From Microbacterium sp. 3J1 (lineage in GTDB: Bacteria > Actinomycetota > Actinomycetes > Actinomycetales > Microbacteriaceae): 64,000 nt of DNA. The DNA lies in NCBI RefSeq assembly GCF_001049495.1, contig NZ_CDWI01000011.1:992001-1056000 (forward strand), in the 5' to 3' direction. Positions 1-64,000 of this stretch are shown piece after piece. The notes under the pieces are model-generated. The model was given only the letters and a program-made list of their open reading frames with translations, searched no databases and was not told the DNA's origin. Position 1 is the first letter of the stretch. Each line of letters begins with the position of its first letter. Made by a program: the position numbers and the translations under genes.

Positions 1-45
1 TCCACGGTGACGGGGGAGCACCTCGCCGAATACGTCGGCGCGTAG
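1..45 (+). CDS. C-terminal end of a truncated protein, possibly a UvrA-like ATPase
   Basis: An open frame enters from the left edge and ends at a TAG at 43-45, giving 14 residues, STVTGEHLAEYVGA. The VTGEHLA segment resembles the extreme C-terminus of UvrA-type excinuclease or UvrA-paralogue ATPases, but so short a tail cannot establish the family. It is convergent with the methyltransferase gene, which ends at the next base. The gene body lies outside the window. Confidence 0.3.
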   Translation, partial: STVTGEHLAEYVGA

Positions 46-891
46 TCAGTCCTTGCGGGCGACGATCGTATAGGTGCAGGGGATGAGGTCGCGCTCGGCC
101 TGCGGCCAGGCGTAGCCCCGGGGCACCTCGACCATACGGGAGCTGAACTGCCAGGGGAGCGTGCGACCTTCGTCGAAGTGGATCAGACGCAAGCCTGCGC
201 GGAGCAGCGATCCGATGATCTCCGACAGCGGGTGCGGCCACTCATAGGTGCGAGCGTGGGCGACCGTCCCATTTCCCACATATGTAGAATCATCGTTCCA
301 CTGCTGCGCACGCCCATCGCCGAAATACGGGTACCGAGCCGTCAGGGTCGGGGCGTCCTCGTCGAGCGCGAGCATGGCGGGGTGCGCGTCGCGGATGTAG
401 AACGTGCCGCCGGGACGCAGCAGGCCGAAGATCTGCTCGGCCCAGCGGTCGAGGTCTGCGAGCCAGCAGATCGTGCCGATGCTCGTGTAGACCACGTCGA
501 AGTCACCGTCCACGACGGCCCTCGCATCGAGGACGTCGGATTCGACCCAGGTCGCCGACGCTCGCGAGCGCTCCGCGAGAGCCGCTGCGGTCTGGAGGGC
601 CGGCGCCGAGAAGTCCACGCCCGTCACGACCGCGCCGGAACGCGCCAGGGAGATCGTGTCCGTGCCGATGTGACACTGCAGATGACACAGGTCGAGGCCC
701 TGGATGCTCCCGTCGGGCAGGAACCGGTCGAGCACGGGCAGATCGTCGATCACGACGTCGCTGATGTGCGAAGGATCGTCGTACGCCTCGAGCCCATAGG
801 CTGCCTCATGCAGCGGCACGCGGTCGTCCCAGTTCTCTCGATTCGCCTGGCGTGCGGCATCCCAGTCGATCTCGACGTTCTGTCCGTCCAC
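46..891 (-). CDS. Class I SAM-dependent methyltransferase
   Basis: This is a 281-residue cytoplasmic protein with a Rossmann-type methyltransferase core. The glycine-rich SAM loop lies around residues 65-78 (GLDLCHLQCHIG), and the acidic residue that would bind the ribose follows in GVDFS at 91-95. The rest fits a small-molecule methyltransferase of the Methyltransf_11/25 type. The substrate cannot be named. The gene stands alone, and a perfect ATAATG-CA-CATTAT palindrome lies about 48 bases upstream of its start, which suggests dedicated transcriptional control. Confidence 0.8.
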   Translation of the reverse strand: MDGQNVEIDWDAARQANRENWDDRVPLHEAAYGLEAYDDPSHISDVVIDDLPVLDRFLPDGSIQGLDLCHLQCHIGTDTISLARSGAVVTGVDFSAPALQTAAALAERSRASATWVESDVLDARAVVDGDFDVVYTSIGTICWLADLDRWAEQIFGLLRPGGTFYIRDAHPAMLALDEDAPTLTARYPYFGDGRAQQWNDDSTYVGNGTVAHARTYEWPHPLSEIIGSLLRAGLRLIHFDEGRTLPWQFSSRMVEVPRGYAWPQAERDLIPCTYTIVARKD

Positions 892-938
892 ACCTGGAGC
901 CTATCGACAGCCTGCCGACGCTTCATCTCATAGTGCCG

Positions 939-952
939 ATAATGCACATTAT
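939..952 (-). promoter_or_regulatory. Palindromic operator candidate upstream of the methyltransferase
   Basis: ATAATGCACATTAT is a perfect 6-2-6 inverted repeat in an otherwise GC-rich gap. Read on the minus strand, it falls between a CTGACA (-35-like) and a CACTAT (-10-like) about 16 bases apart, pointing at the methyltransferase gene. A dimeric repressor bound here would block the promoter. The regulator is not evident in the window, and the promoter assignment is an inference from sequence only. Confidence 0.45.
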
Positions 953-1055
953 GTCAGCTAGCGTCTGGAGGACGCCCCTCCCGCAGGCGCCATTGCTCGA
1001 GATTCGCCGCAGGCGCCCCTACCCCGTGCGACGGCTCCGTGGAGCCCGCGACGGA

Positions 1056-2930
1056 TCACGGGGTGACGATGTCGAATCCCGGGTCGCCCGTCGTCAGAAC
1101 GGACGTGAGTTCTCTCAGCGCCGCCGCGTCGCCGCTGATGTCCACTCCGGGTCCGTCCTGATCTCCACCGACGAGCGCAAGCAGGCGGGCTTTCGTCAGC
1201 GACAGGGTCGCCTGCGCCGACGCGGCATCCGCCGGCTTCTCGATGTAGACGAGAACTCCGTTGCGGACGGTCACCCGGAAGTTGCGTCCCTCATCGGTGA
1301 GGGTGAAGTCGATCGCGATGTCGAGGTCCCACGCGCGAGGGCCGTCGACCGAGATGGCGACCGAATCCAGGAGCTGCTCGGCCGTGAGCTGGGCGAGGAT
1401 CTCCGGGGCGTTCGTGGTCGTCGGGGTGCCGAAGTTCCCCGACCGGAGCTCGGTCGCGCCGGACATGTAGAAGTTGCGCCAGGTGCCGTTCTCGGCGCCG
1501 TAGGCGAGCTGATCGAGAGTCGACGCATAGAGCTCGCGCACCGCGGCGTTGGCCGGCTCGGTGAAGATGGCGTGATCGAGCAGCGTCGCCGCCCACCGGA
1601 AGTCCCCTGCGTCGTACGCTCCCTGTGCCGCGTCGACGATCCGGTCCATCCCGCCGGCCAGAGCGACGTACCGCTCCCCCAGCGCCTTCGGCGGATGCGG
1701 CCAGAGGCGCGCAGGGTTGCCGTCGAACCACCCCATGTAGCGCTGATATATCGCTTTCACATTGTGGCTGACGCTGCCGTAGTATCCGCGTGCATGCCAC
1801 GAGTTCTCCAGGATCGGAGGCAGCTGGATCTCCTCGGCGATCTCGGCGCCGGTCATCCCCTGATTCGTCATGCGGAGCGTCTGGTCGTGAAGATAGGAAT
1901 ACAGGTCCCGCTGAAGACCGAGGAACTCGAGAATCTCGGCGTTCCCCCACGTCGGCCAGTGATGCGAGGCGAAGACGACGTCCGCCTCGTCGCCGTATCG
2001 TTCGATCGCCTCGGTGAGGTATCTCGACCAGACATGCGGATCGCGGACCAGAGCTCCGCGGAGGGTCAGCAGGTTGTGGAGGGTGTGGGTCGCGTTCTCC
2101 GCCATGCAGAGCGCCCGGTATCTCGGGAACAGGAAGTGCATCTCGGCCGGGGCCTCCGTGCCGGGAGCCATCTGGAACTCGATGACGAGACCGTCGATCG
2201 TGTGGGACTCCCCCGTCTCCGCGACCTCGATCGTCGGCGGGATGATGCCGGCGTGACCGGTGGACGTCGTCTGTCCGAGTCCCGCACCGAGCGCGCCTTT
2301 CGCGCTGCGCTCGAGTGCTGCACCGTACATGTACCCGGCACGTCGTCCCATCGCGGTTCCCGCATAGACGTTCTCCGCGACGGCTTCGGCGACCGTTCCC
2401 TCGGGAGCGATGATCTGGACGCGGCCAGACTCGACATCGTCCTTCGACACGATGCCGAAGATCCCGCCGAAATGGTCGATGTGACTGTGGGTGAAGACGA
2501 CGGCGACCACAGGTCTCTCGCCCCGGTGCTCGCGGTACAACCCCAGCGCAGCCTGAGCCGTCTCCTTCGAGATCAGCGGGTCGATGACGATCACGCCGGT
2601 GTCGGACTCGACGAAGCTCACGTTCGACAGGTCGAATCCGCGCACTTGGTACACGCCCTCCACCACCTCGAACAGTCCGTGCTTCGAGACCAGCCGAGAT
2701 TGGCGCCACAGGCTCGGATTCACGGTGTCGGGAGCATCCCCGTCGATGAAGTCGTAGCTGTCGGCATCCCAGACCACGTTGCCGTCATCGTCGTGCACGA
2801 CGGCCGGGCTCAGCGTGCCCAGAAACCCACGCTCCACCGCCTCGAAATCCCGCGTGTCATCGAAGGGAAGTGCAGCCTTCAGATCCTCCTGCTGCTGCGT
2901 GATCGCCGCCGTCGCATCGTTCTGCACCAT
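1056..2930 (-). CDS. SdsA1/YjcS-type alkyl sulfatase (metallo-beta-lactamase fold)
   Basis: Predicted to hydrolyse primary alkyl sulfates such as dodecyl sulfate to the alcohol plus inorganic sulfate. With the start at 2930 the protein has 624 residues. That ATG has an AGGAGG box five bases upstream, whereas the open frame extends further upstream without one. The binuclear zinc site is complete by motif: THSHIDHFGG gives H148, H150, D152 and H153, followed by E259, E278 in AENATHT and H323 in ASHHWPTW. A dimerisation domain and an SCP2-like C-terminal domain (about the last 130 residues) fit the family. No signal peptide is seen, so it looks cytoplasmic, unlike secreted SdsA1. A SulP transporter gene lies directly upstream. 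Confidence 0.9.
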   Translation of the reverse strand: MVQNDATAAITQQQEDLKAALPFDDTRDFEAVERGFLGTLSPAVVHDDDGNVVWDADSYDFIDGDAPDTVNPSLWRQSRLVSKHGLFEVVEGVYQVRGFDLSNVSFVESDTGVIVIDPLISKETAQAALGLYREHRGERPVVAVVFTHSHIDHFGGIFGIVSKDDVESGRVQIIAPEGTVAEAVAENVYAGTAMGRRAGYMYGAALERSAKGALGAGLGQTTSTGHAGIIPPTIEVAETGESHTIDGLVIEFQMAPGTEAPAEMHFLFPRYRALCMAENATHTLHNLLTLRGALVRDPHVWSRYLTEAIERYGDEADVVFASHHWPTWGNAEILEFLGLQRDLYSYLHDQTLRMTNQGMTGAEIAEEIQLPPILENSWHARGYYGSVSHNVKAIYQRYMGWFDGNPARLWPHPPKALGERYVALAGGMDRIVDAAQGAYDAGDFRWAATLLDHAIFTEPANAAVRELYASTLDQLAYGAENGTWRNFYMSGATELRSGNFGTPTTTNAPEILAQLTAEQLLDSVAISVDGPRAWDLDIAIDFTLTDEGRNFRVTVRNGVLVYIEKPADAASAQATLSLTKARLLALVGGDQDGPGVDISGDAAALRELTSVLTTGDPGFDIVTP

Positions 2931-3016
2931 CGTCTCCTCCTGTGGTCTCCCCTGCGCCTCACGCCGGGTCATGCCTCTCAGCCTCGTGCGCCGGTGTCGA
3001 CCCCTCAAGCGCGGGC

Positions 3017-3033
3017 TCATCCTTCGGAGGTGA
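3017..3033. promoter_or_regulatory. Weak member of the 17-bp palindrome family
   Basis: TCATCCTTCGGAGGTGA has the same 7-3-7 layout and outer TCA/TGA ends as the clearer palindromes at 9610, 13929 and 13981, but the inner arm bases match imperfectly. It lies 87 bases upstream of the alkyl sulfatase start, in the gap after the SulP gene, where a promoter would be expected. On its own it would not be called. Confidence 0.3.
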
Positions 3034-3043
3034 GGGCGGAGCG

Positions 3044-4732
3044 TCACTCCACGCCGGCCTCGGCCTGGCGCCTCACCGCCTCGGCACGGGCGCGGAGGAC
3101 GGCATCGCCGACGCGCGCCTCTGCGGGGAAGACGTTTTCGCGGCCGATCTCCTCGCTGAGGCCCGTCATGCGCAACTGGGAGACCACGCGCTCCCCGACC
3201 CCGGCGACCATGAGCGTCGCACCGACGGCGGCCAGGTCGGCGGAGTACTTTCGGAGCATCGTGAGGAAGGTCACGCCGAGCTCATCGGTGCCGCGGAGCC
3301 GAACGATGACGTACGACTGGTGGGCGTCCTCACCGGCATCGGGCAGCTGTGCGCGAAACGCCTCGGACGAGGCGAAGAACAACGCGCCGTAGGGGTTCAG
3401 CACCACGATCTCTCGCGGTCCGATCGACTCGGGCGCGGGGAGTTCACGAGGACGCGTCTCCCCCGCGTCGAACTCCCACCTCGTGACTCTGACGCGGTTG
3501 GACTGGCGCGCGATGTGCAGGACGACCGCGAGTCCCACTCCCGCGAGAACGGCGTATTGGAGCGGGATGAACAACGTGAGCACGAACGTCACGAGGAAGA
3601 TCCCCGCCTGCACGGTGCCCGTCCTGAAGACCAGAGCGATCTGAGCGACCTTGACACTGCGGACTCCGACCACGATCAGCAGTCCCGCGAGAGCCGGCAT
3701 CGCGATGTAGCCGATCAGCGGGGCGAAGATCAGCACCGTCGCGATCATGACCATGGCGGCGAAGACGTTCGCCGTCGCCGTTCGGGCTCCGGCCGTGGCG
3801 ACGAGAGCCGTGGCCGACATCGACCCGCCGACCGGAATACCCTGCAGCATGCCGCTGGCGATGTTCGCGACTCCCTGACCTCGGAAGTCCGCCGAGGCGC
3901 TGGGATATCGGCCGTCGGGATTGGGCACGGACCCCGAGATCGCCGCCCCCTGCACGAGGCCGACGAGAGCGAGCGACAGAGCAGGGACGATCAGGTCGAA
4001 CGCCAGGAGCAGACTCGGCCAGGTGAGGGACGGAAGCTGCCGTTCTATCGTCGCGACCTCCCCGATCGTGGCGACAGCACCGTCCGGCAGCAGAAAGGCG
4101 ACCAGCGATCCTGCGATGATCGCGACCACCATCGAGAGGGCCCCGAGAGGCGTTCTCTCCAACAGCAGGATGAGCGCGACGGTGAGGAGTCCGACGAGCA
4201 GCGACCACCAGCTCACCTGCGGCAGATGGAGGAGGGTGTCCCCCGCGCGGCCGATACGGGATCCTGCGTCGCTCTGGTAGCCCGTGAGATTCTCGATCTG
4301 GCTGAGGACGATGTTCACCGCAACAGCGTTCACGAAGCCGAAGAGCACGGCGCTCGGAATGAAGCGGACCAGGCTCCCCGCTCCCGCGAGGCCCAGACCG
4401 AGCATCACGATGCCCGCCATGACCGTGAGAGTGGCGATCGCTGTCGCCGAGCCCTCGCCGTGCACCTGTGGCACGTCTCCGATGATGACGGCCATCGCCC
4501 CTGTCGCTTGGACCGTCATGAGAACCGATCCCGTCGTCAACGCACCGGCGAGTGTCCCGACGATGTACGCATTGAGCCCGAACAGCGGATTGACGCCCGC
4601 GAGCACTCCTGCCGCCAGGCCGTCGGGGATGCTCTCCACACCGAGGACCACTCCGGCTCGCAGATCCTGTCGAAGCGTGGCGCGCGAACCGAAGCGCTTC
4701 CGGTAGCGCCGCCAGGAACGACGCAGGTTCAC
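3044..4732 (-). CDS. SulP family anion transporter with STAS domain
   Basis: Integral membrane transporter, 562 residues, of the SulP family (sulfate, bicarbonate or other anions). The N-terminal two thirds are a run of hydrophobic helices with the family's conserved segments (SIPDGLAAGVLAGVNP near residue 35). The last ~130 residues form a STAS domain (EIVVLNPYGALFFASSEAF onward). I take the GTG at 4732 as start: it overlaps the stop of the upstream GAP gene in a GTGA, so translation is probably coupled. It is one of two SulP genes within 7 kb. Lying just upstream of an alkyl sulfatase, it may move the sulfate released, but bicarbonate is equally possible. Confidence 0.85.
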   Translation of the reverse strand: MNLRRSWRRYRKRFGSRATLRQDLRAGVVLGVESIPDGLAAGVLAGVNPLFGLNAYIVGTLAGALTTGSVLMTVQATGAMAVIIGDVPQVHGEGSATAIATLTVMAGIVMLGLGLAGAGSLVRFIPSAVLFGFVNAVAVNIVLSQIENLTGYQSDAGSRIGRAGDTLLHLPQVSWWSLLVGLLTVALILLLERTPLGALSMVVAIIAGSLVAFLLPDGAVATIGEVATIERQLPSLTWPSLLLAFDLIVPALSLALVGLVQGAAISGSVPNPDGRYPSASADFRGQGVANIASGMLQGIPVGGSMSATALVATAGARTATANVFAAMVMIATVLIFAPLIGYIAMPALAGLLIVVGVRSVKVAQIALVFRTGTVQAGIFLVTFVLTLFIPLQYAVLAGVGLAVVLHIARQSNRVRVTRWEFDAGETRPRELPAPESIGPREIVVLNPYGALFFASSEAFRAQLPDAGEDAHQSYVIVRLRGTDELGVTFLTMLRKYSADLAAVGATLMVAGVGERVVSQLRMTGLSEEIGRENVFPAEARVGDAVLRARAEAVRRQAEAGVE

Positions 4733-5445
4733 GCGAGCCAGCCCTGGACGGCCCTGAAGAGCTGCAGCATCCCCACCGCCGCGAAGATCCCCGCGCTCAG
4801 GTACCCGTTGTGGCGGAGCATCCACGAGCGAAGCCGCGTGAGGAGCGGATCCGCGCCGTCACCCCGTGCGAGCACCGTGAAGACGGGAATGGCCACGGGC
4901 GCCGCAGACGCCACGACGAAGCCGATCATCGTGGGAACGGCCTGGCGTGGTGGGAGGTCAGCGATGACGATCTCGATCCCGGCCGCAGCGACGAGCGCGA
5001 TGTTCATGGGGCTGAGGAAGATGGCGAGACCGAGGAGGAAGGCCCGTCGAGGCGTGTAGCCCTCCACCGATCGCACGATCCCGGGGAGCTGCGGGGCCGC
5101 ATGCACCACTTCTCCGGGTGTGTGAGCGCCCGCCACTTCCGCCACGACCCTTCTGGAGCGCGCGAACGTCCAGACCGCGCCCCCGACGCAGACGACGCCG
5201 ACGACAGCGTGGACGATGGGCACCCACTCGGCCTGACGATAGGCGCCCGACGCTCCTGCCGCGCGGAATCCGATGACGCTCACGACGGTCAGAACACTGG
5301 AGCAGAGCACCCATCCGAGGAGATACGCGGTTCCGATGCGCCGCGCATCGCGGGACAGGAGGATGCCGATCAGAGCCATGACCGCCACCGGGCTCGCCAT
5401 CACTCCGAGAGCGACGGGGACGAGCTGCCAGACGGTCGGGATCAT
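4729..5445 (-). CDS. GAP family (Sap/SfLAP-like) membrane protein
   Basis: This 238-residue protein has about six hydrophobic helices. Its N-terminus (VPVALGVMASPVAVMALIGI) is characteristic of the actinobacterial GAP/Sap family, which in mycobacteria contains the sulfolipid-1-addressing protein. It is presumed to be a small-molecule or lipid exporter in the cytoplasmic membrane. The substrate is unknown. It sits 6 bases after the upstream membrane-protein gene and overlaps the SulP gene by four bases, so it is part of the same minus-strand operon. Confidence 0.7.
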   Translation of the reverse strand: MIPTVWQLVPVALGVMASPVAVMALIGILLSRDARRIGTAYLLGWVLCSSVLTVVSVIGFRAAGASGAYRQAEWVPIVHAVVGVVCVGGAVWTFARSRRVVAEVAGAHTPGEVVHAAPQLPGIVRSVEGYTPRRAFLLGLAIFLSPMNIALVAAAGIEIVIADLPPRQAVPTMIGFVVASAAPVAIPVFTVLARGDGADPLLTRLRSWMLRHNGYLSAGIFAAVGMLQLFRAVQGWLA

Positions 5446-5451
5446 CAGTCG

Positions 5452-6918
5452 TCACCCGCGGTGGACCGGTGATGCGGACGACGTCTCGCGCTGCACGGAG
5501 TTCGTCCCCGGCACAGAGTCCGTCCCCGGCACGGAGTCCGTCCCCGGCACGGCGTCCGTCCCCGGGAGGGGGTCCTCGCCGTGAGTGGCGTCCGTTTCGG
5601 GGCGGCGCAGCAGCTCGAGAACCACGATCAGCCCGAGCAGGCCGAGAGAGACCCCGATGACCGAGCCCGCGGAGACCGGTCGGTTCGCGATCAGAACCAT
5701 CACCGCGAGGATGGCGGCCACCACCACGATCACGGGCCTGGATCTCTCGACGGCCACCCCGAGCCGTCCGGTGGTGACTCCTCGGCGCTCCCAGAGACTC
5801 CGGACCGACGCGAAGCCGCTTCCGACGACAGCCCTGGTCGTGGTGGCCGCGCGACCGGAACCGCTCAGCCACGCCCACAGTGCCGCCACCACGGCACCGA
5901 GGGTCAGAGCCACGGCGGTGCTCTGCAACGCCTCGGAGATCTGAGAGAACACCACGCTCGCGGCTTCCGCAGGCATGATCGCCGGGCTCACCGCGGAGAT
6001 GAACACGGTTCCGCCGATCACGATCCCGCCGGCCAGCAGCCCGAAGACGAGTGCGAAACCGATGCTCGTCCGGACCGTTGCTCGAAGGCGGTCCCGGGAC
6101 AGGAGGATGCCCCCGAACGTGAGCGCGACGATGAGCCACGGCAACCAGAATCCGGTCGCCACCGCGATCTGATAGATGGTGCGGACCAGTACCAGGGCGT
6201 CTGCCTGCGCGATCGGGATCGACCTGTCGACGATCGGGATGAGATCGGCGAAGCCGACCCCACGATCTGCGAGTTCCTCCTTCGCCCGCTCGACGACGAC
6301 ACCGAGGTCGATGGAGATCACCCCGCCGCCGTCGAGCTGGATGGCGATGTCGGGGTCGCTCTGCATCACCGCGACGGCGCGGTCGTGGGTGAACCTCAAA
6401 GCCTCGGTCCAGATGGCGGCGAACTGTTCCGAGGCCACGAGGTCGCGCACGATGCTGTCTATCAACGAGGAGATCCCCTGGGCCGCCGGAGTCTCCAGGA
6501 TCGTCAGGGCGGCTTCCGCTCTCGGAGCGAGATCGAGGTCGCGGATGCCGTCGAAGACGTCGCCGACCAACGCCTCGACGTCCAGCTGATCATCGATCGC
6601 ATCGATGACCTGGTCGGAGATGAAGTCCTGCACGTCCGGATCTTCGGCGAGCGGGGCGAAGGACGCCACGAACTGCTCGGTCTCGACGAGCTGGATACGG
6701 GCCCAGGTGCCGACCGCTGCGATGGGGGCGAGCAGTACCGCCAGGGCGAGCATCGCCCCGGCGGTCACGCTGCGCCCGGAGAAGCGACGCTGCCGCGGTG
6801 ATCGGAGTGCGGAGTTCTCCTCTTCCAGAGAGCGGATCCTCGACCTCAGGTCTTCAATCGCTCTCGCCTGTGCGTCGTCGTCGGGGGCCGCTGCGGGTGG
6901 TGAATCCTTCGCCTGCAT
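5452..6918 (-). CDS. Multi-pass membrane protein with N-terminal coiled coil and hexapeptide-repeat tail
   Basis: A 488-residue protein of unknown function, of a type common in actinobacteria. Residues 18-40 are a charged heptad segment (AIEDLRSRIRSLEEEN). A first membrane helix follows at about 50-72. Next comes a ~190-residue extracytoplasmic-looking region rich in acidic residues, then four or five further helices. The last 45 residues are low-complexity with four PGT(D/N)(S/A)V hexapeptides encoded by an 18-bp tandem repeat. It starts two bases after the stop of a 35-residue membrane peptide and lies in the SulP/SHOCT/DUF6325 operon. Confidence 0.65.
   Translation of the reverse strand: MQAKDSPPAAAPDDDAQARAIEDLRSRIRSLEEENSALRSPRQRRFSGRSVTAGAMLALAVLLAPIAAVGTWARIQLVETEQFVASFAPLAEDPDVQDFISDQVIDAIDDQLDVEALVGDVFDGIRDLDLAPRAEAALTILETPAAQGISSLIDSIVRDLVASEQFAAIWTEALRFTHDRAVAVMQSDPDIAIQLDGGGVISIDLGVVVERAKEELADRGVGFADLIPIVDRSIPIAQADALVLVRTIYQIAVATGFWLPWLIVALTFGGILLSRDRLRATVRTSIGFALVFGLLAGGIVIGGTVFISAVSPAIMPAEAASVVFSQISEALQSTAVALTLGAVVAALWAWLSGSGRAATTTRAVVGSGFASVRSLWERRGVTTGRLGVAVERSRPVIVVVAAILAVMVLIANRPVSAGSVIGVSLGLLGLIVVLELLRRPETDATHGEDPLPGTDAVPGTDSVPGTDSVPGTNSVQRETSSASPVHRG
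5503..5570 (-). repeat. 18-bp tandem repeat inside the 3' end of the membrane protein gene
   Basis: The unit CGTCCCCGGCACGGAGTC occurs three times (5503-5520, 5521-5538, 5539-5556) with one or two substitutions, then partially from 5557. It is in frame and encodes PGTDAV, PGTDSV, PGTDSV and PGTNSV at the C-terminus. The near-identity at the DNA level suggests recent slippage expansion. Copy number may vary between strains. Confidence 0.85.
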
Positions 6919-6919
6919 C

Positions 6920-7027
6920 TCATCGTCTCCGTCTCTGCGCCATGAGGACCGCAGTGATGACGGCGATGACGGCCATGACCACTGCGACGGCGGCCAGCGC
7001 GATGCCGGCGATCACTATCGCATCCAT
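6920..7027 (-). CDS. 35-residue single-helix membrane peptide
   Basis: A very short gene: ATG at 7025-7027, TGA at 6920-6922. The product begins MDAIVIAGIALAAVAVV, is almost entirely one hydrophobic helix and ends in QRRRR, predicting an inserted helix with a positively charged cytoplasmic tail. A clear GGAGG lies about nine bases upstream of the ATG, and the stop is two bases from the next gene's ATG, so it is embedded in the operon. The strong ribosome binding site and tight packing argue that it is real. Function unknown; small helices like this often bind a larger membrane partner. Confidence 0.65.
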   Translation of the reverse strand: MDAIVIAGIALAAVAVVMAVIAVITAVLMAQRRRR

Positions 7028-7065
7028 AGGAGAGCTCCTCCCGTCCCCCGGGTTCTCGCGTCCGA

Positions 7066-7404
7066 TCAGCCGAGGATCTTCTGCTTGGCGGCGGCGAACT
7101 CGGCATCGGAGAGGACTCCCGAGTCCCGCAGCGAAGCGAGCTGTTGAAGCTTGGTCACCATGTCGTCACCAGAGTTGTCCGGAGCGGCGGCCGGTGCATA
7201 CTGTGCCGCAGCCTGCTGCGCCGCCGCATCCACCTGTGCCTGCTGTTGTGCGGCCTCGTACTGCTGCTGCTCGTACTGGCCCTCTGCACGACGCTGCTGA
7301 TTCCTCGTCGCAGCGCCCTGCACAGCGGATGCCGTGCCGGCGACGACAGCTGTACGCGCGGCGAGCCCGATGAGCCCCGGTCGGCCGAATCTTCTCAATG
7401 GCAT
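7066..7404 (-). CDS. SHOCT-domain protein with glutamine/alanine-rich linker
   Basis: A 112-residue protein. Residues 9-30 form a weakly hydrophobic helix (GLIGLAARTAVVAGTASAV), residues 34-70 are very rich in Gln and Ala, and the last 31 residues form a SHOCT domain (MVTKLQQLASLRDSGVLSDA), a short C-terminal helical pair thought to mediate oligomerisation. It lies four bases after a DUF6325-type gene. A second SHOCT protein is encoded at 9737 on the other strand. Function unknown; the domain call is firm. Confidence 0.8.
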   Translation of the reverse strand: MPLRRFGRPGLIGLAARTAVVAGTASAVQGAATRNQQRRAEGQYEQQQYEAAQQQAQVDAAAQQAAAQYAPAAAPDNSGDDMVTKLQQLASLRDSGVLSDAEFAAAKQKILG

Positions 7405-7407
7405 GTC

Positions 7408-7839
7408 TCATTCCCCTTCTTGTTCAAGGATCTCCATCAGTGCGTTCACGACGGGCGCCGCGATCCGCTCCGTCCGCAGGACCTCTCCCCCGGCACTGTT
7501 CAACTTCCGGGCCAGTTCGCGCGCATACGTCAGCTCGAGCACGACGATCGCCGCTGACCGACCGGCAGGCACGTTCGCGGCCAACGTGAGGATGTCCTCC
7601 TCGCCGGCCAACCCGGAAGCGAAGACCTCCACTCCCTCGAGGGCGGTCGCCGATTGTTCGTCGATCGCCTGGATGTCCACCGCGCCGTCCTCGGACTTCG
7701 TGATGACGACGAAGTCCAACAGGCGCACCGTGCCGCTGTCGATCAGGTCCCGCAGAGCGGCGAAAGTCCCTTCGTCGGGGACGACCCCGTCGAAGCCCAC
7801 GAGATAGAACTCGGCAGGGCCGTACTGAAAATCAGTCAT
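7408..7839 (-). CDS. DUF6325-type protein, copy A
   Basis: This 143-residue soluble protein is acidic, with a predicted alternating alpha/beta pattern. It contains VRLLDFVVITK near residue 38, an IDEQ box, EEDILTLAANVP and an AAIVVLELTY strand. The same landmarks in the same order occur in the protein encoded at 10146-10580 (LRLVDFLIV, IDEQ, REDAMTLCADLP, AALILVEPTW), so the two are paralogues. The family is usually named DUF6325 and is found beside SHOCT proteins. Its start overlaps the SulP gene end by eight bases, indicating cotranscription. No biochemical function is known to me. Confidence 0.75.
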   Translation of the reverse strand: MTDFQYGPAEFYLVGFDGVVPDEGTFAALRDLIDSGTVRLLDFVVITKSEDGAVDIQAIDEQSATALEGVEVFASGLAGEEDILTLAANVPAGRSAAIVVLELTYARELARKLNSAGGEVLRTERIAAPVVNALMEILEQEGE

Positions 7840-9529
7840 GTGTAGATGCCTCTCTCTCCTGTCGCCCGGAGGCCGGCGACGACCCCTGACGTTCGGTCAG
7901 CGCCGCGACTGCGGCCCGATTGGTCTCGAACACCTCTCGGTCGCCCAAGAGGCCGAGGGTCTCGAATCGCGGTCGTGCGGCAGGCCGCAGGCGGCTGAAC
8001 GAGAGCGTCAGCCCTCTCGCAGCCAGCCAGTCCGCGAGGCTCTCGAATGACTCTGCTGCGGTGACGTCGGCGTCGGTCACTGCCTCCATGTCGATCACCA
8101 CGTGTCGCACCGCGCCGGAGCCCGCCGCTTGCACAGCGGAACGGACGGCGGAGGCGAACACGTCCCCGTTCGCGAAGAACAGCGGCGCAGCCATCCGGAT
8201 CACCAGAACGCCGGGCGCCGTCACCTTTCCGGGCGGAGCGTCCTCCAGCAGCGAGGCAGACGGTTCGTTCTCGGCCGAGAGGATATCGATCGCGGGGTTC
8301 GACGCTCGGCGGGCGATGTTGATCAACGCGAGCACGAAGGCGATCAGGATGCCGGGTATCGACCCGACGAACAGCGTCACGAGGAAGCACACGGCTCCGA
8401 TGACGAACTCGAACCGGTCGAGCTTCCAGAGCGTCCGGAACTCGCCGATTCCCAGCAGCGGCAGGATCGCGACGCCGACGATCGCGCCGATGGCGGGCGA
8501 GGGGATGTCCTCCAGCAGTCCCGTCCCGAAGAGCAGCAGCAGGAGAGTGCCGCCCGCCAGCACCAGCGACGGGAGCTGCGTGCGGGATCCCGCCTGGTCC
8601 ATCGCCGCTGTGCGGCTCGTCGACGACCCGACGGCGAAACTGCCTTGCGCGCCGGCCGCGATGTTGGCGACGCCGAATGCGAACAGATCCCGATTGGGAC
8701 TCGTGGCGTAGTGACGCTTCTCGCCGTAGGAACGAGCGACGAGGAGCCCCTCGGCTGTCGTGACCATCGTGAGGGCCATCGCGGACGGCACCAGGAGCAA
8801 CCAGGTCTGCCAATCGATCACCGGCCATGTCAGGGTGGGTGGCCCTGCCGGGACCTCTCCGAGCACGGCGACGCCCCGCTCGTCCAACCCGGTCATCAGC
8901 ACGACGACGGTCGCGACGACCATGACCACGAGTGCCCACGGCACCGCCCTCAGCAGATTCTTCCCGAGAAGCAGGATCGTGACGGAGACCACCGAGATCA
9001 TCAGCGACCATCCGTTGAGGGTGCCGATCCCGCTCACGAGATCCGCGACCTTCTCCACGAACTCTCCGCCGGAATCGATCGACACGCCGAGCATCTTGGC
9101 GATCTGGGAGACGAGGATGTCCAGGGCCAGTCCGCCGACGAATCCGATCAGGATCGGCTTGGAGAGGAAGTTCGCGAGGAAGCCGAGTCTGAACACGGAC
9201 AGAAGGATGAACATCACTCCGCAGATGATCGCCTGGGCGAGTGCCAGCGTGAGGTAGTCCTCGGATCCCGCTGCGGCCAGTCCCCCGATCGACGAGGCGA
9301 CGAGCGCCGCCGCGGCTGCGTCGGGAGAGGCCACGACCTGTCGCGAGGAGACGACGAGGACGTACAGGATCGTCGGGATGACCAGCGCGTACAGTCCTGC
9401 GGTCGCAGGCAGACCGGCGATCTGGGCATAGCCGATGTTGAGCGGGATCGCGATAGCGAGCAGCGTGACGCCCGCGGTCAGTTCACGCACGAGGTTCTGA
9501 CGAGTGACACCGACCAACGGTTTCTGCAC
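7832..9529 (-). CDS. SulP family anion transporter with STAS domain, second copy
   Basis: The product is a 565-residue membrane transporter of the SulP family. The hydrophobic helices begin near residue 12 (LTAGVTLLAIAIPLNIGYAQ), include the family's QIAGLPATAGLYALVIP segment and end near residue 405. A STAS domain follows (VLVIRMAAPLFFANGDVFAS to FETLGLLGDREVF). It differs clearly from the SulP at 3044 and is not a recent duplicate. It is first in the minus-strand operon leading through DUF6325, SHOCT, the small peptide and two more membrane proteins. The 207-base gap upstream is shared with a divergent SHOCT gene and holds two palindromes. Likely substrates are sulfate or bicarbonate. Confidence 0.85.
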   Translation of the reverse strand: MQKPLVGVTRQNLVRELTAGVTLLAIAIPLNIGYAQIAGLPATAGLYALVIPTILYVLVVSSRQVVASPDAAAAALVASSIGGLAAAGSEDYLTLALAQAIICGVMFILLSVFRLGFLANFLSKPILIGFVGGLALDILVSQIAKMLGVSIDSGGEFVEKVADLVSGIGTLNGWSLMISVVSVTILLLGKNLLRAVPWALVVMVVATVVVLMTGLDERGVAVLGEVPAGPPTLTWPVIDWQTWLLLVPSAMALTMVTTAEGLLVARSYGEKRHYATSPNRDLFAFGVANIAAGAQGSFAVGSSTSRTAAMDQAGSRTQLPSLVLAGGTLLLLLFGTGLLEDIPSPAIGAIVGVAILPLLGIGEFRTLWKLDRFEFVIGAVCFLVTLFVGSIPGILIAFVLALINIARRASNPAIDILSAENEPSASLLEDAPPGKVTAPGVLVIRMAAPLFFANGDVFASAVRSAVQAAGSGAVRHVVIDMEAVTDADVTAAESFESLADWLAARGLTLSFSRLRPAARPRFETLGLLGDREVFETNRAAVAALTERQGSSPASGRQEREASTHD

Positions 9530-9609
9530 GTCGTGACCTCCGGCCTCCTCGCCCCACGTGGCGAACTGCCCTCATGCTCGCATCCGGTGGTGCGCCCGCA
9601 CCGGCACGA

Positions 9610-9626
9610 TCACCCCAACGGGGTGA
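9610..9626. promoter_or_regulatory. Perfect 17-bp palindrome, operator candidate
   Basis: TCACCCCAACGGGGTGA has perfect 7-base arms around AAC. It lies in the divergent promoter gap, 81 bases upstream of the SulP start and 111 bases upstream of the plus-strand SHOCT gene. The same arm pattern recurs at 13929 and 13981. It is not followed by a T tract and lies between gene starts, not gene ends, so an operator is more likely than a terminator. The LAL-type regulator at 10600 is the nearest candidate ligand. Confidence 0.55.
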
Positions 9627-9648
9627 GCGTCAGGCACCGGCCACTCGG

Positions 9649-9665
9649 TCGCCCGCTGAGGGTGA
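9649..9665. promoter_or_regulatory. Imperfect second palindrome of the 17-bp family
   Basis: TCGCCCGCTGAGGGTGA aligns with the palindrome family (TCACCC-N5-GGGTGA) except for G at position 3 and a non-pairing G at position 7. Its centre is 39 bases from the centre of the perfect copy at 9610-9626. Paired sites also occur at 13929 and 13981. It is 72 bases upstream of the SHOCT gene start at 9737. Confidence 0.35.
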
Positions 9666-9736
9666 GGCTCGGCCCCGGCCGCAACGACACGATGCCACGA
9701 TCGCACCACGCAATACCTCGACCGTTAGGAGTAGTC

Positions 9737-10123
9737 GTGTCCATCTGGGAAAGCTTCTGGGCCATCATGTGGTGGTTCCTCTGGGCGTTCGTGTTCGTTT
9801 CCTACCTCATGGTGCTGTTCGGCATCATCGCCGACATCTTCCGCGACCATGCCCTGAACGGGTGGGCCAAGGCCGCCTGGATGCTCTTCCTGGTCTTCGT
9901 CCCGTTCCTGACGGCTCTGGTCTACCTCATCGCCCGTGGTGGAGGGATGGCGGAGCGGGGCGCGTCCGCGGTGCAGCAGAACCGGGAAGCCACGGATTCG
10001 TACATCCGATCCGTCGCCGGAGCGAGCCCCAGCGACGAGATCGACAAGGCCTCCAAGCTCCTGGCCTCGGGTGCGATCACGAACGAGGAGTTCGCATCCA
10101 TCAAGGCCCGCGCGCTCAGCTGA
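9737..10123 (+). CDS. PLDc_N/SHOCT two-helix membrane protein
   Basis: The 128-residue product starts at a GTG preceded by TTAGGAG. Two hydrophobic helices (about 8-32 and 45-68) resemble the PLDc_N membrane module. A linker and a C-terminal SHOCT domain follow (DEIDKASKLLASGAITNEEF). The same SHOCT module ends the protein at 7066, though the rest differs. The next gene, 22 bases on, is a DUF6325 paralogue. This strand therefore repeats the SHOCT plus DUF6325 pair seen on the minus strand. Possibly a membrane scaffold; function unknown. Confidence 0.8.
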   Translation: MSIWESFWAIMWWFLWAFVFVSYLMVLFGIIADIFRDHALNGWAKAAWMLFLVFVPFLTALVYLIARGGGMAERGASAVQQNREATDSYIRSVAGASPSDEIDKASKLLASGAITNEEFASIKARALS

Positions 10124-10145
10124 GTCGGTGCAGGGGGCAGCCGCC

Positions 10146-10580
10146 ATGTCGGATCGTGCACTCCACGACGTCGTCGTGCTCGTCGTGCGCCTCGACAGCG
10201 ACCGCCCCCGCCCGGCCGTGCTCGAGGCGCTGCTGCAACAGGTCGAATGCGGCGTGCTGCGGCTCGTCGACTTCCTCATCGTCCGTCGGAACCGACAGCC
10301 GGGTAGCTTCGACTACGTCGAGATCGACGAGCAGACCTTCGGCCTCGCCGGACTGCGACCAGGGGTACCCGGCCTGGTGAGTCGGGAGGACGCGATGACG
10401 CTCTGCGCCGACCTTCCCGTGAACGGCACCGCGGCACTGATCCTGGTCGAGCCGACGTGGCTCGAACGATTCTCGTCGGAGCTCAGGAGGCACGGAGCGG
10501 ACGTTCTCTCCGCGCAGCCGATCACCGCCTCCCACGCGAACTCCGTCTGGCTGACCGCTGCGACGACGGAGGCGCCCTGA
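10146..10580 (+). CDS. DUF6325-type protein, copy B
   Basis: 144 residues from the ATG at 10146, which has a G-rich stretch (CAGGGGGC) as ribosome binding site. It shares the core layout of the protein at 7408-7839: LRLVDFLIV, EIDEQ, SREDAMTLCADLP and AALILVEPTW. It follows the SHOCT gene closely and probably forms a two-gene transcript with it. The 3' end faces the regulator gene tail-to-tail with a 19-base gap and no clear terminator hairpin. Function unknown. Confidence 0.7.
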   Translation: MSDRALHDVVVLVVRLDSDRPRPAVLEALLQQVECGVLRLVDFLIVRRNRQPGSFDYVEIDEQTFGLAGLRPGVPGLVSREDAMTLCADLPVNGTAALILVEPTWLERFSSELRRHGADVLSAQPITASHANSVWLTAATTEAP

Positions 10581-10599
10581 CTGCTCGCCTCTCCCCCAC

Positions 10600-13158
10600 T
10601 CACACGGTCGTGTGCACAGCCTCCCGACGAGAGGTGACGCCGAGCTTCCGGTAGATCGCACGCTGATGAGTCTTGACGGTGTTGATCGAGAGCTCGAGCT
10701 CATCCGCGATCTCGGGCAGTGTCCGGGAGGTCTGCAGTTGCCGGAAGACGTCACGCTCCCGCTCCGACAGGACCGCGACGAGGGATCCGCTCCCCTCCGA
10801 CGCCAGGCATCGCCCGATAAAGTCCTCGTACTGACTGCCGAAGTGCACGTGTTCGCTGAGCAGCTTGCGGATCGCCGTCTCACGGTGCGCGAACAGGAGC
10901 GTCACGTTCTCGCCCGAGGCCACGGCGAGGCCGGCCTCGCACAGCTCGTGCGCGGCCTCGTGATCACCGGCGTGGCGCCGCATGACGGCCGCAGTCATGA
11001 GGGTGGCCGCCTTCACGTACGACACCTCTGAGAACAGCCTGAGCGAGCGCAAGGTCTGCAGAGCCTCGGCGTGATTGCCGTCGCGCCGCAGGATCCCGCT
11101 CATGGCGACTGCGACGACCGGGAGGTTCGGGCACTGCACATACTTCCGCGCGATCCGAACCGCCCGTTCGTGGTTGCCGCTCGTCTCTTCGAGGAGCGCG
11201 ATCGACGATTCGCGGAACATGTGCCAGGGTACGCCATGCAGTGTCTCGATCGGGATCTCCTGGATGCCTATGGCCGCCCTGCGGCTCCGCGGCCCGTCTC
11301 CCGTCTCTGCGACGCTGTAGGCGATCATCATCCGTGCTATCGCGGAGAAGGAAGGATCGGGGAATCCGCTCTGGAGTATCGCCTCGTAGGCGCTCACGCA
11401 CCGCGCGGTATCGCCCGCCCAATAGGCGACGAAGCCGGACGCCGCCCAGGCGCTTCCGCTTGCATAGGCCGAGGACAGCGGCGGCATGTGGGGATGGCCG
11501 ATGGACCGCAGGGTCGACTCAGCCGCCCTCAGGTGCCCTGCCCACGTCTGGGCGAACGCCAGATGCCCGGACGCGCGCACGGATGCTGCGGACGCCGGCT
11601 CGCCTGCGAACTCCCGTGACGCCGACGCGAAGTACTCCGCGGGAAGCTCCGGGTTCGAGGGAATCCGTATCTCCGCCCAGCCGAGCAGGGTGTTGATCGC
11701 GATTCTGCTGGCGGCTGTCCTCGGGTCGCCGGCAGCGAGCATCCCGCGCAATCGTGTGGCAGCGCGCGACACGAGAAGCGGATCGTTGCAGACGAAGAGC
11801 CGTGCGATGTCCGCGATCACCGAACGATCGGACCCCGTCGTCCGGGCGGGCTCCTGTTCGGCCCGCGTCATGATCTCGCGAGCGAGGTGATGCCCGCCGA
11901 GCAGATCGGTGGCGCAGGCCAGGATGAACGGGAGGTCCGCATCCTGCGGTGCGTCGCGCATCAGCAGCGTGACGGCACGCTCGACCTCCTCTCCGTTCCC
12001 CTCCATGATGAGCGCCACCCAGTGCCCGAAGAGCGTTGCTCTCGCGCCGTCCGTGTCTCCCGCGAGCAGGGAGTGCTGGATGGAGCTCAACTGGTCGGTG
12101 TCCTCCAGGAAGGCCGCCGCTCGACGATGGCATGCGGCCGCACGTTCCGGATCCGCTCGCCGGATGTCCGCGCACGTCCGGACGAACGAGCTGTGCCATT
12201 GATAGACCATCCCATGAGGCCCGGAGAAGCGGTCGAGGAAGAGCCCGAGCGCCACGCACTCGTCGAGGAGCGCCGCGGCGTCCGGCCGCGCCGACACGGC
12301 CGCCGCCAGGGCTGGGGTGAGCTCGATGCACACGGTGGTATCGAGGACGAAGTCCGCGATACCGGGCGGGAGAACGCTGAGGATGTGGTCGCGAACGTAG
12401 TCGCCCAGGAACTCCGACGCCGTGGCGGCGCCCGAGTCGGGCCGTCGCCCGCCGATGAGGACCATCCGCACCGCGATCGGCCACCCCTGCGTCTCTTCGA
12501 ACACGCTCGTGTGCTCGAGACTGCGCCCCTGCGCCGTGTCGTTCAGAGTCCGCATCAACGCCGCGACCTCGTCGGCCGTGAAACGGAGCTCTCGGGACCC
12601 GACGAACATCTCCGGTTGCAGCAGCCGTTCCCGGGACATCGTGATGTCGAGGAGGGTCGTTCCGATCAGCAGCACGCGAATCATCTCCGGCGGCTGGTCG
12701 ACGAGCATCCCGAGGATGCTTCGACGCCAGTGCTCCCCTGCGCGATGGGCGTCGTCGACGATGAGAGTCACGCGGATGCCGGCGGCTGCGGTCGCGTCGC
12801 TCAGCGCGGCGTACAGCGCACGCGGGGTCATCTGATCGTCGAGTCGGGGCAGACTGTGGCGTGCTCGTCGGTAGGACGCCGAGAGGGCATCGATGACTCC
12901 GCGCTGCAGGCGCGTCTGATCGATGTCCAGCGCGTTGAGGAGCAACCACGCCGGCTCGCCCTGAGCCGCGGCCCAGTCGGCGACCGCCGTCGTCTTGCCG
13001 TAACCGCTCGGCGCGCTCACCACCGCGACCGATCTGCTCTCGAGCGCAGCGTCGATGGCGGCGCTGAGTCGAGGGCGTGGGAGTGAGCCCGGCTGAGGGG
13101 TCGGCGGCCGGAACCGCACGGAGGGGATGTGTTCGGTCAGACGTCTGGCGGCCGTCAT
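10600..13158 (-). CDS. LAL/MalT-type LuxR family transcriptional regulator
   Basis: A large ATP-dependent regulator, 852 residues from the ATG at 13158 (the frame stays open to 13230, but homology-like sequence begins near 13158). A Walker A motif SAPSGYGKT lies at about 48-56 and a Walker B LIVDDAH about 90 residues later. A long helical TPR-like middle follows. The last ~60 residues are a LuxR helix-turn-helix (LSERERDVFRQLQTSRTLPE, ending VKTHQRAIYRKLGV). MalT-like proteins bind ATP and an inducer, multimerise and activate target promoters. It lies in the centre of the accessory region and is the natural candidate to act at the repeated palindromes; this link is inference. Confidence 0.9.
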   Translation of the reverse strand: MTAARRLTEHIPSVRFRPPTPQPGSLPRPRLSAAIDAALESRSVAVVSAPSGYGKTTAVADWAAAQGEPAWLLLNALDIDQTRLQRGVIDALSASYRRARHSLPRLDDQMTPRALYAALSDATAAAGIRVTLIVDDAHRAGEHWRRSILGMLVDQPPEMIRVLLIGTTLLDITMSRERLLQPEMFVGSRELRFTADEVAALMRTLNDTAQGRSLEHTSVFEETQGWPIAVRMVLIGGRRPDSGAATASEFLGDYVRDHILSVLPPGIADFVLDTTVCIELTPALAAAVSARPDAAALLDECVALGLFLDRFSGPHGMVYQWHSSFVRTCADIRRADPERAAACHRRAAAFLEDTDQLSSIQHSLLAGDTDGARATLFGHWVALIMEGNGEEVERAVTLLMRDAPQDADLPFILACATDLLGGHHLAREIMTRAEQEPARTTGSDRSVIADIARLFVCNDPLLVSRAATRLRGMLAAGDPRTAASRIAINTLLGWAEIRIPSNPELPAEYFASASREFAGEPASAASVRASGHLAFAQTWAGHLRAAESTLRSIGHPHMPPLSSAYASGSAWAASGFVAYWAGDTARCVSAYEAILQSGFPDPSFSAIARMMIAYSVAETGDGPRSRRAAIGIQEIPIETLHGVPWHMFRESSIALLEETSGNHERAVRIARKYVQCPNLPVVAVAMSGILRRDGNHAEALQTLRSLRLFSEVSYVKAATLMTAAVMRRHAGDHEAAHELCEAGLAVASGENVTLLFAHRETAIRKLLSEHVHFGSQYEDFIGRCLASEGSGSLVAVLSERERDVFRQLQTSRTLPEIADELELSINTVKTHQRAIYRKLGVTSRREAVHTTV

Positions 13159-13255
13159 GGCCCCAAGGTAGCGATATACCGGAGCTTTCTCAATGAGTTC
13201 TCCGCCGCACTCGATGTCACGTGCGGTCATTCCGCGCCGGGCGAGTGTCGCGAGG

Positions 13256-13885
13256 TCAGATCTTGACCGGGAAGGTGAGCAGCACGATCATTCCGGCGAC
13301 GCCGAGTATCGACGCGAGAGCGAGGAAGGTGTATCGCCGCCAACTGAGTCGCTGCGATTGCGACAGAGCCGCGAAGAACAGGACGAGCGCGAACAGGACC
13401 GTCAGAAGGGAGTAGTTGTCGCCTCGCTGGTTGTTGACCAACGCCTCCTCGAACTTCTGGTCCGCGCGATCGGCGAACTCAGCGGCCTCCGTGGTTCCGG
13501 GCGGGACGTACTCCTCCATCGCGAACGGTCCGGACTCGGTCCTGCCGCCGTCGTCCCACGCGTCGAACGCGACCGCGAACGCGTCGGAGAAGCGCTCCTC
13601 GATGTACTGGGACAGTGCCTCGTCGCCATCGGCCTGTGCGAGCACCCACTGGGTATAGATGCTCAGGTCGTACTGGCGCGCCGCCTGCGCCTCCCCCTGT
13701 GCGGATGCCGCCTGTATGCGCGCGCTGGACGCCTGGCTGAACGCGATCGACATCTCTCCTCCCCACTTGGATGCCTCGAATCCGCTCCATGCCGTGAGCA
13801 CCGCCGTCAGGGAGAGGATCACGACTGTGGTCACCTCGACGAGACGTCGTGGTTTCGGGTCATGTACTGGTCGGTCCGTCGCCAT
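13256..13885 (-). CDS. DUF4337-like membrane protein
   Basis: 209 residues from the ATG at 13885; the open frame extends upstream, but the residues there are not protein-like. A first helix at about 15-34 (VEVTTVVILSLTAVLTAWSG) is followed by a soluble, partly coiled-coil region rich in Ala and Gln, then two helices near 160 and 187. The VILSLTAVLTAWSGFEASKW pattern resembles DUF4337-type proteins, of unknown function. It is divergent from the AI-2E-type transporter gene across a gap with two palindromes. Confidence 0.65.
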   Translation of the reverse strand: MATDRPVHDPKPRRLVEVTTVVILSLTAVLTAWSGFEASKWGGEMSIAFSQASSARIQAASAQGEAQAARQYDLSIYTQWVLAQADGDEALSQYIEERFSDAFAVAFDAWDDGGRTESGPFAMEEYVPPGTTEAAEFADRADQKFEEALVNNQRGDNYSLLTVLFALVLFFAALSQSQRLSWRRYTFLALASILGVAGMIVLLTFPVKI

Positions 13886-13928
13886 CTCTTCATTCTTCGG
13901 TGGCGCGCCACTCGGTGAGGTCCGCGAG

Positions 13929-13945
13929 TCACCCGGGGCGGGTGA
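13929..13945. promoter_or_regulatory. Perfect 17-bp palindrome, operator candidate
   Basis: TCACCCGGGGCGGGTGA has perfect 7-base arms around GGG. The arms extend by one more pair (G...C) to 13928-13946. It lies 43 bases upstream of the DUF4337-like gene start. Its centre is 52 bases from the next copy at 13981, about five helical turns, so two bound dimers could face the same side of the DNA. Confidence 0.55.
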
Positions 13946-13980
13946 CCCGAAGACTGTGCGCGACAGGCGGGCACGGCTGA

Positions 13981-13997
13981 TCACCCTGAGAGGGTGA
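13981..13997. promoter_or_regulatory. Perfect 17-bp palindrome, operator candidate
   Basis: TCACCCTGAGAGGGTGA has perfect 7-base arms around GAG. It lies 19 bases upstream of the GTG at 14017 and 52 upstream of the alternative start at 14050 of the AI-2E-type transporter gene, so it would overlap that gene's promoter or leader. Third clear member of the family after 9610 and 13929. Confidence 0.55.
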
Positions 13998-14016
13998 CGG
14001 CCGAGAGGCGACTCGC

Positions 14017-15156
14017 GTGACTCGCCACGCGCGCAGCTACTCTGAGCACGTGATCCAGTCTCCGAGGGGTGCAGCGGAGAGGCGTCTCCGGTCGGGTTCC
14101 GGAGCTCTCGTCTCTCTCGGGTGCGCGGTTCTCGTCCTCCTCGGGGTGCATCTGGCGCGCAGCGTCGTGGCGCCGCTCGCGCTGGCGATCGTCGTGGTGA
14201 TCATCTGCCTGCCGATCGGCGAGGCGGTCGCGCGACGTGCCGGCCACCGGTGGGTGGGAACCACGGCGATCATCGTCCTCGCCTACGGCGTCGTCCTCGC
14301 GGCCGGTGCCCTCATCTGGCTCGCCGCGGGACAGTTCGCGGGTCTGATCGCGGATCTGGGGCCCGGGGGCGCGCTCGATCATGTGCGAGACTCCCTCCGA
14401 TCGTGGGGTGCGGCGGTCTTCCACGGCGATGTCGGCGGCGCTCAGCCCGACCTCTCCGTCCTGCTCGACATTCTCGAGACCGCCACATCGGCCCTCGTCT
14501 CGGCCGTGGTCGCCCTGTTCTTCGTCTGCGCGTACGTCGTCGTCATGGCCGTCGACGCGGGTCGGTACGCCGGTGCCGCCGACCTCTACGGATCATCGCG
14601 GGCGGGAACGATCGCTCGCGCGAGGCGGCTCAATCAGAGCATCCGTCGCTATTACCTCGTGAACGGGGCGTTCGGAGCGATCGTCGCGACCATCGACGGG
14701 CTCGCCCTCTGGATGCTCGGCGTCCCGGCACCCGTCGTGTGGGCGATCCTGGCCTTCGTGACGAACTTCGTGCCGTCGATCGGCTTCGTCATCGGGGTGA
14801 TACCGCCCGCCGTGCTGGCTCTCGCCATCGGAGGGTGGCCCCTCTTCCTCGGGGTGATCGCCGTCTACAGCACCGTGAATGTCGTGCTGCAGGTCTTTCT
14901 GCAGCCGAAGTTCGTGAGTGATGCGGTCGGCCTGAGCCTGACGGTGAGCTTCTTCGCCGTCGTCTTCTGGACCTTCGTGATCGGCCCTGTCGGGGCGATC
15001 CTCGCCGTCCCGCTGACGCTCCTCGCGAGAACCCTGCTGTTCGAAGGCAGAGCCGACATGACGTGGTGGCGGTGGCTGTCCGGCGACGACCAGGCGTCTT
15101 CGGAGGACCCGTCGCAGGTGACGGCTATCGGGCGGACTGCCGCAGCGGAACCGTGA
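14017..15156 (+). CDS. AI-2E family transporter (PerM/TqsA-like)
   Basis: A 379-residue membrane protein with about seven or eight helices. The pattern is that of the AI-2E transporter family: two N-terminal helices, a soluble segment with LNQSIRRYYLVNGAFGAIVA in the middle, and LAFVTNFVPSIGFVIGVIPP followed by a QPKFVSDAVGLS segment. Members export signals, ions or are uncharacterised; no substrate can be given. The GTG at 14017 has GAGAGG eight bases upstream; the GTG at 14050 is an alternative. Its 3' end overlaps the convergent ATPase gene by 32 bases. Confidence 0.85.
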   Translation: MTRHARSYSEHVIQSPRGAAERRLRSGSGALVSLGCAVLVLLGVHLARSVVAPLALAIVVVIICLPIGEAVARRAGHRWVGTTAIIVLAYGVVLAAGALIWLAAGQFAGLIADLGPGGALDHVRDSLRSWGAAVFHGDVGGAQPDLSVLLDILETATSALVSAVVALFFVCAYVVVMAVDAGRYAGAADLYGSSRAGTIARARRLNQSIRRYYLVNGAFGAIVATIDGLALWMLGVPAPVVWAILAFVTNFVPSIGFVIGVIPPAVLALAIGGWPLFLGVIAVYSTVNVVLQVFLQPKFVSDAVGLSLTVSFFAVVFWTFVIGPVGAILAVPLTLLARTLLFEGRADMTWWRWLSGDDQASSEDPSQVTAIGRTAAAEP

Positions 15157-16219
15157 CGTCGCCGCCCGATTCCTCGGTGAGTCGCGACCCCATCTGAACG
15201 AACGTCGGGTCGGTGATGAACGATCCGACGAAGAGCGCCTGCCCCTGGGTGAAGCCCTGAGCCTGTCGCAGAAGTGCCTCCGGTGCGAATCCGAAGACGT
15301 CCGCGAGCTCGGCGAGATCGCGCGGCGCATTGACGCGCATGAGACCGAGGTTGTCGCACTGGGAGAGCACGTTCGGGTGGATCTTGGACGGACGCTGGGT
15401 CGAGAGGAAGAGCCAGATGCCGAACTTGCGGCCTTCGGCGGCGATCTGCACCAGCTGTTCGGTGAGTCTGCGCTCCACCGCGGTGTCCGGTTCGGGCGTG
15501 CAGAGATTATGCGCCTCATCGATCACGACGAGAATGGGCTGACGGTCCTCGCGTCGAGACCACAGGTGCTCGAGGACGGCGAGTGCGGCGACCTTCGGCT
15601 CCGCCGGGTGAGCGAAACCCCCGAGATCGAGGATCGTCGCACTCGGACGTTCGTCGATCACATCATTGACCGACGAACCTCCTCGCGACCACAGATCCCA
15701 TTCCAGGACCTGCAGGTTCTCCATCCGCTTCGCCAGCTGGGCACGCGTGACATCCCCCGAATCCCTCAGGCTCCGGAGGAGTTCGTCCGTGTCGAACCAC
15801 GGTGTGTCCTCTTCGCTGTGCAGCAGCACGTTGTACTCGTCGGCATCGCGGACCGGATCCATCTGCAGCACAGCCGCCTTGCTCGCGGTGAGGAGGTCGA
15901 GGTAGCGCACGCGAACGGCGTCCTCCGCTCCCCGGCCCGACCGGAAGACTCGGATGTCGAGGGCCGCAAGGTGATCCGCCTCCGCCTTCCCTGCGGTGGG
16001 GAGCGTCTCGCGCAGGCGAACGAAGTCGGCGTTCGGGTCGAGGATCAGGAGCGGCAGCTCCGTGGTCAGAAGCAACTGCTCCAGCACGACGCCCAGCGCG
16101 TAGGTCTTGCCGCTTCCGCTCTGACCGCACCAGAACGTATGCCGGTTGAACCGTCGGGCGTCGAGGTGCACGGGAGCGGGATTCTCGTCCACCGTGTGTC
16201 CGATCGAGAGCGTCGACAT
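15125..16219 (-). CDS. HerA/DUF87-like ATP-binding protein
   Basis: This 364-residue P-loop ATPase has its start fixed by GGAGGAAGC directly before the ATG at 16219. Walker A is CGQSGSGKT (31-39) and Walker B ILVVIDEAHN (229-238). LFLSTQRPSKIHPNVLSQCD is the motif typical of the HerA/FtsK-like DUF87 group, in which hexamers translocate DNA or move other polymers. No NurA nuclease partner or restriction gene is adjacent. It is divergent from an MFS gene. The role is unknown; chromosome processing or defence are possibilities by family only. Confidence 0.75.
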   Translation of the reverse strand: MSTLSIGHTVDENPAPVHLDARRFNRHTFWCGQSGSGKTYALGVVLEQLLLTTELPLLILDPNADFVRLRETLPTAGKAEADHLAALDIRVFRSGRGAEDAVRVRYLDLLTASKAAVLQMDPVRDADEYNVLLHSEEDTPWFDTDELLRSLRDSGDVTRAQLAKRMENLQVLEWDLWSRGGSSVNDVIDERPSATILDLGGFAHPAEPKVAALAVLEHLWSRREDRQPILVVIDEAHNLCTPEPDTAVERRLTEQLVQIAAEGRKFGIWLFLSTQRPSKIHPNVLSQCDNLGLMRVNAPRDLAELADVFGFAPEALLRQAQGFTQGQALFVGSFITDPTFVQMGSRLTEESGGDVTVPLRQSAR

Positions 16220-16288
16220 GCTTCCTCCACATGGTGCGGCCGGTTCTGCGGCACCTCTCTGTCTAGCGACCCGATGCACGATCGCACC

Positions 16289-16319
16289 CCGCGCCTCACC
16301 CCTCGAGGATGAGGCGCGG
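16289..16319. promoter_or_regulatory. Long hairpin containing a variant of the 17-bp palindrome
   Basis: Ten perfectly paired bases (CCGCGCCTCA / TGAGGCGCGG) flank an inner segment. The core at 16296-16312, TCACCCCTCGAGGATGA, keeps the 7-3-7 layout of the palindromes at 9610, 13929 and 13981 with two arm mismatches. It lies between the divergent ATPase and MFS starts, so it is unlikely to end either transcript. Its longer stem makes a structured leader or protein-binding site equally possible. Confidence 0.4.
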
Positions 16320-16367
16320 AGTGCAGCCGCGATCGGCGAGGTCCTGCAGCAGGAGTAGCGTTGAGGG

Positions 16368-17693
16368 GTGCAGCAGGACTCCCCCTCCCCCCTCTCGTCG
16401 CCGGGGTGGAGAGCCTGGCTGATCTGGTCCGTGGGCGTCGCGGCGTACGTTCTCGCGATCACGAACCGCACCTCCCTCGGCGCCGTAGGCGTCGATGCGG
16501 CCGATCGCTTCCAGGCCGACGCCTCCACTCTGGCCCTCTTCGCCGTGGTGCAGCTGGCGGTATACGGCGGGATGCAGATCCCGATCGGCATCCTCCTGGA
16601 CCGCTACGGATCGCGACCCATCATGACCATCGGGATGCTGCTGATGGCGGCCGGACAGCTCACCATGGCCGTCTCGCCCAGCATCGGGATCGCGATCTTC
16701 GCGCGCATCCTGCTCGGTGCGGGCGATGCGGCCATCTTCCCCGCCGTCCTCCGTCTCGTGGCCACCTGGTTCCCCGCGCAGCGCGGGCCCATCATGGTGC
16801 AGTTCACCGGCATCATCGGTCAGGCCGGGCAGCTGATCGCGCTCGTCCCTCTGGCCGCTCTGCTGCACGCGACCAGCTGGACCATCACGTTCGGCAGTAT
16901 CGCAGGGCTCGGCGTGCTGTTCACTGTGCTCGTCTGGTTGCTGATCCGCAATCACCCGATCGAGCGCGGAGCCGATGTCACGGTCGACACCGACACCGGC
17001 GTCATCCGCGTGGTGACCTCCTCGATCGACACCGGCGTAGGGATCAGAGCCGCGTGGGCGCACCCCGGGACGCGTCTGGCATTCTGGTCTCACTTCACGA
17101 CCCCCTTCGCGGGCACCGCCTTCATCCTGCTCTGGGGCATGCCTTTCCTCACCGCCGCACAGGGGTTCGACACGGCCCATGCGGCCGGGATCATCTCGGT
17201 CTACGTCGTCGCAGGCATGGCCCTCGGCCCGATCATCGGCGACCTCTCACGACGACTGCCGAATCACCGTTCGCTCGCCCTCGTCCTGCCCGCCGTCGGA
17301 GTGCAGCTGATCGCCTGGGTGACGGTCATCGCGCTCCCGGGGCCCGCACCGCTCTGGCTGCTCTACGGGCTCGCGGTCGCGCTCGCGACCGGCGGACCGG
17401 CCAGCATGATCGCCTTCGACCACGCGCGCACGCACAACCCGTCGCACCGCCTCAGCACGGCGACCGGTGTCACGAACGCGGGAGGCTTCATCGCCGCGCT
17501 CATCGCGATATTCCTCATCGGGCTGGCGCTCGACCTGCAGGGCGCGGGAACGCCGGAGACCTACTCGTTCGAGGCCTTCCGCGTCGCGTTCCTCACGCCG
17601 ATCCCGCTCTGGCTACTCGGAGTCGTCTTCATCGTCGTGGAGCGCAAGCGCACGCGGATCCGCATGGGACTGGACCCCGATCGCCGGCGCTGA
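16368..17693 (+). CDS. MFS transporter
   Basis: The 441-residue protein has twelve predicted helices. The loop 2-3 signature is degenerate but recognisable (GILLDRYGSRPIMTIGMLL) and RILLGAGDAAIFPAVLRL follows in helix 4. The N-terminal TNRTSLGAVGVDAADRF pattern is common in actinobacterial MFS proteins of unassigned substrate. The start is a GTG with a purine-rich TTGAGGG immediately before it and AGGAG 12 bases upstream, so either weak initiation or a near-leaderless message is possible. A GNAT gene follows after 20 bases. Confidence 0.8.
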   Translation: MQQDSPSPLSSPGWRAWLIWSVGVAAYVLAITNRTSLGAVGVDAADRFQADASTLALFAVVQLAVYGGMQIPIGILLDRYGSRPIMTIGMLLMAAGQLTMAVSPSIGIAIFARILLGAGDAAIFPAVLRLVATWFPAQRGPIMVQFTGIIGQAGQLIALVPLAALLHATSWTITFGSIAGLGVLFTVLVWLLIRNHPIERGADVTVDTDTGVIRVVTSSIDTGVGIRAAWAHPGTRLAFWSHFTTPFAGTAFILLWGMPFLTAAQGFDTAHAAGIISVYVVAGMALGPIIGDLSRRLPNHRSLALVLPAVGVQLIAWVTVIALPGPAPLWLLYGLAVALATGGPASMIAFDHARTHNPSHRLSTATGVTNAGGFIAALIAIFLIGLALDLQGAGTPETYSFEAFRVAFLTPIPLWLLGVVFIVVERKRTRIRMGLDPDRRR

Positions 17694-17713
17694 CTGCTCG
17701 TAGGATGAGGCGC

Positions 17714-18139
17714 ATGCGTCCCGTCTACACCTTCTCGAACGACCGTGCCCTGATCGATCGCGAGCTGGTGCACCGGTGGCTCAGCGAAGAGGCCTACTGG
17801 GCGAAGGGGCGGACCAGGGCGGTTCAGGATGCGGCGATCGACGCGTCGCGCAACTATTCGGTCCGTGACGCCGAGAACCGCCAGGTGGCCTATGCGCGTG
17901 TCGTCACCGACGGGGTGACGTTCGCCTGGCTGTGCGACGTGTTCGTCGAGGAGGCGACGCGCGGGAGCGGTGTCGGACGAGTGCTGGTCGAGGGAGTCAT
18001 CGACGACCTCCAGCACGGTTCGACGGTCAAGAGGATCATGCTCGCCACGAGCACGGCCGACGGACTGTACGAGAAGTACGGGTTCGCGGAGCCCTCGGGA
18101 CCGAGCCGCTACATGATCCGACAGATGCAGCGACCCTGA
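17714..18139 (+). CDS. GNAT family N-acetyltransferase
   Basis: 141 residues from the ATG at 17714; an in-frame ATG at 17705 would add three residues. The acetyl-CoA-binding core is visible as WLCDVFVEEATRGSGVGRVL, where the R-G-x-G-x-G/V pyrophosphate loop follows strand 4. YEKYGFAEPSG is the usual C-terminal strand. It resembles YjdJ/PanM-type small acetyltransferases that act on small amines. It follows the MFS gene by 20 bases and may be cotranscribed. Substrate unknown. Confidence 0.8.
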   Translation: MRPVYTFSNDRALIDRELVHRWLSEEAYWAKGRTRAVQDAAIDASRNYSVRDAENRQVAYARVVTDGVTFAWLCDVFVEEATRGSGVGRVLVEGVIDDLQHGSTVKRIMLATSTADGLYEKYGFAEPSGPSRYMIRQMQRP

Positions 18140-18177
18140 TCGTCGATCGAGCGATGGCCGGTGGCGGTTCGGGTGTC

Positions 18178-18933
18178 TCAGCGCCGCGCTCCGCGCATCG
18201 GCGTCCATCCGAACGGCACCGGGCCGTCGAACGCAGCCCGTTCGCGATCCGCCTGAGCGGACCAGCCCTGGGCTTGGCCGGCGGCGTCGAACGCGCCTCT
18301 GGCCACCCTCAGCCCGACGTCCTCGTGGTGCATCCGCGGACCACCGCCCCGACGCACCGACGCCCGGACGCTCCAGGAATCGTCGGCGAACCCTCCTCCT
18401 CGGAAGACGCGGTAGTCGTCGTAGCGGGCGGGGTCGAGCAGATCCCAGCACCACTCCCAGACGTTGCCGAGCATGTCGAAGAGCCCGTCCAGGTTCGGCA
18501 GCTTGCCGCCGACGTCCTGCGGCGAGGTGACACCATCGGCGCCGGTCCACGCGGCCTCGGCGAGCGGAGCGTAGTGCGGACCTGTGGACCCTGCGCGGCA
18601 GGCGAGCTCCCACTCCGCTTCGGTGGGTAGACGGTAGCCCTCGGCGGTCGTGTCCCACTCGACGTGCTCGCCATCGAAACGATAGACGGGGTCGAGTCCC
18701 TCCCACTCCGACGCCGCGTTGCAGAAGTGCACGGCACGGAGCCAGCTCAGGTCGGCGGCGGGTCGTCGCGGATGCCGAGAGGGAACGGGCAGGATCTCTG
18801 CGAACTGCTCCTCGGTGATGGGGAACACCCCGATCTCGAACGGTTCGATCTCGACCGAGCGCTGCACCTCGCGACGCGCGTCATGCAGAGTCACCTGGCC
18901 GCCGGGGATCCGTCGCAGCTCGATGTCCGTCAC
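18178..18933 (-). CDS. SUMF1/FGE-fold protein lacking the catalytic cysteines
   Basis: 251 residues from a GTG at 18933 that overlaps the stop of the upstream hydrolase gene in GTGA. The fold signature of formylglycine-generating enzymes is plain: RLPTEAEWELACRAG, MLGNVWEWCWDLL and VFRGGGFADDSWSVRASVRR. In true FGE the last motif reads GGS..C....C; here those two cysteine positions are Asp and Val. It therefore probably does not make formylglycine and belongs with the many FGE-like proteins of other or unknown function. No formylglycine-type sulfatase is in the window; the alkyl sulfatase at 1056 is a zinc enzyme that does not need it. Confidence 0.8.
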   Translation of the reverse strand: MTDIELRRIPGGQVTLHDARREVQRSVEIEPFEIGVFPITEEQFAEILPVPSRHPRRPAADLSWLRAVHFCNAASEWEGLDPVYRFDGEHVEWDTTAEGYRLPTEAEWELACRAGSTGPHYAPLAEAAWTGADGVTSPQDVGGKLPNLDGLFDMLGNVWEWCWDLLDPARYDDYRVFRGGGFADDSWSVRASVRRGGGPRMHHEDVGLRVARGAFDAAGQAQGWSAQADRERAAFDGPVPFGWTPMRGARR

Positions 18934-19688
18934 GCCCGAGGCGTCCGTTCCACCCATTCCGGGTACTTCGCGGCACGGCCGTCGCCGGAGGAGGTCCGTG
19001 TGACACGGCGGCGCACCCACGGACCCACGAACTCGCGGTAGTAGGCCAGGCCCGCGGGTCCCGCCGCGCTCAGCGCAGACGGAGACCACCACGTCGCGTC
19101 GGGTTCGAATCCCAGCGCGTGGAGCACGCGCGCGGCGACCCGGTGGTGTCCGGCGGAGTTCATGTGCAGTCGGTCCTCAGACCAGTACGTCGACTGGGCG
19201 AGCTCGCGGTCCGGCCAGTTGAGCGCCCGCACCACATCGGTCCGCCCCTCGATGCGGCGGAGCACCGCTTCGGAGAGCAGGTCGCCGCGCTTCTGCACGA
19301 GCGACCCCATCGGCAGCTGACCGCTCGGATTCGCGCCGGACAGGAGGATGACGGTGACCCCCTGCTCGTCGCACCGCCGGAGCACGCGGCTGAAGGCATC
19401 CGCGATGTGCTCGAGGTCAGTCCGCGGCCGCAGCATGTCATTGCCTCCGCCGTTGAACGAGAGGTGTGTGGGCCCCAGGGCGAGCGCGGGTTCGAGCTGC
19501 TGCTCGACGATCGGCCATGCGAGCTTTCCGCGGATCGCGAGGTTCGCGTAGCTGATGGTGCGGCCCGACGCATCGGCCCAGCCTTGCGCCACGAGGTCGG
19601 CCCACCCCCGCTCGCGTCCGTCGGGAAGGACGTCGCCGACGCCCTCCGTGAAGGAATCGCCGATGGCCACGTAGCGTACGTCTGTCAC
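18930..19688 (-). CDS. SGNH/GDSL-type hydrolase
   Basis: This 252-residue cytoplasmic protein begins at GTG. Block I is YVAIGDSFTEGVGD (nucleophile Ser near residue 12), the oxyanion Asn is in GGGNDM, and the catalytic Asp/His pair is in DRLHMNSAGHHRVA. This is a complete SGNH esterase or lipase active site. It overlaps the FGE-like gene by four bases, so the two are translated together. No signal peptide. Natural substrate unknown. Confidence 0.85.
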   Translation of the reverse strand: MTDVRYVAIGDSFTEGVGDVLPDGRERGWADLVAQGWADASGRTISYANLAIRGKLAWPIVEQQLEPALALGPTHLSFNGGGNDMLRPRTDLEHIADAFSRVLRRCDEQGVTVILLSGANPSGQLPMGSLVQKRGDLLSEAVLRRIEGRTDVVRALNWPDRELAQSTYWSEDRLHMNSAGHHRVAARVLHALGFEPDATWWSPSALSAAGPAGLAYYREFVGPWVRRRVTRTSSGDGRAAKYPEWVERTPRA

Positions 19689-19724
19689 CGGTTCAGCCTA
19701 TGCCGCTCCACGGGCATCACGGCC

Positions 19725-21077
19725 TCAGCGATCATCGAGGGCCTGCCCGCCCCGGTCGACGAGACCCCATGCGGCGGCGGCGGCGACGACGAAGCACGCT
19801 CCGAAGACGACGAACACGAGCGGCGCGCCCCCGGCCACGAGCATCACCGGCACCGCCAGGGGCGCGATGATCGAGGCGATGCGCCCCACACCGGCCGCCC
19901 AGCCGGCTCCTGTTCCTCGCAGCGAGGTGGGGTAGATCTCGGGGGTGACGGCGTAGAGGGCGCCCCAGGCGCCGAGGTTGAAGAACGACAGAGCCATGCC
20001 CGAGGCGATGATGGTCGCTTCGGCGGTGGACGTTCCGAAGAAGACCGCGGATGCGGCGGAGCCGACGAGGAAGACCGAGAGCGTCGTCCGCCTCCCCCAC
20101 ACCTCGATGAGCCAGGCCGCGACGGCATAACCCGGCAGCTGGGCCAGCGTGATGATGAGTGTGAACCCGAACGACCGCACGAGATCGAACCCGGCGTCGA
20201 CGAGGATGCTCGGGATCCAGATGAAAGCGCCGTAATACGCGAAGTTCACGCACAGCCACACGACCCAGAGACAGGCCGTGCGCACGCGGAACTCGGCGTT
20301 CCAGAGTGATGTCAGGCGCGCCCTCGAGGTCACCGCCATCGCACGCGACGCGGGTTCCCGCCGGATCGCAGGAGCGGGTTCGACCCCGGCATCCGCTTCG
20401 AAGGTCGAGACGATCCGATCCGCCTCCGCGATCCTTCCTCGCGAGGCGAGCCAGCGCGGCGATTCCGGCAGACCCCAGCGGACGATCAGGGCGTAGACGG
20501 CCGGGATGGCACCGAGCGCGAAGGCCCAGCGCCAGCCGTCCGCGGAGGCGGGGATGACGAAGTACGCGATGAGCGCCGCGGCGGTCCACCCCACCGCCCA
20601 GAAGGCCTCGAGGATCACGATCAGCCGGCCACGCATCCGAGCGGGTGCGAACTCGCTCACATACGTCGACGCCACCGGCAGCTCGGCTCCGAGGCCCAGC
20701 CCGACCAGGAACCGCAGCGCGAGGAGCGCGGCGATCCCGCTGACGAGTGCGCTGGCGCCCGTCGCCACGCCGTACACGAGCAGGGTGAGGGCGAACACCT
20801 GTCGACGGCCGAGACGGTCGGCGAGCAGACCGCCCAGCGTCGCGCCGAGCGCCATGCCGATGAAGCCGACGGATGCGATCCATCCGGCGTCCGTCTTCGA
20901 GAGCCCCCACTGCTGGGTGAGGGCGGCGAGGATGAACGAGATGAGTCCGACGTCCATGGCATCGAGCGCCCATCCGACCCCCGATCCGGTGAGCAGCCGG
21001 AGGTGGCGCCGCGTGAACGGCAGATCGTCGAGGCGCCCGGCGAGCGAGGCACGGCTCGGCAACGAGGTGTTGGCCAT
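19725..21077 (-). CDS. MFS transporter, sugar-porter/aromatic acid symporter type
   Basis: The 450-residue protein has twelve helices. The signature GGLLADRLGRRQVFALTLLV lies between helices 2 and 3, and RFLVGLGLGAELPVASTYVS and PESPRWL mark the sugar-porter/AAHS/NaiP branch. LDAMDVGLISFILAAL in helix 1 (D-x-x-D) is typical of aromatic acid or niacin transporters in this group. It likely imports an organic acid or sugar by proton symport. Downstream and in the same direction is a coupled SGNH/FGE-like pair, 36 bases away. Confidence 0.85.
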   Translation of the reverse strand: MANTSLPSRASLAGRLDDLPFTRRHLRLLTGSGVGWALDAMDVGLISFILAALTQQWGLSKTDAGWIASVGFIGMALGATLGGLLADRLGRRQVFALTLLVYGVATGASALVSGIAALLALRFLVGLGLGAELPVASTYVSEFAPARMRGRLIVILEAFWAVGWTAAALIAYFVIPASADGWRWAFALGAIPAVYALIVRWGLPESPRWLASRGRIAEADRIVSTFEADAGVEPAPAIRREPASRAMAVTSRARLTSLWNAEFRVRTACLWVVWLCVNFAYYGAFIWIPSILVDAGFDLVRSFGFTLIITLAQLPGYAVAAWLIEVWGRRTTLSVFLVGSAASAVFFGTSTAEATIIASGMALSFFNLGAWGALYAVTPEIYPTSLRGTGAGWAAGVGRIASIIAPLAVPVMLVAGGAPLVFVVFGACFVVAAAAAWGLVDRGGQALDDR

Positions 21078-21120
21078 GACTTCATGTTAGGGCTCAGCTA
21101 CGTGACGCCCTGACCCCGGG

Positions 21121-22155
21121 TCAGTCCCGGTCGGCGAGGAGCCTCCGCACCCGCGGGATGACCTCGGAGCCGTACAGCTCGATGCTGCGCACCATCGCCT
21201 CGTGCGAGAGCGTGCCGGTGGCGTACTTGAGGTCGAATCGGCCGAGGTCGAGCGTCGTCACCGTGTCCGCGATCTTGGCCGCCACACGATCGGGCGAACC
21301 GACGTAGAGTGCGCCCGCCGGGCCGACGTCGTTCTGGAACCGCGCACGGCTGTACGGGGGCCACCCGCGCTCTCGGCCGATGGTGTTGTTCATCGCCTCG
21401 AACCCGGAGTACGCGGCCTCCCACGCCTCCTCGTCCGTGTCGGCGATGTGTCCGGGCGAGTGCACCGCGATCGGATGCGACGGCGTGCCGAACGATGCCA
21501 CCGACCGGTGGTAGAGGTCGACGAACTGACGGAAGCGTCCAGCCGGACCGCCGATGATGGCGAGCATCAGACCGAGGCCGTGACGCGCGACGCGGACGAC
21601 CGACTCGGGGCTCCCGCCGACGCCGACCCAGGTCCGCAGACCCTGCTCGGTCTTGGGGAACACGTCCGCGCGGTCCAGGGAGGCGCGCATGCTGCCGGAC
21701 CAGGTGACCGGCTCCTCCTTCAGGAGCTCGACGAAGAGCGCGAGCTTCTGCTCGAACAGCGCGTCGTAGTCGCGGAGGTCGTAGCCGAACAGCGGGAACG
21801 ACTCGATGAACGAGCCGCGTCCCAGCACGACCTCGGCACGTCCGTTCGACAGGGCGTCGAGCGTGGAGAACCGCTCGAACACGCGGACGGGGTCGTCGGA
21901 GGAGAGCACGGTGACCGCGGTGCCGAGACGGATGCGCTCGGTACGACCCGCGATCGTCGCGAGGACCATCTCGGGAGCGGACACGGCGAACTCCTTGCGG
22001 TGATGCTCCCCCACTCCGAAGAAGTCGACGCCGACTCTGTCGGCCATCTCCGCCTGATCGACGACATTGCGGATCGTCTGCGCCGCCGAGAGCAGCTCAC
22101 CGTCACCGCCTCGCGTGATGTCGCCGAAGGTGTCCAGCCCGAACTCGATGTCCAT
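21121..22155 (-). CDS. LLM class flavin-dependent oxidoreductase
   Basis: The 344-residue protein is a luciferase-like TIM barrel that uses FMN or F420. The N-terminal strand (MDIEFGLDTFGDITRGGDGE), FFGVGEHHRKEFAVSAPEMV and the RIRLGTAVTVLSSDDPVRV segment are characteristic of the LLM family. A purine-rich AGAAAGAGG lies upstream of the ATG. The natural substrate is unknown. It is followed after 43 bases by the MFS gene; a CTGACCC-C-GGGTCAG palindrome lies at that junction. Confidence 0.85.
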   Translation of the reverse strand: MDIEFGLDTFGDITRGGDGELLSAAQTIRNVVDQAEMADRVGVDFFGVGEHHRKEFAVSAPEMVLATIAGRTERIRLGTAVTVLSSDDPVRVFERFSTLDALSNGRAEVVLGRGSFIESFPLFGYDLRDYDALFEQKLALFVELLKEEPVTWSGSMRASLDRADVFPKTEQGLRTWVGVGGSPESVVRVARHGLGLMLAIIGGPAGRFRQFVDLYHRSVASFGTPSHPIAVHSPGHIADTDEEAWEAAYSGFEAMNNTIGRERGWPPYSRARFQNDVGPAGALYVGSPDRVAAKIADTVTTLDLGRFDLKYATGTLSHEAMVRSIELYGSEVIPRVRRLLADRD

Positions 22156-22209
22156 GTCCGCCTCTTTCTATTCGAGTGAATGAACACCGGTCGGGCCGGA
22201 CGAATTCCC

Positions 22210-23886
22210 TCAGCGGGCCAGGAGGGCCGTTCGCAGGGTGTCGAGGCCGACGCCGCCCATGTCGAGCGCGCGCTTGTGGAACTCCTTGATGTCGAAGTCC
22301 GCGCCTCGCTCCGCCTGATAGGCGTCCCTCACCTGCTCCCAGATGCGCTGGCCGACCTTGTACGACGGAGCCTGTCCGGGCCAGCCGAGGTAGCGATTGA
22401 CCTCGAACTGGACGAACTGATCGGACATGTTCACGTTCTTGCGCATGAACGCCAGTGCGTAGTCCGCATCCCACACGCCCTCGCCGTCGAGACGCGGCTT
22501 TCCGAGGTGGACGCCGATGTCGAGGACGACGCGAGCCGCGCGCATCCGCTGACCGTCGAGCATGCCGAGCCGGTCGGCCGGATCATCGAGGTAGCCGAGC
22601 TGCTGCATCAGGCGTTCGGCGTAGAGCGCCCATCCCTCGGCGTGTCCCGAGGTGCCCGCGAGCAGACGGCGCCAGGAGTTCAGCTCGGCGCGGTTGTAGA
22701 CGGCCTGCGCGATCTGCAGGTGATGCCCGGGCACGCCCTCGTGGTAGACCGTCGTGAGTTCCCGCCAGGTGTCGAACTCGGTGACCCCCTCGGGGACCGA
22801 CCACCACATGCGTCCGGGACGCGAGAAGTCGTCCGTAGGACCCGTGTAGTAGATCCCGCCTTCCTGCGTCGGGGCGATCATGCACTCGAGCGTGCGGATG
22901 GCCTCGGGGATGTCGAAGTGCGTCGCGCCGAGTTCGGCGACCGCACGGTCGCTCGTCTCCTGCATCCACTGCTGCAGCGCGTCGGTGCCGACGAGCTTGC
23001 GGGCGGGATCCGCCTCGAGATGGGCGACGGCCTCCTCGACCGAGGATCCCGGAAGGATCTCGTGCGCGATGGAGGTCTGCTCGGCGACCATGCGCTCGAG
23101 CTCCTCGCGTCCCCACTCGTACGTCTCGTCGAGGTCGATCGTCGCCCCGAGGAAGCGGCGCGAGTTCAGCGCATACAGCTCGCGGCCGACCGCGTCGACC
23201 TCGCCGGCCGCCGGAGCGAGCTCCTCCGCGAGGAAGCGGCGGAGCTCGTCGTACGCCACGCGAGCGGCAGCCGAGTTGTCGGCGAGCGTCCGAGCGAGCG
23301 ATGCCGGCAGGTTGCCGTCCTCCGGGCCGGCATCGGCGACGAAGGCGGCGAAGAACCCGTCGTCCGCTGTGTAGCGGTCGATCTGGGTCGCCACCTCGAC
23401 CACCTGGCGTCGCGCCGGGGTGACGCCGGCCGCGATGCCCGCCCGCAGCGTCTCGGTGTACCCGCGCAGCGCATCCGGCACGGCGGCCAGGCGCGTGGCG
23501 ATCACCGACCAGTCGTCGGCGGATGCCGTGGGCATGAGGTCGAAGGCGGAGCGCACGTCCTGCGCGGCCGAGGCGATGACGTTCAGGTCGCGCAGATGCC
23601 ACTGCGCCTCATGCAGTTCGAGGTCGAGGCTGAGCTCGGCGGAGAGGTCGGCCTTCGTCACCTCGTCGATCGCGTCGACCGGCTCGAGGGCGGAGAGCGC
23701 GGCGAGGGTCGACCGGGTCGCGGCTGCGATCTCGTCGTGCCCCGCCGGGCTCAGGTCACCGAACCGGTCATTGACCTCGTCACGACCGATGTACGTGCCG
23801 AGGGTGGGTGCGAGCACCGCGATGGTGTCGACCCATTCATCGGCGACCTTGTCGATGGCGGAGGGGGTACGCGGAGATGAGGTCAT
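22210..23886 (-). CDS. DUF885 family putative zinc metallopeptidase
   Basis: 558 residues from the ATG at 23886; the GGAGG before it is unusually close (one base), so the start is the least certain point. The key motif is VYHEGVPGHHLQIAQ, the HExxxxHH-type zinc site of DUF885, distantly related to gluzincin carboxypeptidases. RLMQQLGYLDDPADRLGML and the helical character throughout also fit. No signal peptide is visible, so it is cytoplasmic. Single gene, same direction as polA. Confidence 0.85.
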   Translation of the reverse strand: MTSSPRTPSAIDKVADEWVDTIAVLAPTLGTYIGRDEVNDRFGDLSPAGHDEIAAATRSTLAALSALEPVDAIDEVTKADLSAELSLDLELHEAQWHLRDLNVIASAAQDVRSAFDLMPTASADDWSVIATRLAAVPDALRGYTETLRAGIAAGVTPARRQVVEVATQIDRYTADDGFFAAFVADAGPEDGNLPASLARTLADNSAAARVAYDELRRFLAEELAPAAGEVDAVGRELYALNSRRFLGATIDLDETYEWGREELERMVAEQTSIAHEILPGSSVEEAVAHLEADPARKLVGTDALQQWMQETSDRAVAELGATHFDIPEAIRTLECMIAPTQEGGIYYTGPTDDFSRPGRMWWSVPEGVTEFDTWRELTTVYHEGVPGHHLQIAQAVYNRAELNSWRRLLAGTSGHAEGWALYAERLMQQLGYLDDPADRLGMLDGQRMRAARVVLDIGVHLGKPRLDGEGVWDADYALAFMRKNVNMSDQFVQFEVNRYLGWPGQAPSYKVGQRIWEQVRDAYQAERGADFDIKEFHKRALDMGGVGLDTLRTALLAR

Positions 23887-23943
23887 CCCTCCAGCGTAGC
23901 CCGCCCCATCGACGCAGCACATGGACCGATGGGGAGGATGCGG

Positions 23944-26577
23944 TCAGTGCGCGGCCTCGTTCCAGTCGTGGCCGCGCCCGACCTGCACGTCGAGCGGCAC
24001 CGAGAGATCGGCGGCATCGCCCATGCGCGACCGCACGATGCGCTCGGCCGCGTCCCACTCCCCCGGAGCGACCTCGACCACGAGCTCATCATGGATCTGA
24101 AGCAGCACGCGGGATGCGAGACCCTCCGTGCGCAGGTCGTCGTGGATGTGCAGCAGAGCGATCTTCATGATGTCGGCGGCACTGCCCTGGATGGGGGCGT
24201 TGAGCGCGGCGCGCTCCGCGTTCTCCCGGAGCACGCGGTTGGGGCTCGCGAGGTCGGGGAAGGGCCGCCGGCGGCCGAAGATCGTCTCGGTGTAGCCGAC
24301 TTCCTTGGCCTTCATCACCGATGCCCGCAGGTAGTCTCGCACCGCGCCGAAGCGGGCGAAGTACTCGACCATGAGCTGCTTGGCCTCCGACTGCTCGATG
24401 CGCAGCTGCTTCGAGAGGCCGAACGCCGACAGCCCGTAGACAAGGCCGTAGGACATGGCCTTGACCTTGGTGCGCATGGCCGCGGTGACCTCGCTGGGGC
24501 CCACGCCGAAGACCCGCGCGCCGACGAACCGATGCAGGTCCTCTCCGCTGTTGAACGCCTCGATGAGCCCCTCGTCACCGGAGAGGTGGGCCATGATCCG
24601 CATCTCGATCTGCGAGTAGTCCGCGGTGAGCAACGACTCGTAGCCCTCCCCGACCTGGAACGCGCTGCGGATGCGCCGCGACTCCTCCGTGCGCACCGGG
24701 ATGTTCTGGAGGTTCGGGTCGGTGCTCGACAGGCGTCCCGTCTGGCTTCCCGTCTGCACGTAGGTCGTGCGCACACGGTGGTCGGCGCCGATCGCCGTGT
24801 CGAGCGACTCGATGATCTGACGCAGCTTCGTCGCCTCTCGGTGCTGCAGCAGCAGACCGAGGAACGGATGCGGGTGCGACTCCTGGAGGTCGGCCAGCAC
24901 CGCGGCATCCGTGGAGTAGCCGGTCTTCGTCTTGCGTGTCTTCGGCAGCTGAAGGTCGTCGAAGAGGACCTCCTGCAGCTGCTTCGGCGAACCGAGGTTG
25001 AACTCGCGTCCGACGATTCCGAACGCGTCCTGAGCGAGCGCGTCGGCCCGCGTCGCGAGCTCACCGGAGAACGTCGAGAGGATCTCATGAGAGACGGCGA
25101 CCCCCGCGACCTCCATGTCGGCGAGGGTGAGCAGCGTGGGCAGCTCGATGTCGGTGAGCACGGCGGCCACGGACTCGGGGATGTCGTCGCGCAGCGCCCC
25201 GGCCACACGGAGCGCGAACCACGCCTCCTGCGACGGCGTGGCACCCTCGGTCTCGGGGACCAGCTGGGAGGGGTCGGCCTCGGGGAGCTTCTCGCCGAGG
25301 TAGCGCTCGACGAGGTCTCCGAGCGTCTTGTCGGGAAAGCTCGGTCGCAGCAGCCAGCCGGCCAGGCTGGTGTCGTAGGCGAGGCCGCCGAAGCGGATGC
25401 CGAGCCGCAGCAGTGCCTTCACCTGCGGCTTCGCGTCGTGCAGGACCTTCGGGCTGTCGGATTCGAGCCAGTCGCGCAGTGTCGACGCGGCCTCGTCGTT
25501 CCAGTCGAGCTCGCGCAGCTCAGAATCGGTCGCCGCGCCCAGACGTGTCGGCACCCCGCCCTGGGTCAGCACGCGGAGTGCGACGTCTGCCTGCTGGCCC
25601 ATAGCCCAGGCCACGAATTCGGCCGGTGTCGCCTGCACGGGCACCGGCATCTCGACGACGGCAGCGGGATCGTCGGCGACCTCCCCCGCGCCGACGGCTT
25701 CGAAGACACGCGGAAGAAGGGTGCGGAACTCCAGACGCGCGAAGATGTCGCGCACGGCCTGGGCGTCGATCGGGGTGACGACGAGATCGTCGGGCGCGAC
25801 CGGCAGCTCGACGTCGCGCAGCAGGCGGTTCAGCTTGCGGTTGCGTCGCACGTCTTCGATGTGATCGCGGAGGTTGCCGCCCACCACGCCCTTGATCTCG
25901 TCTGCCCGGTCGAGCAGCTCGTCGAGGGTACCGAACTGGGTGAGCCACTTGACCGCGGTCTTCTCCCCCACCTTCGGGACGCCCGGCAGGTTGTCGCTGG
26001 TCTCACCGACGAGCGCGGCGATGTCGGGATACTGCTCGGGACGGACGCCGTACCGCTCCTGCACCGTCGTGGGGTCGTAGCGCTTGAGCTGCGAGACACC
26101 CTGGACGTTCGGGTACAGGAGCGTGATGTCGTCGGTGACGAGCTGGATCGTGTCACGGTCGCCGGAGACGACGAGGACGTCGTAGCCCTGCTCGGCGCCC
26201 TGAGTCGAGAGCGTCGCGAGGATGTCGTCGGCCTCGATGCCCTCCTTCGTCAGAACCGGGATCGACATCGCGGCGAGGCAGTCCTGCAGGAGAGGGATCT
26301 GCCCGCGGAATTCCTGCGGCGTCTCAGATCGGGTCGCCTTGTACTCGGGATACTCGTCGGTGCGGAACGAGTGGCGGGAGGTGTCGAAGGCGATCGCCAT
26401 GTGCGTCGGCTGCTCGGCCTTGATGAGATTGACCAGCATCGACAGGAAGCCGTAGATGGCGTTCGTGTGCTGGTTGTCCTTCGTGGTGAAGTTCTCCACC
26501 GGGAGGGCGAAGAAGGCGCGATAGGCGAGCGAGTGGCCGTCGACGACCATGAGGGTAGGCTTTGCGGAGTCCGTCAC
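23944..26577 (-). CDS. polA: DNA polymerase I
   Basis: 877 residues from a GTG start. It has an N-terminal 5'-3' exonuclease domain (MVVDGHSLAYRAFFALPVEN; GVPKVGEKTAVKWL), a degenerate central domain and a C-terminal family A polymerase. Motif A is LLTADYSQIEMRIMAHLSGD, motif B is in MRTKVKAMSYGLVYGLSAFG, and motif C is LLQIHDELVVEV. The central domain does not show the acidic residues needed for 3'-5' proofreading, as is usual in actinobacteria. It acts in Okazaki fragment processing and repair. Divergent from the thioesterase gene. Confidence 0.97.
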   Translation of the reverse strand: MTDSAKPTLMVVDGHSLAYRAFFALPVENFTTKDNQHTNAIYGFLSMLVNLIKAEQPTHMAIAFDTSRHSFRTDEYPEYKATRSETPQEFRGQIPLLQDCLAAMSIPVLTKEGIEADDILATLSTQGAEQGYDVLVVSGDRDTIQLVTDDITLLYPNVQGVSQLKRYDPTTVQERYGVRPEQYPDIAALVGETSDNLPGVPKVGEKTAVKWLTQFGTLDELLDRADEIKGVVGGNLRDHIEDVRRNRKLNRLLRDVELPVAPDDLVVTPIDAQAVRDIFARLEFRTLLPRVFEAVGAGEVADDPAAVVEMPVPVQATPAEFVAWAMGQQADVALRVLTQGGVPTRLGAATDSELRELDWNDEAASTLRDWLESDSPKVLHDAKPQVKALLRLGIRFGGLAYDTSLAGWLLRPSFPDKTLGDLVERYLGEKLPEADPSQLVPETEGATPSQEAWFALRVAGALRDDIPESVAAVLTDIELPTLLTLADMEVAGVAVSHEILSTFSGELATRADALAQDAFGIVGREFNLGSPKQLQEVLFDDLQLPKTRKTKTGYSTDAAVLADLQESHPHPFLGLLLQHREATKLRQIIESLDTAIGADHRVRTTYVQTGSQTGRLSSTDPNLQNIPVRTEESRRIRSAFQVGEGYESLLTADYSQIEMRIMAHLSGDEGLIEAFNSGEDLHRFVGARVFGVGPSEVTAAMRTKVKAMSYGLVYGLSAFGLSKQLRIEQSEAKQLMVEYFARFGAVRDYLRASVMKAKEVGYTETIFGRRRPFPDLASPNRVLRENAERAALNAPIQGSAADIMKIALLHIHDDLRTEGLASRVLLQIHDELVVEVAPGEWDAAERIVRSRMGDAADLSVPLDVQVGRGHDWNEAAH

Positions 26578-26621
26578 CCTGTCAGCCTAACGAGGACCAC
26601 TGACACCCGCTGAGGAGAGCC

Positions 26622-27050
26622 ATGAGCGAGACCACGACCGATCCCGGACTCGACTGGGCGACCGCCCGTGGGATGGGCGCTCTCGCCGAGAAGATGGGGC
26701 TGAAGTTCGTCGAATTCAGCGTCGAGCGCAGCGTCGCGACCATGCCCGTCGAGGGCAACACCCAGCCCGTCGGCCTCATGCACGGAGGCGCCTACGTCGT
26801 CCTCGGCGAATCGCTCGGTTCCATGTCGGCCAACCTTCACGCGGGGCCCGGACGGCTCGCGGTCGGCGTCGACATCAACGCCACGCACACGCGGTCGGCC
26901 ACTTCCGGGGTCGTGACCGGCGTGTGCACGCCGGTGCACCTCGGACGCAGCATCACGGTGCACGAGATCGTGGTCACCGACGATCAGGGCCGCCGATGCT
27001 CGACGATCCGGATCACCAACATGATCAAGGACGCTCCCGCGGCGAGCTGA
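26622..27050 (+). CDS. PaaI-type hotdog-fold thioesterase
   Basis: The 142-residue protein is a single hotdog domain. The signature VGLMHGGAYVVLGESLGSMS is that of the PaaI/DHNA-CoA thioesterase group (HGG loop with a catalytic acidic residue after it). GAGAGCC precedes the ATG. It likely hydrolyses an aromatic or medium-chain acyl-CoA in the cytoplasm; in actinobacteria it may serve menaquinone synthesis, but no men genes are nearby. Its last 26 bases overlap the convergent GNAT gene. Confidence 0.85.
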   Translation: MSETTTDPGLDWATARGMGALAEKMGLKFVEFSVERSVATMPVEGNTQPVGLMHGGAYVVLGESLGSMSANLHAGPGRLAVGVDINATHTRSATSGVVTGVCTPVHLGRSITVHEIVVTDDQGRRCSTIRITNMIKDAPAAS

Positions 27051-27588
27051 GCGGCTCCTCCAGCAGCAGCTGGAAGAGCAGATGGTCCTGCCACTCCCCT
27101 GCGATGTGCAGGTAGCGCGGCGCAGTCCCGATGCGTTCGAACCCCGCGCTCGTCAGCACGCGCTGCGAGGCCGTGTTGTGCATCAGCGTCGCGGCCTGCA
27201 GACGATGGAGTCCGATCTCCCGGCGCGCGTAGGCGGCGACCTGGGCGACGCCCCGTGACGCGAGACCGCGGCGGAGTCGGGTGCGGTCGACCCAGTACCC
27301 GAGGTCGGCGCTCCGGAACGCGCCGCGGACGATGTTGTTGAGATTCATCCGCCCGCGGATGCGACCGTCCGAGGACTCGATCACGAAGCGCGCGCCGCGC
27401 CCGTCAGCGGCATCCGCCAGACAGTGGGACACGTGCCGTTCCTGCCACGCGTCGGTGAAGAAGTCCTCGTCACGCAGCGGTTCCCAGGGAGCCAGGTGCT
27501 CACGGTTCTCGAGGTACGCGCGCGCAAGTTCCGCGCCGTCGCCGGCACGCACGAGTCGAAGTGTGTGATCCGCGTCGAGCGGCAGCAC
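27025..27588 (-). CDS. RimJ/RimL-type GNAT acetyltransferase
   Basis: A 187-residue protein starting at GTG. It has the long GNAT layout of ribosomal-protein or small-molecule acetyltransferases: LRLVRAGDGAELARAYLENR at the start, LGYWVDRTRLRRGLASRGVA as the acetyl-CoA loop, and TASQRVLTSAGFERIGTAPR at the end. It follows the ANTAR regulator by three bases and is probably cotranscribed. The actual substrate is unknown. The 3' end overlaps the convergent thioesterase gene by 26 bases. Confidence 0.85.
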   Translation of the reverse strand: MLPLDADHTLRLVRAGDGAELARAYLENREHLAPWEPLRDEDFFTDAWQERHVSHCLADAADGRGARFVIESSDGRIRGRMNLNNIVRGAFRSADLGYWVDRTRLRRGLASRGVAQVAAYARREIGLHRLQAATLMHNTASQRVLTSAGFERIGTAPRYLHIAGEWQDHLLFQLLLEEPLSSPRERP

Positions 27589-27591
27589 GGA

Positions 27592-28209
27592 CTACTTCTT
27601 CGGTGCCAGCTGCTCGATGATCGCCTTCGCGACGTCCTGCATCGTGAGGCGACGGTCCATCGACGCCTTCTGGATCCAGCGGAAGGCCTCGGGCTCGGAA
27701 AGGCCCATCTTCTCGTTCAGCAGCCCCTTGGCGCGGTCGACGAGCTTGCGTGTCTCGAAGCGCTCGACCATGTCGGCGACCTCGGCCTCGAGCGTGATGA
27801 TCTGCTCGTGACGCGCCAGCGCGATCTCGATCGCCGGAAGCAGGTCGTTCGGGGTGAACGGCTTCACGACGTAGGCGAGGGCGCCTGCTTCGCTGGCCCG
27901 CTCGACGAGCTCCTTCTGGCTGAAGGCGGTCAGGAGCACGACCGGCGCGATGTTGCCCTTGTGGAGCTTCTCGGCGGCGCTGATGCCGTCGAGCTGCGGC
28001 ATCTTGACGTCCATGATGACGAGGTCGGGACGCAGCTCGGTCGCCAGCGCGACGGCGGTCTCGCCGTCGCCGGCCTCGCCGACGACATCGAAGCCGTTGT
28101 CGCGGAGGATCTCGACGATGTCGAGACGGATCAGCGATTCGTCTTCGGCGACGACGACGCGTCGGGGTGCGGATGCCGTGGGCTGCTCAGCCTGTTCTTG
28201 CTCGGTCAC
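27592..28209 (-). CDS. ANTAR-domain response regulator (PdtaR-like)
   Basis: 205 residues. A receiver domain occupies about 17-130 with acidic pocket E22/D23, phosphoacceptor D67 in VIMDVKMPQLDG and K116 in VVKPF. An ANTAR RNA-binding domain occupies the last ~60 residues (TRKLVDRAKGLLNEKMGLSE). ANTAR proteins bind paired hairpins in leader RNAs and prevent termination. The matching sensor kinase (PdtaS-like) is not in the window, as is normal for the mycobacterial pair. The gene is divergent from tRNA-Leu and leads a GNAT gene. Confidence 0.93.
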   Translation of the reverse strand: MTEQEQAEQPTASAPRRVVVAEDESLIRLDIVEILRDNGFDVVGEAGDGETAVALATELRPDLVIMDVKMPQLDGISAAEKLHKGNIAPVVLLTAFSQKELVERASEAGALAYVVKPFTPNDLLPAIEIALARHEQIITLEAEVADMVERFETRKLVDRAKGLLNEKMGLSEPEAFRWIQKASMDRRLTMQDVAKAIIEQLAPKK

Positions 28210-28287
28210 ACCACCATCCTAGTGGAGAGCGGCTCGGAGGACTCTGAGGTGCTCCGCGCGTGGCCCTCGTCCGGTCCTGCTCTGCGA

Positions 28288-28293
28288 TACAGT
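28288..28293 (+). promoter_or_regulatory. Possible -10 element for tRNA-Leu
   Basis: TACAGT fits the TAnnnT actinobacterial -10 pattern and lies 24 bases before the mature tRNA, leaving a short leader. No convincing -35 hexamer is seen at 16-18 bases upstream, so the call is tentative. Confidence 0.3.
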
Positions 28294-28311
28294 CGAAGGC
28301 GCGACACACGA

Positions 28312-28397
28312 GCCGGCGTGGCGGAATGGCAGACGCGGAGCACTCAAAATGCTTTGTCCGAAAGGGCGTGTGGGTTCGAGTCCCACCGCCGGCACCA
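28312..28397 (+). tRNA. tRNA-Leu (anticodon CAA)
   Basis: An 86-base class II tRNA with encoded CCA. The acceptor stem GCCGGCG pairs with CGCCGGC, discriminator A, then CCA at 28395-28397. The anticodon arm is GAGCA-CTCAAAA-TGCTT, which puts CAA at positions 34-36 and reads UUG. A long variable arm (GTCCGAAAGGGC) is typical of tRNA-Leu. The T arm is GTGGG-TTCGAGT-CCCAC. All stems pair. Confidence 0.97.
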
Positions 28398-28458
28398 GTG
28401 ATCGAGACGTCGTCAACCCCCGCGCCACTCCGATGAGAGTGCGCCTAGGCTCGCCCGC

Positions 28459-28671
28459 ATGACAGACATCTCGATCGGCGACCGCGTCAGTTGGAACACC
28501 TCCCAGGGCCGGACCCGGGGCAAGGTGGTCGAACGCAAGACCCGGGACTTCACCTTCGCGGGACGGCACTTCACGGCATCCGATGAGGAGCCGTCGTACA
28601 TCGTCGAGTCGGAGAAGTCCGGCGACCAGGCCGCGCATCGAGGGGCGGCGCTGCGCAGACTGAAGTCCTGA
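28459..28671 (+). CDS. DUF2945 (hypervirulence-associated TUDOR-like) small protein
   Basis: A 70-residue soluble basic protein. The pattern ISIGDRVSWNTSQGRTRGKV, then RHFTASDEEPSYIVESEKSG and HRGAALRRL at the end, is that of the DUF2945 family, a small SH3/TUDOR-like barrel. The biochemical role is unknown. It lies 61 bases after tRNA-Leu and is convergent with the hydrolase gene, with only four bases between stops. Confidence 0.8.
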   Translation: MTDISIGDRVSWNTSQGRTRGKVVERKTRDFTFAGRHFTASDEEPSYIVESEKSGDQAAHRGAALRRLKS

Positions 28672-28675
28672 CGCG

Positions 28676-29335
28676 TCATTCCTCCGCCACCGCGACGACC
28701 TCGGCGATCACGCGGGGATCCGCGAGGACCCGGAAGTGCCCCCCGGTGTCGAGGCGCACGTTCTTCCTCGCCCCGTCGAGCTCGCTGCTCTCAGGGATGT
28801 GCGGATCGAACTGGCCGAAGATCGAGACGATCCGCTCGTTCACGGCGACGTTGCGAGCCAGCTCGAGGATGCCTGGGTCGGAGGGCGAGAACGATCGGAT
28901 CGACGGGATGAGGAACAGTCGGGCGTAGCGGGATCCGCCGAACGGCGTCGCGACGGCGACCATCGCCCTGACCCGCGCTCCGGCAGCCCCGCTCATCACC
29001 AGCTTGCCGGCGAGTCCGCCCTTGCTGTGCGCTACCAGCACCACGTCGTCGAGATCCTCCGATTCGAGGAACGCCGCGACGACCGCTGCCGCCTCCGGGA
29101 CCGGCCTTCTGTTGTGCCGTAGCTTGTCGACGACGAAGACGGGGTGGCCCCGTGCGTGCAGCGTCGTGATGAGAGGCTGCATGAAGCGCCAGGTCTCGTA
29201 GACGCCCGGGATGATCACCACCGGCACCCCGTCACCGGTGCGGAACGCCTGTGCGTCGGTCCGGTCCAGTGTCGCCCTCGTCTGCCAGTACGCCGCGTAC
29301 GCGTAATCGGCGAGCCACCAGCCCGCCGCTCTCAC
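28676..29335 (-). CDS. Alpha/beta hydrolase, PGAP1/lipase-like
   Basis: 219 residues from a GTG at 29335 that overlaps the stop of the upstream hydrolase in GTGA; the frame stays open further upstream only inside the neighbouring gene. The oxyanion strand VVIIPGVYETW and the nucleophile elbow VVLVAHSKGGLAG are clear; the His is probably in TGGHFRVLADP. The AHSKGG elbow and long-range layout resemble triacylglycerol lipase or PGAP1-type esterases. Translationally coupled to a second alpha/beta hydrolase, so the two may act on related esters. Confidence 0.82.
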   Translation of the reverse strand: MRAAGWWLADYAYAAYWQTRATLDRTDAQAFRTGDGVPVVIIPGVYETWRFMQPLITTLHARGHPVFVVDKLRHNRRPVPEAAAVVAAFLESEDLDDVVLVAHSKGGLAGKLVMSGAAGARVRAMVAVATPFGGSRYARLFLIPSIRSFSPSDPGILELARNVAVNERIVSIFGQFDPHIPESSELDGARKNVRLDTGGHFRVLADPRVIAEVVAVAEE

Positions 29336-30135
29336 GATGTCGATGCCGGACTCCTCCGTTCGTCGCGCGGCGACACCGCACCTGCGCTGATCGTGGCCAC
29401 ATGACCCTCGATCGCGGCGGCCACCGCCTCCGGTGCCGAGTACTGCACGTTGTGCTGTTGACCTGGCAGCTCCACGAGAGCGCCGTCCACGAGGGACCGC
29501 AGACGTCGGCACCAGGCCGGTCCGGCGACCGGATCGTCCCCGCCGCGGATGATGAGCACCGGCGCGGAGAGGCGCACGATCCCATCCTCGGTGGGGTACG
29601 CCACCATGTGGCGCGCCTGACGCAGATACCACCGGATGCCGCATCGCACGTAGTCCGTGAAGACGACGGCGTTCGCAGCGGGCGACTCGCCGAGCGTGTC
29701 GACCGCGAGGGCGCGACTCTGGGCGACGAGCGTGCGATGACGCTCGTCGACGACCGGCCCGATGAGAACGACGCCCGCGACGCGGTCGGGCGCCGACCTC
29801 GCCGCCTCGATCGCCCACTGCACCCCCATGGAGTGTCCGACGAGGATGCAGCGGCTGACGCCGAGCAGCCCGAGCAGCTCTCCCAGTAGCCGCCCCATCG
29901 TCGGGACGTCGAGGTCGTCGACGGGCTTCGGCAACCCGCCGAAACCCGGCAGATCCACCGAGATCAGCCGTGCGCTCTGGGGCAGAGCCTCGTGGAGCGG
30001 ACGCAGGTATCGATGGGACATGCCGACGCCGTGAACGAGCAGATAGGTCACGGCGTCCGACGGTCCGGTCACGCCGCTCTCGTGCAGACGGACGGCGTGA
30101 CCGCCGACGACGATCCGCCTGCGCAGTGTGCTCAT
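29332..30135 (-). CDS. Alpha/beta hydrolase
   Basis: 267 residues from the ATG at 30135 (a GTG nine bases upstream is an alternative). The core is classical: YLLVHGVGMSHRYLRPLHEA for the oxyanion region, LVGHSMGVQWAIEAA as nucleophile elbow, RGGDDPVA for the acid, and PGQQHNVQYSAPE for the histidine. It fits esterase, peptidase or haloperoxidase-type hydrolases; the substrate is not predictable. It overlaps the second hydrolase gene by four bases. Confidence 0.83.
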   Translation of the reverse strand: MSTLRRRIVVGGHAVRLHESGVTGPSDAVTYLLVHGVGMSHRYLRPLHEALPQSARLISVDLPGFGGLPKPVDDLDVPTMGRLLGELLGLLGVSRCILVGHSMGVQWAIEAARSAPDRVAGVVLIGPVVDERHRTLVAQSRALAVDTLGESPAANAVVFTDYVRCGIRWYLRQARHMVAYPTEDGIVRLSAPVLIIRGGDDPVAGPAWCRRLRSLVDGALVELPGQQHNVQYSAPEAVAAAIEGHVATISAGAVSPRDERRSPASTS

Positions 30136-30236
30136 GCGCGCCACCCTATCGTCGGCTCCGCGATCGGGAGGACCGGGTTGACAGCACCCTCTCGCCGCCC
30201 CAGTTGACCATCATGAACCGCACGTCCGCGGGCACG

Positions 30237-30270
30237 CAGAAGGGGCGGGACCGAAGTCCCGCCCCTTCTG
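30237..30270 (-). terminator. Strong hairpin terminator after pyk
   Basis: Two 15-base arms pair perfectly around a CGAA loop; on the plus strand the left arm is CAGAAGGGGCGGGAC. It begins 14 bases after the pyk stop. No T tract follows in the minus-strand direction, which is common for terminators in GC-rich actinobacteria. It marks the end of the gltBD-pyk region. Confidence 0.8.
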
Positions 30271-30283
30271 ACGCACCGTCCGA

Positions 30284-31735
30284 TCAGACGGTCGCTTCCT
30301 TGTAGATGGGCGCTGCGCCGTTCACAGCGTCGCCGACCTTGTGGACGCGGATGTCGTTGGTCGACCCGACGATTCCGGGAGGGGAACCGGAGATCACGAC
30401 GACCTTGTCGCCCTCGGCGGCCAGGCCGCTCTTGAGCAGGTAGTCGTCGACCTGGAGGTACATGAGGTCGGTGTGCTGCACCATGTCGACGAGCGTCGAA
30501 CGGATGCCCCAGGTCAGCGCCATGCGCCGACGGATGTCGGGCTCCGGGGTGAACGCGAGCATCGGGATACGCGAACGCAGACGCGACAGACGGCGGGCGG
30601 AGTCGCCCGACTGGGTGAACACGCACAGGAACTTGGCATCGACGAACTCGGCGACCTCGAGGGCGGCGAGAGTGATCGCACCGCCCTGGGTACGGGGCTT
30701 CGTGGTCAGCGGCGCGATGCGCTCCAGCCCGTGCTCCTCGGTCGACTCGATGATCCGCGCCATGGTCTCGACCACGACGACCGGGTAGTCGCCGACGCTG
30801 GTCTCGCCCGAGAGCATGACCGCGTCCGCGCCGTCCAGCACGGCGTTCGCGACGTCGGAGGTCTCGGCGCGCGTCGGGACCGGGCTGTTGATCATCGACT
30901 CGAGCATCTGCGTCGCGACGATGACCGGCTTCGCGTTGCGGCGGGCGAGCTCGACCGCGCGCTTCTGGACGATCGGTACGGCCTCGAGCGGAAGCTCCAC
31001 ACCCAGATCGCCACGTGCGACCATGATGCCGTCGAACGCGTCGACGATACCCTCGAGCGCGTCGACGGCCTGAGGCTTCTCGACCTTGGCGATGACGGGG
31101 ACGCGCACGCCCTCCTCGGCCATGATCTCGTGAACCCGGGTGACGTCCTCGGCGTTGCGCACGAAGGAGAGAGCGATGAGGTCGGCGCCGGTGCGGAGGC
31201 CCCAGCGGAGGTCGTCCTCGTCCTTCTCACTCAGAGCGGGTACGTTGACCGCGACGCCGGGCAGGTTGATGCCCTTGTTGTTCGACACCGCTCCGGCGAC
31301 GATCACGCGCGTCGTGACGGTGACACCGTCGGTCTCGACGACCTCGACGCGGACCTTGCCGTCGTCGATGAGCAGGAAGTCGCCGGGCTTGACGTCCTGC
31401 GGCAGACCCTTGAAGGTCGTTCCGCAGATGTCCTTGTTGCCGATGATGTCCTCGGTCGTGATCTTGAAGATGTCGCCTTCGGCGAGCTCGTAGGGACCGG
31501 CCTCGAACTTGCCGAGACGGATCTTCGGGCCCTGCAGGTCGACCAGGATGGCGACGGCGCGGCCTGCGTCGTCGGCGGCGCGGCGGACGTTCGCGTAGTT
31601 GTTCTCGTGCACGGAGTAGTCGCCGTGGCTGAGGTTCAGGCGAGCGACATCCACACCCGCGTCGATCAGTGCACGCACGGTCTCATAGGTGGAAGTTGCA
31701 GGGCCCAGGGTGGCGACGATTTTCGCGCGTCTCAA
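30284..31735 (-). CDS. pyk: Pyruvate kinase
   Basis: Converts phosphoenolpyruvate and ADP to pyruvate and ATP, the last step of glycolysis, in the cytoplasm. 483 residues, full length for the bacterial enzyme. The start MRRAKIVATLGPATSTYETV, the active-site IMVARGDLGVELP and the C-terminal domain (AAEGDKVVVISGSPPG) are diagnostic. The start codon is TTG at 31735 (TTGAGACGCGCG) with GGAG seven bases upstream. The next gene upstream, gltD, is in the same direction 55 bases away. A perfect hairpin follows the stop. Confidence 0.97.
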   Translation of the reverse strand: MRRAKIVATLGPATSTYETVRALIDAGVDVARLNLSHGDYSVHENNYANVRRAADDAGRAVAILVDLQGPKIRLGKFEAGPYELAEGDIFKITTEDIIGNKDICGTTFKGLPQDVKPGDFLLIDDGKVRVEVVETDGVTVTTRVIVAGAVSNNKGINLPGVAVNVPALSEKDEDDLRWGLRTGADLIALSFVRNAEDVTRVHEIMAEEGVRVPVIAKVEKPQAVDALEGIVDAFDGIMVARGDLGVELPLEAVPIVQKRAVELARRNAKPVIVATQMLESMINSPVPTRAETSDVANAVLDGADAVMLSGETSVGDYPVVVVETMARIIESTEEHGLERIAPLTTKPRTQGGAITLAALEVAEFVDAKFLCVFTQSGDSARRLSRLRSRIPMLAFTPEPDIRRRMALTWGIRSTLVDMVQHTDLMYLQVDDYLLKSGLAAEGDKVVVISGSPPGIVGSTNDIRVHKVGDAVNGAAPIYKEATV

Positions 31736-31790
31736 CAGATTCTCCAGGGTAGAGGGGGATAGAAATCAGGGCGACGATGCCGGGCTCAGC

Positions 31791-33249
<1,459 letters not shown>

Positions 33250-33257
<8 letters not shown>

Positions 33258-36200
33258 CGGTCACCTCCAGGATGCGGTTCCAGACGATGTCGCCGTCAGG
33301 GTCTATCCCCTCGGCGACTGCTTCCTCGCGCATGTTGCGCACTGCGGCATAGTCCCGCGGAAGCACCTTCGTGAACTGACCGGCGATGTCATCGAATCCG
33401 GCCAGGATGTCGGCGCCGAGCGGTGAGCCCGTGCGCTCCACGTGCTCCGCGATCAGGCTGCGCAGCACTTCGAGGTCGGCGCGGTCGAGCGGCTCGAGCA
33501 TGAGCTCGCCGCTGCCCAGGGACTGCGCGTTGACCTTGCCGGTCTCGAGGTTGCGGATGTACGCCACTCCCCCGGACATACCCGCGCCGAGGTTGCGACC
33601 GGTCGAGCCGAGGATCACCGCGACGCCTCCGGTCATGTACTCGAGCGCGTGGTCGCCCACACCCTCGACCACCGCGGTCGCACCGGAGTTGCGCACCAGG
33701 AACCGCTCGCCGACCACGCCCGACAGGAACATCGTCCCGGCGGTCGCGCCGTATCCGATCACGTTGCCCGCGATGACGTTCTCCTGCGGAGCGATCCGCG
33801 CTCCGCGCGCCGGCCTGATCGAGATGTCGCCGCCGGAGAGCCCCTTGCCCACGTAGTCGTTCGCGTCGCCCTCGAGGCGCAGCACGATCCCCGAAGGGAG
33901 GAAGGCACCGAGCGACTGCCCGGCCGTGCCGTGCAGCGTGACGTCGATGGTTCCCCGAGGAAGCCCCGCCGCTCCGTGTCGTGAGGTGACCTGGTGCCCG
34001 AGCATGGTGCCGACGGCGCGCTCGGTGTTCGCGATGGGCAGCTCGACGACCACGGGCTCCCCGTTGAGGAGCGCGCCCTTGGCGATGTCGATGAGCTGGA
34101 CGTCGAAGTGCTTCTCGAGCTCGTGATCCTGCGTCCGGCGGCTGCGGCGCGGCTCCCCTGCGGGGAACGCCGGCCCGTCGAGCACGGGGCTCAGGTCGAG
34201 TCCCTCCGCCTTCCAGTGCTCCACGGCGGCGTCGACCTCGATGAGCTCGGCACGACCGACGATCTCGTCGATCGAGCGGAATCCGAGCTCGGCGAGGAGT
34301 TCGCGCACCTCCTCGGCGATGAACTCCATGAAGTTGACGACGAACTCCGGCTTGCCGGTGAAGCGCTCCCGCAGTGCGGGGTTCTGCGTGGCGACCCCCA
34401 CGGGGCAGGTGTCGAGGTGGCAGACGCGCATCATGATGCAGCCGCTCACGACCAACGGCGCCGTGGCGAAGCCGAACTCCTCGGCTCCGAGCAGGGCGCC
34501 GATGACGACGTCTCGACCGGTCTTGAGCTGGCCGTCGACCTGCACCACCACGCGGTCGCGCATGCCGTTGAGCATGAGCGTCTGCTGGGTCTCGGCGAGG
34601 CCCAGCTCCCACGGGGTGCCCGCATGCTTGAGCGAGTTGAGAGGGCTCGCACCGGTGCCGCCGTCGTGTCCCGAGACGAGGATGACGTCGCTGAGAGCCT
34701 TGGCAACACCCGCCGAGACCGCGCCGATGCCCGACTGGCTGACGAGCTTCGTGTGGATGCGAGCGTCGGGATTCGCACGCTTCAGGTCGAAGATGAGCTG
34801 TTTGAGATCCTCGATCGAGTAGATGTCGTGGTGCGGGGGCGGAGAGATGAGACCCACGCCCGGCGTCCCTCCGCGTGTCCGCGCGACCCACGGGTACACC
34901 TTCTGGGGCGGCAGCTGACCGCCCTCGCCCGGCTTGGCGCCCTGAGCGAGCTTGATCTGGATGTCGTCCGCCTCGGTGAGGTAGAGGCTCGTGACGCCGA
35001 ATCGACCGGACGCGACCTGCTTGATGGAGCTGCGGCGCTCGGGATCCACGAGACGGTCCGCGTCCTCGCCACCCTCACCGGTGTTCGACTTCCCGCCGAT
35101 CCGGTTCATGGCGATCGCGAGGGTCTCGTGCGCTTCGCGGGAGATGGAGCCGTAGCTCATCGCCCCCGTCGAGAAGCGCTTGACGATCGACGAGACCGGC
35201 TCAACCTCATCGAGCGGCACCGGTTTGCGCGTCCCCGTGCGGAGCTTGAACAGTCCGCGCAGCGTCTTCAGCTCCGATGCCTGATCGTCCACGAGCTTCG
35301 TGTACTCGCGGAAGAGGTCGTAACGACGCTCCCGAGTGGAGTGCTGGAGCTTGAACACGGTCTCGGGGCTGAAGAGGTGCGGGGAGCCGTCGCGGCGCCA
35401 CTGGTACTCGCCGCCGGACCACAGGCGCTCGTGCGCACGGGCCGCGGCGTCCTCGGGGTAGGCGTAGTCGTGACGCGCCTGGTTCTCGCGGAAGATCTCC
35501 TCGATCCCGATGCCGCCGAGCTTCGACTCGGTGCGGGTGAAGTACTTGTCGATGAACTCGTCGCTGAGGCCGACGGCCTCGAAGACCTGGGCTCCCGCAT
35601 ACGACGACACGGTCGAGATGCCCATCTTGGACATGATCTTCAGCACGCCCTTGCCGAGCGCGTAGATCAGGTTCTTGACGGCCTTCTCAGGGCTGATCCC
35701 CGTGATGTAGCCGGTGCGGACGAGGTGCTCGACGGTCTCCATCGCGAGGTACGGGTTGATCGCCGACGCGCCGTAGCCGATCAGCGTCGCGACGTGGTGC
35801 ACCTCGCGGACGTCGCCTGCCTCGACGATCAGGCCCACCTTCATGCGGTTCTCACGCCGGATGAGGTGGTGGTGGATCGCCGACACCATGAGAAGCGACG
35901 GGATCGGGGTCAGGTCCTTGTTGGAGTCGCGGTCCGACAGGATGATGAACTCCGCGCCCTGGGCGATGGCCTCGTCGACCTCGTCGCACATCTCGCTGAG
36001 GCGCTGCTCGAGCGTGTTGGAGCCGGCGTCGAAGTGGTAGAGGCCCTTGATGGTCACGCTCGAGCGATCGGGCAGGGCCTTGTCGATGTGGCGGATCTTC
36101 GCAAGCTCGTCGTTGTCGATGACCGGGAAGTCGAGCGACACCGTGCGCGTGTGGTCGGGGCCCCACGACAGCAGGTTGCTCTCGGGACCGAGACCGAGCT

Positions 36201-37827
36201 TCAGGCTGGTGACGACCTCTTCGCGGATCGAGTCGAGCGGCGGGTTGGTGACCTGCGCGAACTGCTGCGTGAAGTAGTCGAAGAGCAGGCGGGGGCGCTT
36301 GCTGAGGACGGCGATCGGCGTGTCCGAGCCCATGGCGCCGAGGGGCTCCATGCCGTTCTGACCCATCGGGGTCAGCAGGATGCGGACTTCCTCCTCGGTG
36401 TAGCCGAAGGTGCGCTGACGACGAGTGATCGATGCGGGCGGATGCACGATGTGCTCGCGCTCGGGAAGATCCGCGAGACGCACCGACCCGGCATCCAGCC
36501 ATTCCTGCCACGGGTGCAGGGTCGCGAGGTCGTGCTTGATCTCCTCGTCCTCGATGATGCGTCGCTGCGCCGTGTCGACGAGGAACATCTTGCCCGGCAT
36601 CAGGCGTCCGCGACGCTTGATGCGCTCGGGCTCGAACGTGAGGACGCCCGTCTCTGATCCGATGACGATGAGTCCGTCGGTCGTCTCGGTCCAGCGCCCG
36701 GGGCGCAGGCCGTTGCGGTCGAGCGTGGCACCGACCAGCGTGCCGTCGGTGAAGATCAGCGCAGCCGGGCCGTCCCACGGCTCCATCTGGTTCGAGTGGT
36801 ACTCGTAGAACGAACGCAGCTCCGGCGAGATGTCCGACTGCTTCTCGTACGCCTCGGGCACCATCATCATGATGGCGTGGGGCAGGCTGCGGCCGGTGAG
36901 GGTCAGGAGCTCGAGCACCTCGTCGAAGGATGCCGAGTCGCTCGCGCCGTCGGTGCAGATCGGCAGCAGCGGTGCGACGTCACCGAGCAGCTCGGACTCG
37001 AGCTGCGACTGGCGCGCGCGCATCCAGTTGCGATTGCCGCCCACGGTGTTGATCTCGCCGTTGTGGGCGAGCATCCGCAGCGGCTGCGCCAGCGGCCACG
37101 ACGGGAACGTGTTGGTCGAGTAGCGCGAGTGCACGACCGCGAGCTCGGACATGAACCGCTCGTCCTGCAGATCGGGGTAGAACGGCTCGAGCTGCAGCGT
37201 CGTGACCATGCCCTTGTAACCGAGGGTCCTGGCGGACAGCGACACGAAGTAGGCGCCGAGTTCATGACCCGCGCGCTTGCGCAGCCGATAGGCGACGCGG
37301 TCGAGCGCGATCCCGGTGAGCGGGGCGTCGGCGTGCGTCGCTCCCCCGGCGCTCACGAAGAGCTGCTCGAAGGCCGGGCGCGCCTCGTCTGCGAGCTTGC
37401 CGAGGTGCTCGTTGACGGTGGGGACCTCGCGCCATCCGAGGACGCGGAGTCCCTCGGCGCGGGCGATCTTCTCGATGCCGGCCTTCTGCTGCCGGCGCTG
37501 GCTCGAGTCGCGTGGGAGGAACGCCAACCCGGCGGCGTACTCGCCGACCGGCGGGAGCTCGAACTCGACCACGGCCCGCAGGAACGCATCCGGCATCTGC
37601 GTCAGGATGCCCGCACCGTCTCCGGTGCCGGCATCCGAGCCGATCGCACCGCGGTGCTCGAGGTTGCGCAGCGCTTCGAGCGCCAGCGCGATGATGTCGT
37701 GGCCTGCTTCGCCACGCAGGGTCGCGACCATGGCGAGGCCGCAGGCGTCCTTCTCGAACGCCGGGTTGTACATGCCCTGCTTCGGCGGGTAGGCGCCGGA
37801 GGCGCCGTAGGGAGGCTGAAAATACAC
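33250..37827 (-). CDS. gltB: Glutamate synthase large subunit
   Basis: 1525 residues, full length. An N-terminal class II glutamine amidotransferase domain has its catalytic Cys in [13 protein letters not shown] at residue 29, preceded by a propeptide that should be removed. A central and an FMN-binding synthase domain follow ([36 protein letters not shown]). [15 protein letters not shown] supplies the 3Fe-4S cysteines, and a C-terminal GXGXG domain closes the protein. I keep the GTG at 37827 (GAGGA eight bases upstream); an ATG 18 codons later is possible. Forms an operon with gltD. Confidence 0.97.
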
Positions 37828-37908
37828 CAGTACCGTCCTCAGATCTTCGGATGACCCGGGGGCGTCATTGGCCGGGTGGATGCGATGGGGTCCGCACGGA
37901 CCGATCGG

Positions 37909-38937
37909 CTATCGGGAGCCTTCGGTGTCCGTGGGAGCGGTGCTTGTGGCGCTGGCTCCTGCGGCGACTTCATCGGACGGAGGCTCACTCAGGTCCACGA
38001 AGTCGGAGGGATTGTTCTGCGATTCTACATCAGCGTCCAGATCCTTCCGTCCGCGCCCGGGCTGGTACGGCGAAGGCTCGAGTCCGGGGTGGCGACGCGA
38101 CTGCACGACGAGGATGACGAGGCCCACGACGATGCCGATGATCGCGGCCCAGACGTTGCTGCGCAGGCCCAGGATGATCTCACTCGGATCGATGCGGATC
38201 GACTCCCAGACGACGCGGCCGGCGCTGTACCAGATGAGGTAGATCGCGAACAGGCGACCCCACTGCAGGGCGGTCGCCTTGCGGCTCAGCCACAGCAGGA
38301 CGATGACGCCGAGACCGTTCCAGATGACCTCGTAGAGGAACGTCGGGTGGAACAGCGTGCCCTCGGGAAGGCCCGGGGGGAAGGCGAGGTTGTCGGACGG
38401 GATCTCAAGGCCCCAGGGCAGATCCGTCGGGAGCCCATAGAGCTCCTTGTTGAACCAATTGCCGAAGCGGCCCATGGCCTGGGCGAGCAGGAGTCCAGGC
38501 GCGAGGGCGTCGGCGAAGGTCCAGAAGCGGATGCCGGTCCAGCGGCAGCCGAGGTACGCGCCCACCGCGCCGCCGATGAGGGCGCCGAAGATGGCGATGC
38601 CGCCCTCCCAGATCGCCCACACGGATCCGGGCTCGAAGGGGTTCCAGGTGTTCTTGCCCTCGCCGAAGTAGAAGCCCGGGTGGGTGAGCACGTGGAAGAT
38701 GCGCGCACCGATGATCGCGAGCGGCACCGCGAGGATGGAGATGTCGATCACGACCCACGGCTCGGCCCCACGCCGCGTCAGACGGTGGTTCGTCAGCAGG
38801 ACCGCGGCGATGATGCCGGCGATGATGCACAGCGCGTAGAAGTGGATGCGCAGCGGACCGAGATCGATGTACGAGACCGGCGGGCTGGGGATGCTGGCGA
38901 GCACGCCGCTGAAGGTGCTGTGGAGCGCGAGGGACAT
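37909..38937 (-). CDS. lgt: Prolipoprotein diacylglyceryl transferase
   Basis: 342 residues from the ATG at 38937. It moves diacylglycerol from phosphatidylglycerol to the lipobox cysteine of prolipoproteins at the cytoplasmic membrane. About seven helices and the Lgt signature GRFGNWFNKELYGLPTDLPW are present, as is the N-terminal FYALCIIAGIIAAVLL helix. The C-terminal ~50 residues are a polar acidic tail typical of actinobacterial Lgt. It follows trpA by ten bases, as usual in this lineage. Confidence 0.95.
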   Translation of the reverse strand: MSLALHSTFSGVLASIPSPPVSYIDLGPLRIHFYALCIIAGIIAAVLLTNHRLTRRGAEPWVVIDISILAVPLAIIGARIFHVLTHPGFYFGEGKNTWNPFEPGSVWAIWEGGIAIFGALIGGAVGAYLGCRWTGIRFWTFADALAPGLLLAQAMGRFGNWFNKELYGLPTDLPWGLEIPSDNLAFPPGLPEGTLFHPTFLYEVIWNGLGVIVLLWLSRKATALQWGRLFAIYLIWYSAGRVVWESIRIDPSEIILGLRSNVWAAIIGIVVGLVILVVQSRRHPGLEPSPYQPGRGRKDLDADVESQNNPSDFVDLSEPPSDEVAAGASATSTAPTDTEGSR

Positions 38938-38947
38938 GAGTGCGATT

Positions 38948-39751
38948 CTAGTTCTCGTGTACGGGGCGCGCCGACGACGTGCCGACGGCCAGGGTGCGGG
39001 TGACCTCCGCGAGAGCGGGGATGCCGCCGTCGCGGAGGGCTCGGACGAGCGCGGTGCCGACGATGGCACCGTCGGCGTACTCCGAGACGCCGGCGATCTG
39101 CTCGGCGGTGGAGATGCCGATGCCGACGCAGGCGCGCGTGGCGCCCTGCTCGCGGAGCCGGGCGACGAGCGTGCGAGCGGCACGGTCGAGCTCGGCGCGC
39201 TCGCCCGTGATGCCCATCGTGGAGACGGTGTAGACGAACCCGGTCGACGATTCGACGACGAGCTTCAGACGCTCGTCCGACGAGGTCGGGGCCGCGAGAA
39301 AGACGCGATCGAGGCCGGTGCGCTCACTGGCGGCGATCCATTCGCCCGCGACCTCGGGTGTGATGTCCGGCGTGATGAGTCCTGCCCCACCGGCGGCGAG
39401 GAGATCGTCGGCGTATCGATCGACTCCGTACTGGAACACGGGGTTCCAATAGGTCATGACGAGGACGGGCACGTCGGTGGCCTCGGTGATCGCGCGCACC
39501 GCGGTGAACAGATCCTTCATCTTGAAGCCGTTCGCGAGCGCGGCTGTCGTCGCCTCCTGGATCACCGCACCGTCCATGACCGGGTCGCTGTAGGGCGGGC
39601 CGAGCTCGATGATGTCGACGCCGTTCTCTGCGAGGGCGATCGCGGCATGGATGCTCGTGTCGAGGTCGGGGAACCCGACGGGCAGGTAGCCGACGAACGC
39701 GCTGCGACCCGCGGCCTCGGCCTTGCGGATGGCCTGTTCGACGCGGCTCAT
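38948..39751 (-). CDS. trpA: Tryptophan synthase alpha subunit
   Basis: 267 residues, a TIM barrel that cleaves indole-3-glycerol phosphate to indole and glyceraldehyde 3-phosphate and channels indole to TrpB. The catalytic acids are in [14 protein letters not shown] and [20 protein letters not shown], where this sequence has the family's E-x-G-x-P-x-S-D-P. [13 protein letters not shown] and [11 protein letters not shown] (phosphate loop) also fit. The start overlaps the trpB stop by four bases. Confidence 0.96.
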
Positions 39752-41016
39752 AGCTGCGGCTCCCCCTTCGACGCCGCTTCCTCTTCGGCGGATTCCTCGG
39801 TCACGTCGTGCTCGAGCGCCTCGGCGTCGTAGAGATCGAAGTAGCGGGCGGCAGTGTCCATGTCCTTGTCCCCACGACCCGACAGGCAGACCGCGAGCAC
39901 GGCATCCGGCCCGAGCTCCCGTCCAAGACGCAGCGCCCCGGCGAGAGCATGCGCCGACTCGATCGCCGGGATGATGCCCTCCGTGCGGCTGAGCAGGCGC
40001 AGCGCTTGCATCGCCTCGTCGTCGGTGGCCGGGATGTAGTCCGCACGGCCGATGTCGGCGAGCCAGGAGTGCTCGGGACCCACGCCCGGGTAGTCGAGCC
40101 CGGCAGAGATCGAGTGGGACTCGACGGTCTGACCGTCTTCGTCCTGGAGGACGTAGGTCTTCGCTCCGTGCAGGATGCCGGGGCGACCGCGCTCGATCGA
40201 CGCGGCATGCTTCGGGGTGTCCACGCCGTCACCGGCGGCCTCGACGCCGTAGAGCTTCACGCCCTCGTCGTCCAGGAACGCGTCGAACATGCCGATGGCG
40301 TTCGATCCGCCGCCGACGCACGCGATGACCGCATCGGGCAGGCGTCCGACCTCGTCGAGCAGCTGCTGACGCGCCTCTTCGCCGATGATCTTCTGGAAGT
40401 CGCGCACCATCGCCGGGAACGGGTGGGGGCCTGCTGCCGTGCCGAAGATGTAGTTGGTGGTCTCGACCGAGGCGACCCAGTCCCGGTACGCGTCGTTGAT
40501 GGCGTCCTTCAGGGTGCGGGAACCCGACGTGACCGCGACGACCTCGGCGCCGAGCAGGCGCATCCGAGCCACGTTGAGCGCCTGGCGTTCGGTGTCGACC
40601 TCGCCCATGTAGATCGTGCAGTCGAGTCCGAACAGGGCGGCGGCCGTCGCCGTGGCGACACCGTGCTGCCCGGCTCCGGTCTCGGCGATCACACGGGTCT
40701 TGCCGAGGCGCTTGGTCAGCAGCGCCTGGCCCAGCACGTTGTTGATCTTGTGGGATCCCGTATGGTTGAGGTCCTCGCGCTTCAGGAAGACGCGCGCTCC
40801 CCCGGCGTGCTCCGCGAAGCGCGCCACCTCGGTCAGCGGCGACGGACGACCCGCATACGAGCTGAGGAGCGACGCCAGCTCGTCGCGGAAGGCCGGATCG
40901 ACGATCGCCTCGGCGTACGCGGCCGAGAGCTCGTCGATCGCTGCGATGAGCGATTCCGGCATGTAGCGTCCGCCGTAGTCGCCGAACAGGGGGCCGTGCT
41001 GATCGCGCAGGCTCAC
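39748..41016 (-). CDS. trpB: Tryptophan synthase beta subunit
   Basis: 422 residues, a PLP enzyme joining indole and serine into tryptophan. [20 protein letters not shown] carries the PLP lysine. [20 protein letters not shown] binds substrate, and [15 protein letters not shown] holds the cofactor phosphate. Length and order are those of the standard TrpB1. Coupled to trpC upstream and trpA downstream by four-base overlaps. Confidence 0.97.
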
Positions 41017-41789
41017 GAGACCTCCAGGAAGCTCTTCAAAGTGGCGACGGGGTCGCCCGTGACGAGCGCCTCACCGATCAGGACGACGTCCGCGCCCGCG
41101 GAACGATAGTGCGCCACGTCTGCGGGGGTGAGCACCGCGGACTCGGCGATCTTCACGGCCGAGTCGGGGATGCGGTCGACCAGGCGCCCGAAGAGGTCGC
41201 GGTCGAGCTCGAGGGTCTTCAGATCACGGGCGTTGACCCCGATGAGCGGCGCGCCGAGGTCGATCGCGACCTCGAGCTCATCTGCCGAGTGCGTCTCGAC
41301 GAGAGGGGTCATGCCCAGTTCCGCGATGAAGCCGAAGAGATCCCGCAGGACAGCGGGCTCGAGCCCGGCGACGATCAGGAGCACCAGGTCGGCGCCGGCG
41401 GCGCGGGCCTCGAGCACCTGGTAGCGGGTGGCGATGAAGTCCTTGCGGAGCACGGGGAGCGAGACCCGGGCCGTGACGGCCTCGAGGTCGGCGAGGCTTC
41501 CGCCGAAGCGGCGCTCCTCGGTGAGGACACTGATCGCTGACGCTCCCCCGGTCTCGTACAACGATGCCTGGTGAGCCGGATCGGGGATCTCGGCGAGGGC
41601 GCCGCGCGACGGGCTCGCGCGCTTGACCTCGGCGATGATCTTCACGCGTTCGGCGGGAGCGAGGAAAGCGAGGGCGTCTCGGGCGGCGGGGCGCGCGAGA
41701 GCGTCGCGTTCCACCTCGGCCAGCGGCCGGGTGAGAGCGCGACGCTCAGCGTCTGCGACTGCGCCGGCCGTGAGGTCGGCGAGCACCAT
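41013..41789 (-). CDS. trpC: Indole-3-glycerol-phosphate synthase
   Basis: 258 residues, a TIM barrel making indole-3-glycerol phosphate from CdRP. The catalytic lysine and acid are in [48 protein letters not shown] and the C-terminal GEALVTGDP phosphate loop are typical. It is first of the trpCBA group and begins one base before the end of the upstream HGxxPAAW gene. Confidence 0.96.
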
Positions 41790-42034
41790 TAGTGCGCCTT
41801 CGGCGAGTACTTGGGGCCCTTCACGCCATACCCGGCACGCGCGAGCGCCCAGCCCACGATCGCGCCGATCGGGATGAGAGCCGCGAAGACGTAGATCAGG
41901 GTGATCCAGACCGGGCTGAACTCGGCGAGGCAGAAGGCCAGCGTCGCCAGCGTGAAGCCGGCGAGCATGATGATCACGGCCGTCCAGGCTGCAGGCGAGT
42001 GTCCGTGGCCGGGGTCAGCGATCGGGTTGGTCAT
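41789..42034 (-). CDS. HGxxPAAW-motif small membrane protein of the trp cluster
   Basis: An 81-residue protein with two membrane helices. The N-terminal motif GHGHSPAAWTAV gives the family its name (HGxxPAAW, also DUF6704). It is found in actinobacteria almost only between the trp-associated membrane protein and trpC. The basic tail GPKYSPKAH is also conserved in the family. Function unknown; position suggests a part in tryptophan metabolism or its membrane coupling. Confidence 0.85.
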   Translation of the reverse strand: MTNPIADPGHGHSPAAWTAVIIMLAGFTLATLAFCLAEFSPVWITLIYVFAALIPIGAIVGWALARAGYGVKGPKYSPKAH

Positions 42035-42081
42035 GGTCTCCTCCGGGGACGACGTGCGGGATCTGATTCAGTCTATCGGGG

Positions 42082-42672
42082 TCAGCGTGTCGGGTCGGTT
42101 CCGCGCGACAGGTCGTCCCAGGAGTCGATGGCGTCGACCGGGCCGGCGGTCTGCGTCTCGTGCGCCGCGTCCGTGCGGTAGCGACGGCCACCGGACCTCC
42201 ACGACCGCCCCGTCACCAGCACGAGAAGGGACACCGCGAGCAGAAGGACCCAGCCGATCAGCGTCACGACGGGCCAGGCGGACAGCTCGATCGTCTGCAC
42301 CACATCCGCGATCGCCGCGTCCCCGGCGAGTCCGGTCGTCTCCGTCACCGTCGGCGCCACCGCGTCGACCGGCTCCGACAGCAGCAGCTGCACCGTCGTC
42401 CAGCCGAGGAACAGCGCCGCAGCGGTCGCCAGCACTCCGAGCACCAGGCGCACGATCGGGCCCACGATCGACAGCGCGAGCCCGAGGGCGAGCACCGCGA
42501 GGCTGAGCGGGGCGAGGAGGGGCAGCGCGGAGGCGCCGGGCACCAGGATCGCCTCGCCGGCGTCGGCGCGCTCGACGGTCAGCCAGGTCTGCGTGGACGC
42601 GATGATCCCGATGGCCCCCGCGAGCAAGAAGCCGAGAACGGCGATCGAGCGGCCGCGGCGCACCAGCGTCAT
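42082..42672 (-). CDS. Trp operon-associated membrane protein (TIGR02234 type)
   Basis: 196 residues from the ATG at 42672, which overlaps the hisI stop in ATGA. Four helices are seen: about 8-26, 48-68, 75-95 and 135-155. The first extracellular loop contains [15 protein letters not shown], close to the W-x-T pattern of the family. The function of these proteins is not established; they are linked to trp operons in actinobacteria. The usual preceding gene, trpE, is missing here. Confidence 0.85.
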
Positions 42673-43061
42673 AGGACGGACTCGCCGTCGACGGCCCCGA
42701 GATCGGTCGTGTCGAAGCAGGTCCGCGTGCCGGTGTGACATGCCGGACCCGTCTGGTCGACCCGCAGCAGGATCGCGTCACCGTCGCAGTCGAGACGGGC
42801 CTCGTGCACGACCTGGATGTGACCCGAGGTGTCTCCCTTGCGCCAGTACTCCTGGCGCGAGCGCGACCAGTAGACGGCACGCCCGGTGGTCAGGGTGCGA
42901 CGGAGCGCCTCCGCATCGACCCATGCGAGCATGAGCACCTCCTGGGTGTCCCACTGCTGCACGATGACGGGTGCGAGGCCGTCGGCGTTGAAGGCGACCT
43001 GCGCGATGCGCTGCTCGACGGTGTCGCTCTGCTCGGTGTCGCTCTGCTCGGTGTCGCTCAT
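42669..43061 (-). CDS. hisI: Phosphoribosyl-AMP cyclohydrolase
   Basis: 130 residues; opens the purine ring of PR-AMP in step three of histidine synthesis. [38 protein letters not shown] and the zinc/magnesium site [20 protein letters not shown] with CF downstream are diagnostic. The cyclohydrolase is not fused to the pyrophosphohydrolase; hisE is separate at 44697. The N-terminus carries SDTEQ repeats outside the family core. The start overlaps hisF by four bases. Confidence 0.95.
43021..43060 (-). repeat. 15-bp tandem repeat at the hisI start
   Basis: The unit GTGTCGCTCTGCTCG occurs twice exactly (43021-43035, 43036-43050) and partially from 43051. It encodes [13 protein letters not shown] immediately after the initiator Met. 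Because it is a multiple of three, copy-number change would alter only the N-terminal tail. Confidence 0.85.
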
Positions 43062-43822
43062 CGAACCAGCACTCCCTCTGCGCGCAGCGCGTCTTTCACG
43101 TCGCCGACCGTCAGCGCGCCCGTGTGGAACACGCTCGCCGCCAGCACGGCATCCGCCCCCGCTTTGATGGCCGGCGCGAAGTCAGACGCCTTGCCGGCAC
43201 CGCCCGAGGCGATCACCGGCACGGACGAGGTCTCGCGCATGAGCGACACCAGCTCCAGGTCGAATCCGTCTCTCGTGCCGTCGGCGTCGATCGAGTTGAC
43301 CAGCAGCTCTCCGGCACCGCGTTCGGCCGCCTCGCGCGCCCAGTCGAGGGCGTCGAGGGTCGTCTGCGTCCGGCCACCGTGGGTCGTCACCACGAACCCC
43401 GAGCGCGTGGTGTCCGCGCGCTTCACGTCGAGCGAGAGCACGAGCACCTGTGCGCCGAAGCGATCGGCGATCTCGCCGAGAAGGTCGGGGCGGGCGATGG
43501 CCGCCGAGTTCACGCCGACCTTGTCGGCGCCGACCGACAGCAGGCGGGACACGTCGTCGACGCTGCGCACTCCCCCGCCGACCGTGAGCGGCACGAACAC
43601 CTGCTCGGCCGTGCGCTGGACGACGTCGTACGTCGTCGACCGCGCGTCGACCGTCGCGGTGACGTCGAGGAAGGTGATCTCGTCGGCGCCCTGCGCCGCG
43701 TAGTGGCGGGCCAGTTCGACGGGGTCGCCCATGTCGCGGAGGTTCTCGAAGTTGACGCCCTTGACCACGCGTCCCGCCGCGACGTCCAGGCACGGGATGA
43801 CGCGACTGGCGAGCGTCATCAC
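43058..43822 (-). CDS. hisF: Imidazole glycerol phosphate synthase cyclase subunit
   Basis: 254 residues, a TIM barrel that, with HisH, makes IGP and AICAR from PRFAR. The catalytic aspartates are in [19 protein letters not shown] (D13) and [26 protein letters not shown] and VIASGGAGK are family phosphate-binding segments. Codon 1 is GTG and codon 2 ATG, either of which overlaps the hisG stop. The partner hisH is not in the window. Confidence 0.97.
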
Positions 43823-44658
43823 AGCCTTGCTGCGTGGATGGCGGTGACGAGGATGGCCCGTGCGCCCAGCGCGTACAGGTCGTCCATGAGCTGGTTGACC
43901 CGACGCCTCGGGATCATCACCCGCACCGCGACCCAGGCGGGGTCGCGCAGCGGCGAGATCGTCGGCGACTCGCGGCCGGGCGCGATGGCGACGGCCTGGT
44001 CGACGAGCTCCGCAGGGAGGTCGTAGTCGAGCAGCACGTAGCGGTGCGCGACCATCACGCCGCGGAGGCGACGGAGCAGCGTCTCGGTGCCCTCGGCATC
44101 GCCCGGACGGCTGATCAGGACCGCCTCCGACTCGAGGATCACCGGACCGAAGATCTCGAGTCCGGCCTGGCGCAGCGTCGTGCCGGTCGACACAACGTCG
44201 GCCACAGCATCGGCCACGCCGAGCCGCACGGCCGACTCGACGGCGCCGTCGAGCTGCACGAGCTCGGCGGACACGCCGTGTTCGCGCAGGAACGCGCCGA
44301 CCAGACCCGGGTACGCGGACGCGACACGCACACCGTCGAGGTCCTGGATCGTCGAGAAACGACCGGGTTCGCCCGCGAAGCGGAACGTGGAGCCGCCGAA
44401 GCCGAGCTGCTCGATCTCCCGTGCGGGCTGCTGCACGTCGAGCAGCAGGTCGCGACCGGTGATCCCGACGTCGAGTGCGCCGGAGGCGACGTAGGTCGCG
44501 ATGTCACGGGGACGGAGGAAGAAGAACTCGACGTCGTTCTCGGCGTCGACGACGTGGAGCGTCTTGGGATCGCGACGACCGGCGTACCCGGCCTCGGCGA
44601 GCATCTCGGCGGCGGTCTCCGAGAGGGAGCCCTTGTTGGGAACAGCAATGCGCAGCAT
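43819..44658 (-). CDS. hisG: ATP phosphoribosyltransferase, long form
   Basis: 279 residues. First and feedback-controlled enzyme of histidine synthesis, joining ATP and PRPP. It is the long (HisGL) type: two periplasmic-binding-like lobes ([31 protein letters not shown]), the PRPP loop [20 protein letters not shown] and a ~75-residue C-terminal histidine-binding regulatory domain. No HisZ is needed. The 3' end is coupled to hisF. Confidence 0.97.
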
Positions 44659-44696
44659 GAACAGCTTTCAGATCGATTCGAATGTGATGGCGGGCA

Positions 44697-44960
44697 TCAC
44701 AGATGTCGATACACGTCCTGCAGCGTCAGGCCCTTCGCGATCATCATCACCTGCAGGTGGTACAGCAGCTGGGAGATCTCCTCGGCCGCCGCGTCGTCGG
44801 ACTCGTACTCGGAGGCCATCCACACCTCGGCGGCCTCCTCGACGATCTTCTTGCCGATCGTGTGGACGCCGCCGTCGAGCTCCGCGACGGTGCCCGACCC
44901 CTCGGGGCGGGTCTCGGCCTTGACGCTGAGCTCGGCGAACAGCTCGTCGAAAGTCTTCAC
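44697..44960 (-). CDS. hisE: Phosphoribosyl-ATP pyrophosphohydrolase
   Basis: 87 residues, an all-helical MazG-like enzyme removing pyrophosphate from PR-ATP. The motif [20 protein letters not shown] with [14 protein letters not shown] supplies the metal-binding acids. It starts within the last four bases of rpe, and hisG follows after 38 bases. Placing hisE before hisG lets the first two pathway steps share a transcript. Confidence 0.95.
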
Positions 44961-45637
44961 GATTCCAGGCTAGCGGCTCTGGCGCGGTCCCTGAGCCGGG
45001 TGACGGCGGCTTCGACGTCGTCGGCACCGAACACCGCGGAGCCCGCGACGAAGGTGTCGGCGCCCGCCTCGGCCGCCTGCTCGATCGTCGAGTCGGAGAT
45101 GCCGCCATCGACCTGCAGCCACACCGTCGATCCGCGACGCCTCGCCTCGTCCGCGAGTGCGCGCAGCTTCGGCATGGTCTCCGACATGAATCCCTGCCCG
45201 CCGAAACCGGGCTCGACCGTCATGACGAGGATCTGATCGAATTCCTCGAGCACGCTGTAGAGCCCCTCGGCGGGAGTGTCGGGCTTGATCGCGACGCCGG
45301 CTCTCGCGCCGATGCTCCGCAGCTGGCGCGCGAGCGAGATCGGGTCAGCCGCCGCCTCGAGGTGGAAGGTCACGCTCGCCGCGCCGATCTCGGCATAGCC
45401 GGGCGCCCAGCGGTCGGGATCCGTGATCATCAGGTGCACGTCGAGAGGAATGGGGCTGGTCGCCTGGATCCGCTCCACCATCTGCGGACCGAACGTGAGG
45501 TTCGGCACGAAGTGGTTGTCCATGACGTCCACGTGCGCGAAATCGGCGGTCGCGATCTTCGCGAGATCACGCTGCATGTTCACGAAGTCGGCGGCGAGGA
45601 TGCTGGGGTTGATGCGCGGTGCGCCGGGAAGTTCCAC
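44957..45637 (-). CDS. rpe: Ribulose-phosphate 3-epimerase
   Basis: 226 residues, a TIM barrel converting ribulose 5-phosphate and xylulose 5-phosphate in the pentose phosphate pathway. [41 protein letters not shown] (here [11 protein letters not shown]) and [19 protein letters not shown] carry the metal and catalytic residues. It lies four bases after rsmB and is coupled to hisE. Confidence 0.96.
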
Positions 45638-45641
45638 GGGT

Positions 45642-47159
45642 CTAGTCTCCTTCCGCGGCGGTGTCGCCGTCCACCTGGGTCGCGCTCCGCTGGAGGAGCG
45701 CCAGGAACATCGCGTCGGTCCCGTGGCGATGGGGCCAGAGCTGCACCCGGCCCGAGCCGTCGTCGGCGAGGTCCATCGGCGATGACGCCGACGACTGCAT
45801 CACGCTGCGCGCGTCGAGCTCGCTCACGTCGTCGCGACCGCGGAGCGCCTCCTGGACGACGCCCGTCGTCTCGGCGAGATGGGGTGAGCATGTGACGTAG
45901 GCGACGATCCCGCCGGGTGCGAGCGCGTCGAGCGCCGCAGTCAGCAGTTCGACCTGCAGCGGCACGAGCTCGGCGACATCGGCCGGGGACTTGCGCCACC
46001 GCGCCTCGGGGCGGCGGCGCAACGCTCCCAGCCCCGTGCATGGCGCGTCGACGAGGATGCGATCGAACTCGCCCGGGCGCGACGAGGCGAAGGACCGGCC
46101 GTCCTCCTCATGCACGACGACGTCACCGGGAACGGCCCTCAGCGCGTTGCGCACGAGCCGGGCCCGGGTCGGCACGATCTCGTTCGCCTCGAGCGCCGCG
46201 CCGCTTCTCCGGGCGATCGCCGCGAGAAGGGCGGTCTTGCCACCGGGTCCTGCGCAGAGGTCGAGCCAGCGCTCCCCCTCGCGGATGGGTGCGGCGCCGG
46301 CGAGGGCCAGCGCGACGAGCTGCGAGCCTTCGTCCTGCACGCGCACCGTGCCTCCGGATGCCGCGATCACCCGATGCGGGTCACCACCCGGCGATCCGTA
46401 GGCCGTCGGAGCATAGGGCCGACGGGGCTCACCCGGCTCCGCCAGGCCGGGAAGCGCGACGAGAGTGACCTCCGGAGAGACGTTGTCCGCCTCGAGGAGC
46501 GCCTCGAGCTCGTCGACGCGATCCTCCGCGGCGAGAGCGCGCCGCAGGGCGCGGATGACCCAGACGGGGTGCGCCGATCGCAGGGAGAGCCGCTCGTCGT
46601 CGGATCGGGCGGCGCTTTCGATGCGCTCCTGCCACTCGCCGGGGGTCTCCCGCGAGATCCGCCGGAGCACGGCGTTCGCGAAGCTCCCGGCGCCGCGCCC
46701 CTGCGCGGACGAGGCCAGGTTCACCGATTCGTTGACCGCCGCGTGCGACGCCACGCGTGTCGCGAGCAGCTGATGCGTCGCGAGCCGGAGGGCGTCGAGA
46801 ACGGCCGGGTCGATGTCGTCGACCGACCGGTCGGCAGCCGTCGCGATGATCGCGTCATAGGTGCCCCGCCGTCGGAGGGTGCCGTAGGCGAGTTCGGTCG
46901 CCAGCGCGGCATCCTGCGGGTTCAGGCCCGCGTCGGCGATGGCGGTGGGCAGGATGAGGTTCGCGTACGCGTCGGACTCCGAGACGGCGCGGAGGACGTC
47001 GTAGGCCACCCGGCGCGCCGGCTGCACGGTGCGGGTGCGCTGCGGTGAGCGGGATGCGCCCGATCGCGCCTCACCGCCGCGCTGATTCCGAGACGGCGCG
47101 CGCCCGGGCGTGCGCGGGCCGGATCCCGCTCTGCCCGCTCGGTCCTGGGGGCCGCTCAC
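45642..47159 (-). CDS. rsmB: 16S rRNA (cytosine-967-C5)-methyltransferase
   Basis: 505 residues from a GTG at 47159 that overlaps the fmt stop in GTGA. The first ~45 residues are basic and disordered. An NusB-like RNA-binding domain follows (ARRVAYDVLRAVSESDAYAN), then a Rossmann SAM domain (WLDLCAGPGGKTALLAAIAR). The two catalytic cysteines are in DAPCTGLGALRRRPEARWR and AYVTCSPHLAETT. It methylates ribosomal RNA in the cytoplasm. Confidence 0.94.
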   Translation of the reverse strand: MSGPQDRAGRAGSGPRTPGRAPSRNQRGGEARSGASRSPQRTRTVQPARRVAYDVLRAVSESDAYANLILPTAIADAGLNPQDAALATELAYGTLRRRGTYDAIIATAADRSVDDIDPAVLDALRLATHQLLATRVASHAAVNESVNLASSAQGRGAGSFANAVLRRISRETPGEWQERIESAARSDDERLSLRSAHPVWVIRALRRALAAEDRVDELEALLEADNVSPEVTLVALPGLAEPGEPRRPYAPTAYGSPGGDPHRVIAASGGTVRVQDEGSQLVALALAGAAPIREGERWLDLCAGPGGKTALLAAIARRSGAALEANEIVPTRARLVRNALRAVPGDVVVHEEDGRSFASSRPGEFDRILVDAPCTGLGALRRRPEARWRKSPADVAELVPLQVELLTAALDALAPGGIVAYVTCSPHLAETTGVVQEALRGRDDVSELDARSVMQSSASSPMDLADDGSGRVQLWPHRHGTDAMFLALLQRSATQVDGDTAAEGD

Positions 47160-48076
47160 GCTCCGGCTCGCAGACTCTCGGATCCGCGCTGTCCGCGCCA
47201 CCAGTCGACGGCGTTCATGGCCCCCTTGCCCGCCGGCTGCACGCGGGTGACGGCGAGCGGATCCGTGGCCGTGCCGATGAGCAGGGCGTCCTTGGTCGGG
47301 CGGATCTCACCGTGTACGAGCGTGTGCTCGCTCGCGCCCGGCCGTGCCTCGAGGATCTTCACCCGCTGCCCGCCGACAGTCGTGTGCGCTCCCGGTTCCG
47401 GCGTCACTCCGCGCAGGCGTGCATACACCTCGGCCAGCGGCAGGTTCCAGTCCAGGAGTCCGTCGTCGAGCGTGAGCTTCGGTGCGAGCGTCGGCTCACC
47501 GACCTGCGGCACGGCCACCGCCGTCCCGGCGGCGATCTCTGCGACGACCTCGGCCGTGAGCTCCGCTCCGTCGACGGCGAGGGCCTCGAGGGCGGCGTCC
47601 GCTGTCGCGTCGGCCGCGATGTCGACCGTCCTCATCGCGAAGACGTCGCCCGCGTCGAGGGCCGGCACCAGCTGGAACACGCTGGCGCCGAGCTGCTCGT
47701 CGCCGGCGATCAGCGCTCGCTGCACGGGCGCGGCGCCCCGCCACTGCGGCAGCAGCGAGAAGTGGAGGTTGATCCAGCCCTTCGTCGGCGTCGACAGCAG
47801 CGGCTCGCGGACGAGACCGCCGTACGCCACGATCACGCCGAGTTCGACATCGAGGGCCTCGATGCGCGCGGTGGCCTCCTCGTCCAGCCGCGCGGCCTTG
47901 ATGACGGGCAGTCCGAGCTCGGCCGCCGCCTGAGCGACCGGCGAGGGCGTCAGCTGCCTCTTGCGCCCGAGCGGCGCATCAGGGCGCGTGACGACCGCGG
48001 CGACGTCGTGCTCTGTCGCGAGGCGACGGAGGGTGGGGACCGCGGCGGTGGGTGTGCCGGCGAAGACGAGACGCAT
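47156..48076 (-). CDS. fmt: Methionyl-tRNA formyltransferase
   Basis: 306 residues. Formylates initiator Met-tRNA with 10-formyl-THF. MRLVFAGTPTAAVPTLRRLA is the N-terminal strand-loop, INLHFSLLPQWRGAAPVQRA contains the formyl-THF and catalytic residues, and the C-terminal beta-barrel (YARLRGVTPEPGAHTTVGGQ) binds tRNA. It is coupled to rsmB downstream and follows priA by 54 bases. Confidence 0.96.
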   Translation of the reverse strand: MRLVFAGTPTAAVPTLRRLATEHDVAAVVTRPDAPLGRKRQLTPSPVAQAAAELGLPVIKAARLDEEATARIEALDVELGVIVAYGGLVREPLLSTPTKGWINLHFSLLPQWRGAAPVQRALIAGDEQLGASVFQLVPALDAGDVFAMRTVDIAADATADAALEALAVDGAELTAEVVAEIAAGTAVAVPQVGEPTLAPKLTLDDGLLDWNLPLAEVYARLRGVTPEPGAHTTVGGQRVKILEARPGASEHTLVHGEIRPTKDALLIGTATDPLAVTRVQPAGKGAMNAVDWWRGQRGSESLRAGA

Positions 48077-48130
48077 GAAGGTGCTCCGGAGGGATGCGAG
48101 GTGGATCGGGAGAGCCGTGACCGGTACGGG

Positions 48131-50086
48131 TCAGAGCTCTGGGTCGAGGATATCGAGGCGAACCGTGAGCGGGCTCCGAGCCGACCTGGCCCTGCCGCGT
48201 CTCGAGCTCACCGCTTCAGCGACGACGGCGGCGCGCAGCGTGGTCGCGACCTTCGTGCCCGCGCCGTAGTCGAACCGCACGAGCGCGCGCACCCGAGGCG
48301 GGACGTCGTCAGACTCCACGGGGACCGGCCCCAGCACCGCGTCGGACGGAAGCGCGAGCTCGTCGAGCGCGGCCAGACCGCGGGCGACGGCGGCCGTGGT
48401 GCCCTCGACGAGCGCGACACGGGCCGCCGGGGGCATGTGCAGAGGCCCGCGCTCCGCCAGCTCGGCTCTCGCGTAGGTCGACTGCGTCCAGGTCGCGAGC
48501 GCCCTGGCCACGCCTCCGTCGACGCCGACCAGGTGCACGGGCGCGCCGGGCGCCGCGAGCGCCGCCGCGTTCGACCACCAGCGCAGGCAGGCCTCGCCGA
48601 TGCGGAGATCGGGCGCCTGCAGCATCCGGGGTCCGTCGAGGAGCACCACCGCACGGTACCCGCCGTCCGCGATCGGCTCGGCGCCCCGCGTCGCGACGAC
48701 GAGCGCCGGCTTGTCGGCGACGCGTTCGACGGGGTGGGCGCTGTCGGCGACGATGACCCGGACGCCGGGGAACGCCTTGCCCAGCTCGTCTGCGGTGCGC
48801 TCGCTTCCGGATGACGCGAGGCGGAGCTTCGTCGAGGAGCAGGCGGGGCACGCCCACGCCCGCGCTCCCCGCCCGCACCAGCCGCAGACCGGCACCGCGC
48901 CCCGATGCGTCGCCCCGAGGGGGCCTCCGCAGTGGGCGCAGCGAGCCGGGGCGCGGCATTCGGCGCACACGAGCGAGGGCGCGAAGCCCGGGCGGGAGAC
49001 CTGCACCAGCACCGGCCCGTCGGCTGCGGCGTTACGCGCGGCGAGGAACGCGGAGGACGGCATCCGCTGGGCCGTCGGCTGCTCCATCTCGTGCGGAGTG
49101 CTGAGCACGATCCGCGGCAGAACCCGACGCGCGGCGCGGACATCCTTCAGCCACCCGTGCGCCACCAGTCGCTCGACGTCGGTCGTGCGCGTGTGCCCGA
49201 CGAAGAGCAGCGCGGACTCCTCCTGCTCCTGACGGAGAAGGGCCGCGTCCCTGGCGTTGACGTAGGGCGCCAGGGGCTCGCCGAGCAGGGGGTCGCCATC
49301 GTCCCAGACGGCGACGAGCCCGGCGCGGACGGGGGCGTACACCGACGAGCGGTTGCCGACGACGATGCACGGCGCGTCTTCGAGGGAGCGCAGGAAGGCC
49401 CGGTAGCGCTCGGGGTTCGTCTGGCGCGAGTCGTAGCGCACCACGGCCTCCGCAGGCACCAGGACCTCGAGCGCGGAGAGCAGGCGATCGAGATCGCGGT
49501 GATCCGGCACGATGAGGATGCTGGAGCGCCCGTCGCCGAGCATCCGCGCTGCCGAGGCCGCGAGCAGGGCAGACCATCCCTGCTCCCCCTCGTGTGCGAC
49601 GGGGATGGCCTCGACGGCGGCACGGCCTCCGCCGCCCAGCACCTCTCCGAGGCCGTCGTAGGCGGCGATCAGATCATCCGCCGCGGTGAGGGCGTCCGCA
49701 TCGGGAGCGACGGGCGTCGAATCGTCGGTCCACGCCTTCTCCACCCGCACCTGGCGCTTGGGGATCACCAGGCGCAGGATGTCGGATTCCGATCCTGCGG
49801 CGCGATCGGCCACCCGACGCGCGAGACGATGGAGCCTGTCGGGCAGCACCGACACGGGAGAGACGACGCTCTCCACCTCGGAGAGCGGCCGGTCGGCGTC
49901 ATCCTCGGAGCCGATCCCGACGACGTAGCCGTCGACCACTCGTCCCGCCGTGCGCAACGGCACTCGGACGCGCACGCCGAGCGGTACGTCGCCCAGCTCG
50001 AGAGGGAGGGCGTAGTCGAACAGCCTGTCGAGCTGCGGGAGCGGCGAGTCCAGGAGCACGCGCGCGATGCGCCGGCTCTGCGTCAT
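48131..50086 (-). CDS. priA: Primosomal protein N' (PriA), helicase-degenerate type
   Basis: 651 residues from the ATG at 50086. The N-terminal DNA-binding domain (VLLDSPLPQLDRLFDYALPL) and zinc-binding cysteine pairs (CAECRAPARCAHCGGPLGA, then CGWCG and CPAC) are those of PriA. The helicase core lacks a Walker A lysine loop, and the DEAH-like box is replaced by AVWDDGDPLLGEP. This loss of ATPase motifs is the rule in actinobacteria, so it probably serves as a non-helicase primosome or replication-restart factor. It starts 13 bases after metK. Confidence 0.92.
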   Translation of the reverse strand: MTQSRRIARVLLDSPLPQLDRLFDYALPLELGDVPLGVRVRVPLRTAGRVVDGYVVGIGSEDDADRPLSEVESVVSPVSVLPDRLHRLARRVADRAAGSESDILRLVIPKRQVRVEKAWTDDSTPVAPDADALTAADDLIAAYDGLGEVLGGGGRAAVEAIPVAHEGEQGWSALLAASAARMLGDGRSSILIVPDHRDLDRLLSALEVLVPAEAVVRYDSRQTNPERYRAFLRSLEDAPCIVVGNRSSVYAPVRAGLVAVWDDGDPLLGEPLAPYVNARDAALLRQEQEESALLFVGHTRTTDVERLVAHGWLKDVRAARRVLPRIVLSTPHEMEQPTAQRMPSSAFLAARNAAADGPVLVQVSRPGFAPSLVCAECRAPARCAHCGGPLGATHRGAVPVCGWCGRGARAWACPACSSTKLRLASSGSERTADELGKAFPGVRVIVADSAHPVERVADKPALVVATRGAEPIADGGYRAVVLLDGPRMLQAPDLRIGEACLRWWSNAAALAAPGAPVHLVGVDGGVARALATWTQSTYARAELAERGPLHMPPAARVALVEGTTAAVARGLAALDELALPSDAVLGPVPVESDDVPPRVRALVRFDYGAGTKVATTLRAAVVAEAVSSRRGRARSARSPLTVRLDILDPEL

Positions 50087-50099
50087 GGCGGTCGGCCCG

Positions 50100-51293
50100 T
50101 CAGAGACCGGCAGCGCGCCGCAGCTCTTCTGCGCGGTCCGTGCGCTCCCAGGTGAACTCGGGAAGCTCGCGCCCGAAATGCCCGTATGCCGCGGTCTGCG
50201 CATAGATCGGACGCAGCAGGTCGAGCTCTTCGATGATGGCCTGCGGACGGAGGTCGAAGACCTCGCTGATCGCGCGGGTGATCACCTCGTCCGACACCTT
50301 GCCGGTGCCGAAGGTCTCGACGTAGAGGCCGACGGGTCGTGCCACGCCGATGGCGTAGGCGACCTGCACCTCGAGCCGGTCCGCCAGCCCGGCGGCGACC
50401 GCGTTCTTCGCGACCCAACGCGTCGCGTACGCTCCGGAGCGATCGACCTTCGACGGGTCCTTGCCGCTGAAGGCGCCGCCGCCGTGGCGAGCCGCACCGC
50501 CGTAGGTGTCGATGATGATCTTGCGGCCGGTCAGACCCGCGTCGCCCTTCGGCCCGCCGGTGACGAACGGACCCGCCGGGTTGATGTAGTAGGTGAGGCC
50601 GTCGAGTTCGAGACCGGTCTCGGCGAGGATCGGGTCGATGACGTGCTCGCGGACCTGAGCTTTGAGGTCGTCCTGTGAGATGTCCGGGTTGTGCTGTGTG
50701 GAGAGCACGACCGCGTCGACCGTCTTCGGCGTGAAGCCCTCGTAGCCCAGGGTGACCTGCGTCTTGCCGTCAGGACGGAGGAAGGGCAGGAGACCCGAAC
50801 GACGCACCTCGGTGAGGCGCTCGGCGATGCGATGCGCCGTCCAGGCGGCCATCGGCATCAGCTGCGGGGTCTCGTTCGTGGCGAAGCCGAACATGATGCC
50901 CTGGTCGCCGGCGCCCAGCCCGTCGAGGGGATCGACCGACGAGCCGTCGCGGTGCTCCTGGGCGTTGTCGACGCCGTGCGCGATGTCCGTGGACTGCTCG
51001 CCCACCGACACGCTCACACCGCAGGAGTCGCCGTCGAAGCCGGTGTCGCTCGACGTGTAGCCGATGCCGTTGACGACCTGCCGCACGATCGTCGGGATGT
51101 CGACGTACGCCTCGGTCCGGATCTCACCGGCGACGTGGACGAGGCCCGTGGTGACGAGCGTCTCGACCGCCACGCGGGAATCCCGGTCCTTCGCGATGAG
51201 CCCGTCGAGGATGCTGTCCGAGATCTGGTCGCAGATCTTGTCCGGGTGCCCCTCGGTGACGGATTCGGACGTGAACAGACGCAGGGCGCTCAT
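50100..51293 (-). CDS. metK: S-adenosylmethionine synthetase
   Basis: 397 residues, making SAM from methionine and [43 protein letters not shown] and [20 protein letters not shown] are the family's ATP and phosphate loops. [16 protein letters not shown] follows. A separate promoter is likely, because the preceding rpoZ gene ends in a hairpin. No SAM riboswitch is seen in the 92-base gap upstream. Confidence 0.97.
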
Positions 51294-51343
51294 CAGTGCT
51301 CCAGAACGGGATCGTACGACGGAAGGGGGTGATCCCCAGTCTG

Positions 51344-51377
51344 GACCGTGCCGCCGACATCAGATGGCGGCACGGTC
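51344..51377 (-). terminator. Hairpin terminator after rpoZ
   Basis: Two perfect 12-base arms (GACCGTGCCGCC / GGCGGCACGGTC) around a 10-base loop begin nine bases after the rpoZ stop in the minus-strand direction. No T tract follows. It would separate the pyr-gmk-rpoZ transcript from metK. Confidence 0.75.
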
Positions 51378-51385
51378 ATCGAAGG

Positions 51386-51643
51386 TCACTCCGCGTGACG
51401 GAGGCGGAGCTTGTCCTCGTTGATCTCGTGCAGAGCGATGGTGAGCGGCTTGTCCTCGACCGACGAGTCGACGAGCGGGCCGACGTTGTCGAAGAGGTTG
51501 CCCTCGTGCAGGTCGGAGTAGTAGTCGTTGATCTGGCGGGCGCGCTTGGCGGCGTAGATCACGAGCTCGTACTTGGAGTCGACGCGGTCGAGAAGGTTGT
51601 CGATGGGGGGATCGATGATGCCGTTGTTGTGGTGTCCGGCCAT
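51386..51643 (-). CDS. rpoZ: RNA polymerase omega subunit
   Basis: 85 residues. It helps fold and hold the beta' subunit of RNA polymerase. [23 protein letters not shown] is the conserved core that contacts beta', and [20 protein letters not shown] is typical of the actinobacterial form. It lies after gmk in the usual order, 109 bases away, across a gap with a dispersed repeat. GAGG (AGGAGGTCTC) precedes the ATG. Confidence 0.96.
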
Positions 51644-51700
51644 GATGAGACCTCCTGATCAGGCGACGGGATCGTCGCGAAGACGGTGCAATAGGCGCGC

Positions 51701-51725
51701 GACCCTTCGACAAGCTCAGGGACCC
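51701..51725. repeat. Dispersed repeat with core CTTCGACAAGCTCAGGGA
   Basis: The 18-base core at 51705-51722 recurs with a single change (CTTCGACACGCTCAGGGA on the minus strand) at the start of carA, 6.2 kb away. Repeats of this kind are frequent in gaps of Microbacteriaceae and other actinobacterial genomes. This copy lies between gmk and rpoZ and would be carried in the untranslated part of their transcript. Confidence 0.65.
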
Positions 51726-51752
51726 AGGTGCTGCGAGAGCCTCGGAATCGTG

Positions 51753-52661
51753 TCAGCGCGCAGAGCTTGAAGACAATTCTACGACCTCGGCGGCTGCCGC
51801 GGCGACGTCCTCGTTCACGATGAGGTGGTCGAACTCGTTCTGAGCCGCCAGTTCCACCTTCGCGGTGCGGAGTCGCCGGGCTCGTTCCTCCGCGCCCTCG
51901 GTGCCACGACCGACCAGTCGCTGCACCAGTTCGTCCCACGTCGGGGGCAGCAGGAAGATGAGCGTCGCCGACGGCTCCGCCTTGCGCACCTGCCGTGCGC
52001 CCTGCAGGTCGATCTCCAGGAGCACGGTCTTCCCCGCGGCGAGGGCGGCGTCGATCGGGGCCCTCGGCGTGCCGTAGCGCGAGCGGTTGTGCACCACCGC
52101 GTACTCGAGCAGCTCGTCGTCGGCGATCAGCCGATCGAACTCGGCATCGTCGACGAAGTAGTAGTGCACCCCGTCGATCTCGCCGGGACGGGGCGGGCGT
52201 GTCGTCGCGGAGACCGACAGGTGGATCTCGGGGTTGTGCTCGCGGATGTGCGCTGCGACGGTGCCCTTGCCCACGGCGGTCGGACCGGCGAGCACGAGCA
52301 GTCGGCTGCGGGCGCCTCGCGGCTCGAGCACCGGGAAACGCCCGTCGAGCCACCGCGAGAGTGCGACGCGCTGCCGCACGCCGAGTCCGCCCAGGCGTTT
52401 GACGGGAGAGATCCCCAGCTCGTCGAGGATGCGGTCGCGCTTGCCCGCCCCGATCGCCGGGAGGGCGAGCAGGAAGTCGGTGATCCGCATCGAGCCCTCG
52501 ACCGAGTCGGCATCGGCCACGGCCTTCGCGAGGACCTTCTGCGGGGTCACCACGCGCGTCGTCAGATCGCGCTTGAGCGACGCGCGCGCACGGCGGCGCT
52601 CGACCGCCTTGCGCGCCGCGGCGGCGCGGTCGACCTCGGGTACCGGACGAGCTTCAGCCAC
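51753..52661 (-). CDS. gmk: Guanylate kinase with fused N-terminal mIHF domain
   Basis: 302 residues, about 100 more than a plain guanylate kinase. Residues 1-110 match the actinobacterial integration host factor: the helical AAAARKAVERRRARASLKRD, ITDFLLALPAIGAGKRDRIL and ELGISPVKRLGGLGVRQRVA. The kinase follows from about 118: P-loop GPTAVGKG (126-133), SATTRPPRPGEIDGVHYYFV and EIDLQGARQVR. In mycobacteria the two are separate adjacent genes. The kinase makes GDP from GMP; the extra domain should bind DNA or RNA non-specifically. The start overlaps pyrF by eight bases. Confidence 0.93.
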   Translation of the reverse strand: MAEARPVPEVDRAAAARKAVERRRARASLKRDLTTRVVTPQKVLAKAVADADSVEGSMRITDFLLALPAIGAGKRDRILDELGISPVKRLGGLGVRQRVALSRWLDGRFPVLEPRGARSRLLVLAGPTAVGKGTVAAHIREHNPEIHLSVSATTRPPRPGEIDGVHYYFVDDAEFDRLIADDELLEYAVVHNRSRYGTPRAPIDAALAAGKTVLLEIDLQGARQVRKAEPSATLIFLLPPTWDELVQRLVGRGTEGAEERARRLRTAKVELAAQNEFDHLIVNEDVAAAAAEVVELSSSSAR

Positions 52662-53499
52662 GATCGACCTCCCTGTACTGCGCGACGCGGGCGTCGATGG
52701 CCTCGGCGAGCCCGGCAGGACCGGCCGAGAGGATGCTGCGGCTCTCGCTCGCGATGACGGAGCGACTCATCGAGCCGAACCGATGGCGGAGATCGTCCGG
52801 CGTGGCGCCCTGAGCGCCGAAGCCCGGAGCGAGGATGGGTGTGGGTGGCGTGAAGGCCGCGATGCCCGCATCCGTCCAGTCGACCGTCGCACCGATGACG
52901 AAGCCGAAGCTCCCCCACTCCCCCGGCGTGACCTGCTCGGCGTTGCGAGCGGACACCACGGAGACGATGTCGGCGGAGACGGCGCGACCGTTGACCGACA
53001 CCGACCGCTGCAGGACGGTGGCCTCCGGGTTGCTCGTGGCGGCGAGGACGAAGAGTCCCTTCCCGTGCTCCTGGGCCACTCGGAACGCGCCGTCGAGCGC
53101 TCCGACACCGAGGAAGGGGTTCACGGTGAGAGCGTCGGCCTCGAGAGGCGACCCCGGGCTGAGCCATGCGGCGGCGTAGGCGTCCATCGTCGAGCCGATG
53201 TCGCCGCGCTTGGCGTCGGCGATCACGAGGAGGTCTGCGGCACGTGCAACGGCCATGACCTCCTCGAGCGCGGCGAAGCCCGCGGATCCGAAGCGCTCGA
53301 AGAAGGACACCTGGGGCTTGACGATCCCGACCCGACCCGCGGCGGCCTCGACCGTGCGGAGCCCGAACTCACGCACGCCCGCTGCGTCGACGCCGAGCCC
53401 CCAGTCGACCAGGAGGCCTTCGTGCGGATCGATGCCGACGCAGAGGGGCCCGCGCGCGTCGAGGACTGCGCGGACCCGCTCACCGAAGTGTTCGCTCAC
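52654..53499 (-). CDS. pyrF: Orotidine 5'-phosphate decarboxylase
   Basis: 281 residues, the last step to UMP. It is the longer type 2 form: [37 protein letters not shown] and the catalytic [20 protein letters not shown] (D-x-K-x-x-D). [19 protein letters not shown] is the phosphate loop. It overlaps carB by four bases and gmk by eight, so it is translated within the pyr operon. Confidence 0.96.
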
Positions 53500-56400
53500 A
53501 CTGCGGCCCTGCGGTCGAGGGCGTACTCCTGGAGGCTCTTCACCTCGAAGCCCTCGTGCGCGGCATCCATTCCGCTCACCGCGGCGCCGAGAACGGCCAT
53601 CGTGGTGAACAGCGCCTTGTCGGCGGCCACAGCCGCCGCGCGGATCTCGTAGCCGTCGGCACGCGCAGCGCCACCCGACGGGGTGTTCACGACGATGTCG
53701 ATCTCCCCGTCGTTGATGAGGTCGACGATGTTCCGCGCACCCGATTCCTGCGTCTCGCTGTACTTCTCGACGACGGTGACCGCGATGCCGTTGCGCGAGA
53801 GGATCTCGGCCGTGCCCTCGGTCGCCACGATGGTGAAGCCGAGCTGCTGGAGGCGATGCGCGGGCAGGATCACGGCACGCTTGTCGGAGTCCGCGACGGA
53901 GATGAAGACCGTGCCCGACGTCGGCATGCCACCGTACGCCGCAGCCTGGCTCTTCGCGAAGGCGGTCGGGAAGTCGCGGTCGATGCCCATGACCTCGCCG
54001 GTCGAGCGCATCTCCGGGCCGAGCACGGAGTCGACGGTCTTGCCGTCAGCGGTGCGGAAGCGCTTGAACGGCAGCACGGCCTCCTTGACCGAGACCGGCG
54101 CGTCGAGCGGCACCCGCGAACCGTCCTGCTCGGGCAGCATGCCCTCGGCGCGGAGTTCGGCGATCGTCGACCCGACCATGATGCGGCTGGCGGCCTTCGC
54201 CATCGGGATGCCCAGCGCCTTCGACACGAACGGGACCGTGCGGCTGGCGCGCGGGTTCGCCTCGATGACGTAGAGCACGCCGGCGCTGATCGCGAACTGC
54301 ACGTTCAGCAGGCCGCGCACGCCGACTCCCTCGGCGATCGCCAGGGTCGCCTCGCGGACGCGATCGATGTCGGTGCGTCCCAGCGACACGGGGGGCAGGG
54401 TGCAGCTCGAGTCGCCGGAGTGGATGCCGGCCTCCTCCAGGTGCTCCATGACGCCGCCGATGTACAGGTCGGTGCCGTCGTACAGTGCGTCGACGTCGAG
54501 CTCGATCGCGTCGTCCAGGAAGCGGTCGACGAGCAGGGGCTTGCCCTCCTCGATCACGACCTCCCCCGCGGTGCGCACGAAGTAGTCGCGCAGGGACTCC
54601 GAGCTGTAGACGATCTCCATGCCGCGGCCGCCGAGCACGAAGCTCGGACGCACGAGAACGGGGTAGCCGATCTCCTCGGCGATCGTGACCGCGCCGTCGG
54701 CGTCGATCGCGGTGCCGTGACGGGGGGCGAGCAGACCCGCCGAGTCGAGGAGCTGCGAGAACAGCTCTCGCTCCTCGGCGATGTCGATGGCCTCGGGGCT
54801 CGTGCCGAGCACGGTGTAGCCTGCGGCCTCGATGCCCTTCGCGAGACCCAGGGGGGTCTGGCCGCCGAGCTGGCACACGACTCCGAGGATCGTGCCGCTC
54901 GCCGCCTCGGCGTCGAGCACCTCCAGCACGTCCTCCAGGGTCAGCGGCTCGAAGTAGAGGCGGTCGGACGTGTCGTAGTCGGTCGACACGGTCTCGGGGT
55001 TGCAGTTCACCATGACGGTCTCGAAGCCGGCATCCGACAGCGCGAACGACGCATGCACGCACGAGTAGTCGAACTCGACGCCCTGACCGATGCGGTTCGG
55101 GCCGGAGCCGATGATCACGACCTTCGTGCGGTCGGACGGCTGGACCTCGGTCTCGAAGTCGTAGCTCGAGTAGTGGTAGGGCGTGAGCGCCGGGAACTCG
55201 CCGGCGCAGGTGTCGACCGTCTTGTACACGGGGCGGATGCCGAAGCCGTGGCGCACGCCGCGGATCTCGGCCTCCTTCTCACCCCGCAGCTCGGCGAGCT
55301 GCGCATCCGAGAAGCCGTGCTCCTTGGCGTAGCGAAGTGTCGCCGCGTCGAGCTCGGGAGCCGTGCGCACGATCTCGGCGACCTCGTTGATGAGCACCAT
55401 CTGGTCGAGGAACCAGGGGTCGATCGCCGTCGCCTCGAAGGCCTGCTCGATCGTCGCGCCCTTGCGCAGCGCCTGCTGCAGGGTCACGATGCGTCCGTCG
55501 GTGGGGATCCGCGAGATCTCGAGCAGCTCCTCGACCGAGCGGTCCTCGGTGCCCCAGTGGAAGCTGGAGCCGCGCTTCTCGAGCGAGCGGAGCGCCTTCT
55601 GCAGCGCTGTCGCGTAGTTGCGGCCGATCGCCATCGCCTCGCCCACGGACTTCATGGTGGTGGTGAGGGTCGCGTCGGCGGCGGGGAACTTCTCGAACGC
55701 GAAGCGCGGCACCTTGACGACGACGTAGTCGAGCGTGGGCTCGAAGCTCGCCGGGGTCACGCCGGTGATGTCGTTCGGGGTCTCGTCGAGGCGGTAGCCC
55801 AGCGCGAGCTTGGCGGCGAGCTTCGCGATCGGGAAGCCGGTGGCCTTCGATGCGAGCGCGCTGGAGCGGGAGACGCGGGGGTTCATCTCGATGACGATGA
55901 TCCGTCCGGTGGCCGGATCCACTGCGAACTGGATGTTGCAGCCGCCGGTGTCGACGCCCACCGCGCGGATGATGTCGATGCCGATGTCGCGGAGCTTCTG
56001 GTACTCGCGGTCGGTGAGCGTGAGCGCCGGGGCGACCGTGATCGAGTCACCGGTGTGCACGCCGACCGGGTCGACGTTCTCGATCGAGCAGACGACGACC
56101 GTGTTGTCGGCGGTGTCGCGCATGAGCTCGAGCTCGTACTCCTTCCAGCCGAGGATGGACTCCTCCAGGAGCACCTCGGTGGTCGGCGAGTCGCGCAGGC
56201 CGGCGCCGCCGATGCGGCGCAGATCCTGTTCGTCGTAGGCGAATCCGGAGCCGAGGCCGCCCATGGTGAACGACGGCCGGACGACGAGCGGGTAGCCCAG
56301 CTTCTCGGCACCGGCCAGGAGGTCGTCCATCGTGTGCGCGATGACGCTCTTCGCGACGTCCGCGCCCGCTTCGAGCACGAGCTCCTTGAAGATCTGCCGG

Positions 56401-56783
56401 TCCTCGCCCTTGCGGATGGCGTCGACCTTGGCGCCGATGAGCTCGACGTCGTACTTCTCGAGGATGCCGCGGTCGTGCAGCGCCATGGCGGCGTTGAGTG
56501 CGGTCTGCCCGCCGAGGGTCGGCAGGATGGCGTCGGGCTTCTCCTTGGCGATGATCGTCTCGATGACCTCGGGGGTGATCGGCTCGATGTACGTCGCATC
56601 GGCGAAGTCGGGGTCGGTCATGATCGTGGCCGGGTTGGAGTTCACCAGGATGACCCTGACGCCCTCCTCGCGGAGCACACGGCAGGCCTGGGTGCCTGAG
56701 TAGTCGAACTCGCAGGCCTGACCGATGACGATCGGGCCGGAGCCGATGACGAGAACGGAGCTGATGTCGTCGCGCTTGGGCAT
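53496..56783 (-). CDS. carB: Carbamoyl-phosphate synthase large subunit
   Basis: 1095 residues from the ATG at 56783, which shares one base with the carA stop (TAATG). Two tandem ATP-grasp halves are seen: [20 protein letters not shown] and, in the second half, [40 protein letters not shown] and [20 protein letters not shown] bind ATP in each half. The C-terminal ~140 residues form the allosteric (MGS) domain. It makes carbamoyl phosphate for pyrimidines and arginine. Confidence 0.98.
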
Positions 56784-57949
56784 TACTTGGCGTCCTTCTG
56801 GCTGGCGAGGACCAGGTCGCGGAACCGGTCGAAGAGGTAGTTGGCGTCGTGCGGGCCTGCGGCCGCCTCCGGGTGGTACTGCACCGAGAACGCCGGGATG
56901 TCGAGCGCGCGGAGGCCCTCGACCACGTTGTCGTTGAGGCCGACGTGGCTGACCTCGACCTTGCCGTACCCGTTCGGGCTGTCGAACGATCCGTCCAGCG
57001 GAGCCTCGACCGCGAACCCGTGGTTGTGCGCGGTGATCTCCACGCGGCCGGTGGACTTGTCGAGCACCGGCTGGTTGATGCCGCGGTGGCCGAAGGGCAG
57101 CTTGTAGGTGCCGAGGCCGAGAGCGCGGCCCAGCAGCTGGTTGCCGAAGCAGATGCCGAAGAACGGGAGTCCGTCGTCGAGCACCGAGCGGAGGAGTTCG
57201 ACGTGGTCGCCCGACGCCGCAGGGTCGCCCGGACCGTTCGAGTAGAAGACCGCGACGGGGTCGATCGAGCGGATGCCGTCGATCGTCACGTCCTGTGGGA
57301 GGACGTGCACCTCGAAGCCGCGAGCGGCGAGGTTGTCGATCGTGGCCTGCTTGACTCCGAGGTCGAGCACCGCGAGGTTGCCGACCTTGTCGCCCACCGC
57401 AGGCGTGACCGTGGCGACCTCGACCGACACCTGTGCCGACAGGTTCTGCCCGGCCATCTGCGGCGCCTCGCGCACGATGCGCACCTGCTCCTCCTCGGCG
57501 ATGCGCGCGGCCTCGCCCGAGAAGATGCCGCCGCGCATCGAGCCCGCGGAGCGGATGTGGCGCGTGATCGCCCGGGTGTCGATGCCGCTGATGCCGACGA
57601 TGCCGTCCTGTACGAGGACCTCGTCGAGCGACGCGTTCGCCCGCCAGTTCGACACGACCCGCGAGGGGTCGCGCACGATGTAGCCGGCGACCCAGATGCG
57701 GCGGGACTCGGTGTCCTCGTCGTTCATTCCGGTGTTGCCGATGTGCGGCGCCGTCTGCAGGACGATCTGCCCTGCGTACGACGGGTCGGTCAGGGTCTCC
57801 TGGTAGCCGGACATGCCGGTCGCGAAGACCACCTCGCCGAGGGTGGTGCCGAGCGCGCCGTAGGCACGGCCGACGTGACGGGTGCCGTCTTCGAGGACGA
57901 GGACGGCGGGTTCGGGGAGCTGGCTCCCTGAGCGTGTCGAAGAGGTCAT
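56783..57949 (-). CDS. carA: Carbamoyl-phosphate synthase small subunit
   Basis: 388 residues, supplying ammonia from glutamine. The class I amidotransferase site is [20 protein letters not shown] (catalytic Cys in GICFGNQ), with HNHGFAVE and [11 protein letters not shown] as the His and Glu of the triad. The N-terminal domain is normal from [20 protein letters not shown]. Its first nine residues (MTSSTRSGS) are encoded by a dispersed repeat that also lies upstream of rpoZ. The start overlaps the upstream gene by four bases. Confidence 0.97.
57923..57947. repeat. Dispersed repeat forming the 5' end of the carA coding region
   Basis: On the minus strand the core CTTCGACACGCTCAGGGA (57925-57942) matches the copy at 51705-51722 at 17 of 18 positions. 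It begins within the ATG codon of carA and encodes residues 2-9. It is therefore both a repeat and coding sequence; the residues it adds precede the conserved CarA fold. Confidence 0.65.
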
Positions 57950-58482
57950 GACGTTGCTCCTGTGTCGGGGGCGGCGGTGTCGTCCGATGCGCCGGAAGCG
58001 GGGACGAGTCGCTGCAGTTCAGAGATGAAGGTGTTCGGGTCGCCGTCGGTGAGGCGGAGGTAGGAGTCGACGACCGTGTCGTCGTCGACGTTCCAGGCCA
58101 CTCGGACGAGGCCGCCCGGTTCGACGACGCGGTCGATCGTGACGGTCGCCCGGTCGACGGCGGTGAGACGCGACGAGGCGAGGAAGACGGTGGGTGCGCC
58201 GTCGAGGCAAAGCGCGAGTCCGCGATCGGTGACGGCCACCTCGCCCCTCGCCCGGTACGCCAGCGGCGGCATGGTGAGGCGCTCGAGCGGCTGGTCGTGC
58301 TTGGTGGTCGACACGTACAGGACCCCGTGGCGGTCGAGGACCTCCGCGTGCTCCGGCACACCGAGCGGCGCTGCGAGTCCGGCGTCGCGTCGGAGTCGTC
58401 GTCGCCACGCGAACAGCATGCTGAGCAGCACGAGGGCTGCCAGCGCGATCATGAGGGCGATGGCCAGTTCGCGGGGGATCAT
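57946..58482 (-). CDS. PH-like domain membrane protein of the pyr operon
   Basis: 178 residues from the ATG at 58482, which overlaps the pyrC stop in ATGA. One N-terminal helix (about 5-25, [20 protein letters not shown]) is followed by a basic stretch and a soluble beta-rich domain of the bacterial PH type ([20 protein letters not shown]). Genes like it sit between pyrC and carA in many actinobacteria. Overlaps on both sides show it is an integral part of the operon. Function unknown. Confidence 0.75.
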
Positions 58483-59783
58483 GCGTTCAGCTCCTCGACC
58501 ACGGAGCCGCCGACGACCGTCAGCGTGCCTCCGTGCACCGTGTATTCCACGCGACCCGGGAGATCGCGTCCGAGGTAGGGCGAGTTCACGCTGCGCCCGT
58601 GCAGGTCGGCCTCGGTGAAGACGCCGGCGGCCGATGCGTCGTACAGCGTGATCTGGGCGGGAGCGCCCACCTCGAGCGGTGTGCCGTGCCCGTCGAGACG
58701 ACCGATCCTCGCCGGCGCGGCGCTCATCACCCGCGCCACGTCCTGCCAGCCGATGAGGCCGGTCTGCACCATCGACTGGTGCACGACGCGCAGCGCGCTC
58801 TCGAGACCGACCATGCCGTTCGCGGCCGCCTGCCACTCGCACGCCTTGTGCTCGCTCGGGTGCGGGGCGTGGTCGGTCGCCACGATGTCGATCGTGCCGT
58901 CGGCGAGCCCTTCGCGCACCGCCAGGACGTCTTCCTCGCGGCGCAGCGGCGGATTGACCTTGTAACGGGCGTCGTAGCCGCGAACGAGTTCGTCCGTGAG
59001 CAGCAGGTGGTGCGGCGTGACCTCGGCGGTGACGGCGATCCCCCGCTTCTTCGCCCAGCGGATGATGTCGACGGATCCCGCGGTCGACAGGTGGCAGACG
59101 TGCAGGCGCGACCCCACGTGCTCGGCGAGGAGCACGTCGCGCGCGATGATCGACTCCTCGGCCACGGCCGGCCACCCGGCGAGGCCGAGCTCGGCAGACA
59201 CGGTGCCCTCGTTCATCTGGGCGCCCTCCGTGAGGCGCGGATCCTGTGCGTGCTGGGCGATGACGCCGTCGAACGACTTCACGTACTCGAGAGCCCGGCG
59301 CATGATCAGCGGATCGAACACGCAGAAGCCGTCGTCGCTGAAGACGCGTACCTGTGCCCGCGATGTCGCCATCGCGCCGAGCTCGGCGAGCCGCTCGCCC
59401 TTCTGCCCCACCGTGACGGCGCCGATCGGCTGCACGGTGGCATAGCCCGCGGCCTCGCCGAGGGCGAGCTCCTGCTCGACGACGCCGGCGGTGTCGGCGA
59501 CCGGCGACGTGTTCGGCATCGCGAAGACTGCGGTGAAACCACCGGCTGCCGCGGCGCGGGTGCCGGTGAGGATCGTCTCGGAGGCTTCGTATCCGGGCTC
59601 GCGGAGGTGCGTGTGCAGGTCGACGAGGCCCGGCAGGGCCACGAGGCCCGCCGCGTCGATCACGCGTGCGCCGGTCCGGCTGAGACCCGACCCGATCTCG
59701 GCGATCCGGCCGTCCTCCACGATGATGTCGGCGCTCTCGGCACCGAGCAGCTGTGCGCCGGTGATGACGAGGGTCTCGCTCAC
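58479..59783 (-). CDS. pyrC: Dihydroorotase
   Basis: 434 residues, class I. It cyclises carbamoyl aspartate to dihydroorotate. Zinc ligands are visible in [36 protein letters not shown] and [13 protein letters not shown] (catalytic Asp). PAQITLYD and the small C-terminal beta domain complete it. It overlaps pyrB and the PH-like gene by four bases each. Confidence 0.97.
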
Positions 59784-60745
59784 TGGTCTCCCCCTCGTTC
59801 GTCGTCTCGTTCTCCTGCCAGCAGCAGGTACAGCACCGCCATCCTGACGGACACCCCGTTCGTCACCTGTTCCAGCACGGTCGAGCGCGGGGAATCGGCA
59901 GCTTCGGAGGAGATCTCCAAGCCGCGGTTCATGGGTCCGGGGTGCATCACAATGCTACCGTCCGGAAGGCCGGCCACTCGCAGTGCGTCGAGACCCCATC
60001 GCCTGGAATACTCCCGCTCAGTGGGGAAATACGCGGCGTTCATGCGCTCGAGCTGGATGCGCAGCATCATGACGGCGTCCGGACCGTCCGCGAGCGCGCT
60101 GTCGAGGTCGAACACGACGCGCACGGGCCAGAGCGAGACGTTCTGGGGCACGAGGGTCGGCGGCGCGACGAGGGTGACCTGCGCTCCCAGGGTGGCGAGC
60201 AGCCAGACGTTCGAGCGGGCGACGCGCGAGTGCAGCACGTCCCCGACGATCACGACGCGGATGCCGGACAGGTCGCGGCCGCGACTCTCCGTTCCGAAGC
60301 GCCGCTTGCGGATGGTGAACGCGTCCAGGAGCGCCTGGGTCGGATGCTCGTGCGTGCCGTCGCCGGCGTTCACGACGCCGGCCGAGATCCAGCCGCTGGT
60401 CGCGAGCGTCTGCGGCGCGCCGGAGGCGGGGTGGCGGATGACCACGGCATCCGCCCCCATCGCCTGCAGCGTCTGGGCGGTGTCCTTCAGGCTCTCGCCC
60501 TTGGAGACGCTCGATCCCTTGGCGGCGAAGTTGATGACGTCCGCCGACAGGCGCTTCGCAGCGGCCTCGAAGGAGATGCGGGTGCGGGTCGAGTCCTCGA
60601 AGAACAGGTTGACGACCGTCTTCCCCCGGAGCGTCGGGAGCTTCTTGATCTCACGCGACTGCGTGTCCGACATGTCCTCGGCGACGTCGAGGATGCGCAG
60701 GGCCGTCTCGCGGTCGAGGGTGCGGGTGTCCAGAAGGTGCCTCAT
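59780..60745 (-). CDS. pyrB: Aspartate carbamoyltransferase catalytic subunit
   Basis: 321 residues. It joins carbamoyl phosphate and aspartate. [19 protein letters not shown] is the carbamoyl-phosphate loop, [19 protein letters not shown] is the second part of the active site, and [11 protein letters not shown] closes it. No regulatory pyrI gene is present; control is probably through PyrR. Coupled to pyrR and pyrC by four-base overlaps. Confidence 0.97.
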
Positions 60746-61272
60746 GCCTCGATCGTCACCTCCTCCGCGCCGTCGTCCTCGGTCAGCCGCACGTTGACGC
60801 GCTCCAGGCGGGACGACGGGATGTTCTTGCCCACGAAGTCGGGACGGATCGGGAGCTCGCGGTGGCCGCGGTCGACGAGGATGGCGAGCCGCACGATCGC
60901 CGGTCGGCCGATCGACTGCAGTGCGTCGAGCGCCGCGCGGATGCTGCGACCGGAGAACAGGACGTCGTCGACGAGGACGACGGTCTTGCCGTCGATGCCG
61001 CCAGCGGGGATGTCGGTCGGTCTCGGCGACCTCGTCGGATGCTTGGCGAGATCGTCACGGAACATCGTGACGTCGAGAGCGCCGACGGCGATGGACGTGC
61101 CGGCGATCTCGCCGATGACGGCGGCGAGGCGACGGGCGAGAGTGACGCCGCGGGTCGGGATGCCCAGCAGGACGAGGTTCTCAGCCCCTCGGTTCGACTC
61201 GAGGATCTCGTGTGCGATACGGGTCAGAGCCCGCGAGATATCGGCTTCGTGCAGGACGGTGCGTGCACTCAT
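60742..61272 (-). CDS. pyrR: Pyrimidine operon regulator PyrR / uracil phosphoribosyltransferase
   Basis: 176 residues from the ATG at 61272, preceded by AAGGGAG; an upstream GTG lacks support. The PRPP loop is [20 protein letters not shown], and [20 protein letters not shown] is the RNA-binding subdomain. PyrR senses UMP/UTP and binds a hairpin in pyr mRNA. Such a hairpin is present 16 bases before its own start codon, adjacent to the ribosome binding site, so it likely represses translation of the operon as described in mycobacteria. Confidence 0.95.
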
Positions 61273-61287
61273 CAGCCGCTCCCTTCT

Positions 61288-61303
61288 CCGCCTCACAGGA
61301 CGG
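61288..61303 (-). promoter_or_regulatory. PyrR-binding hairpin in the pyrR leader
   Basis: On the minus strand CCGTCCTGTGAGGCGG folds as CCGUC-[CUGUGA]-GGCGG, a five-pair stem (one G-U pair) with a six-base loop. It contains the UCCNGNGAGG consensus of PyrR-binding RNA. The Shine-Dalgarno AAGGGAG begins a few bases after the stem, and an upstream CCTT could pair with the AAGG as a lower stem. PyrR binding would then hide the ribosome binding site. No terminator-antiterminator pair is seen, which favours translational control. Confidence 0.75.
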
Positions 61304-61359
61304 TGTTAAAGGTTGCTTGACGAAACCAGTCTAGCGGTGCGAGCGGTGCATCCCGTGCG

Positions 61360-61941
61360 TCAGCGCCAGCCGAGCAGATCGCGGACGACCTGCTGCGATG
61401 CCGGGCACCCGTCGTTCGCGATGCCGCGCATGACCTCGTGGTCCACGAGCGCCCCGGACGACGTCGCCGTCGCCGTGATCGCGTCGACCGCTGCGGTGAT
61501 CCGCGGCGCGGCCGCCCACGAGTACTCCGGGTCGCCGTCGCGCGAGGCGTGCGGGAACACGACCAGCTCGGTCGTGCCGTCGGCTGCAGGCCGCGCGGTC
61601 GCCACGACGAGCGTCGGCGGGATGCTGTGCTGCAGCGCCTTGGGCAGCGGGAACGGGAACTCGTCCGCGATCAGCCCGGTCCAGAACGTCCGCTTCGATC
61701 GCTTCGCATCGCCGATCTCGAGCGCGACGGCCTGCCATCCGCCGCCCTGGGCTCGCACGCGTGCGTCGAAGCCGTCCTGCCGCACGACGAACCCCTGGGC
61801 GACGAGCTGTTCGACGGCCAGCCGCACCGCATCCTCCGACGAGTAGCGCACGACGAGCCGCGCTCCCCGAAGGGGCCCGCTGTACGCCAGTCGCGAGAAT
61901 CGCGCGTCGGCTCCCACACCGTCCCGCCGGGGGCGGGCCAT
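61360..61941 (-). CDS. Uncharacterised protein of the WXG100 gene group
   Basis: 193 residues, soluble, starting at an ATG that shares one base with the WXG100 stop (TGATG). No family is recognised. It has an alternating pattern compatible with an alpha/beta fold (LVVRYSSEDAVRLAVEQLVA; TLVVATARPAADGTTELVVF) and a C-terminal GCPASQQVVRDLLGWR. The position, last in a WXG100-type operon, suggests an immunity, chaperone or processing role by analogy only. The 87-base gap to pyrR holds the pyr leader. Confidence 0.65.
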   Translation of the reverse strand: MARPRRDGVGADARFSRLAYSGPLRGARLVVRYSSEDAVRLAVEQLVAQGFVVRQDGFDARVRAQGGGWQAVALEIGDAKRSKRTFWTGLIADEFPFPLPKALQHSIPPTLVVATARPAADGTTELVVFPHASRDGDPEYSWAAAPRITAAVDAITATATSSGALVDHEVMRGIANDGCPASQQVVRDLLGWR

Positions 61942-62231
61942 CAGATGCTCCAGAGTGCGCCGACTCGCTCGTCGGCGCTCGAGTACGCCTCCGCCGCGGT
62001 TCGGGCGGCGTCTGCGGCGGCGTGCAGAGCGCCCGCATGCGCGCCCATCTCCTGCAGCCACCCGGACTGCTGCCCCTGGTACGCGGTGGATGCCTCGCCC
62101 AGCCACTGACCCGCCAGGGTTCCTGCGGCGCGGGAGAGGGCGGAGAGTCGATCCTCGATCCCGCTCGCCGCGGCGTCGAGCGCCGTCCCGAGCGCCTCGA
62201 CCTGTGGCGGCTTCACGGAGTAGTCGGTCAT
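61941..62231 (-). CDS. WXG100 family protein
   Basis: 96 residues, about the normal WXG100 length. The helical hairpin is centred on LAGQWLGEASTAYQGQQSGW, where W-L-G is the WXG turn. ESAT-6-like proteins of this kind pair with a partner and travel through type VII secretion systems. It overlaps the next gene upstream by four bases. No EccC ATPase is in the window, so the export route is not shown. Confidence 0.85.
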   Translation of the reverse strand: MTDYSVKPPQVEALGTALDAAASGIEDRLSALSRAAGTLAGQWLGEASTAYQGQQSGWLQEMGAHAGALHAAADAARTAAEAYSSADERVGALWSI

Positions 62232-62713
62232 GCCAGGTTCCCTTCGTCTCGTCGCCGCTGCACATCGGCGATCACAGCCTGGATGTGCTGGGCCGCGGCG
62301 CGCAGATGAGCCGCCGACTCTCCGCGCGCGCCGTTCAGGAGGTCGAGCGGCGTCGGCTCGTCCGTCTCGTCCTCGCGCTCCTCCCACAGCTCGCGCAGCT
62401 GGCTGAGGTTGTCTCGCGCGCGGCCCCGGAGGGTCGCGGCCGCCGTGGTCTCGTCGGCACCGGAGAAGACGTCCTCGAGGGTCGTCTGGTGCAGATCGAT
62501 GCGCTGCTGGACCGTGCGCCATTCCGGCCCCAGCTCGCCGCTGCGCGCTCGCTCGGCCCGCTCCTCGTCGGCGCGCTGCTCCTCCTCGCGCTCCTCGGCC
62601 TCCTGCGCGTCGAGCAGTGCGTGCTCCGCCTGGACCCGGCGCATCAGCTCCATGGTGTACTCGGCGAAGTCGGTCGGCATCGGCGCCTCGTCGGGGATGA
62701 ATCCGTGTGCCAT
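62228..62713 (-). CDS. Coiled-coil protein of the WXG100 gene group
   Basis: 161 residues, very rich in Glu, Arg and Ala. Residues about 19-60 form a strongly predicted coiled coil (EEREEEQRADEERAERARSG), and helical segments continue to the end. No membrane helix or known catalytic motif. It lies one base after the 398-residue gene's stop and overlaps the WXG100 gene, so all are one transcript. It may be a dedicated adaptor or chaperone. Function unknown. Confidence 0.65.
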   Translation of the reverse strand: MAHGFIPDEAPMPTDFAEYTMELMRRVQAEHALLDAQEAEEREEEQRADEERAERARSGELGPEWRTVQQRIDLHQTTLEDVFSGADETTAAATLRGRARDNLSQLRELWEEREDETDEPTPLDLLNGARGESAAHLRAAAQHIQAVIADVQRRRDEGNLA

Positions 62714-62714
62714 G

Positions 62715-63911
62715 TCAGACCCTCGCCGCCGCGCCGCGCACGAGACCCTCGTAGAGGTCCGCCATGCGGAAGTAGTTGTCGGCGACGTCTGCGACGCTCG
62801 ACGCCATGCCGGAGACGAGATCGTAGATGCGGTTGAGCCACTTGTAGATGGTCATGGCGTAGTTGATGAGGTCGTAGACCGCGAAGCCCGCCTCGACGGC
62901 CGCGGCCGCCCAGCCCACGAGAGGCACCGCTGCCTCCGCTGCCATGCGCATGAGCTTGCGTTCGAGGTTCTTGAGCACCTTGAGGATGAGGCCGGCGATC
63001 TCCTTGCTCAGCATCACGATCGCCTTGAGCGCCGTGCTCACGGTGCCGGCGGGACCCGCGGCGACCGTGTGCACCTGCGACATCACCCCTGCCGCGGCGA
63101 GGAACGCCTCGGAACCCTGTCCGGTCCACGAGGACATCGGCGGCAGCAGGCCCATCGCGTTCTGACCGAGACCCTTGAGCGCGTCGCCGGTGTGCTTCCA
63201 GGCGAAGGACGCCTCGCGCATCCGCACCCAGTTGCCGGCGAACGGCTTCGTGGCCTCCTCGAGGAGCGAGAACCCGGCGAGCTGCTCGAACAGCCAGTCC
63301 ACCGAGCCGAAGATGACGCCCGCCTTCCAGCGGATGCTCTCGATCTCGGGGTCCTCCGCATGCGGAGCGGGCAGATACGAGCGCACGTCGACGATCTCAG
63401 AGACCGAGCGCGAGGACGACAGCCCTTCCGGGATCCGTCCACCGGCCCGCTCCCCCGTGCCGTCGGCCCATTCGGCCATCGAGTAGCCGTCCCAGAACGC
63501 CTGGTTGAACACGTTGCCGTCGGCGTCGTCGTAGCGTGAGGGTGCCTGCTGCTGCGCGCCCCCGAGCGTCGGAGAGGAGGGCGCGGTGTAGGAGGGCACG
63601 TGGGCTCCCAGCGAACTCGCGACCGCACTGGCGGCCTCATACGCCTGGCGGTCCGCCTCGAGATAGATCTCGCGGGTCTGGGTCATCTTCTCCGCGCCGG
63701 CACCGAACGCCTTGCCGGAGAACTCCGCGACCTTCTCGCCCGCATCGACCACCGCCTCGTTCAACGGCTGCAGCAGCTGGAGGATCAGCCCCAGATCGCC
63801 GTTGGTCAGCCGCGCATACGTGTTGAGGTGCTCGCGCACGGCCTGCGCATGCCCCTCCTGGCGCTCGAGAACCTGCGTCGCCAGCGACATGTTCGACAGG
63901 ATGATGTCCAT
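62715..63911 (-). CDS. Large WXG100-like protein, putative type VII secretion substrate
   Basis: 398 residues, mostly helical. Residues 1-100 look like an ESX/LXG-type helical hairpin. A middle segment (105-185) is Pro/Ser/Gln-rich and probably disordered. A second helical domain holds PMSSWTGQGSEAFLAAAGVM with W262-T-G264 as a WXG turn. A hydrophobic stretch follows at about 325-352 (AAVPLVGWAAAAVEAGFAVY), and the C-terminus is helical. No toxin motif is seen. It is the first complete gene in the cluster. Confidence 0.7.
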   Translation of the reverse strand: MDIILSNMSLATQVLERQEGHAQAVREHLNTYARLTNGDLGLILQLLQPLNEAVVDAGEKVAEFSGKAFGAGAEKMTQTREIYLEADRQAYEAASAVASSLGAHVPSYTAPSSPTLGGAQQQAPSRYDDADGNVFNQAFWDGYSMAEWADGTGERAGGRIPEGLSSSRSVSEIVDVRSYLPAPHAEDPEIESIRWKAGVIFGSVDWLFEQLAGFSLLEEATKPFAGNWVRMREASFAWKHTGDALKGLGQNAMGLLPPMSSWTGQGSEAFLAAAGVMSQVHTVAAGPAGTVSTALKAIVMLSKEIAGLILKVLKNLERKLMRMAAEAAVPLVGWAAAAVEAGFAVYDLINYAMTIYKWLNRIYDLVSGMASSVADVADNYFRMADLYEGLVRGAAARV

Positions 63912-63952
63912 GGTCCCCCCCTGGGTGTATCGACAGTCAGCGTAGCGGACGC

Positions 63953-64000
63953 TCAGGACGCGGCGGGAAGTTCTTCGTCCACTCCGTCGGGATGCACGAT
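63953..64000 (-). CDS. C-terminal end of a gene cut by the window edge
   Basis: An open minus-strand frame entering from the right edge ends at TGA (63953-63955) after 15 residues, IVHPDGVDEELPAAS. It is followed after 41 bases by the WXG100-like gene in the same direction and may belong to the same cluster. Nothing can be said about its function. Confidence 0.4.
   Translation of the reverse strand: MVHPDGVDEELPAAS

Follow-up and report, generated by a model that had tools for sequence, protein, structure and literature searches.

A candidate palindromic operator linking sulfatase, anion transporter and DUF6325/SHOCT genes in Microbacterium sp. 3J1

Gene content of the block

The window, meaning the whole 64-kb stretch of DNA that was analysed, comes from a host genome of 3.40 Mb and contains a block of about 17 kb (about 1056-17693) with genes for two anion transporters, a sulfatase of the SDS type and a number of unstudied membrane proteins. 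The gene positions in the initial annotation are correct, as is its minus-strand order of SulP1, DUF6325, SHOCT, a 35-codon open reading frame (ORF), a large membrane protein, an SfLAP/GAP protein and SulP2. SulP1 (7832-9529, minus strand) and SulP2 (3044-4825, minus strand, with an uncertain start at 4825, 4789 or 4651) both contain the Pfam domains Sulfate_transp and STAS, are 26% identical to each other and score under the NCBIfam cut-offs for sulP, DauA and BicA; SulP1 has solved SLC26/SulP relatives. Beyond SulP2 the run extends over 113 bases to an alkyl sulfatase gene (2930-1056, minus strand), which, together with genes for AI-2E, HerA-like and MFS proteins, was absent from the initial annotation. 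This enzyme is of the SdsA1/PSdsA type, with homology over the full length and all three domains in common (Lactamase_B, Alkyl_sulf_dimr and Alkyl_sulf_C in Pfam). It matches PSdsA (4nur) and SdsA1 (2cfu) in phmmer with E-values of 2.7e-197 and 1.3e-164, respectively, and its THSHxDH stretch aligns with PSdsA. Its substrates would be primary alkyl sulfates. Unlike SdsA1 and PSdsA, the block enzyme is tied by a candidate common operator to SulP, SHOCT and DUF6325 genes.

The minus-strand DUF6325 gene (7408-7839; PF19850, E 4.2e-27) is followed by a SHOCT gene (7066-7404, minus strand; PF09851, E 1.1e-8). On the plus strand, the SHOCT and DUF6325 genes claimed previously are present at 9737-10123 and 10146-10580; the former has a GTG start and encodes a membrane protein with PLDc_N and SHOCT domains (Pfam), and the latter matches PF19850 with an E-value of 3.7e-10. 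These genes had been read as a duplicate of the minus-strand pair. The two DUF6325 proteins, which are 30% identical, agree with this reading; the two SHOCT proteins, by contrast, cannot be aligned with each other and have only the short C-terminal SHOCT domain in common, so the claim of a duplicated pair was overstated and is rejected. Similarly, the hydrophobic ORF of 35 codons (6920-7027, minus strand), a putative gene previously described as a helix, does exist, but it has no counterpart between the SHOCT and large membrane protein genes of two relatives inspected and was rejected as a conserved part. The large membrane protein (5452-6918, minus strand) ends in a repeated PGTDSV tail, belongs to no Pfam family and has a poor predicted structure (pLDDT 60), and the neighbouring membrane protein is of the SfLAP/GAP family (4729-5445, minus strand; PF11139, E 1.4e-27).

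The LAL (MalT-type) regulator of 876 amino acids (10600-13230, minus strand) carries a C-terminal GerE domain (PF00196, E 7.8e-15, residues 820-873). In its N-terminal region AAA_22 and AAA_16 match under the Pfam cut-offs, and the MalT model matches in part, best over residues 35-426 and below its cut-off. Just upstream on the same strand, the ORF starting at 13885 (13256-13885) encodes a membrane protein with homologues at 10 loci; the ORF is present as claimed, but its earlier name, DUF4337-like, is unconfirmed because it has no Pfam family. The block is completed by an AI-2E family transporter (14017-15156, plus strand; PF01594, E 8.4e-33), a HerA-like ATPase (DUF87; 15125-16219, minus strand; PF01935, E 9.9e-11) and an MFS transporter (16368-17693, plus strand; PF07690, E 1e-33).

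A palindrome in the promoter gaps

The candidate operator is a 17-bp palindrome, TCACCC-N5-GGGTGA. The exact form has three copies in the 3.40-Mb genome, all within two divergent promoter gaps of the block, 9530-9736 and 13886-14016: one between SulP1 and PLDc_N-SHOCT (9610-9626) and two in the other gap (13929-13945 and 13981-13997). Read backwards as a control, it has none. Its relaxed form, TCAYCY-N5-RGRTGA, occurs six times in the genome, five of them inside the block (control, 0), and includes two weaker sites: TCACCC-N5-GGATGA, with one mismatch, between the HerA-like and MFS genes (16296-16312), and TCATCC-N5-AGGTGA (3017-3033), which precedes the start of the alkyl sulfatase gene by 87 bp. 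Allowing up to one mismatch, six matches are found in the window, five of them in the block, against 0.21 expected; one of these five is a second operator in the SulP1/PLDc_N-SHOCT gap (9649-9665). With a position weight matrix (PWM) trained without the window's own sites, the six best hits of the 64 kb all fall in gaps of the block. Best hits in 60 runs of random sequence with the window's base-to-base make-up have a mean score of 12.9 and a maximum of 21.2, and the sites at 9649 (score 16.5) and 3017 (15.0, sixth-best) are not significant by score alone. The palindromes described in the initial annotation as shared are thus real, and on sequence grounds a candidate operator, TCAYCC-N5-GGRTGA, stands in each promoter gap, in a weaker form before the alkyl sulfatase, and is nearly confined to the block.

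Recurrence in related genomes

For comparison, 40 stretches, mostly the best-scoring, were taken from the listed places of DUF6325, and the best 80 of 87 relatives were kept; with ten duplicate loci removed, 111 loci remained for operator ranking and controls. Genes in the loci were called by a purpose-written codon-usage script, with approximate starts and small genes. Among all gapped hexamer palindromes (4096 x 13), the operator ranks first in these 111 loci, and 29 of its 32 copies are intergenic, in DNA of which intergenic sequence makes up 9.8% of bases. Nine permuted or re-spaced controls give 0 intergenic exact copies in the 111 loci, compared with 30 for the operator, and with one mismatch 0 to 2, compared with 71. 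The palindrome ranks first again in 20 loci from outside the order, drawn from 18 hand-chosen class-level genomes, with 20 intergenic copies in seven loci. A chance palindrome is rejected by these ranks and near-zero controls and by the genome and window counts above expectation.

The distance from operator to start codon has a median of 77 bp, measured over SulP, DUF6325, PLDc_N-SHOCT, LAL, sulfatase and other genes. A site lies directly upstream of 15/52 SulP, 18/116 DUF6325, 10/37 PLDc_N-SHOCT, 9/37 LAL and 6/51 AI-2E genes, of 8/11 genes for the small protein c39 (no Pfam family in one representative, as for the DUF4337-like cluster) and of 15/1110 other genes. The palindrome therefore marks the same gene families, as candidate targets, in other genomes of the class. 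Homologues of the large membrane protein occur in 13/43 loci with the operator and 1/88 without, while SfLAP shows no significant enrichment in site-bearing loci and AI-2E and PLDc_N-SHOCT are equally frequent whether or not a site is present. A type III polyketide synthase-like gene occurs in 20 loci, none of which has a site, and in one DUF6325-containing genome (G130) both exact sites are inside genes.

Of 64 genomes with a match, 38 served for the linkage counts, the whole of group g14 being among those left out, with a single genome size of 4.1 Mb for all expectations; 129 SulP match pieces were merged by hand into 102 genes, and two weak fragments were dropped. SulP genes lie within 10 kb of DUF6325 in 17/102 cases (0.9 expected), and alkyl sulfatase genes within 5 kb of SulP in 5/22 (0.1 expected). 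One related locus (L135) repeats the window's order of DUF6325, SHOCT, large membrane protein, SfLAP and alkyl sulfatase, with SulP2 missing. Since many of the block's genes co-occur in other genomes and have a candidate operator in common, the earlier proposal of one regulated machine is supported and does not fall to the absence of co-occurrence that would have refuted it, and the block suggests a single switchable system that recurs in distant relatives.

Candidate regulator

An LAL gene is present in 33/43 loci with a site and 9/88 without; outside the order, the site is found in 9/9 loci with LAL and 1/11 others. Of the nine LAL loci without a site, two have short LuxR-type proteins (L082 and L107), five have variant or overlapping sites and two (L048 and L070) have no site scoring above 8. 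Conversely, one locus without LAL (L226) has a variant site before DUF6325. A variant site is also present in a Rhodococcus erythropolis locus (L129), together with LAL, PLDc_N-SHOCT, DUF6325 and SHOCT genes. In addition, a TAnnnT hexamer, resembling a -10 element, is over-represented 22 bases after the site, in a minority of 11/162 sequences (maximum at any offset in 1000 shuffles, 5), and the site would therefore adjoin or overlap the -35 region. This position suggests activation, and a dimer of the LAL regulator, bound to the operator by its GerE domains, would likely activate the promoters of the block.

MalT and other LAL regulators have the same build, with a C-terminal GerE domain, and act on different target genes from those of the block. 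The MalT box GGA[TG]GA, as given in passages of PMC9628970, resembles the half-site GGRTGA, which fits its core only in the rarer GGATGA form; it is a short motif, whereas in the block operator two inverted half-sites flank a spacer of 5 bp. A search for GGGGAKGAGG with MalT found no literature.

GerE domains are found 18 times in the genome, and the LAL regulator is the only one in the block; any of the 17 other matches could bind the site. BldM, too, has a GerE-type domain. The passages available from PMC4125116 describe BldM homodimers that bind the 16-bp TCACcCgnncGgGTGA, with half-sites TCACcC/GgGTGA shown by footprinting, and that activate the Group I regulon of Streptomyces from a palindrome with the same half-sites as the operator. 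The operator could accordingly belong to a response regulator resembling BldM, or to a different GerE protein, the LAL gene being a mere neighbour under its control, and the 10/43 site-bearing loci without LAL fit such an arrangement. It is nevertheless improbable, given that the site goes with LAL and stands directly before 9/37 LAL genes. The BldM spacer is 4 bp rather than 5 bp (PMC4125116); in the 111 loci no exact copy with the 4-bp spacer is intergenic, against 30 with the 5-bp spacer, and the two that this genome contains lie outside the block, so the operator is rejected as a BldM site. BldM itself is a developmental orphan response regulator whose targets include whiB and ssgR (PMC4125116). 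Being one spacer base off the BldM site, the operator would be a good case for how related regulators separate their targets.

Possible function of the block

The initial annotation suggested anion transport or envelope stress, which is plausible, and the alkyl sulfatase moves the weight towards sulfate-ester handling. The favoured reading, which is fairly probable, is an LAL-activated regulon with one operator that brings together the hydrolysis of sulfate esters, the transport of anions and DUF6325/SHOCT proteins associated with the membrane. An LAL dimer on the palindrome would switch on the promoters of the block, and the SdsA1-type enzyme would release sulfate from alkyl sulfates for transport of the anion by SulP1 and SulP2. 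Action at the membrane would fall to the SfLAP, AI-2E, large membrane, SHOCT and DUF6325 proteins. Type I sulfatases with the sulfatase-modifying FGE may take the place of the SdsA1-type enzyme in other genomes. Such a regulon would handle sulfate esters and anionic membrane stress.

The alkyl sulfatase is within 10 kb of DUF6325 in only 4/22 cases, and 18/38 DUF6325 genomes have none, which means that the system need not include hydrolysis of sulfate esters by this enzyme. A serious, though somewhat less favoured, alternative is a general regulon of ion balance and envelope stress, with sulfatases as occasional passengers and sulfate esters not the signal. Genes headed by a site include, besides ThrE, a Na/H exchanger, a cation P-type ATPase and PLD enzymes (PLD/cardiolipin-synthase-like); ClC, mechanosensitive-channel and ion-channel clusters are found near DUF6325, and on a Rhodococcus plasmid a cation:proton antiporter lies three genes before DUF6325-SHOCT. 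The names of these clusters (ClC, MscS, ion channel) and of the type I sulfatase, FGE, MFS, DUF1254/DUF1214, DUF7144 and polyketide synthase clusters come from one Pfam-scanned representative each. However, sites directly precede 5/21 type I sulfatase genes and 2/9 alkyl sulfatase genes, and FGE is more frequent where a site is present (8/43 vs 4/88, p 0.02, a significance overstated, like all p-values here, because the loci are related by descent), whereas ClC is rarer (3/43 vs 20/88) and MscS no commoner (5/43 vs 8/88).

Gene content differs much from locus to locus, as it would if unrelated transport genes that share no function had simply gathered at a hot spot; with one operator recurring in the related loci and again in those outside the order, and with a favoured spacing to the promoter, this reading is very hard to sustain. 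The sulfate-ester regulon could also be taken further, to a class-wide actinobacterial defence against anionic surfactants and other sulfate esters, in which an LAL sensor, perhaps with c39 in other genomes, would direct hydrolysis, anion export and a membrane-shielding DUF6325/SHOCT complex from one operator; this extension is speculative and rather unlikely. Among known envelope stress systems, SHOCT-like domains of the PSP systems are proposed, in passages of PMC11237479, to keep proteins attached to the inner membrane face. Such domains are common to PSP systems and the block, but a Pfam scan of 15 block proteins found no member of the PspA or PspC family.

The DUF6325 family

A defined candidate operator, a likely regulator and a target list make the roles of DUF6325, DUF1269, SHOCT and the large membrane protein, so far obscure, testable. 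No report on DUF6325 or the operator was found in the open-licence literature, and searches on SfLAP, alkyl sulfatase with Actinobacteria or SulP, and DUF1269 gave nothing on the block among the matches listed. The AlphaFold2 model of the minus-strand DUF6325 protein has a mean pLDDT of 89.7. Foldseek found no match to it in the PDB at E-values up to 0.001, a second look with VIA gave no Z of 5 or above (best, 3.5 over 77 residues at 3.6 A), and the DUF6325 profile matched no PDB sequence up to an E-value of 1. Compared by hhalign with five DUF1269-like neighbours, two of them Pfam-confirmed, the profile gives a probability of 92.6 and an E-value of 4.6e-7. DUF6325 itself has no DUF1269 match in Pfam and, by eye, lacks the Gly-rich hydrophobic stretch. 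DUF6325 is probably soluble and related to DUF1269, and probably acts together with the SHOCT protein of the adjacent gene. Four distant plasmid records of DUF6325 were found, and two were inspected, one of them without annotation. SHOCT follows DUF6325 in 118/140 cases, and one DUF6325-SHOCT fusion was found.

Gene layout of the block

The block (about 1056-17693) is rated here as a probable regulon of the LAL/GerE type with its own operator and its own gene set. Every gene named in the initial annotation, which had proposed a membrane system around a MalT-like regulator, was found where it had been placed. The genes from SulP1 through SulP2, the two anion transporters, form a minus-strand run whose members overlap or lie no more than 38 bases apart if a 35-codon ORF is counted; if it is left out, 147 bases separate SHOCT from the large membrane protein. 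The C-terminal part of the latter (ORF 5452-6918) is a PGTDSV repeat tail that is absent from the homologues compared. The next gene of the run, 113 bases from SulP2, is clearly identified by homology as an SdsA1-type alkyl sulfatase (2930-1056, minus strand). PLDc_N-SHOCT and DUF6325b, one of two DUF6325 paralogues, are on the plus strand, and the regulator LAL (MalT-type, with a C-terminal GerE domain) and a DUF4337-like gene on the minus strand, followed by AI-2E (plus), HerA-like ATPase (minus) and MFS (plus) genes.

A palindromic operator

A repeat search of the window revealed similar inverted repeats in two divergent gaps of the block, with TCACCC-N5-GGGTGA as their common form. With at most one mismatch, this operator has six matches in the window, five of them inside the block (0.21 expected). 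All three exact copies in the genome fall within the block, and one-mismatch matches number 15 genome-wide vs 2 for a read-backwards control. The relaxed form TCAYCY-N5-RGRTGA has six genomic matches, five in the block, including one before the alkyl sulfatase (3017-3033); the sole match outside is at G000:C11:793509-793525. In a scan of the 64 kb with a matrix trained on 64 sites, the window's own excluded, the six top-scoring matches were the six sites in the block gaps. Random sequences with matching base-to-base composition gave best scores of 12.9 on average and 21.2 at most, so the score by itself does not make the two weakest block sites (15.0 and 16.5) significant.

Of 297 genomes of the order, 64 carry DUF6325; at class level the figure is 78 of 296. 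Across 111 loci (40 order neighbourhoods, 80 named ones representing the best 80 of 87 relatives, and the window, minus 10 duplicates), the motif ranks first among all gapped hexamer palindromes, occurring in 21 loci vs 11 for the runner-up. Exact copies are intergenic in 29 of 32 cases, as are 71 of 83 copies with at most one mismatch, compared with only 0 to 2 for nine control patterns. The motif again ranked first in 20 author-chosen loci from class genomes outside the order, with 20 intergenic copies in seven loci. In a hand tally of a subset of copies, fetched from genomes picked for having exact sites, 22 of 25 were intergenic in the seven genomes whose DUF6325 match exceeds the cut-off, vs 4 of 15 in nine genomes with no match or one below it.

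Genes associated with the operator

Among 131 loci, whose relatedness by descent makes p-values for these associations too strong, LAL is present in 33 of 43 with a site vs 9 of 88 without, and the large membrane protein in 13 vs 1. More weakly tied are SulP (22 vs 25), DUF7144 (10 vs 5), DUF1269 and FGE (each 8 vs 4); for the alkyl sulfatase (6 vs 3), p is 0.06, itself overstated by shared descent. The small-protein cluster c39 is found in 15 loci with a site vs 1 without, and is possibly a partner or sensor. Its members, mostly of 65-90 residues, are seen near LAL genes in L046, L061, L076, L080, L131, L136, L144, L148, L228, L229, L231 and other loci, in several of which the operator lies between c39 and LAL. 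No Pfam family was recognised in the one representative scanned.

Candidate regulator and promoter geometry

LAL is the best candidate for the predicted binder of the operator. It is the only one of the 18 GerE matches in the genome that lies in the block, and BldM of Streptomyces also carries a GerE-type domain. The BldM half-sites are identical to those of the operator, whereas the BldM spacer is 4 bp rather than 5 bp (PMC4125116). The MalT box is given as GGA[TG]GA (PMC9628970).

The median distance from site to start codon is 77 bp. In 11 of 162 downstream sequences, TAnnnT starts about 23 bases past the site, while in 1000 shuffles its count at any offset never exceeded 5. If TAnnnT serves as the -10 element, the site would be placed at about -51 to -35, the position of an activator adjoining RNA polymerase.

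Function of the block

A role involving sulfate esters, anions and the membrane is favoured. Across 38 genomes, SulP is linked to both DUF6325 and the alkyl sulfatase far above chance, and one further locus (L135) has the same order of DUF6325, SHOCT, large membrane protein, SfLAP and alkyl sulfatase. Since other genes headed by a site (cation ATPase, Na/H exchanger, ThrE and PLD enzymes) are at least equally compatible with a general ion and envelope response, that alternative is given a probability not far below even.

DUF6325-SHOCT pairs

SHOCT comes next after DUF6325 in 118 of 140 cases. In one gene (L070:12489-13061), purpose-built profiles place DUF6325 (residues 12-148) and SHOCT (154-190) in a single protein, with E-values from a two-sequence search; a Pfam scan of this gene recognised neither domain. 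DUF1269, which adjoins DUF6325 in several loci, appears to resemble it. One paper (PMC11237479) refers to a proposal that SHOCT-like domains anchor proteins at the inner membrane face, whereas in another (PMC3581485) SHOCT gave a negative result when tested for a role in oligomerisation. Within the open-licence literature, whose silence is no proof of novelty, no paper found names DUF6325, and a search for SHOCT with SulP matched only the paper describing SHOCT, through the word 'sulphate'.

Pairs lacking the operator adjoin a type III polyketide synthase-like operon, confirmed by Pfam in one representative, in L042, L085, L096, L099, L111 and others (mostly Agromyces where named). In a Leifsonia group (L109, L112, L120, L132, L137, L138, L145), the pair, again without the operator, lies within a conserved purine-synthesis stretch, of which three proteins in L109 were confirmed by Pfam; here it possibly has a separate role.
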